Positions 1-22,106 of a stretch of DNA of 22,106 nucleotides are shown here, in pieces (the first letter of the stretch is position 1; the number at the start of each line of letters is the position of its first letter). The stretch lies in IMG/VR virus record IMGVR_UViG_3300047661_000106, positions 1 through 22,106 of that record; one strand, given 5' to 3'. The DNA comes from a virus. The translations under genes were made by a program, and so were the position numbers. A model generated the notes under the pieces. That model was not told where the DNA came from. It searched no databases and saw only the letters and a list, made by a program, of their open reading frames with translations.

Positions 1-1407
1 TTATTCATCATCGTATTGCGGTCCGGCATAATTGTCGAACCGCGACCACTGCCCGTTGAAAGTCAGTCGCACCGTGCCGATCGGGCCGTTACGCTGCTTA
101 CCGAGTATAATTTCGGCAATGCCTTTAAGATCGCTGTTTTCGTGATAAACCTCATCGCGATAAATAAACATGATCACATCGGCATCCTGTTCGATAGAGC
201 CCGATTCACGCAAATCGGAATTTATCGGCCGCTTATCCTGCCGCTGTTCCAGGCCACGGTTAAGCTGTGACAGCGCCACCACCGGCACTTGCAATTCTTT
301 GGCCAACGCTTTCAAAGAACGGGAGATTTCGGCGATTTCCAACGTCCGGTTTTCGGTCATGGTGGGCACCCGCATCAATTGCAGGTAATCGATCATGATC
401 AAACTGAGTCCATCGTGTTCGCGAAATACCCGCCTGGCGCGCGAACGCACATCGGTGGGCGTCAGGCCGGAAGAGTCATCGATATACATATTGTGTTTTT
501 CCAGCAGGATACCCATGGTGCTGGAAATACGCGCCCAATCCTCATCATCAAGCTGACCGGTGCGGATGCGGGTCTGGTCGACGCGCGACATGGACGCCAG
601 CATACGCATCATCAGTTGCTCGCCTGGCATTTCCAGGCTGAACACCAAAACCGGCTTATCTTCCGTCATGGCGGCGTTTTCGCACAGGTTCATGGCGAAG
701 GTGGTCTTCCCCATCGACGGGCGCGCCGCGATGATAATCAAATCGGATTTTTGCAAGCCGGCGGTTTTTTTATCAAGGTCGTGGTAGCCACTGGATACGC
801 CGGTCACGCCATCGTGGGGTTTTTGATAAAGCTGTTCGATACGGGCGACGGTATCTTCCAGGATGCGTTCTATGCTTTTTGGACCTTCATCCTTGCTGGC
901 GCGGTTTTCCGCAATCTGGAAGACTCGCGACTCAGCCAGATCGAGCAATTGTTCGCTATTGCGTCCCTGCGGATCGTAACCCGCATCGGCGATTTCATGA
1001 GCGACGGCGATCATTTCCCGCACCACCGCACGTTCGCGGACGATATCGGCATAGGCGGAAATATTGGCCGCGCTGGGGGTATTCTTGGAGAGTTCCGCCA
1101 GATAGGCAAAACCGCCTACCGAATCCAAATCCCCTTTCTGCTCCAAAGATTCGGAAAGCGTGATCAGATCGATGGGCTTGTTTAACTCCATCAGGCGTTG
1201 CATTTCACCAAAGATCAACCGGTGCGGGCGATTGAAAAAATCCTTGATGGAGACGCGTTCGGCGACATTATCCCAACGTTCATTATCCAGCATTAAGCCG
1301 CCCAACACCGACTGTTCCGCTTCCAGCGAATGGGGCGGAAGTTTCAGTCCTTCAACCTGGCGGTCAGCAGAGTAGTTTGTTTTGTTAACGGTTTTTTTTT
1401 CTGACAT
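1..1407 (-). CDS. dnaB: Replicative DNA helicase DnaB
   Basis: Hexameric ATP-driven 5'-3' helicase that opens the chromosomal replication fork. The protein is 468 aa, against 471 in E. coli, and aligns along its whole length. The N-terminal domain (about 25-125) contains EAEQSVLGGLMLDNERW. A linker follows, then the RecA-like domain with Walker A at about 228-236 (ARPSMGKTT), the Walker B region LIMIDYLQLMR and the C-terminal FNGQWSRFDNYAGPQYDDE. I chose the ATG at 1407 because MSEKKTVNK followed by GLKLPPHSLEAEQS matches the family start; an upstream in-frame Met would add 29 unrelated residues. The stop codon is at the first base of the window. It is divergent from qorA across 139 bp, as in E. 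coli. No confident promoter was picked in that gap. It appears intact and chromosomal. Confidence 0.97.
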   Translation of the reverse strand: MSEKKTVNKTNYSADRQVEGLKLPPHSLEAEQSVLGGLMLDNERWDNVAERVSIKDFFNRPHRLIFGEMQRLMELNKPIDLITLSESLEQKGDLDSVGGFAYLAELSKNTPSAANISAYADIVRERAVVREMIAVAHEIADAGYDPQGRNSEQLLDLAESRVFQIAENRASKDEGPKSIERILEDTVARIEQLYQKPHDGVTGVSSGYHDLDKKTAGLQKSDLIIIAARPSMGKTTFAMNLCENAAMTEDKPVLVFSLEMPGEQLMMRMLASMSRVDQTRIRTGQLDDEDWARISSTMGILLEKHNMYIDDSSGLTPTDVRSRARRVFREHDGLSLIMIDYLQLMRVPTMTENRTLEIAEISRSLKALAKELQVPVVALSQLNRGLEQRQDKRPINSDLRESGSIEQDADVIMFIYRDEVYHENSDLKGIAEIILGKQRNGPIGTVRLTFNGQWSRFDNYAGPQYDDE

Positions 1408-1546
1408 GTAATAATGACTTTGCCTGATAGATGAAACCTTGTATGGAGATGCATTGTAGCGTTGATTGTCGCCAAATCCTATGTGGCTTTGCAATCGGGC
1501 AGCAAGGGCTTATGGTTATCTAAGACTTTCCACGAGAGGAACAGCT

Positions 1547-2527
1547 ATGGCTAAGCGCATTCAGTTTTCCGCCACCGGCGGCCCGGATGTATTGCAATAT
1601 GTGGATTTTACGCCAAAAGATCCCGCCGAAGGCGAAGTTCAGGTTGAAAATAAAGCGATAGGCATCAACTTCATCGATACCTATATGCGTAGCGGTTTAT
1701 ATCCAGCGCCGCTGCCCTCGGGGCTGGGTACGGAAGCGGCGGGCATTATCGCCAAAATCGGCCCCGGCGTGACCGGACTTAAACCAGGTGATCGCGTGGT
1801 TTACGCCCAATCAGCTCTGGGTGCTTATAGCGAAGTGCATAACGTCCCCGCAAAAAACATCGCTATCCTGCCCAAGGCCATCTCCTTCGAACAAGCGGCT
1901 GCCTGCTTCCTGAAAGGTTTGACGGTTTTTTACCTGCTGCGCCAGACCTACGAAATCAAGCCCAATGAAATATTCCTGTTCCATGCCGCGGCCGGCGGCG
2001 TGGGCCGGATTGCCTGTCAGTGGGCGAAAGCCTTGGGCGCTAAAATGATCGGCACCGTGGGGTCGGCGGAAAAAGCCCAATTGGCGAAAGACGCCGGCGC
2101 CTGGGAAGTGATTAATTATCGCGAAGAAAATATCGCGGAACGGGTGGCGGCGCTAACCGGCGGTAAAATGGTCAGCGTCGTTTACGATTCGGTGGGTAAA
2201 AGCACCTGGGAAGCCTCGCTGGACAGCTTGCATCGCCGCGGTCTTATGGTCAGTTTCGGCAACTCATCCGGGCCGGTCACCGGCGTCAACCTGGGCATTT
2301 TGAACCAGAAAGGGTCTTTATATGTTACGCGACCCTCTTTAAACGGTTATGTCACCACCAGGGAAGAGCTGAAGCTGGCCAGTGACGAATTGTTTTCCAT
2401 GATTGCCAGCGGCGCCATTAAAATTGCCGTGTCCGAACAGCAAAAGTTCCCATTGGCTGAAGCACAGCGGGCTCATCGGGCGCTGGAAGGACGCACCACC
2501 CACGGTTCCTCGTTGCTTATTCCATAA
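1547..2527 (+). CDS. qorA: NADPH:quinone oxidoreductase QorA
   Basis: Zinc-independent medium-chain dehydrogenase/reductase of the zeta-crystallin type, which reduces quinones with NADPH in the cytoplasm. The protein is 326 aa, against 327 in E. coli. The N-terminal GroES-like domain carries NKAIGINFIDTYMRSGLYP and GLGTEAAGI. The Rossmann domain has HAAAGGVGRIACQWAKALGAK, in which AAGGVG is the cofactor-binding loop. The C-terminus NQKGSLYVTRPSLNGYVTTRE through THGSSLLIP is typical of the family. The start at 1547 follows GAGAGGA and gives MAKRIQFSATGGPDV, matching the family. An in-frame Met 27 codons upstream is not supported. A strong terminator lies downstream. It is convergent with pspG. 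Confidence 0.96.
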   Translation: MAKRIQFSATGGPDVLQYVDFTPKDPAEGEVQVENKAIGINFIDTYMRSGLYPAPLPSGLGTEAAGIIAKIGPGVTGLKPGDRVVYAQSALGAYSEVHNVPAKNIAILPKAISFEQAAACFLKGLTVFYLLRQTYEIKPNEIFLFHAAAGGVGRIACQWAKALGAKMIGTVGSAEKAQLAKDAGAWEVINYREENIAERVAALTGGKMVSVVYDSVGKSTWEASLDSLHRRGLMVSFGNSSGPVTGVNLGILNQKGSLYVTRPSLNGYVTTREELKLASDELFSMIASGAIKIAVSEQQKFPLAEAQRAHRALEGRTTHGSSLLIP

Positions 2528-2609
2528 TAAGCAGCTGTTTAGACGCGTTATGCGAAAGAACCGCCATAGGGAAGTCGTTTCAAAACACTTCGGTATTGCG
2601 CAATAAGTT

Positions 2610-2640
2610 ACGGGCCTCTTACTAGAGGCCCGTGTTTTTT
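2610..2640 (+). terminator. Rho-independent terminator of qorA
   Basis: A perfect 10-bp stem (ACGGGCCTCT / AGAGGCCCGT) with a TACT loop is followed by G and six T. It lies 82 bp past the qorA stop on the same strand. Confidence 0.93.
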
Positions 2641-2899
2641 GTCGCTCTCTGAACGAGAAACTCATTTTGGTAGGGTAAGGGTATCGGGAATCTCGGAAAT
2701 TACCGTTAATACGGTTATTTTTTCCGGGACGGATGAAGTGAAGATAGCTGTAAAAAAATTGCGCTTGCATCCTAGCAGCAGAAATACATAAAAAATATCG
2801 ATAACGGTCACTAACTATAAGAAATAAGACAAGCTGTGATCAGCCACTCAATTTTTTGTCATTCAGCTCTCGATCATGAAAGATCGATTTACCCATCCG
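2641..2899. other. Intergenic region between qorA terminator and pspG
   Basis: About 260 AT-rich bases with no supported gene. A 5-bp hairpin (ACCGT-TAAT-ACGGT, 2702-2715) is followed by T-rich sequence but is too weak to call. I see no clear terminator for pspG. Confidence 0.6.
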
Positions 2900-3118
2900 T
2901 CAGTAACGGGGTAATTGCGGCGGTTTGACTGCTCGCCATATCCAGGACACCACCAAGGCCAATAATAACCACGGTAGTAGTTTCAACGCCAAGGCAAGCA
3001 AACCGGCAAACAACATAACAAACATACCTACGATCAGCGCGGCTATGACGCCGAAGATAGATATACCGGTCAGCAGCAAGACCAGAAAAAAACCGATGAC
3101 AAACAAAATCTCTAACAT
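2900..3118 (-). CDS. pspG: Phage shock protein PspG, inner membrane
   Basis: Small inner-membrane effector of the phage-shock (envelope stress) regulon, controlled in E. coli by PspF and sigma-54. It has 72 residues and starts MLEILFVIGFFLVLLLTG, matching E. coli MLELLFVIGFFVMLMVTG. Two hydrophobic segments (about 3-40 and 44-62) contain the conserved KLLPWLLLA. The C-terminus ends at KPPQLPRY, several residues short of the 80-aa E. coli protein, so the basic tail is trimmed. The ATG at 3118 follows AGGAGCATGCC. Its neighbours are dusA upstream and convergent qorA, as in E. coli. A sigma-54 promoter lies 54-69 bp upstream. Confidence 0.93.
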   Translation of the reverse strand: MLEILFVIGFFLVLLLTGISIFGVIAALIVGMFVMLFAGLLALALKLLPWLLLALVVSWIWRAVKPPQLPRY

Positions 3119-3171
3119 GGCATGCTCCTGAAATAACGGACCCGTCCGGCTATAATGGCTCCCTGATAGAT

Positions 3172-3187
3172 TACAAAAAACATGCCA
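3172..3187 (-). promoter_or_regulatory. Sigma-54 promoter of pspG
   Basis: On the minus strand the sequence is TGGCATG-TTTT-TTGTA, against consensus TGGCACG-N4-TTGCW. Spacing is exact, with one mismatch in each element. It sits 54-69 bp upstream of the pspG start, inside the dusA-pspG gap. The gene is a known sigma-54/PspF target in E. coli, which supports the call. Confidence 0.85.
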
Positions 3188-3231
3188 AATTTTTATTATC
3201 TTAACCAGTTGATTTTATTGGATATAATAAA

Positions 3232-3274
3232 ATTTTGGTTAGACAGCTGAGTCAATCCAACCATATTTTGGTTA
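3232..3274 (-). promoter_or_regulatory. Candidate PspF upstream activator region
   Basis: A 10-bp direct repeat (ATTTTGGTTA, plus strand) occurs at 3232-3241 and 3265-3274, 33 bp apart, which is about three helical turns. It lies 45-100 bp upstream of the sigma-54 promoter, where tandem PspF sites are expected. The assignment to PspF is inference from position, not from a recalled consensus. Confidence 0.4.
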
Positions 3275-3334
3275 AATTCGCCACAATGATAGTTTGACGA
3301 CCTTCAGAAAGGGAATGTTCCCCAAAAACATTGG

Positions 3335-4387
3335 CTAACTTGGCGAAGAAATTTCGCTATGGGTTACCTTCGCCAAGGCTTGCTCAAGCACGCTAATGCC
3401 CGCGCCCGGTTTGTGGGCATTTTCGCTGAGATGACGCCGCCATTGGCGAGCGCCGGGCATGCCCTGGAATAGACCCAGCATATGACGGGTGATATGGCCG
3501 AGATAAGTACCGCGCGACAGCTCGCTCTCAATATAAGGAAACATGGCGGTTACGGCATCGGCCAATTCAGGATAGGGATCCACGCCGGCGAATAATTCAC
3601 TGTCTATGCGGGATAAGATTCCCGGATTTTGATAAGCCTCCCGGCCCACCATAACACCATCAAGCTGCAGCAAATGCTGCTTTGCCTCGCCGATGGATTT
3701 GATACCGCCATTGATAGCCAGCGTCAAGGAAGGGAAATCACGTTTCAATTGATAAACACGATCATAATCCAATGGCGGAATATCGCGATTTTCTTTGGGG
3801 CTCAGTCCCGTTAACCACGCCTTGCGCGCATGAATGATAAAGGTTTCGCAACCGCCGCGTTCCGCCACGGTCTGAATAAATTGGCAAAGGAATTCATAGC
3901 TATCCTGGTCATCAATGCCGATCCGGGTTTTCACCGTGACCGGGATAGACACCGCTGAACGCATCGCGGCGACACAGTGCGCCACCCGTTCAGGCTCCGC
4001 CATCAGGCAAGCGCCGAACCGGCCGTTTTGTACGCGATCCGAGGGGCAGCCGACATTCAGATTCACTTCATTATAACCGCGCTGTTCAGCCATGACCGCG
4101 CATTGCGCCAATGCCTCGGGTTCGCAGCCGCCCAACTGCAATGCCAGCGGATGCTCCGCCTCGTCATAAGCCAGATAATCCCCTTTGCCGTATAACAGCG
4201 CGCCGGTGGTCACCATCTCTGTATAAAGCAACGCACGGCGGGTCAGCAGCCGCAAAAAGTAACGGCAATGACGATCGGTCCAGTCGAGCATCGGCGCGAC
4301 GGAGAAGCGTTGGGATGGGAAATTACTGTCAATTCCGGGCTGCGCCTGGATTGCTGGCGTTGGTAACAGGGCGTTGTTTTCAAGCAT
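3335..4387 (-). CDS. dusA: tRNA-dihydrouridine(20/20a) synthase DusA
   Basis: FMN enzyme that reduces uridine at positions 20/20a of the tRNA D-loop using NADPH. The protein has 350 aa. The core runs from [21 protein letters not shown] (28-48) through [20 protein letters not shown], where C114 is the catalytic Cys, and [62 protein letters not shown] and the C-terminal [20 protein letters not shown] follow. The first 27 residues ([16 protein letters not shown]...) are unlike the E. coli N-terminus, and no good Shine-Dalgarno precedes the ATG at 4387. This is the segment that changes when elements integrate at the dusA 5' end, so the present start and leader may have come from the adjacent prophage. 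Confidence 0.96.
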
Positions 4388-4489
4388 TTAAAGTCATTAG
4401 GCCGTTATGGATTAACACTCATCCTAACTACCCTGTAATGAGGGGAGGCCGGGAGTCGCGTAAGGAAATTATGCACTACTATAACATAG

Positions 4490-4527
4490 AAAAAAAACTG
4501 GCAAGGTCCATCAAGAAAGCCCTGCCA
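4490..4527 (-). terminator. Rho-independent terminator at the dusA-proximal end of the prophage
   Basis: The minus strand has the stem TGGCAGGG / CCTTGCCA (8 bp with one G:U pair), a 13-base loop and then eight T. It stops minus-strand transcription from the invertase remnant, and any read-through from the tail operon, before it reaches dusA. Confidence 0.8.
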
Positions 4528-4621
4528 TGGCTACTTAGTTATACGGCGAGTACCGCAGTCAAGAGGAGCCGAGTTAAGACTGGCTGAGATGACCTCAGCT
4601 TAAAACCTTGAAATTCATATT

Positions 4622-5006
4622 TCAGCTTTTCGGTATATGGGCGGAGAGATGGGCATGTTGTTCTCGCGCAGGGATGTATCGATAAATTGTTTTGGGAGAA
4701 ACCTCTAAAATCAGCGCTGGTATCAATGGAATCCGTCAGACTGCGAAAATGTATGCCGCGATTTTTTAGATCTTCAACCAATGAAATCAGATGGCGGACA
4801 CTCCGCCCAAGCCGATCCAGCTTCCAGACGACCAGTGTGTCGCCAGGTGATAACGCCCGGAGCGCCCGATTTAAACCCGGCCGCTCAATTGAGGTGCCGG
4901 TGATTTTATCAGCAAAAATTTGTTCACAATTTGCACTCTGTAATGCATCACGCTGTAAATCGATGTTTTGGTCATTTGTTGACACGCTGATATAACCAAT
5001 CAGCAC
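4622..5006 (-). pseudogene. Serine DNA invertase (Gin/Pin/Hin family), internal deletion
   Basis: The N-terminal catalytic domain of a serine invertase is clear from LIGYISVSTNDQNIDLQRD to LVVWKLDRLGRSVRHLISL and GIHFRSLTDSIDTSA. It includes the nucleophile serine (VST) and the active-site arginines (GRS context). The expected helix-E and C-terminal part is missing: right after IDTSA the frame runs into unrelated residues. In another frame the DNA then reads ILEVSPKTIYRYIPAREQ and stops at 4622, which resembles the end of the C-terminal helix-turn-helix (family form DVALSTLYKKHPA). About 60 codons between the two parts are deleted, with a frame change near 4705-4715. I chose the GTG at 5006 because it gives the family start (M)LIGY and follows AGGGTGG. 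The gene lies just outside the fibre switch, the normal place for gin or cin. Confidence 0.85.
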
Positions 5007-5082
5007 GGTAATTTCCACCCTAAAAAGGGGAAAATTGTGCCAAGAAGCCACTGGCTGCAAAAAAGTTTGGTTAGATCCTTTT

Positions 5083-5108
5083 TTCTCACAAACCTTGGTT
5101 CATGCGAC
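5083..5108 (+). promoter_or_regulatory. Left crossover site of the invertible segment (gix/hix-like)
   Basis: A 26-bp site centred on 5095-5096 has the dyad core AAACCTTGGTTC. Mu gix and Salmonella hix have the same AACC-NN-GGTT core. It lies in codons LTNLG of the silent fibre end. The mate is at 6842-6867 in inverted orientation. Confidence 0.8.
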
Positions 5109-5765
5109 GGGACGCTCAAGGGGCGACTGTTGAACGTACAGACAATCACATCATCAGGAAGTTATTCAAAAACGCCCGGCGCTAACTTTGCGATAGTTGA
5201 AGTAGTTGGCCCTGGTGGAGGCGGACAGGAAGCGGGGTCTACTAAAATTGTCGGCGGGGGCGGGGGTGCCGGCGCTTATGTGAAAGCTTTAATTTCAAGT
5301 TTACCAGTATCATATTCAATCATCATCGGCTCAGCTGGCACTGGCACTACTGCTTCAGTTTCCGGTGTAGCCTCTAACCCTGGAGGGGTTACAACGTTTG
5401 ACAGTTTAATAACGTGTAACGGTGGCGGCGGCGGAATATCACAGCAGCCAGTTTCCGGAGTTATATCATGTCTCGCTCCTGGCGGACTCGGTGGTGCATA
5501 TAGCTCAACTGGTGTCATTTTAATCAACGCGAGTAATGGTGCTCCAGGCGCATATGGTACTGGAATAGATCCAAACTATTTGGGCGGTAACGGAGGCAAC
5601 ACTCCCCTCGGCAACGGCGGCTTTGGCACAGCATCGGTGGGTACAATTCCCGCCACGAACGGCTCTGGATATGGGCCAGGTGGCGGCGGCAACGCATCAA
5701 TTACCACTGCCGCCCACGGCGGGAATGGCGCATCAGGTGTAGTAATTATTTGGGAGTACGCATAA
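5085..5765 (+). CDS. Silent alternative tail-fibre C-terminus (no start in this orientation)
   Basis: The open frame encodes LTNLGSCDGTLKGRLLNVQT, then a glycine-rich domain (GPGGGG, GGGGGAGAYV, CNGGGGG, GPGGGGNAS) and ends IIWEYA. The first 20 residues parallel the active fibre (LTNLGSSDGTLIGRLLNVQT), after which the two diverge, as do their likely receptors. No anchoring N-terminus or ribosome site precedes it, so it should be silent now. If inverted it would join residues 1-96 of the active gene to make a fibre of about 317 aa. The frame stays open for 221 codons past the crossover, so it has not decayed. Its TAA overlaps the ATG of the next gene (TAATG). Confidence 0.85.
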   Translation, partial: LTNLGSCDGTLKGRLLNVQTITSSGSYSKTPGANFAIVEVVGPGGGGQEAGSTKIVGGGGGAGAYVKALISSLPVSYSIIIGSAGTGTTASVSGVASNPGGVTTFDSLITCNGGGGGISQQPVSGVISCLAPGGLGGAYSSTGVILINASNGAPGAYGTGIDPNYLGGNGGNTPLGNGGFGTASVGTIPATNGSGYGPGGGGNASITTAAHGGNGASGVVIIWEYA

Positions 5766-5965
5766 TGGATCAGAATTACGCATTAGTACAAAATGGGATT
5801 GTCATCAATGTCTGTGTTTGGGATGGTGACGAGAAAAATAACCCTCTTTCCTTGCCGGACGGTGTAACGGCAGTTCTTATTCCTGAAGGTTCTCCGGCTT
5901 GGATTGGTTGGGGTTATACGGTAGCAGGCGGCTTTACTGCGCCGCCGGCAGGAACGACGGATTGA
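5765..5965 (+). CDS. Small fibre-associated protein paired with the silent fibre end
   Basis: 66 residues starting MDQNYALVQNGIVINVCVWD and ending FTAPPAGTTD. It resembles the active-side partner at 5967-6176: both have an ALVQNG or AIIENG start, an INxxVW strand, and a Y-x-FTAP end (TVAGGFTAP; the partner has TYDATSKAFTAP). Similar short sequences occur in tail-fibre assembly and accessory proteins of lambdoid phages, so a role as fibre chaperone or tip partner is plausible but inferred. The ATG overlaps the fibre stop (TAATG), suggesting translational coupling. It should be silent in this orientation. Confidence 0.7.
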   Translation: MDQNYALVQNGIVINVCVWDGDEKNNPLSLPDGVTAVLIPEGSPAWIGWGYTVAGGFTAPPAGTTD

Positions 5966-5966
5966 T

Positions 5967-6176
5967 TTATGACCCCGTGCTGGTTGTCTCAGTCGGCGCG
6001 GTAAATGCTTTGCTTGTGGCGTCATAGGTGTAGTCAATCCCGGCAACAGTGCCATTTGGGATGATAACGACAGTGCTGCCGGTGGGCGGCGTCCAGTCAT
6101 CGGCACTACCCGTAGGGCCGCTCCATACTATCGTGTTAATAACGGCACCGTTTTCAATGATTGCATAAATTGCCAT
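5967..6176 (-). CDS. Small fibre-associated protein paired with the active fibre
   Basis: 69 residues, MAIYAIIENGAVINTIVW at the start, then a Thr/Pro-rich middle and GIDYTYDATSKAFTAPTET at the end. The ATG at 6176 overlaps the stop of the fibre gene (TAATG), so it is coupled to fibre translation; an in-frame Met five codons upstream lies inside the fibre gene. It sits inside the invertible segment and is exchanged together with the fibre end. A fibre-assembly or tip role is inferred from position and from the similarity to phage fibre-assembly proteins. Its stop lies one base from that of the opposing silent gene. Confidence 0.72.
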   Translation of the reverse strand: MAIYAIIENGAVINTIVWSGPTGSADDWTPPTGSTVVIIPNGTVAGIDYTYDATSKAFTAPTETTSTGS

Positions 6177-7138
6177 TATGCATACTCCCAAACTTTCAAA
6201 TAACCTTTAAATCCACCACCTGATGCATAGCCCACGCTACTGCTATTGCTTGCTACACCAGAACCGCCGCCTCCTGGAGTGACCGCCGCATTCCCCGTAG
6301 TATTGATACCAGCGCCAGAGACGGAACCACCTAATTTTGATGCAGCCCCAAATCCACCGCGACAGCCATTCGTTTGAATAATGCAATCACCACCACATTG
6401 ACCATAATCATAATCGATCAATGTCGCGGCTGCTGACAGTGTGTAGCTGGTACGAGTGGGAGTCATGCCATAAATGGCAGGAATAGATGTTGATGACACT
6501 AATACCAATCCCCCGTTACCGCCCAAAACTGTCGCATATGTCCCGAAAGAAGTATTGCCGCCAGCAATACCAGCGGCGTTTGTTACTGAAGAACCGCCGG
6601 ACCCAATAGTTACGGTTACTGGCGTAGCCAATGCAGAAATAGGGATTAAAAATTTCAAATAACTGCCGCTACATCCGCCACCACCACCGGAATAAAACCC
6701 TGAACCATTAAGTGCACCACTCGCCCCTGATCCGCCGCCTGCAATCATTTCAACTAATGCCAGTCGTGTTCCTGGTGTTGGTGTGTACGCGCTCGACGCC
6801 GCAAAAGTCTGTACGTTCAGCAATCTGCCTATCAGCGTCCCATCGCTTGAACCAAGGTTTGTTAGAGCCGCCGCCTGAGCTACCGCACCAGCCGCTTTGA
6901 TTTCAGAAAAATTATTTGCCCTTTGCAAAAATAACGTCTGAATCGCCGCCAATACCTGCGCGTCATTGGTCGGATCGAGCGTTAACCCTCCCGTCTGCAC
7001 AATATTGATGAGCTCTCGCTGCACGGTATTGAACCACCCGGCATCAAGAATGGTGGGAGAGATACCGCTGGCCACACTGCCATCGGTAAACTCCCCGGCG
7101 GCAGTAGCGGTATTGGTGATATTGCCAATTTTTTGCAT
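6176..7138 (-). CDS. Tail fibre protein, active orientation
   Basis: 320 aa. Residues 1-96 form the constant, baseplate-anchoring part: MQKIGNITNTATAAGEFTDG, then SPTILDAGWFNTVQRELINI, a start common to tail fibres of enterobacterial phages. The crossover site lies in codons ALTNLG (92-96). The exchangeable part (97-320) begins SSDGTLIGRLLNVQTFAASS and becomes a glycine-rich domain (IAGGGSGASG, SGGGGGCSGSYLKF, GGGGSGVAS) ending in KVWEYA. Such Gly-rich ends are typical receptor-binding tips. The ATG at 7138 follows GAGGACTGATTT. It comes directly after the gp48-like baseplate gene, as in Mu and SfV. It is short for a fibre, so the particle may carry only this slim tip. Confidence 0.88.
   Translation of the reverse strand: MQKIGNITNTATAAGEFTDGSVASGISPTILDAGWFNTVQRELINIVQTGGLTLDPTNDAQVLAAIQTLFLQRANNFSEIKAAGAVAQAAALTNLGSSDGTLIGRLLNVQTFAASSAYTPTPGTRLALVEMIAGGGSGASGALNGSGFYSGGGGGCSGSYLKFLIPISALATPVTVTIGSGGSSVTNAAGIAGGNTSFGTYATVLGGNGGLVLVSSTSIPAIYGMTPTRTSYTLSAAATLIDYDYGQCGGDCIIQTNGCRGGFGAASKLGGSVSGAGINTTGNAAVTPGGGGSGVASNSSSVGYASGGGFKGYLKVWEYA
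6842..6867 (-). promoter_or_regulatory. Right crossover site of the invertible segment (gix/hix-like)
   Basis: Centred on 6854-6855, core AACCAAGGTT, it is the reverse complement of the left core. It lies inside the active fibre gene at codons LTNLG. Extended identity to the left copy is ACAAACCTTGGTTCA on the minus strand. Confidence 0.8.
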
Positions 7139-7187
7139 AAATCAGTCCTCGTCAATAAAGACGCTTATTAAAAATAAGGTTGTGGAA

Positions 7188-7784
7188 TTACCCGGCGTAG
7201 CCGAATTTTACGATGGTGTGGGATGGCGCCAGCGCTGATAACCGGCATTCAAGTTGTTTATTGCCCCATGAACGCAGTGGGTCGCTGCAATAACTCAGGC
7301 CGCATTGCGCATAGGAAATTGTTGTGGTCGGCGCATTGACCAGCCAGGTAAAGGGGTAATCATTGCCGTTGAGCGCATCGCCGCAGACAGACATGCCGGC
7401 GCAGGCTTGCCGATAAACACTGATCGTGACGGTATAGCCCAGCGAGGCGGCCACACAGATAAAATAGGCTATAGATTGACCGCCGGTGCTGAAGAGTTTT
7501 GACGTAACCGCCTTTTGCCGCAGCGCAATGCTGTCCGTTTCTCCGATAGCGCAATCATCCGGCAGAGCTAGCGTGTTCTCCCACTCGCTAAGCAAAATGG
7601 TGGCGGTGGCCGGGAACGCGCCAACCAGTAATGCCTGTGCCGCGTCATCGCTTTGCTGATAGCTGTTGGCCAGTGCGCTCATTACGGCTGTCTGCACCGC
7701 GTCGGAACTCTTGGGCCACACTGCCCCCACCGGCATTAATGACTGAAACGCGCCGGTATAATCATCAACGGTGAATTTACTCAT
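7188..7784 (-). CDS. Baseplate protein, Mu gp48 / DUF2313 family
   Basis: 198 aa. Mu gp48-type proteins are baseplate wedge components that link the wedge to the fibre. Seen here are MSKFTVDDYTGAFQSLMPVG, WPKSSDAVQTAVMSALANSY, LLSEWENTLALPDDC and the C-terminal YAQCGLSYCSDPLRSWGN with a Cys-rich pattern, all typical of this family. The start overlaps the stop of the baseplate J gene (ATGA), and the fibre gene follows after 49 bp. The gene order gp47-gp48-fibre is that of Mu and SfV. It appears intact. Confidence 0.88.
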   Translation of the reverse strand: MSKFTVDDYTGAFQSLMPVGAVWPKSSDAVQTAVMSALANSYQQSDDAAQALLVGAFPATATILLSEWENTLALPDDCAIGETDSIALRQKAVTSKLFSTGGQSIAYFICVAASLGYTVTISVYRQACAGMSVCGDALNGNDYPFTWLVNAPTTTISYAQCGLSYCSDPLRSWGNKQLECRLSALAPSHTIVKFGYAG

Positions 7785-8923
7785 AAGTAAGTTACCGTGC
7801 CCCGCACCGGCAATCCGCCGGTCGCCATGGTGATATTGGCCGTCGGCGATGTCAGGATAAAACCGTCGGCGCCATCAATATCCGCAATGGCCGCCATTAG
7901 ATCCGAAAGATAAATTGTGCCGCCAGGTGCACCCTCGGTGAAGAAAACATTATCGATCGCAGTGGCAATCGCTGCCGTGGTGGTAGCATCGGCATTGGTG
8001 AGGCCGCTGATGTCGAAATTTACCGGGGTGGCAATAGGGGAACAAACATACACCAGAGCGGTGACCGGTTGCAGCGGGTAGATATTATCTGCGACCCGCA
8101 ACTGATCGCCCGTGGCCCTGACGGCGCCCCAGGTTTCCAGCGAAGAAATGCCATTTGTCCCAACGGGAAAACCGTGATTAGTGGTATCGCCGCCATCGCA
8201 CATGACATAGACTCCGACGGTACCCGCGCCCATCAGTCGGCGCACGACCCATACCCGCGTCACACCAGCAACAGCCAGTGCCCAGGACGCGTAATCGGCG
8301 TCGTTGCCGCCCTGCGGGGTATCCTGATAGGCCAACAGCATTCGTGAACGAAACGCCGCTTCGGATTCAATATCCGCCCCGCCGGTAATGGCCACCGTCG
8401 CCGTGGCCTGGCTGCTGACGCCTTCAATGGCGACATCGAGACTTAATAACGTACCGGCATCGGCATTGCCCGCTTCACCGCCGCCCGTGATATCGGTGGT
8501 AGGGTCGGGAAGGATCGCGGTAATGGATCCGATGGCCGTTCCAGCTGAACCGAGGGTAATACCGTTATCCAGGGTATATTGGTATCCGTCGCTGCGATTT
8601 AGCACAGCGGCCGTCGGTAGGACCGCCCCTGCGGCGCCGGTAAAGGCGACCGTCGGACAACGCGCGGCATAAGCCGTTTTTTGCGTTACATTTTTCAGCG
8701 CCGCCCAGGCGGCCAGATATTCATCCGTCGCGGTATAGGGGGTAGCTTGCTGCGCAATCCAGTCAAGATAACCGTAATGCAAATACGTTAATCCCGCGTC
8801 GGCATCCCCCAGAACGCCCAAATTGGAAAACCGCAGCAAGGCGCCGATGTTTTTTAATTCCGACTGAATAAACGCCGCATTTCGCTGGCGTAATTCGGTC
8901 AATGTCGGTCGATTGAATGGCAT
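7781..8923 (-). CDS. Baseplate J-like protein (Mu gp47)
   Basis: 380 aa wedge protein of contractile-tail baseplates. N-terminal MPFNRPTLTELRQRNAAFIQ, then HYGYLDWIAQQATPYTATDE and AARCPTVAFTGAAGAVLPT. The core is SEAAFRSRMLLAYQDTPQGG, followed by DYASWALAVAGVTRVWV, the signature of the family, and the C-terminal domain contains PVTALVYVCSPIATPVNFDI. It overlaps gp48 by ATGA and follows gp46 with three bases between. Full length, no break seen. Confidence 0.93.
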   Translation of the reverse strand: MPFNRPTLTELRQRNAAFIQSELKNIGALLRFSNLGVLGDADAGLTYLHYGYLDWIAQQATPYTATDEYLAAWAALKNVTQKTAYAARCPTVAFTGAAGAVLPTAAVLNRSDGYQYTLDNGITLGSAGTAIGSITAILPDPTTDITGGGEAGNADAGTLLSLDVAIEGVSSQATATVAITGGADIESEAAFRSRMLLAYQDTPQGGNDADYASWALAVAGVTRVWVVRRLMGAGTVGVYVMCDGGDTTNHGFPVGTNGISSLETWGAVRATGDQLRVADNIYPLQPVTALVYVCSPIATPVNFDISGLTNADATTTAAIATAIDNVFFTEGAPGGTIYLSDLMAAIADIDGADGFILTSPTANITMATGGLPVRGTVTYL

Positions 8924-8926
8924 ATA

Positions 8927-9358
8927 TTACTCCCAGGCCCAGGAATATTTGAACGACGACGAATCTCCGTTCGGTTTAAAGAAAACAAGCTGCATATACA
9001 GCCGGTTCGGATAGACGATCTGGGTCGTAATCTGGATGCTGCTGACCACGCCGTCATCGATCAGCCACTGCAAGGCCTCGGTGGCATAATCTTCCGCTTT
9101 GCCCGCAATGGCCGCGGTCAACTTCTGGCGTTTCAACAGCCACAAGCGTGAACCTATTTGATAATCCGAGCCGGTATCACCCCACCAGCCTCGGCGATCA
9201 TTGCCGTCGTAATCATCGTCATTTCGGGCCAACCGATCGGTAAAGAGGCTGATCAAAATAGCCGTCTCCAAATCATTACCGCTGATTAAATCGCCCAACC
9301 CGGGCTGCCAATCGCCTAACGATTGCCCGCCATTCCAGATCGTTGTGATATCGGTCAT
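8927..9358 (-). CDS. Baseplate wedge protein, Mu gp46 / P2 W-like
   Basis: 143 aa. It resembles Mu gp46 (the gp25-like wedge component): DLISGNDLETAILISLFTDR, DRRGWWGDTGSDYQIGSRLW, LLKRQKLTAAIAGKAEDYA and EALQWLIDDGVVSSIQI. The RRGWWGD motif is diagnostic of this group. The start overlaps the stop of the spike gene (ATGA), so translation is probably coupled. It appears intact. Confidence 0.92.
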   Translation of the reverse strand: MTDITTIWNGGQSLGDWQPGLGDLISGNDLETAILISLFTDRLARNDDDYDGNDRRGWWGDTGSDYQIGSRLWLLKRQKLTAAIAGKAEDYATEALQWLIDDGVVSSIQITTQIVYPNRLYMQLVFFKPNGDSSSFKYSWAWE

Positions 9359-9954
9359 TGCAATTGCCCCCCAGGCGGTTGGCTAATCACCGTTGAACCG
9401 CCGGTTTGTACGTTTTGCACCTGGTGATTGTGCTGGTTATAAGCATCACGCAGATTTTTCAGCGTCGCGGTATTGCCGCCGTTGGCATTGTCGATAATGT
9501 CGCCGGACACCTTGAGCACCGGCGTATTCATCTGCACGCCGGTGGCGGCGTTGATGATCACGGTGGTCGCATTGTTAACCGTGACCGGTTGATTATTGGC
9601 ATTGATGACGATACCGGACTGCATCAGTTTTATGGTTTGTCCCCATTGTGAATACAGCAGGGTTTCGCCCGGATTTAACCCGGTAGGCCGATAACTCTGG
9701 TGATTTGAAGCAATGATCACCGCATTTGACCGATCCCCGCCTAAAAAGCCGATAATCACATCGGTACCGGCCGGTAGTCCTGAAGAAAAGCCGAATTCCG
9801 CCAACCGTACGGTATTGTCGCGGACTTCCATCGGCGTTTGGTATTGAATCATTTGCGTCACACCGGTATCCGTCATCGATGTCACCCGGCCAATGCCCAG
9901 CAACATTCTGACCTGCCGGTACAGCCGGGATAGCTGGCCGCTTACGTCTGTCAT
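9355..9954 (-). CDS. Baseplate spike protein (Mu gp45 / gpV-like)
   Basis: 199 aa. The central trimeric spike pierces the outer membrane. The N-terminal OB-fold region has RLYRQVRMLLGIGRVTS, RLAEFGFSSGLPAGTDVIIG and FLGGDRSNAVIIASNHQSYR. A beta-helical section follows (KLMQSGIVINANNQPVTVNN). The tip has an HxH motif at 175-177 (HNH), which in P2 gpV and phi92 spikes binds iron at the apex. The C-terminus ends TVISQPPGGQLQ. Its position between hub (gp44-like) and gp46 is conserved. It appears intact. Confidence 0.92.
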   Translation of the reverse strand: MTDVSGQLSRLYRQVRMLLGIGRVTSMTDTGVTQMIQYQTPMEVRDNTVRLAEFGFSSGLPAGTDVIIGFLGGDRSNAVIIASNHQSYRPTGLNPGETLLYSQWGQTIKLMQSGIVINANNQPVTVNNATTVIINAATGVQMNTPVLKVSGDIIDNANGGNTATLKNLRDAYNQHNHQVQNVQTGGSTVISQPPGGQLQ

Positions 9955-9971
9955 CCTGATATCTCCGGGGA

Positions 9972-11021
9972 TTATTGATAAGACTGATAGGGTTTTACGA
10001 TAAATGACTCAGGCGGCATCAGGACCATGTGGGCGGTAGTGCCTTGATCATTTTTGAGAAAAGTGACCTCTGACAGCAACCAGAGCGCATTTTGCAGTCC
10101 GAAAACCGGAATGGTGATGGGTATCAAGGTATTAGGGGCCCACAATTGATTGGCGCTGTCGCGCCAGCTATCCACCGTCACCTGCAATTTTTTTGACCGG
10201 CCATAACGCCGGTTCATTTCCCAGTTGAGGCAATCCCGCGCTTTAGCTGGAACATTCATGGTGCTTTCCACTATCACGATATGATTACGCGTACGCATGG
10301 TTGCCGCTTCCGGATCGGTCGCGGCGGCCAGTATCATTGAGCCATAGCCGGAATTTGGCGGCAGTTGCGTCGCGGAATTCACCGATAATGACACGCCGGT
10401 ATAATGAGAAAAACGCTCATCCATGGATGATTCAAACTCTGCTTCTTGAATGTTGATCCCTTGCGCCACGCCGCTGGCCGCTTGCCGGGTGCCAACCCGG
10501 GTGAGATACAAACTGCCGTCCGGCAGGTCGTAATACAGCAATCCGGCCCAGCGGCAGACGCGGTCGATAATTTCCTGCGATGACTCGCCCCAATTGAGAG
10601 TGAATTGCGGAACGGTCGTCATTCCGGTGACATCTGAAGACACCGTAATCCCATAGGTCGCCGCCAGACGCTGAGCTAGTTGCAATGCCGTCACGTTGCT
10701 GATGACGCTGTTGGGCCATATGGCGGAACAATCCACCAGATCCTCGCATTGGCCACGCCCGCTGGTCTGCACTTCATGGCGTGAACTCGCAATCTTCGGC
10801 ATCCATCTATCGATATAACCGGTTAACACCACATCGGCGCCAATCTTGACCACACAGGGATCGCCAGGCGTCACCAATTGTTGTTCATCGCTGCCGGGAT
10901 AATAGTCCATGAGCGACAAATCAAAATCACTGGGCAATTTCTCGATACTGCGTGTCACGCGCAACTGGTCCCAGCCGGTGATGATTTTGTTGTTAATGGT
11001 AAGGGTCAGTTCGTCGCTCAT
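9972..11021 (-). CDS. Baseplate hub protein (Mu gp44 / gpP)
   Basis: 349 aa. It is a gp27/gpD-like hub that joins spike to tube. N-terminal LTINNKIITGWDQLRVTRSI and LPSDFDLSLMDYYPG, then LTGYIDRWMPKIASSRHEV, SGRGQCEDLVDCSA, and CRWAGLLYYDLPDGSLYLTR. The C-terminal domain has RSKKLQVTVDSWRDSANQLW and APNTLIPI followed by LWLLSEVTFLKNDQGTTAHM, the typical end of Mu gp44. It overlaps the gpN-like gene by ATGA. Full length. Confidence 0.92.
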   Translation of the reverse strand: MSDELTLTINNKIITGWDQLRVTRSIEKLPSDFDLSLMDYYPGSDEQQLVTPGDPCVVKIGADVVLTGYIDRWMPKIASSRHEVQTSGRGQCEDLVDCSAIWPNSVISNVTALQLAQRLAATYGITVSSDVTGMTTVPQFTLNWGESSQEIIDRVCRWAGLLYYDLPDGSLYLTRVGTRQAASGVAQGINIQEAEFESSMDERFSHYTGVSLSVNSATQLPPNSGYGSMILAAATDPEAATMRTRNHIVIVESTMNVPAKARDCLNWEMNRRYGRSKKLQVTVDSWRDSANQLWAPNTLIPITIPVFGLQNALWLLSEVTFLKNDQGTTAHMVLMPPESFIVKPYQSYQ

Positions 11022-12433
11022 GAGGACAGCGCCTTGAAGGTGGATGGCATAAATGCCGGGTGAACCGGATCGGCCATTTTGACTAGCGCTTCGGCGCGGG
11101 CGGCATCCTGATACAAACGATTGGCCAGATATAAAGCGGGCAGCGCAGTATTAAAACTGACGGTTTTTATGGGCGCTAAATTTGCGCCCGCGTTTTGCAA
11201 GGTGGCAACCACGGTTTCACGCAACACCTGCAATTCACCATAAACTTCGTCATAACCCGCATCGGCAATGGTCCTTGTCACAGTATCAATAACCGTGATC
11301 ACCCGTGTCAGCACGTTCATCGCATCATCGTAACTGGATGGCGTATATTGCGCGGCGACATTGGCCATGGCGCCGGCGGCCAGCGTAATAAAATAATATT
11401 GAGCGGCGGCGGTAATCTCACTGTCGCTGATATCAGGACGGTAGGTGGTATCGCTGAAACCGGCGAGCGTTTCCCATACCAGGATTAAATCGCTTTGGCT
11501 CGGTATACTGTTATTGATAGCACTCACCGCCGCCTGAACATTATCCGAAAAATCCGCCACAGAGGTCGAAGCCAGTAGCGTCACTGTCGCCGTATCAATC
11601 GTGGCGCGGTTTTCAACCGATGCAGCGATTTTCTGGGCTACCAGAGCCTCATAGTCCGTCGTGTCGGCCGTATTGCTGATGCTGCCATCAGTACTGGAGA
11701 CGCTACCGGAGACACTGCCGCCGACAGTGCCATCGTTATAGCGGCCATAACGGGTACTGCCAAAGGTGGATTTAAGCGTATTGCTTAAATTCGTCGCCTG
11801 GTCAGCAACATTGTCCACCATTGCGGTCCAAAACCCGCCATTGCCGTTCAGAATTCTAAGCGCCTGGGTGACGGTTCGTAGATCCCCGCTGACTTCAGAA
11901 ATAAACGTGGCGGCGGTTTTGGCCGCCAGCGAAAGCCAGGAGGTATTAACTGTTGAAACGGCGCTGACACTACTGGTAATGGCGAATACTTTCAGTCCCG
12001 ACTCAATGACAGTCAGGGTAAATTCAAATACGCGCCCGGCGATGCTCTCGCTTATTTGCAAGCCGCCATCGGGTATGCTGACCGTCAGCTCGCCGAGCGT
12101 TGGATGAACCAATGTTCCGGGGCCAAGGGTTTCACATGCCGCCACCAGCAAATCCCGTTGCGTCATCACATCCGAAGCGCTATACAGCAGGCTGTCCTGC
12201 ACGATAAAGCCGTGCAGCGTTAATTTTCGAACAGAACGGCCAATATCCTCAATCATCGCAGTATCACGATAGGGATATTCATGAACCGCCTGGCGCCGGC
12301 CAAAGGTTCCCTCGCCTGTTTCAACGGCAAAAGGCACGCCGCGAAATGAAGCCGGGTGGAGATGTTCAGACCAGTTCCAACTTTCGCTGGAACCGCCCAG
12401 GATAACGGATAATTTTTGACTTAATATGGACAT
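11018..12433 (-). CDS. DNA circularisation / tail protein gpN (Mu gp43)
   Basis: 471 aa. The N-terminal DNA_circ_N domain is clear: SWNWSEHLHPASFRGVPFAV, FGRRQAVHEYPYRDTAMIED and GRSVRKLTLHGFIVQDS, then ACETLGPGTLVHPTLGELTV and GRVFEFTLTVIESG. In Mu the protein is a tail and baseplate component despite its name. The rest is Ala/Ser/Thr-rich helix, with ARAEALVKMADPVHPAFMP at the end. The ATG at 12433 follows GGGGTAAACT. Upstream is a 161-bp gap that breaks the otherwise tight tail operon and holds an antitoxin-like remnant. Confidence 0.92.
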   Translation of the reverse strand: MSILSQKLSVILGGSSESWNWSEHLHPASFRGVPFAVETGEGTFGRRQAVHEYPYRDTAMIEDIGRSVRKLTLHGFIVQDSLLYSASDVMTQRDLLVAACETLGPGTLVHPTLGELTVSIPDGGLQISESIAGRVFEFTLTVIESGLKVFAITSSVSAVSTVNTSWLSLAAKTAATFISEVSGDLRTVTQALRILNGNGGFWTAMVDNVADQATNLSNTLKSTFGSTRYGRYNDGTVGGSVSGSVSSTDGSISNTADTTDYEALVAQKIAASVENRATIDTATVTLLASTSVADFSDNVQAAVSAINNSIPSQSDLILVWETLAGFSDTTYRPDISDSEITAAAQYYFITLAAGAMANVAAQYTPSSYDDAMNVLTRVITVIDTVTRTIADAGYDEVYGELQVLRETVVATLQNAGANLAPIKTVSFNTALPALYLANRLYQDAARAEALVKMADPVHPAFMPSTFKALSS

Positions 12434-12454
12434 AGTTTACCCCATAGCAGCGAT

Positions 12455-12579
12455 AATCCGCCTGCGGGTTAAAAATTGTATTGCGCGAGTATCTTGGTGA
12501 TATTTCTATAACGGAAGCTGCAAAAGCGTTGGGCGGCATTCGTGAATCCGAGAGCTTCCTCACAACCGATCGGTGCTAA
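12455..12579 (+). pseudogene. Remnant of a HigA-like antitoxin / XRE HTH gene
   Basis: On the plus strand, opposite to the tail genes, the sequence reads NPPAG, then after a one-base frame change KIVLREYLGDISITEAAKAL followed by GG and a stop at 12577-12579. HigA-type antitoxins begin NPPHPG and continue with a hydrophobic residue, LREYLGDIS and TEAAKALG before their HTH recognition helix. Both fragments match that pattern in order. The recognition helix and the rest are gone. It fills most of the gap between the tape measure and gpN genes. The assignment rests on about 30 residues recognised by eye, so it is moderate. Confidence 0.5.
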
Positions 12580-12594
12580 ATGTTTGCGGACGAT

Positions 12595-14235
12595 TTAAGC
12601 ATAGGACATTGCGGCAGTCACTTTTGGACCGGTGGCTGTGATAACGTTTCGTTTACCTGTTTGGCTATTGATTAGGGTAAGTTCAATTTGCATTGAGTTA
12701 TTATTCATGGCAGTAATATCAGTTTTGCCCGTTGATGAGTCAGGAGAATTTAAAGCGCTTCCTAATTTTGGCGCGTTAATATTAGCTGGTTCCTTAATCG
12801 GAGTTGGCCTCTTGACAGATTTTTTTCTATGCGTAGAAGCCTCTTCTGATGTTTTTTTTGCATACCAAGGCCTATCACCAACTGGCCAATAATTTGTTAA
12901 TCTTTGCTTCGCTGCCTTCTCATAATTCAGTGTTTCTTGGCTTAATGGCTCAGCTTTCTTGTCATTCCTTTTTTTGTACCTAGAAGCCCCGGCATTATAA
13001 GCCGCGAAGGCCTGGGGGACATTACCATGGAAAGTTTTCAAATTATCTGAAAGTTTCTGTGCAGCGGCGTCCGCTGATTTATAAAAATCCATTCTATCTG
13101 CTTGAGTAATTAAATTATATTCCTTTCCTGAACTCGGCATAAATTGAAAAGGCCCTTCCGCTCCTGCGGGAGAACGCAGGTAGATTCCTCTAGACGACTC
13201 TAAAAGATAATCGAGATCCATGCTACCCGGCGGTAAAATATATTGTGTATCTAAATGCGCCAGATATTGAGCCCTACGAGCTTTTTCGTCTGATGGAATA
13301 TAGACTGCTCTTTGCTTTTCCCCACTAACCTTTTTTGTATTTTGTGCAAGCTGTACGACGTTATAGGACTCGTTCTGGATAGGTTTTTTTGCCTTCAATT
13401 CATCCAAACCTGCCTTTTTCGCTATATTCAAGTCGAACTGATTAACCACAGCCTGCTTAGACTGTGGCTGCTTCTCGTCAGGACCTCTTACATTCCGAGA
13501 AATTCTAGCCAGTCTGTCATGCTGACTACGATCTAACATATATGGAACTTCATTACTAGCTTGGTGAAGATTATTCGGCGTATCAAGAAATAAATTAGTT
13601 CCATTACCTAATATATTCTGTAAGACTGGCGGTAATGACATCAGCCGTTTAAGTATATTGTCTACCTGTGGATTATTACCCGAGCCAACCTTATTTTTGT
13701 TATGCAACATTATTACTTGAGATGGTAATAATCTGTTAAATTTATTTTCATAATCTTGGGTTGTATTGGAAATATGTTGAATGAGTGATGTTTTGATATT
13801 TTTAGTATCGCCGCGAGCAGCACTATTTTCCTTTATAGACTCGGTATTTTTTGCAACCGCCTCCGTAGGCTTATCCATATTTTTACCATTGCTTATTATG
13901 CGCTCTCCTTTTTCCGCAAAATTCACCACCCCCTTTTTCACCCGTTCAATGACGTTGGCCAAACCGTTTAACCCCACGTTCAGTTCGGTCAGTGTATTCA
14001 GTGGTGGGATAGATTTATCGATAGATTGCTTATCGCCCTGGGCATTTTTCGCTACCCCCTGTGATTTTTCACCTAACGCCGCAAAACCGGTTATCGATGA
14101 CTGTCCAACCAGTTGCAACCCAATTCGGATCTGATCCAAAGAGATTTGCAGGTTTTGTATCGCTGCTTGTATTCGCTGGAGCGAAGCAATTACCTGATCA
14201 TTCTCTTCCAGCTCAAAATCAAATGACTTAGTCAC
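12595..14235 (-). CDS. Tape measure protein with lytic transglycosylase domain
   Basis: 546 aa; sets tail length and here can also cut peptidoglycan. The N-terminal 110 residues look like a Mu-type tape measure (LEENDQVIASLQRIQAAIQN, then helical repeats). Residues about 325-425 form a goose-type/SLT lytic transglycosylase fold: LLESSRGIYLRSPAGAEGPF with the likely catalytic E346, QFMPSS, and AFAAYNAGASRYKK. The end (MQIELTLINSQTGKRNVITA) is again tape-measure-like. No clear transmembrane segment is seen, which is unusual. The start is GTG at 14235 after AGGGGG; it overlaps the end of the frameshifted chaperone ORF. Codons in about 12650-13900 are distinctly AT-rich against the neighbours, so the middle is probably acquired. 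Confidence 0.82.
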   Translation of the reverse strand: MTKSFDFELEENDQVIASLQRIQAAIQNLQISLDQIRIGLQLVGQSSITGFAALGEKSQGVAKNAQGDKQSIDKSIPPLNTLTELNVGLNGLANVIERVKKGVVNFAEKGERIISNGKNMDKPTEAVAKNTESIKENSAARGDTKNIKTSLIQHISNTTQDYENKFNRLLPSQVIMLHNKNKVGSGNNPQVDNILKRLMSLPPVLQNILGNGTNLFLDTPNNLHQASNEVPYMLDRSQHDRLARISRNVRGPDEKQPQSKQAVVNQFDLNIAKKAGLDELKAKKPIQNESYNVVQLAQNTKKVSGEKQRAVYIPSDEKARRAQYLAHLDTQYILPPGSMDLDYLLESSRGIYLRSPAGAEGPFQFMPSSGKEYNLITQADRMDFYKSADAAAQKLSDNLKTFHGNVPQAFAAYNAGASRYKKRNDKKAEPLSQETLNYEKAAKQRLTNYWPVGDRPWYAKKTSEEASTHRKKSVKRPTPIKEPANINAPKLGSALNSPDSSTGKTDITAMNNNSMQIELTLINSQTGKRNVITATGPKVTAAMSYA

Positions 14236-14652
14236 TTAGCCCCCTTATCCGGTTGATTCGCTCCGCCTGTTCTGCCCACCAGCATAATTCGCTCCATGAT
14301 AGGGACCAGGTTTCCCTGGGCCCCCAGCGATAATAAAATGCCACGTCGGCAATCAGTTCCCGCCATTGTCCGTTGTCGGGGAGTAGTTCAAAAAACCCAG
14401 CAAATACTCCTCACAGGATTTGTAGTCGGTAAAGGCCATCTTTTTAATCACTTCACGCGGCACTGCGGACAACAGGGCAATTAATAACCCCATGGCGCTC
14501 AATGCCCCCGCTTTGGCCTGTTCATCATAAAACTGCTGAACTTGGAGTAATGTTGGTTCGCTGAGATCAATGGCCTCCCAGGTCTGCTTGCCGCTGTTGT
14601 CCGAAATCGGTTTCACCAGCGGGAAGGTTTTACTTCTTTCTTGTTCCGCCAT
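14228..14652 (-). CDS. Tail assembly chaperone, -1 frameshift extended form (GpE'/gp41-42 type)
   Basis: The 99-residue chaperone (14353-14652) has a slippery run near its end: GGGTTTT and TTTTTTG (plus-strand 14389-14398), both in the X-XXY-YYZ phase for -1 slippage after codons CTG-GGT-TTT-TTG. Slipping back one base continues as FELLPDNGQWRELIADVAFY, then YRWGPRETWSLSWSELCWWA and EQAERINRIRGLSD, ending at 14228. ELIADVAFYYRWGP and the WAEQAERI end match the GpE-type extension of tail chaperones (family form IADIAVIFHWPPSEL...). The product would have 141 aa. Contractile-tail phages make this longer form at low rate to recruit tube protein and tape measure. The extension fills the apparent gap before the tape measure exactly. 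Confidence 0.85.
14353..14652 (-). CDS. Tail assembly chaperone, short form (Mu gp41-like)
   Basis: 99 aa. MAEQERSKTFPLVKPI followed by WEAIDLSEPTLLQVQQFYDE and MGLLIALLSAVPREVIKKMA match the Mu gp41/TAC family, whose members coat the tape measure during tail assembly and are absent from the finished tail. It follows the tube gene by one base and is the upstream partner in the -1 frameshift described for 14228-14652. The normal stop lies 14 codons after the slippery site. Confidence 0.9.
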   Translation of the reverse strand: MAEQERSKTFPLVKPISDNSGKQTWEAIDLSEPTLLQVQQFYDEQAKAGALSAMGLLIALLSAVPREVIKKMAFTDYKSCEEYLLGFLNYSPTTDNGGN

Positions 14653-14653
14653 A

Positions 14654-15022
14654 TCAGTTCTCCGTTACCGAACCGCCTTCCCAGCGGATATCGAGCGTCG
14701 CGTCAGTGGAATTCACTTCCTGGGTATTCACCGACCACATGCCCGACCCGATGATGGTTTTGCCGTTGGCCAACTCGGCGACGACGGTGACATTGGTCTG
14801 ATTGTTGAAGTCCGCCACGGTCGTACCGCCGCTATCGCGCAACTGACAGGCGATATACGGCGCATTCGGCGTTTCCCGATAACCATGTACCCCATCCATG
14901 CCAGTGAGCGTTTCCCGTTTAGTAATGGAAGGGCTGTATTTGAATTGCCCCGCCACCATCACAGTGATGCCGTCGCAGGTCACATATGCGGTACCGGCGA
15001 GACGATTAGTTGTATCACCCAT
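14654..15022 (-). CDS. Tail tube protein (Mu gpM / gp40)
   Basis: 122 aa; forms the inner rigid tube through the sheath. MGDTTNRLAGTAYVTCDGIT, VAGQFKYSPSITKRETLTGM, DGVHGYRETPNAPYIACQLR and GSGMWSVNTQEVNSTDATLD, ending IRWEGGSV, are characteristic of the Mu-type tube family. It lies directly after the sheath and before the chaperone, the fixed order in Mu-like tails. It appears intact. Confidence 0.94.
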   Translation of the reverse strand: MGDTTNRLAGTAYVTCDGITVMVAGQFKYSPSITKRETLTGMDGVHGYRETPNAPYIACQLRDSGGTTVADFNNQTNVTVVAELANGKTIIGSGMWSVNTQEVNSTDATLDIRWEGGSVTEN

Positions 15023-15037
15023 ATAAATGATTTCCTT

Positions 15038-16528
15038 TTAAGCCGCCGGTTGCAGGCGGAACTGATTAAGCAACGCAAAGATGCGCAACTGGTTGATTAA
15101 CGTGCCATCCCAAAGAACGTCCACCCGGTTAGGATTGGTTGCGTTCTGTTCAACGACCAGCCCGGAGGCGAAGGCGGTGGAGTCTTGTACATAGCCGCCA
15201 TTTTCCAGGGCGGTGTATTGGGCAATAAGCTCGGCGCGAATGGTATTCGGCGTCACAATCGCCGATCCGGCGGCAAACCGGGTGCCGTCAGCGGCCAACT
15301 TCATCCGGGCAAACTTTGAGGTAATCTGTGTGCGGATATAGCGGGTGACGTACATCAGCAAAAACAGGGTTTCAACTTGCAGATAACTGTCATCGGCATT
15401 GCCGTAAGCGTTGGTTTGGTAAGTGGTGATGACATTCTCGATTTGCACCGAGCCGTCATCGGCCACGGTAACGGTGGAAATCCCGCTATACAGCAGGTTA
15501 TTGCGTTCGGTCAGGGTAAAGCGCGATGCCAACGGCGGTGCCAGGACGCCGCTTACCGTCAACGTTTGCAATGGACGGCCGGGGTCATTCCGCAGACTGC
15601 CGGCAATCGCGCCATAAACGGCCGCCGACCAGATATATGCCGGTGTCGGCGAGTCATAAATACCCACCAGCGAGGCATGCTGATCGTTCCGCGCCTCGCC
15701 TGCGGCGGTCAGTTGACCAAGGGTACCGGCCAACACGCCCAGAGAGTGGCCGTAAAGCTGCGAGGCATAACTCCAGCGACCGGTGCCGTCCGACAAAAAG
15801 GCCTTAACCGCATCCAGGGAAGTCGTATCCGTGTAGGGGTTGACGATAAAATCGAATGTCTGGTCACCCAGATTGGCCAGAGCGTCAGTGAGGTCTGGCG
15901 CGCCGGCGCCGGCGCTCATCGGTGAGATAGTCAGAGCTAACCCGGCCGGTGTTTGCTCACCACCCGCGCTGCCTAAATAGTTCAACCGCAGATCGATATC
16001 ATTGCCATGCGCGCCTTTGTTTTTCGCCGTCAATGTCACCGCGCCGGCAACGGCGACAGCGGTCACCGGCAGCGAGGATGTTCCATTGATCGCAGCCGCC
16101 AGGGCGGTGGCGATATCAGCGATAGTATCGGTAGCCACCACGGATATTTGGACGCGCGTGCCGGCGACATACAATGAAATAACGCCAGTGTCAGTGGCGG
16201 CGCTGGTGATGGTCAACGTGCCTTCCGCTGCGACCATCGCACTCCCATCCACCAGCGGCAGTAGATAGATTTCCGCTGAGGAATCATTCGCGAGATAAGC
16301 CGTCATCAGGTTATGCAACATAGAGCCGGCGCCAAACACCCCGGCCACCGTTGATGCGGAGGATTCGATGATTGGCGTATTTTCGCTGATAGGCGTAGCC
16401 ACCGTCATCTGGCCGAGGATTAATGTTCGCTGGGTGGCGGTAGCCGTATTGGCTTGTGAATTATCGAACTCGGCAAAAAACAGCGGTGTGCGCAAATTGC
16501 CGGGAATATTACTGAACGAGATTGTCAT
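15038..16528 (-). CDS. Contractile tail sheath protein (Mu gpL / gp39)
   Basis: 496 aa. N-terminal ISFSNIPGNLRTPLFFAEFD and QRTLILGQM, insertion domain with ISLYVAGTRVQISVVATDTI through TLTAKNKGAHGNDIDLRLNY, core GDQTFDFIVNPYTDTTSLDA and SLVGIYDSPTPAYIWSAAVY. The C-terminal part has LTERNNLLYSGISTVTV and LQVETLFLLMYVTRYIRTQI, then IRAELIAQYTALENGGYVQD, all typical of Mu-type sheath. It shows that the particle is contractile. The start overlaps the stop of the gp38-like gene (TAATG). No break seen. Confidence 0.95.
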   Translation of the reverse strand: MTISFSNIPGNLRTPLFFAEFDNSQANTATATQRTLILGQMTVATPISENTPIIESSASTVAGVFGAGSMLHNLMTAYLANDSSAEIYLLPLVDGSAMVAAEGTLTITSAATDTGVISLYVAGTRVQISVVATDTIADIATALAAAINGTSSLPVTAVAVAGAVTLTAKNKGAHGNDIDLRLNYLGSAGGEQTPAGLALTISPMSAGAGAPDLTDALANLGDQTFDFIVNPYTDTTSLDAVKAFLSDGTGRWSYASQLYGHSLGVLAGTLGQLTAAGEARNDQHASLVGIYDSPTPAYIWSAAVYGAIAGSLRNDPGRPLQTLTVSGVLAPPLASRFTLTERNNLLYSGISTVTVADDGSVQIENVITTYQTNAYGNADDSYLQVETLFLLMYVTRYIRTQITSKFARMKLAADGTRFAAGSAIVTPNTIRAELIAQYTALENGGYVQDSTAFASGLVVEQNATNPNRVDVLWDGTLINQLRIFALLNQFRLQPAA

Positions 16529-16749
16529 TATTTAGTGTCCTCCGCTGCCGTATCGGTTGCGGTCGTCTGAGTGGTTTTCACAGTATTCGGGACTGCGGCC
16601 GGTGTCGCGGCGGCCGATAAAGACACATCCGCGTCACGCAGTCGCCTGCGCCAAAAGGTATTGTCCGGCACTTCGGCGCCGGAAATGGGCAATAGAATGC
16701 CCTTCACCGGGTCGCGCACCGCGCGCCCGGCATTGGGTTTCACAAACAT
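16528..16749 (-). CDS. Mu gp38-like small tail protein (DUF2635)
   Basis: 73 aa. MFVKPNAGRAVRDPVKGILL and PISGAEVPDNTFWRRRLRDA, then DV, match the short DUF2635 group that sits just before the sheath gene in Mu-like phages. Its exact job is unknown. The last 30 residues are Ala/Thr-rich (TVKTTQTTATDTAAEDTK) and go beyond the conserved part. Translationally coupled to the sheath gene. Confidence 0.9.
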   Translation of the reverse strand: MFVKPNAGRAVRDPVKGILLPISGAEVPDNTFWRRRLRDADVSLSAAATPAAVPNTVKTTQTTATDTAAEDTK

Positions 16750-16762
16750 GGGTTACTCCAAA

Positions 16763-17359
16763 TTATTGAGGCAGATTGATAGTGACCACGGGTTCAGTGG
16801 TGTTGGCAGGCATAACGATAGTGGTATCGATACCGGCAAGAGGAACGGACGCTACGGGATAAAAATCTTCCGGTCCCTGGTAATATTCAATATCCATTTC
16901 CATAAAAAGTTGGACGATTTGCCCTGCGCTGCAGGTGCTGAGATCCATCCGTGAACGAATGGATTTAAATTGCTGTATTTGCCGAGTCAGATCATAACTA
17001 TTGATCACCGCCTGCTCGGCCTGTTCACGGATTGCTTCTAAAGCAGGTTGTGCCGTGATGGCGCCTTCATTGACTGTACTCGTCGCGCCGGTGGTGCTGG
17101 TTGTGGATGAGGCACTGGTCGTGGATGTAGTGCCGGCCGGTTGTTGCATCTGAACAGCAATTAATACCGTCGTCGTCGTCGTGAATTGTGGCGCATTTGG
17201 GCCGAGAGAGTGTTTTTCGTCATAGATGGTTTGAACCAATATGGCGGGATAGGTATTGGCGAAAGTAGACCAACTCAGGGGCGAAAAAACATTATTCCCG
17301 GCATTTGTTTTACCCATAAGCGCGGTAACCACTAATTCTATCAACGTGATCGCATTCAT
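16763..17359 (-). CDS. Tail terminator / Mu gp37-position protein with Ser/Thr-rich insert
   Basis: 198 aa. By position (between connector and gp38/sheath) it should be the tail-end or terminator protein (Mu gp37, DUF1834-like). Recognisable parts are MNAITLIELVVTALMGKTNA, WSTFANTYPAILVQTIYDEK, and LEAIREQAEQAVINSYDLTR, then VQLFMEMDIEYYQGPEDFYP. Residues about 76-96 are a low-complexity run of Thr, Ser, Ala and Gly that looks like an inserted linker between two beta-rich halves. The start overlaps the connector stop by four bases. Family assignment is mainly from position. Confidence 0.65.
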   Translation of the reverse strand: MNAITLIELVVTALMGKTNAGNNVFSPLSWSTFANTYPAILVQTIYDEKHSLGPNAPQFTTTTTVLIAVQMQQPAGTTSTTSASSTTSTTGATSTVNEGAITAQPALEAIREQAEQAVINSYDLTRQIQQFKSIRSRMDLSTCSAGQIVQLFMEMDIEYYQGPEDFYPVASVPLAGIDTTIVMPANTTEPVVTINLPQ

Positions 17360-17688
17360 AGCGTGCTTACCTCATTCAAAATAAGAATACTTCCACCATG
17401 GATATCTGGCTGGACATGATTGATCACAAATAGTGTGTGTAACCTATAGATAAATAGCCGGTCGCCATTATTGGGCTGGGTCCTGAATGCCAAGGCGCGC
17501 GCCCTCAAAACAGGATGGTGGGGGCTGATTACAGGGCCTTCATCAATAAATTGAGTTCGCTCGATATTACCCCGATCAAATATGCCGGTAATATCGTATG
17601 CCGCACCCATGGCAGGCCTGTAATTTACCGGCTCCCCAAAAATGTCCTGCAGCTGAGCCAGCAAAGTGATATCCCAATCCATGCCCAT
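17356..17688 (-). CDS. Head-tail connector protein (lambda FII-like)
   Basis: 110 aa. It resembles small head-tail joining proteins of the FII/Gifsy-2 group: acidic N-terminus with DWDITLLAQLQDIFGEP, then GAAYDITGIFDRGN, HPVLRARALAFRTQ, NNGDRLFIYRLHTLFVINHV and QPDIHGGSILIL. In an intact phage it joins the capsid portal complex to the tail. Here it is the only head-side gene left, since no portal or capsid gene is seen upstream. The ATG at 17688 follows GAGGGTCATC. It is coupled to the next gene by overlap. Confidence 0.72.
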   Translation of the reverse strand: MGMDWDITLLAQLQDIFGEPVNYRPAMGAAYDITGIFDRGNIERTQFIDEGPVISPHHPVLRARALAFRTQPNNGDRLFIYRLHTLFVINHVQPDIHGGSILILNEVSTL

Positions 17689-17735
17689 GATGACCCTCGA
17701 ATTGCAATCGGCGCTTAGACGTGCCGTTAGCCTAA

Positions 17736-18065
17736 TTAACGATATTTTTCTTTGAGCGCGACGAGATCGGCTTCAGCCTCTGCGCCAAAAACTTCAATGC
17801 CGTGCTCAACGAAAGCGACGAATTTATCGAATTCCGCTTTGGCCATGTCCAAAGGAGACAGCGTAGCCGGTACCACCGGGATGGGGACTGGCTCAATTGA
17901 AGGCGCGGCGGTGACTGAGGGTTGGATTGCTGATGCGGTAATATCGCTCACATTTATTTCCTTTATTGTTTCGATTTTCGGTTCAGTATCAATGGTCGCC
18001 CCGGTAGTAACTTGGGCAGGTTTGATATAGATGGCATTGAGCCATGCTAAAAAATGGTTAATCAT
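17736..18065 (-). CDS. Unknown phage protein between lysis and connector genes
   Basis: 109 aa, not recognised as a named family. The N-terminus MINHFLAWLNAIYIKP is followed by a Thr/Ile/Pro-rich middle (SIEPVPIPVVPATLSPLDMA) and an acidic helical end (KFVAFVEHGIEVFGAEAEAD followed by LVALKEKYR). That end resembles C-termini of small unassigned phage proteins, but I cannot give a function. It overlaps the spanin stop (ATGA), so it is co-translated with the lysis genes. It stands where terminase and capsid genes would begin in a lambdoid phage, 47 bp before the connector, so a deletion joint may lie on either side of it. Confidence 0.75.
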   Translation of the reverse strand: MINHFLAWLNAIYIKPAQVTTGATIDTEPKIETIKEINVSDITASAIQPSVTAAPSIEPVPIPVVPATLSPLDMAKAEFDKFVAFVEHGIEVFGAEAEADLVALKEKYR

Positions 18066-18586
18066 TTTTGCGCCTCGATTTGCCGAATGCTCGCCAAATG
18101 GTTATTCGCCGTATCAATCGTAGCCAATAAAGGCATTATCCATAACACTGCTTGGCAATATGTCAGGGCGCCGGAGGCAGTGGCGTTAATAGGGGCGCTG
18201 TGAGTTCCGAGGGTATTGGCGTCGAGGGCGCTGGCACGTAAACGGTTCGCGTAGTTGTACAGGCCGTCAGAAACAGCGGTAGGAACATCAAGAGCGCAGG
18301 TCGGCTCTTTTTTAAGAAGGGTGCGATACTCAATTTGTTTTACCTCGACAGTAGCGGCATTCTGCTTGTCGTTTTGCAGCGCTGCGGCAGTAATATCGTT
18401 AAATTTTTGAAAGTCGAAAGACTGTTTAGCTATTTCTGTGGTTTGCAACGCAGTATCGCTTTGCATTTGCGACAAAGTCACAGCGGACGCTGCGGTTTTT
18501 CCATAATAATGAAAGGCGACCCACATCAGCACTGAAATAAGCAAAGCGAGAAGTAACGTCACCATAATTGCGAATTTGTTAATCAT
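18062..18586 (-). CDS. Inner-membrane spanin (Rz-like)
   Basis: 174 aa. N-terminal membrane anchor INKFAIMVTLLLALLISVLM (about 2-24) with a short cytoplasmic end, then a long polar helical periplasmic part rich in Gln/Ala/Asp (about 35-85), and the conserved-looking KKEPTCALDVPTAVSDGLYN followed by YANRLRASALD. It would fuse inner and outer membranes with the lipoprotein encoded inside it. The ATG at 18586 overlaps the endolysin stop (ATGA); an upstream in-frame Met lies within the endolysin gene. The embedded Rz1 frame makes the spanin call strong. Confidence 0.85.
   Translation of the reverse strand: MINKFAIMVTLLLALLISVLMWVAFHYYGKTAASAVTLSQMQSDTALQTTEIAKQSFDFQKFNDITAAALQNDKQNAATVEVKQIEYRTLLKKEPTCALDVPTAVSDGLYNYANRLRASALDANTLGTHSAPINATASGALTYCQAVLWIMPLLATIDTANNHLASIRQIEAQK
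18163..18333 (-). CDS. Outer-membrane spanin lipoprotein (Rz1-like), embedded
   Basis: 56 aa in another frame inside the Rz-like gene, too short for usual ORF cut-offs. It begins at TTG (18333) after GAGG, 9 bases upstream: (M)SIAPFLKKSRPALLMFLPLF, then LTAC, a lipobox with Cys25. The mature part is proline-rich and 31 residues long: TTTRTVYVPAPSTPIPSELT, then APLLTPLPPAP. The basic-hydrophobic-lipobox start and Pro-rich mature chain are the signature of Rz1 o-spanins, which span the periplasm from the outer membrane to meet Rz. It is fully contained within Rz, as in lambda. The start codon is the least certain part. Confidence 0.85.
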   Translation of the reverse strand: MSIAPFLKKSRPALLMFLPLFLTACTTTRTVYVPAPSTPIPSELTAPLLTPLPPAP

Positions 18587-19080
18587 GTTTGCTGACCCAT
18601 AAAACACAGTTGCCTATCGATTTCTCGACGATTAATCAATCCCTTGTTGCGTTGGCCATTAACCCTCACCCACTGACGCAGATCGTTACATGCCTGGGAT
18701 ATATTGCCGGAATTAATATGGCGCAATAAAGATGAATTTTTGTAGGCGGTGATTCCTACATTAAAAGCAAATGAATAGAGTGCGGCTCGGGTGTAATTGT
18801 CCATAGGCACTTTTACAGTGGAATCGACTATTTTCTTAACCGGCGCTAAATCATGCTCGAGTAATGCGCCGCATTCTTCATCGGAATAATATTTCCCCGG
18901 GATCACATCTTTGCCGGTATGACCATCACAGACGGTCCATACTCCCGCCACATCGCGATAGGCAGTATGTTCAGTTCCTTCCACCCCATAGGGTCCGGGA
19001 AGGTAGGCAACCGTGATAGCCATTGCCCCGCCCGCCGCGGCCGATACTATTTTATTCCTCAGTTGCGGTGACATTGCCAT
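18583..19080 (-). CDS. SAR endolysin (phage 21 R-like lysozyme, GH24)
   Basis: 165 aa. Muramidase with the catalytic triad E34-(8)-D43-(5)-T49 in VEGTEHTAYRDVAGVWT, followed by VCDGHTGKDVIPGKYY. ALYSFAFNVGITAYKNSSLL and GLINRREIDRQLC are the family's C-terminal landmarks. The weakly hydrophobic, Gly/Ala-rich N-terminus (KIVSAAAGGAMAITVAYL) is a signal-anchor-release segment: the enzyme is exported tethered and inactive, and is freed when the membrane depolarises. The ATG at 19080 (AGGA 5 bases upstream) is preferred; a second ATG at 19074 aligns with the R21 start. It overlaps the holin gene by 29 bp. Confidence 0.92.
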   Translation of the reverse strand: MAMSPQLRNKIVSAAAGGAMAITVAYLPGPYGVEGTEHTAYRDVAGVWTVCDGHTGKDVIPGKYYSDEECGALLEHDLAPVKKIVDSTVKVPMDNYTRAALYSFAFNVGITAYKNSSLLRHINSGNISQACNDLRQWVRVNGQRNKGLINRREIDRQLCFMGQQT

Positions 19081-19411
19081 TTCCGTCCTGCTCAGTCTCG
19101 ACTAAGACCCGATTAACTTTCTGCACAATTTCACCAGCCTGACTGACATCATGCATTGGCGAGCCATTTAAAAAATCGACGATCGCTTTAGTCCGTTGCT
19201 GATCAAATATCAGACGTTCTTGCGCCAGTTTCCGATTAAGTGTTTCCGTCTTACGTTTATCGACATATCCGAGCAATGAAATAATCGCGCCAATTACTGC
19301 CATAAATATATAAATCAATTCCATCGTCGACAGTCCCATCAGGCTAGAAAGCAACATGGCTAACGCCCCGCCGTGCATTGCGATATCTGATTTGTCATTC
19401 ATCAGTTTCAT
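19052..19411 (-). CDS. Holin or pinholin with dual start
   Basis: 119 aa, first gene of the lysis cassette. Two hydrophobic segments (about 13-31, GGALAMLLSSLMGLSTM; and 32-49, ELIYIFMAVIGAIISLLGY) are followed by a charged cytoplasmic tail (VDKRKTETLNRKLAQERLIF). The start reads MKLMNDKSD: two Met codons with a Lys between, as in phage 21 S (MKSMDK) and lambda S (MKMPEK), where the longer form is the inhibitor. The first ATG (19411) has GAGG six bases upstream; the second is at 19402. With a SAR endolysin next, a pinholin is more likely than a large-hole holin. The family was inferred from topology and position. Confidence 0.78.
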   Translation of the reverse strand: MKLMNDKSDIAMHGGALAMLLSSLMGLSTMELIYIFMAVIGAIISLLGYVDKRKTETLNRKLAQERLIFDQQRTKAIVDFLNGSPMHDVSQAGEIVQKVNRVLVETEQDGNGNVTATEE

Positions 19412-19708
19412 ACTCCACCTCGGAAATGCAGGTGTATTGTGATAGAGGGTTCGTCTCCACGTCGTAGGCGCGTGTAAAGGATATTGTGAGCGTCAGATTT
19501 GACGAGGAGACGAAAAAGAAAAAGGCCGCCTGAAGGCAGCCTTTATAATTTTTTTCGATTGTTACGCCGTAATTTTCTCTCTAGGTTAAAACTTTTGCTG
19601 ACCGGTAGCAGCGTATTTTATCAACCAGGAGAAAGTGCGCGTTATTTATTGGCGATGGCCATGAAACGCGGTATTTATGCATTCAAGTATTGTACGTTGT
19701 AACCAGTG
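19412..19708. other. Q-to-lysis intergenic region (late control region)
   Basis: About 300 bp without a supported gene between the Q-like antiterminator and the holin. It holds the terminator at 19510-19544. In lambdoid phages the late promoter pR', the Q-binding site and terminator tR' sit here in this order. I could not pick a convincing -35/-10 pair for pR' by eye. Confidence 0.6.
19510..19544 (-). terminator. Late terminator (tR'-like), candidate Q target
   Basis: On the minus strand AAAGGCTGCC-TTCA-GGCGGCCTTT forms a 10-bp stem with one U:G pair, followed by TTTTTCTTTTT. It blocks late transcription just before the lysis genes, where Q antitermination is expected to act. Confidence 0.85.
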
Positions 19709-20149
19709 TTACCACATTACCTCTAATTTTTCGGGCCGAGATAGTGTTTTTTTCGGTTTTTCTAAAATAATTGTTTTTTGCACATAAGGGTCCATTTCCA
19801 GGCTCGCATCAGTCATGGCCAAACAGCCCTCAATGAAACCTTCAGCGACTTGCAACTGTCGACGAATTTCTCTTTCACTGCATTTCCTACGCCTGGCTAT
19901 AGCGGATTTTGATTGCCCGTAAACATAATGCATGAGTATCAGATTGAGTTCCTCAGGTTGCCTAACCTTCCGTAAGCACCCAACAGCGGTATCGATGATC
20001 AATCCGTCATCATCGCAACATGACTCGAATTTGCTGGCCGATCTGGGTAATAACCCTTTAAAACCGGCAGCAATATGCGAGTAATCAAGACCGGAATTAT
20101 CCCTCGCCCAGATTCCCCAACGTTCAAGCACTAATTGAATATTACGCAT
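19709..20149 (-). CDS. Antitermination protein Q (phage 82 Q-type)
   Basis: 146 aa. It loads on RNA polymerase at the late promoter so that transcripts pass the downstream terminator and reach lysis and tail genes. MRNIQLVLERWGIWARDNSG, then LDYSHIAAGFKGLLP and CCDDDGLIIDTAVGCL match phage 82-type Q. The C-terminal helix-turn-helix-like part is SKSAIARRRKCSEREIRRQL followed by QVAEGFIEGCL. I chose the ATG at 20149 (GGGGGAAACAG upstream); the longer frame runs into the replication gene. It overlaps the initiator stop by 8 bp, so nothing is left of a lambda-type P, ren or nin region. Confidence 0.88.
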   Translation of the reverse strand: MRNIQLVLERWGIWARDNSGLDYSHIAAGFKGLLPRSASKFESCCDDDGLIIDTAVGCLRKVRQPEELNLILMHYVYGQSKSAIARRRKCSEREIRRQLQVAEGFIEGCLAMTDASLEMDPYVQKTIILEKPKKTLSRPEKLEVMW

Positions 20150-21146
20150 CTGTTTCCCCCCTTGATCGCTGACTATGCATGACCCAGATTTTGTTCCAAG
20201 CCGTTTTCCCAAAACTATCCCGCATGGTTTTAACGCCTGCGCTATCCGCCTCTTTACGGACCAGGCGCTCAAAGTCAGTCTTCGGACCATTCTCGCCAGG
20301 CGCCGCCAATCGCAGATAACGCTTGAAGGCGTCTTCCCGTTCAGAGCAATCGGATGCGCTGGTTATCGGGGAACGAAATTTGCGGCCTTCATTATGCCAA
20401 GCCTGGGCAGCTAGCAGATTGCCGCTGAATTTAGACGTTCTGAACATCGTTTCCGGATTGAGAAACTTAGCCCACTCGGTACCCAACCAACGCGTCACAA
20501 GGTAATCAACAACCAATTTCAATTCATCAACGGTATTACCCTCAGTAAACCGAGCGCTAATATTCTGTAGCGTGGATTTTGCTTGGGTATAACGGGCGCC
20601 GGTGAGTTTGTTCAAGTGTTCGAGTACGATGACGGCCGGAGCTGTCATCGCCTGTTCTTTGGGCCGTATGACATCAAGGGATTGCGCCGTAGCCGGTTGC
20701 CCGAAGGTGTTTATATCTGAGGGATCAGTTATTGATCTTACTGACGGATCCCCATCAGATCTTGACGGGTCAAAAGAAGTGTTTTCCCTCGATTTTGAAG
20801 CAGCAAATTTTGAGGCGTCGGATTCTGAGTGTTCAAACGCCATTTGCTGCGGGGCGGCGGCGGTAAATAATTTCTCTAGATTCAGCTGATAGAGGTTTGA
20901 AGCGTTGCGATTACCGTATCTACGCTGCCTGCGGGTCAGCCAGCCTTGTTTTTCAAGTTTGGCGATGGCTGTTCGCACGGTGCTGGAGCCCGCGCCAATC
21001 TGGCGAGCAATGGTTTCGACGCTGGGCCAACTTATGCCGTGATCATTGGAAAAATCAGCCAAGCGAGCCATAATTGTCACTTCAGATAATTTCAATCCCG
21101 CTGATGCGCAGCCGTCCCAGACCCAGCTGGTAAGCTTAGTGCTCAT
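20142..21146 (-). CDS. Phage replication initiator (HTH plus Phg_2220_C domain)
   Basis: 334 aa. The N-terminal winged HTH (about 10-95) has LKLSEVTIMARLADFSNDHG, SWPSVETIARQIGAGSSTVR and KLEKQGWLTRRQRRYGNRNA, like lambda O-type or DnaD-like phage initiators. The middle is Ser/Asp-rich (FDPSRSDGDPSVRSITDPSD). The C-terminal domain VLEHLNKLTGARYTQAK through FLNPETMFRTSKFSGNLLAA matches the phage replication C-terminal family Phg_2220_C. The ATG at 21146 follows AAGGGGTTGTC; a longer frame with 17 more residues is less likely. It is the first large gene of the early operon. Iteron-like repeats lie in its middle, as lambda ori does in O. No helicase loader follows. Confidence 0.85.
   Translation of the reverse strand: MSTKLTSWVWDGCASAGLKLSEVTIMARLADFSNDHGISWPSVETIARQIGAGSSTVRTAIAKLEKQGWLTRRQRRYGNRNASNLYQLNLEKLFTAAAPQQMAFEHSESDASKFAASKSRENTSFDPSRSDGDPSVRSITDPSDINTFGQPATAQSLDVIRPKEQAMTAPAVIVLEHLNKLTGARYTQAKSTLQNISARFTEGNTVDELKLVVDYLVTRWLGTEWAKFLNPETMFRTSKFSGNLLAAQAWHNEGRKFRSPITSASDCSEREDAFKRYLRLAAPGENGPKTDFERLVRKEADSAGVKTMRDSFGKTAWNKIWVMHSQRSRGETDA
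20718..20771 (-). repeat. Iteron-like repeats within the initiator gene (candidate origin)
   Basis: Three direct copies of the plus-strand 9-mer TGA(C/G)GG(A/G)TC occur at 20718-20726, 20742-20750 and 20763-20771 (starts 24 and 21 bp apart). They code for the Asp-Pro-Ser repeats of the linker, so they may be only coding repeats. Confidence 0.45.
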
Positions 21147-21231
21147 GACAACCCCTTGCGATTTCCCTGAACCACTCGGTGCCATCGGCATAGCCATTGG
21201 GCGACGTAGTTTTATTATTCGCTTGTCTCAC
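21136..21231 (-). CDS. Short leader ORF upstream of the initiator (31 codons)
   Basis: GTG at 21231 with the strong site GGGGGAAGATT upstream gives 31 residues, beginning (M)RQANNKTTSPNGYADGTEW and ending CHEH. It overlaps the start of the initiator gene by 11 bp in another frame, so it may couple translation. I do not recognise the product. The good ribosome site is the main support. Confidence 0.4.
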   Translation of the reverse strand: MRQANNKTTSPNGYADGTEWFREIARGCHEH

Positions 21232-21327
21232 AATCTTCCCCCTTTGATCAGTGATATTTGGAGGATGAATAAGCTGTCTAATCACCCGGCCGGTCAGTTT
21301 CACTCGTTAAGCTTTAGTAAAAGCAGC

Positions 21328-21356
21328 TTGACATGAGTGCATAATGTATCTATTAG
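21328..21356 (+). promoter_or_regulatory. Promoter of the repressor gene (pRM-like)
   Basis: Plus strand: TTGACA at 21328-21333 (perfect -35), 17-bp spacer, TATTAG at 21351-21356 (moderate -10). It reads toward the repressor at 21429, and its spacer and -10 lie in the left half of the 33-bp palindrome, so repressor binding should feed back on its own synthesis. Confidence 0.6.
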
Positions 21357-21369
21357 ATACATTATGCAC
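21337..21369. promoter_or_regulatory. Perfect 33-bp palindromic operator between the divergent promoters
   Basis: Arms of 16 bp (GTGCATAATGTATCTA and its exact reverse complement) flank a single central T. It overlaps the -10 regions of both divergent promoters. It is the natural site for the S24-type repressor encoded next door. At 33 bp it may hold two overlapping operator units rather than one. Confidence 0.8.
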
Positions 21370-21388
21370 ATTTAAAATGAACCCACAA
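21361..21388 (-). promoter_or_regulatory. Early leftward promoter (pR-like) for the initiator operon
   Basis: Minus strand: TTGTGG (21383-21388) as -35, a 16-bp spacer, CATAAT (21361-21366) as -10. The -10 lies in the right arm of the 33-bp palindrome, so operator occupancy would shut it off. It drives the short ORF, initiator and Q. Confidence 0.6.
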
Positions 21389-21393
21389 GGACC

Positions 21394-21412
21394 TTGTACC
21401 TTCACGGTACAA
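21394..21412. promoter_or_regulatory. Inverted repeat in the repressor leader
   Basis: TTGTACC-TTCAC-GGTACAA: 7-bp arms, 5-bp centre, 17 bp before the repressor ATG and just upstream of the early -35. It could be a second operator of different sequence or an RNA hairpin in the repressor leader. Confidence 0.4.
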
Positions 21413-21428
21413 ATTATCTAATACTCCA

Positions 21429-22106
21429 ATGAAAACTAATGATGAAATCAGGCGTGAAAACGCTAGAAAATTGCGTGATAGCTCAGGAGGCAACACCTCC
21501 TTCGCTGCGCTGATTGATCGTGAACCGACCCAGATCAGCCGCATTATTGGTAAAAATCCCACAAAGAAAATCGGCGACGATTTAGCTCGGTATATGGAAA
21601 AGTGTTTTTCTCTTCCTGCTGGTTGGTTAGATCAAGAACATCAAAAAACGAACATTGCGCCAATCCAAAATGTTATTGATACAGACCAAAAAATACGATT
21701 AGTACCCGTTATATCGTGGGTTCAGGCGGGGGCATGGACTGAAATCGGCTACTCCGAGGTAGATGTGAGTTTATTAGAAAATTACCCATGCCCGGTTCCT
21801 TGCGGGCCATTGACTTACATATTGAGGGTCATAGGCGATTCAATGATCACGGAATACAATCCAGGCGATCTTATCTTCGTCGATCCTGAGATTGCACCTG
21901 TACATGGGGATGATGTCGTTGCTCTTCTGCTGGATTCAGGCGAGACAACGTTCAAACGGTTTATTGAGGATGGAGGGAGCAGATTTTTGAAGGCGCTTAA
22001 TCCAAACTGGCCCGAGCCCTATTTGAAAATAAACGGCAATTGTTCCATCATCGGAACAGTCATTTTTTCTGGTAAATCAAGGCACTTCCGTATTTCCACT
22101 TATTAA
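21429..22106 (+). CDS. Phage repressor, HTH plus S24 self-cleaving domain
   Basis: 225 aa, ending at the window edge with its stop. It is the CI-like switch that holds the element silent until RecA-promoted self-cleavage after DNA damage. The N-terminal HTH covers about 8-45 (FAALIDREPTQISRIIG). The S24 domain has the Ala100-Gly101 cleavage site in VISWVQAGAW, the nucleophile Ser138 in RVIGDSM and Lys176 in ETTFKRF; the pattern YNPGDLIFVDP is diagnostic. The catalytic residues are all present, so it should be SOS-inducible. The Shine-Dalgarno before the ATG at 21429 is weak. No Cro-like gene faces it; the next gene on the other side is the initiator operon. Confidence 0.92.
   Translation: MKTNDEIRRENARKLRDSSGGNTSFAALIDREPTQISRIIGKNPTKKIGDDLARYMEKCFSLPAGWLDQEHQKTNIAPIQNVIDTDQKIRLVPVISWVQAGAWTEIGYSEVDVSLLENYPCPVPCGPLTYILRVIGDSMITEYNPGDLIFVDPEIAPVHGDDVVALLLDSGETTFKRFIEDGGSRFLKALNPNWPEPYLKINGNCSIIGTVIFSGKSRHFRISTY

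Follow-up and report, generated by a model that had tools for sequence, protein, structure and literature searches.

Results

The window, by which we mean the whole stretch of 22,106 nucleotides that was analysed (IMG/VR virus record IMGVR_UViG_3300047661_000106), carries a fibre locus with two alternative tips next to baseplate genes. From left to right, the locus consists of an invertase remnant (−), a crossover site, a fibre tip without a start codon (tip A, +), two small accessory ORFs (ORF A, +; ORF B, −), the fibre gene with tip B and the second crossover site (−), and the Gp48-like and Gp47/J-like baseplate genes (7188-8923, −; PF10076 and PF04865), which are the direct upstream neighbours of the fibre gene. 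In its expressed orientation the fibre gene (6176-7138, −; PF21722, phrog_863) encodes a protein of 320 aa composed of a constant N-terminal part and tip B, and residues 33-117 of this protein match the N-terminal part of the phage Mu fibre S (PDB 5yvq, E = 2.4e-7; also 8ju3). The silent tip A (5091-5765, +) is rich in glycine and startless, its frame being open from 4983 to the stop at 5765, and like tip B it is a Gly_rich_2 domain (PF21722, E = 4.9e-12 for tip A). ORF A (5765-5965, +; 66 aa) and ORF B (5967-6176, −; 69 aa) are about 40% identical and both belong to phrog_14370; these paired small proteins (window 5765-6176) stand where fibre assembly genes would be.

The core AACCTTGGTT is found at 5091-5100 on the + strand and its reverse complement at 6850-6859, both reading AACC-TT-GGTT in inverted arrangement, that is, the AACC-NN-GGTT pattern with a matching central dinucleotide. 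The corresponding crossover sites extend over 5083-5108 (+), adjoining the invertase remnant, and 6842-6867 (−), within the fibre gene, and N-L-G is encoded in frame at both cores. AACCNNGGTT occurs three times in the window versus 0.36 times expected, a count that 1 of 100 shuffles reached. The true signal is an inverted repeat of 60 nt (5084-5143 and 6807-6866, 83% complementary) that contains both cores. A third AACCNNGGTT core, at 11207-11216, lies inside a tail gene and is without a partner.

Both sites are in frame, one with the constant fibre gene and the other with the startless alternative tip, and inversion in silico at the core centres gave an uninterrupted fibre of 317 aa versus the native 320 aa. 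The two tips are alike for about 20 residues past the site and diverge afterwards. AlphaFold2 models of tip B and tip A (mean pLDDT of 85.6 and 81.0, respectively) both match the cyanophage Pam3 fibre and Bxb1 tail-tip chains (tip A to Pam3: E = 4.6e-9), and because its model matches these structures, tip A still has the appearance of a whole tip. The anatomy that the earlier note had read from the letters is thus borne out: inverted cores in the same fibre codons, a fully open second C-terminus that lacks a start, near-identity of the first 20 residues past the site, preservation of the frame upon inversion at about the predicted lengths, and two Gly-rich tips of the receptor type.

The invertase gene that adjoins the left site (about 4658-5006, −) is broken, and a complete serine invertase is absent. 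Its N-terminal part (4716-5006, −; PF00239), which starts about 77 bp from the site and corresponds by tblastn to residues 1-97 of a 189-aa Gin, is 79% identical to the invertase of Yersinia phage 56.17 (189 residues) and 71% identical to SfMu Gin. A C-terminal remnant equivalent to residues 165-184 (4658-4717, −; tblastn 70%, E = 3e-7) follows out of frame, and the alignment coordinates imply by arithmetic that about 203 nt are missing between the two pieces, with a frameshift as the result. This deletion presumably takes the end of the catalytic domain, the oligomerisation helix and most of the DNA-binding domain. In addition, the conserved Arg of the YxRVS motif, which we take to be a catalytic residue of the invertase family, is replaced by Ser in the window; Yersinia phage 56.17, Salmonella phage MET_P1_103_31, SfMu, Y. 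ruckeri and G179 all have the Arg in their invertases. Between the window and a contig of another record (L002), 2 of 6,155 bases differ, neither of them in the invertase.

For comparison of the sites, we surveyed 82 near-full Gin loci, 33 of which have a strict core beside Gin (the other 49 were dropped); the 33 Gin-side sites and 16 partner sites yielded 32 distinct 26-mers. In a separate listing of sites, one row had an empty site. At tip-side position +6, the first base after GGTT, all 32 distinct comparison sites from these 33 of 82 loci carry T. Both window sites carry C at this otherwise invariant position, as do the fibre joints of the related elements L019-L023, which have no nearby invertase. 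We infer that the +6 base matters for site binding. The window site closely resembles the perfect inverted site of 19 nt found in Yersinia phage 56.17.

A genome scan with the fibre alignment returned 29 loci, one of which has an invertase in the stretch examined. This locus, from Y. ruckeri ATCC 29473 (L039), encodes a 190-aa Gin; its inverted sites occupy the same position in the fibre, are separated by 1,661 bp, and are accompanied by two tips that each have their own accessory gene. A second intact homologue resides in genome G179, whose Gin is 79% identical to the N-terminal part in the window. Among the relatives we sampled (79 loci of 218 relatives and, in another set, 80 of 249), 1,045 bp are inverted at 97.8% identity between L130 and L132 with both flanks collinear (93.8% and 95.7%), and 1,432 bp are inverted at 100% identity between L141 and L145, whose collinear flank, of 638 bp, is confined to the Gin side. 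Overall, at least 41 of the 620 pairs with matches show both orientations, a count that includes mosaic tips. Judged from these alignments, a Gin-type switch of this kind works in nature, because homologous Gin segments occur in both orientations. Yersinia pekkanenii (L055:4107-8772) has three consecutive matches to the fibre N-terminal part.

The opposite orientation, which had been proposed as something to look for in sister genomes, did not turn up in the lineage of the window: tip B is joined to the fibre N-terminal part in all four lineage contigs with the joint (the window, L002, L003 and L004), and tip A was found at this position in none of them (0/4 inverted, among the matches listed at >70% identity). 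A search of viral contigs with the tip-A protein returned only L025, which is L002 reversed. With four joint-bearing contigs, a rare opposite orientation could have been missed. Three other contigs (L005, L006 and L007) have a backbone 99.1-99.5% identical to that of the window and a different distal tip cassette past the joint, with a tail-collar-like tip and an assembly-type gene as well as, in L005 and L006, a transposase (names read from translations); an invertase was not found in the cassettes of these three contigs. The alternative cassette is located at L005:2607-6115 and recurs in L006 and L007. One sister-cassette comparison used a chosen set of 12 loci (>78%).

In L005-L007, 12 mismatches fall within the 82 nt from 6878 to 6959, upstream of the joint, and 0 between 6960 and 8959. 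Because the mismatches cluster upstream of the site, homologous exchange appears to fit the tip replacement in these contigs better than recombination at the core, and a site-specific swap of tips exactly at the core was rejected. For a SNP at 8960 and the block 9028-9131, each of the four possible combinations with the two types of tip is seen, as if cassettes were recombining among backbones; chimeric assembly may also account for it.

The late genes of the carrier element follow the order Q, holin, lysozyme, spanin, then head-closure Hc1 and tail, so that the spanin region lies directly beside Hc1 and the tail genes without a head module (17356-18607, −). The same adjacency of lysis and tail is seen in L235, which aligns without gaps over 13100-21146 (99.975% identical), and in L252 (99.90% over 17069-22106). 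Terminase, portal and capsid families had no match among the 25 window ORFs scanned, the region between lysis and tail included. In Y. ruckeri, a head module (terminase, portal, protease and capsid, as read from ORFs with no family search) is located upstream of the same tail; in G179 lysis runs straight into the tail, forming a headless locus. One feature of R-type tailocins, a contractile tail with lysis genes and no head or packaging genes, is found in the window up to CI; another, the lack of replication and excision genes, is not, as the window retains an O-like initiator (20142-21197) and CI, and L002 encodes an excisionase-like protein (phrog_1300; Pfam PrtN) and has an attP-like junction. 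Given the lack of head genes at the place where they are expected, the switch may arm a tailocin, or an element on its way to one, rather than a phage.

The 5' end of dusA, with the attachment region, lies at 4284-4387 (−) and is also present in L002, with early phage genes next to it. L002 and the window match up to about dusA codon 35 and then part, and the element supplies the dusA 5' end, as dusA-integrated elements do according to the available part of PMC4482086. From L002:6069-6155 onward, the dusA 5' end is joined to early genes including the PrtN/excisionase-like protein, a junction as would be expected for an excised circle or a tandem copy. Among the ORFs in the window and L002, which cover part of the element, we found no dusA-type tyrosine integrase. 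The closest dusA, at 80%, is that of Sodalis sp. dw_96 (best among 295 genomes drawn from a larger family group), and because of this match the host is probably a Sodalis-like enterobacterium.

Discussion

The locus is probably a decayed Gin-type fibre switch that is now frozen and keeps tip A as a silent spare. As far as its sequence tells, it resembles a Gin-type switch in its mode of working and descends from one, yet lacks two of the features tested for a functional switch, a complete invertase and sites that keep the invariant position. The explanation that best accounts for the whole, to which we assign a probability of roughly 85%, is the remnant of a Gin-type two-tip switch, frozen at the distal terminus of a Mu-like contractile-tail operon in dusA of a Sodalis-like host. 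The invertible fibre switch of the earlier note therefore stands with respect to its Gin-type anatomy, the position of its sites and the retention of the frame, but not with respect to present-day switching: an active switch was rejected as the main reading on the grounds that the invertase is frameshifted and has lost its Arg, that both sites are off consensus and that a single orientation is found.

On the model of the intact homologues, an ancestral serine invertase encoded beside the distal site would have flipped the segment of 1.76 kb, joining the constant fibre N-terminal part to one or other of the tips, A or B, and each tip would have had an accessory ORF of its own. In the window lineage a deletion has destroyed the invertase, and the segment would now be frozen in the tip-B orientation unless an outside invertase acts in trans. 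The pattern of mismatches suggests that tip variation among sister contigs arises when the whole distal cassette is replaced by way of the homologous tract in the fibre N-terminal part.

As invertases can act on the segment of another element (PMC12529663, in the portion available), the frozen state is unprovable from sequence, and the switch would be live if a complete invertase of another prophage or locus in the same host acted in trans. Such action has precedents in PinQ, which inverts the e14 segment (same portion of PMC12529663), and in xenorhabdicin loci, which are without an invertase while one is encoded elsewhere in all 97 genomes (PMC13280938, as far as its accessible text goes), and it would be in keeping with the intact state of tip A and its accessory ORF; with the opposite orientation absent from four contigs and both sites off consensus, however, we consider it unlikely. 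If instead the locus had never been a switch, homologous exchange would have brought in tip A as an inverted second tip, and the AACCTTGGTT core would reflect nothing more than the codon usage of the conserved NLG joint. Indeed, a near-identical joint occurs in fibres without a nearby invertase (L019-L023, L034 and L042), and tip cassettes exchange through the neighbouring tract, but the Gin-family gene sits at the predicted place, in the Mu order, and intact orthologous switches exist on the same tail backbone, which also led us to reject coincidental cores; the chance that no switch ever operated here is accordingly very small.

Metagenome contigs can be chimeric or collapsed, and the lesion in the invertase could in principle be an error of assembly in an otherwise normal switch. 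Yet L002 comes from another record and is identical over the invertase region, and the replacement of Arg by Ser is a lesion separate from the deletion, making this explanation scarcely credible.

For the frozen remnant that we favour, the open silent tip and its accessory ORF could reflect either recent loss of the invertase or continued use. It is conceivable, though we hold it to be rather doubtful, that in this headless and excision-capable element the silent tip still serves, either because invertases from prophages in the same host flip it or because sister elements draw on it as a store when cassettes are exchanged. If this were true, tip diversity would have moved from the individual switch to the population.

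A close known counterpart in layout is the G segment of Mu and SfMu (Gin, gix, S-U / S'-U'), with which the locus shares gene order and orientations, an invertase gene at the distal site and inverted sites in the fibre gene; the available part of PMC4406740 gives the annotated order in SfMu as invertase, fibre, assembly, assembly and fibre genes. The window fibre is also homologous to Mu S in its N-terminal part. By contrast, crossover in the window falls at fibre residues 94-96 versus near residues 166-174 of S in SfMu, the window invertase is broken, small phrog_14370 ORFs replace ordinary assembly genes, and the role in host range is putative. The Y. ruckeri ATCC 29473 locus resembles the window in its Gp47-Gp48-fibre backbone, in placing the site at the equivalent L-NLG codons and in having two tips along with two accessory genes, and differs from it by its intact Gin, consensus sites and upstream head module.

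Carotovoricin, a Pectobacterium tailocin with the Ein invertase, is similar by description in having a headless contractile tail and an invertible fibre locus; in the consulted portion of PMC13195805, ein is reported to be missing from about half of the loci and fibre loci to be swapped by homologous recombination. This type of evolution, invertase loss with exchange of fibre loci, is hence already known from Pectobacterium tailocins, whereas a description of the present lineage was not found in the literature searched. The window element differs from carotovoricin in retaining features of a phage, namely an O-like initiator, CI and an attachment region. Enterocoliticin, a tailocin of Y. enterocolitica, is likewise comparable by description, through its Mu-like baseplate and tail gene order (PMC13030884, in the part at hand), and the main text of that source mentions neither an invertase nor inversion; the headless locus of G179 looks like the enterocoliticin type. 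The window and L002 resemble dusA-integrated islands and prophages in supplying a new dusA 5' end (PMC4482086, same part as above), and differ from them in that an integrase gene was not seen in the window and L002. As for the switching of phage host range that the earlier note mentioned, the term phage is itself uncertain with head genes absent where expected, and the tips may set the killing range of a tailocin rather than the host range of a phage.

The locus captures a switch that has lost its enzyme and that can be set beside intact relatives sharing its tail backbone. Together with the Y. ruckeri locus, which has heads, and the headless G179, it offers a natural series on the fate of fibre switches without invertase, and this series also bears on a possible takeover by cassette exchange at the level of the population, which the consulted portion of PMC13195805 proposes for Pectobacterium tailocins. 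As a separate observation on head modules, comparison of L246/L233 with L247/L039 revealed a common tail with an intact switch, a head module being present in just one of the two cases.

What the first reader, a model, noticed from the sequence alone, without database searches (positions are those of the whole stretch)
16763..19411. Contractile tail with control and lysis genes but no head module: possible tailocin
Seen: lysis genes run without a gap into one unknown gene, a small head-tail connector and then the full sheath-tube-baseplate-fibre set. Every tail gene looks intact. No terminase, portal, protease or capsid gene lies between Rz and the connector, which is where lambdoid phages with Mu-type tails (SfV layout) keep them. 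Known: R-type tailocins are contractile tails released by lysis genes, and carotovoricin Er combines such a tail with an invertible fibre switch. Inference: this element may make a host-killing particle rather than a virion. The rest of the early region (initiator, connector) would be vestigial.
Basis: partly seen in the sequence, partly recalled or inferred. Interest (0 to 1): 0.78.

Follow-up and report, generated by a model that had tools for sequence, protein, structure and literature searches.

The report
Headless contractile tail: independently evolved tailocin
A bacterium from an undescribed genus of gut-bacteria relatives (Enterobacterales) carries a virus remnant that kept its complete spring-loaded tail, lysis and control genes but lost its head and its integrase; it most likely makes a bacteria-killing particle, and comparison with headed viruses of the same host genus shows that it arose separately from the similar Yersinia weapon enterocoliticin.

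Summary
Holin, endolysin, Rz/Rz1, a 109-aa unknown and a head-closure connector run straight into a complete Mu/SfV-type contractile tail with no terminase, portal, protease or capsid. In headed relatives, including one in the window's own host genus, those genes lie exactly there. The tailocin reading is supported, though no particle or killing is shown. Evidence: intact ORFs in the window and in five near-identical metagenome contigs; a 47-nt joint that keeps the connector's start codon; an integrase cut to about 10 codons at dusA; a tape measure of 546 aa, shorter than in all headed relatives with an unbroken gene (578-710 aa) but within the headless range (434-546); fast divergence mainly in head-facing proteins; fibre tips swapped at an invertase-type site. 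A related prophage at dusA in a sister species has decayed instead. A tree of eight tail proteins puts the window inside headed phages of its own genus and rejects one origin with the Yersinia enterocoliticin-type loci (AU p = 3e-6). Corrections: the invertase is truncated, the 16763-17359 protein is a tail terminator by fold, and initiator, Q and repressor are intact. Sequence right of the repressor is unseen. New member of a known kind.

The parts
1..4387 (.). Host flank: dnaB, quinone oxidoreductase, pspG-like and dusA (3335-4387, -)
   Evidence: ORFs; 81-84% nt identity over dnaB-qor to five of six genomes of one Enterobacterales genus, the sixth 83% over dnaB and 77% over qor
4287..4309 (+). 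dusA 5' attachment-type sequence; a 38-nt copy (38/38 within G405, 35/38 to the window) marks the far end of the dusA prophage remnant in sister genome G405
4472..4500 (+). Remnant of the integrase gene: about the first 10 codons (MHYYNIEKKL; intact gene in G405 starts MAYYSIEKRL)
4539..5060 (-). Truncated DNA invertase: resolvase N-terminal domain only
   Evidence: PF00239 2-109 of 145; PHROG 125 20-119 of 254
5084..5143 (+). Crossover arm 1 of the fibre segment (60 nt, 83% complementary to arm 2; contains AAACCTTGGTT)
5037..5765 (+). Alternative fibre tip B (glycine-rich), in silent orientation
   Evidence: PHROG 863 E 4e-35, PF21722
5750..5965 (+). Small gene paired with tip B
   Evidence: ORF; no Pfam hit
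5967..6191 (-). Small gene paired with tip A
   Evidence: ORF; no Pfam hit
6176..7138 (-). Tail fibre, glycine-rich tip A
   Evidence: PHROG 863 E 3e-42
6807..6866 (+). Crossover arm 2; strain L002 departs from the window at 6851, inside this arm
7188..7784 (-). Baseplate wedge (Mu gp48-like)
   Evidence: PHROG 203 E 2e-69
7781..8923 (-). Baseplate wedge (Mu gp47-like)
   Evidence: PHROG 6 E 3e-66
8927..9358 (-). Baseplate wedge (Mu gp46-like)
   Evidence: PHROG 180 E 3e-47
9355..9954 (-). Baseplate spike, Mu Gp45
   Evidence: PF06890 E 5e-14
9972..11021 (-). Baseplate hub (Mu gp44/P-like)
   Evidence: PHROG 177 E 2e-118
11018..12433 (-). DNA circularisation/hub protein (Mu gp43-like)
   Evidence: PF07157 E 2e-29
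12595..14235 (-). Tape measure, 546 aa, transglycosylase domain, shortened in the middle
   Evidence: PF01464 E 1e-11; lengths and alignment
14353..14652 (-). Tail assembly chaperone (Mu gp41-like)
   Evidence: PHROG 166 E 4e-30
14654..15022 (-). Tail tube
   Evidence: PHROG 185 E 6e-34
15038..16528 (-). Tail sheath
   Evidence: PHROG 165 E 6e-194; solved sheath 9khy E 4e-102
16528..16749 (-). DUF2635-type small tail protein (Mu gp38-like)
   Evidence: PHROG 208; annotation of the homologue in BZS1
16763..17359 (-). Tail terminator (cap)
   Evidence: AlphaFold2 mean pLDDT 83; Z 13.9 to a phage stopper-terminator complex, 13.8 to lambda gpU, 11.6 to Mu, 11.4 to pyocin R2 collar
17356..17688 (-). 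Head-closure/attachment protein, retained, fast-diverging
   Evidence: PF05354 E 5e-10; divergence
17689..17735 (-). 47-nt joint where the head module would lie
   Evidence: no similarity to the flanks of the head module in headed relatives
17736..18065 (-). 109-aa protein of unknown function; its homologue in headed contig L014 lies about 0.85 kb before the terminase genes
   Evidence: PHROG 22600 E 3e-26
18062..18607 (-). Rz spanin; Rz1 nested at 18163-18333
   Evidence: PHROG 214 E 4e-45; ORF
18583..19080 (-). Endolysin (lysozyme)
   Evidence: PHROG 7 E 9e-52
19052..19411 (-). Holin
   Evidence: PHROG 1350 E 1e-10
19521..19544 (-). Strong intrinsic-terminator-like hairpin between Q and lysis genes (tR'-like, inferred)
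   Evidence: 10-pair stem plus T run; the scan as a whole was at background (7 found, 6.1 expected)
19709..20290 (-). Antiterminator Q
   Evidence: PF06530 E 3e-45
20142..21197 (-). Replication initiator (O/DnaD-like)
   Evidence: PHROG 428 E 9e-55; PF09524
21341..21412 (.). Two operator-like palindromes: ATAATGTATCTATTAGATACATTAT (21341-21365) and TTGTACCTTCACGGTACAA (21394-21412)
   Evidence: 22 hits against 2.2 in shuffles
21429..22106 (+). CI-type repressor with S24 autoprotease domain
   Evidence: PF00717 E 1e-22; PHROG 4 E 6e-43

Best explanation
The element is an R-type tailocin formed in place from an SfV/BZS1-type prophage at dusA. Shown by sequence: the head module is absent from all that is seen, the integrase is a stub of about 10 codons, the tape measure is shortened in the middle, and sheath, tube, baseplate, fibre, terminator, lysis, Q and repressor genes are intact. 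Inferred: DNA damage triggers self-cleavage of the CI-type repressor; this frees the promoter in front of the initiator and Q genes; Q lets RNA polymerase pass the hairpin at 19544-19521; lysis and tail genes are expressed, tails assemble to the length set by the short tape measure and are capped by the terminator, and holin, endolysin and Rz/Rz1 burst the cell. Released tails bind related bacteria through the fibre tip, contract and kill by piercing the envelope. Fibre tips are exchanged between strains by recombination at the invertase-type crossover site; in this strain the invertase is truncated, so tip A is probably fixed.
For: No head genes by tblastn, while headed relatives have them between lysis and connector. 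All tail ORFs intact here and, over the parts covered, in L002, L003, L004, L177 and L298 (99.4-99.9% identity); 38 synonymous against 14 nonsynonymous differences to L002 over 14.3 kb, about 0.115 per site. Window nested in headed phages of its host genus, support 99-100; single origin with Yersinia headless loci rejected, AU p 3e-6. Tape measure 546 aa; headless 434-546, unbroken headed 578-710, central deletion. Connector and terminator more diverged (58 and 64% to headed sisters, which share 71 and 74% among themselves), sheath, tube and most baseplate proteins not. Terminator fold. Integrase stub. Different fibre tips on near-identical backbones, parting inside the crossover arm. Same tail/Q/repressor logic as enterocoliticin, a proven killing particle.
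Against: No particle, killing or induction data. The window stops at the repressor's stop codon; genes beyond are unseen. Connector and replication initiator are retained although a tailocin should not need them; the enterocoliticin-type loci lack both. Differences between strains cluster in gpP, gp46 and the fibre, so the synonymous excess may partly be imported by recombination. Head loss also occurs in broken prophages of this group (L088/L175), so absence of heads alone proves little. The tape-measure comparison rests on about two independent events, with L015 (headless, 599 aa) as an exception.
Confidence: 0.72

Rival explanations
1. It is a defective prophage that recently lost its head module and integrase by ordinary deletion and is decaying; the intact tail genes reflect too little time for damage.
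For: The integrase and invertase 3' parts are lost; head deletions occur in other prophages of this group (L015; L088/L175 lack the capsid); a related dusA prophage remnant in sister genome G405 has lost head, sheath and tube and carries an insertion element in the tape measure.
Against: The joint keeps the connector's start codon and leaves 47 nt; no tail or lysis gene is broken here or in five near-identical contigs; the tape measure is shortened in frame; mainly head-facing proteins diverge fast; fibre tips are replaced by other intact tips.
Confidence: 0.18
2. The element is a complete phage whose head genes lie to the right of the window, beyond the repressor.
For: The far attachment site is not in the window, so the element may continue to the right for an unknown distance.
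Against: In headed relatives, G403 of the same host genus included, the head lies between lysis and connector. The window and the independent contig L177 both stop exactly at the repressor's stop codon, as gene-based prophage trimming would do; capsid, portal and terminase genes are strong viral markers and should have been kept. The integrase is a stub.
Confidence: 0.06
3. The element makes tails that can be joined to heads supplied by a co-resident headed prophage, giving that phage another host range.
For: The connector is intact and 99-100% identical between strains; headed relatives live in the same genus.
Against: Connector and terminator have diverged faster than other tail genes from headed sisters; the tape measure length differs; no benefit to an element without integrase is evident.
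Confidence: 0.04

Closest known systems
Enterocoliticin of Yersinia enterocolitica (PMC13030884) and enterocoliticin-type loci in other Yersinia (L042-L046, L048, L049, L051, L053-L058, L060, L071, L090-L094, L101)
   Same: Mu-type contractile tail genes in the same order, CI repressor and Q upstream, no head genes, short tape measure, resolvase-type recombinase beside the fibres in L057, L060 and L101
   Different: Separate origin in the tree; Yersinia loci lack connector and initiator homologues; the window's site is dusA
Headed SfV/BZS1-type prophage of the same host genus (G403, C1 about 4513-4545 kb)
   Same: 79% identity over eight tail proteins; order initiator, Q, lysis, tail, fibre
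   Different: Has terminase, portal, protease, decoration protein and capsid between lysis and connector; tape measure 638 aa; lies elsewhere than dusA
Serratia phage vB_SspM_BZS1 and Citrobacter phage phiNP
   Same: Tail module and connector in the same order
   Different: Complete phages with heads; sheath 68% identical
Carotovoricin of Pectobacterium (PMC13195805)
   Same: Chromosomal contractile tailocin with exchangeable fibre tips, as described there
   Different: Fixed between tolC and ybiB in that genus; its sequence was not compared here
dusA-specific genomic islands and prophages (PMC4482086)
   Same: Insertion at the 5' end of dusA, with an integrase start beside it
   Different: Integrase reduced to a stub, so no mobility expected

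Membership tests
R-type tailocin | Contractile tail genes complete and open (sheath, tube, tape measure, baseplate, fibre, terminator) | tested here: met
R-type tailocin | No capsid, portal, protease or terminase genes in the element | tested here: inconclusive
   Absent from all 17.6 kb seen; the part right of the repressor is unseen
R-type tailocin | Own lysis cassette | tested here: met
   holin, endolysin, Rz/Rz1
R-type tailocin | Damage-inducible control | not testable with these tools
   S24 repressor, operator-like palindromes, Q and a hairpin before the lysis genes suggest it
R-type tailocin | Headless particle that kills related bacteria | not testable with these tools
   needs induction, electron microscopy and killing tests
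Enterocoliticin lineage (by descent) | One clade with the Yersinia headless loci | tested here: not met
   AU test p 3e-6 against; window inside headed phages of its own genus
Intact SfV-type phage | Head module between lysis and connector, functional integrase | tested here: not met
   head module absent there, integrase stub
Active Gin/Hin-type fibre switch | Inverted crossover sites around alternative tips | tested here: met
   60-nt arms, 83% complementary
Active Gin/Hin-type fibre switch | Full-length invertase | tested here: not met
   C-terminal part missing

The most novel reading that the evidence does not exclude
A young tailocin caught between phage and fixed bacterial weapon: it still carries the head-closure connector and the replication initiator, and, compared with its headed sisters and with the separately evolved Yersinia tailocin, it suggests a repeatable route (clean head loss, integrase loss, tape-measure shortening, relaxed constraint mainly on head-facing proteins).
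Probability: 0.45. Interest if true: 0.62.

Novelty: new member of a known kind. Interest (0 to 1): 0.5.

Why it matters
How working tailocins arise from prophages is mostly inferred from old, fixed examples. Here a headless element has headed close relatives in its own host genus, a decayed dusA prophage in a sister species and an independently formed counterpart in Yersinia. That makes the order and repeatability of the steps testable, in particular whether a shorter tape measure is a general mark of tails that no longer carry DNA.

Tried and rejected
Megablast of the element against phage records: no match; blastn of the stretch against plasmids and phages gave only short pieces. Tail terminator and connector have no convincing sequence match in the PDB; the terminator was settled by fold. 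The 47-nt joint shows no clear remnant of the genes that flank the head module in headed phages. Scans with the repressor, initiator, 109-aa protein, tape measure and connector found no contig that extends past the repressor. PADLOC: nothing relevant. Considered and rejected: descent from enterocoliticin (AU test); a working invertible switch (truncated invertase). Coding differences to L003, L004 and L177 are too few to judge selection one by one.
Full report
What the window is. The window is a 22,106-base virus record. Its left 4.4 kb is host chromosome (dnaB, quinone oxidoreductase, pspG-like, dusA). dnaB-qor is 81-84% identical in DNA to five of the six held genomes of one Enterobacterales genus; in the sixth (G002) dnaB is 83% and qor 77% identical. 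Two of the six are metagenome-assembled Enterobacterales records (bin_27, bin_314); the others are unnamed in these tools. The rest is a prophage-derived element that runs off the right end at the repressor's stop codon.

Observation. From right to left: CI-type repressor (S24 domain), replication initiator, Q, holin, endolysin, Rz/Rz1, an unknown 109-aa protein, a head-closure connector, a 198-aa protein, and the whole Mu/SfV-type tail to the fibres. No head gene is present by tblastn with the head genes of Serratia phage BZS1 and Citrobacter phage phiNP. The 198-aa protein was modelled (mean pLDDT 83) and has the tail-terminator fold: Z 13.9 to a phage stopper-terminator complex, 13.8 to lambda gpU, 11.6 to Mu, 11.4 to the pyocin R2 collar. 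So the tail has its cap.

Is head absence unusual? Among relatives at 55% sheath identity or more with 8.5 kb upstream available, head genes sit between lysis and connector in almost all. Exceptions are the Yersinia loci of enterocoliticin type; L015 (Rz/Rz1 then connector, no head); L035, where only capsid and decoration matched; and a Limnobaculum prophage without capsid (L088/L175). The prophage of the same host genus in G403 has the full head set there. In headed contig L014 a homologue of the 109-aa protein lies about 0.85 kb before the terminase genes, so both edges of the missing module can be placed. In the window 47 nt separate that protein's stop codon from the connector's start codon, and the connector begins ATGGGCATGGATTGG as against ATGGGCATTGATTGG in G403.

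Tree. Eight tail proteins (2,336 columns) place the window with G403 and G001, support 100, near G404 and G002 of the same genus; the Yersinia headless loci form another clade inside Yersinia headed phages. Forcing all headless rows together costs 679 log-likelihood units, AU p = 3.3e-6. Headlessness therefore arose at least twice in this tail lineage, three times if L015 counts. Limits: the trees are quick searches without the mixture model, and G001's contig starts just upstream of its connector, so its head was not seen next to the tail, although a capsid gene of this type lies on another of its contigs.

Not simply decay. (1) Every tail and lysis ORF is open in the window and in the parts covered by L002, L003, L004, L177 and L298. 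Against L002, 38 differences are synonymous and 14 not, with 3,214 synonymous and 10,292 nonsynonymous sites, a ratio near 0.115. Most differences cluster in gpP, gp46 and the fibre, so recombination may contribute. (2) The tape measure is 546 aa; headless loci have 434-546, headed ones 578-710 where the gene is unbroken; L009 and L028 have split frames. Against L086 and L174 about 70 residues are missing in the middle while both ends align. L015, headless but inside the headed clade, has 599. (3) Identity to headed sisters of the genus: connector 58% and terminator 64%, while the sisters share 71% and 74% among themselves; for sheath, tube, chaperone, DNA_circ and the baseplate wedges the window is as close as they are to each other; gpP is lower (73 against 79) and gp45 about equal. 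This is four genomes, so a pattern rather than a test. (4) In G405 a related prophage at dusA has an intact integrase but has lost the stretch between endolysin and tape measure (head, sheath, tube), and an insertion element splits the tape measure. That is what decay at this site looks like.

Grounding. In G405 the integrase begins beside dusA with MAYYSIEKRL. The window keeps the same stretch and then MHYYNIEKKL before the similarity ends. The neighbouring invertase gene has only its N-terminal domain. The simplest reading is a deletion that removed the integrase body and the invertase's C-terminal part. dusA is a known integration site (PMC4482086).

Fibre tips. Two inverted 60-nt arms (5084-5143, 6807-6866; 83% complementary) bracket two alternative glycine-rich tips. 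The arms contain AAACCTTGGTT, which resembles Gin/Hin crossover sites (from memory, not tested). Contig L002, 99.6% identical over 14.3 kb, departs from the window at 6851, inside an arm, and continues with a collar-type tip and a tail-fibre assembly protein, then a mutator-type transposase. L298 has a backbone like L002's (99.7%) with the window's tip A. Tip replacement on a near-constant backbone parallels the fibre exchange reported for carotovoricin (PMC13195805).

Control. The repressor has an S24 domain. Two clear palindromes lie between repressor and initiator, and a strong hairpin with a T run lies between Q and the lysis genes (the scan as a whole is at background level, so this site is singled out by stem quality and position). 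Induction by DNA damage and Q-dependent late expression are inferred.

Right-hand limit. The window and the independent contig L177 both end exactly at the repressor's stop codon, and the window's left end is exactly dnaB's stop codon. This fits prophage trimming at gene borders rather than a contig end, and suggests that the next gene was not recognised as viral. It is indirect evidence. The second attachment repeat is not in the window.

Comparison with known systems. Enterocoliticin (PMC13030884) is a proven headless killing particle with the same gene logic; the window works like it but is not its descendant. It would be a new member of R-type tailocins if particles are shown. Distinctive features are the retained connector and initiator and the closeness of headed relatives in the same genus.

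Noticed in passing
L015 6682-9262: A second headless layout in a contig that groups with headed Yersinia phages: endolysin and Rz/Rz1 followed by the connector, tape measure 599 aa. Possibly a recent, separate head loss.
   Followed up: partly
L293 4716-15124 and L171 (G405): Decayed dusA prophage in a sister genome: intact integrase and acyltransferase gene beside dusA, 38-nt dusA repeat at the far end, toxin-antitoxin-like genes, holin and endolysin, then a tape measure split by an insertion element.
   Followed up: yes
L259 1-1190: Mutator-family transposase in two pieces (105 and 291 aa) beyond the fibre region of contig L002, on the side where the window has its invertase.
   Followed up: no
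window 20142-20290: Initiator and Q genes overlap by 149 nt, whereas in the G403 prophage they lie about 6 kb apart; the genes between have gone.
   Followed up: partly
L088 / L175 (Limnobaculum): Prophage with terminase and part of the portal directly followed by the tail terminator; capsid and connector missing.
   Followed up: no
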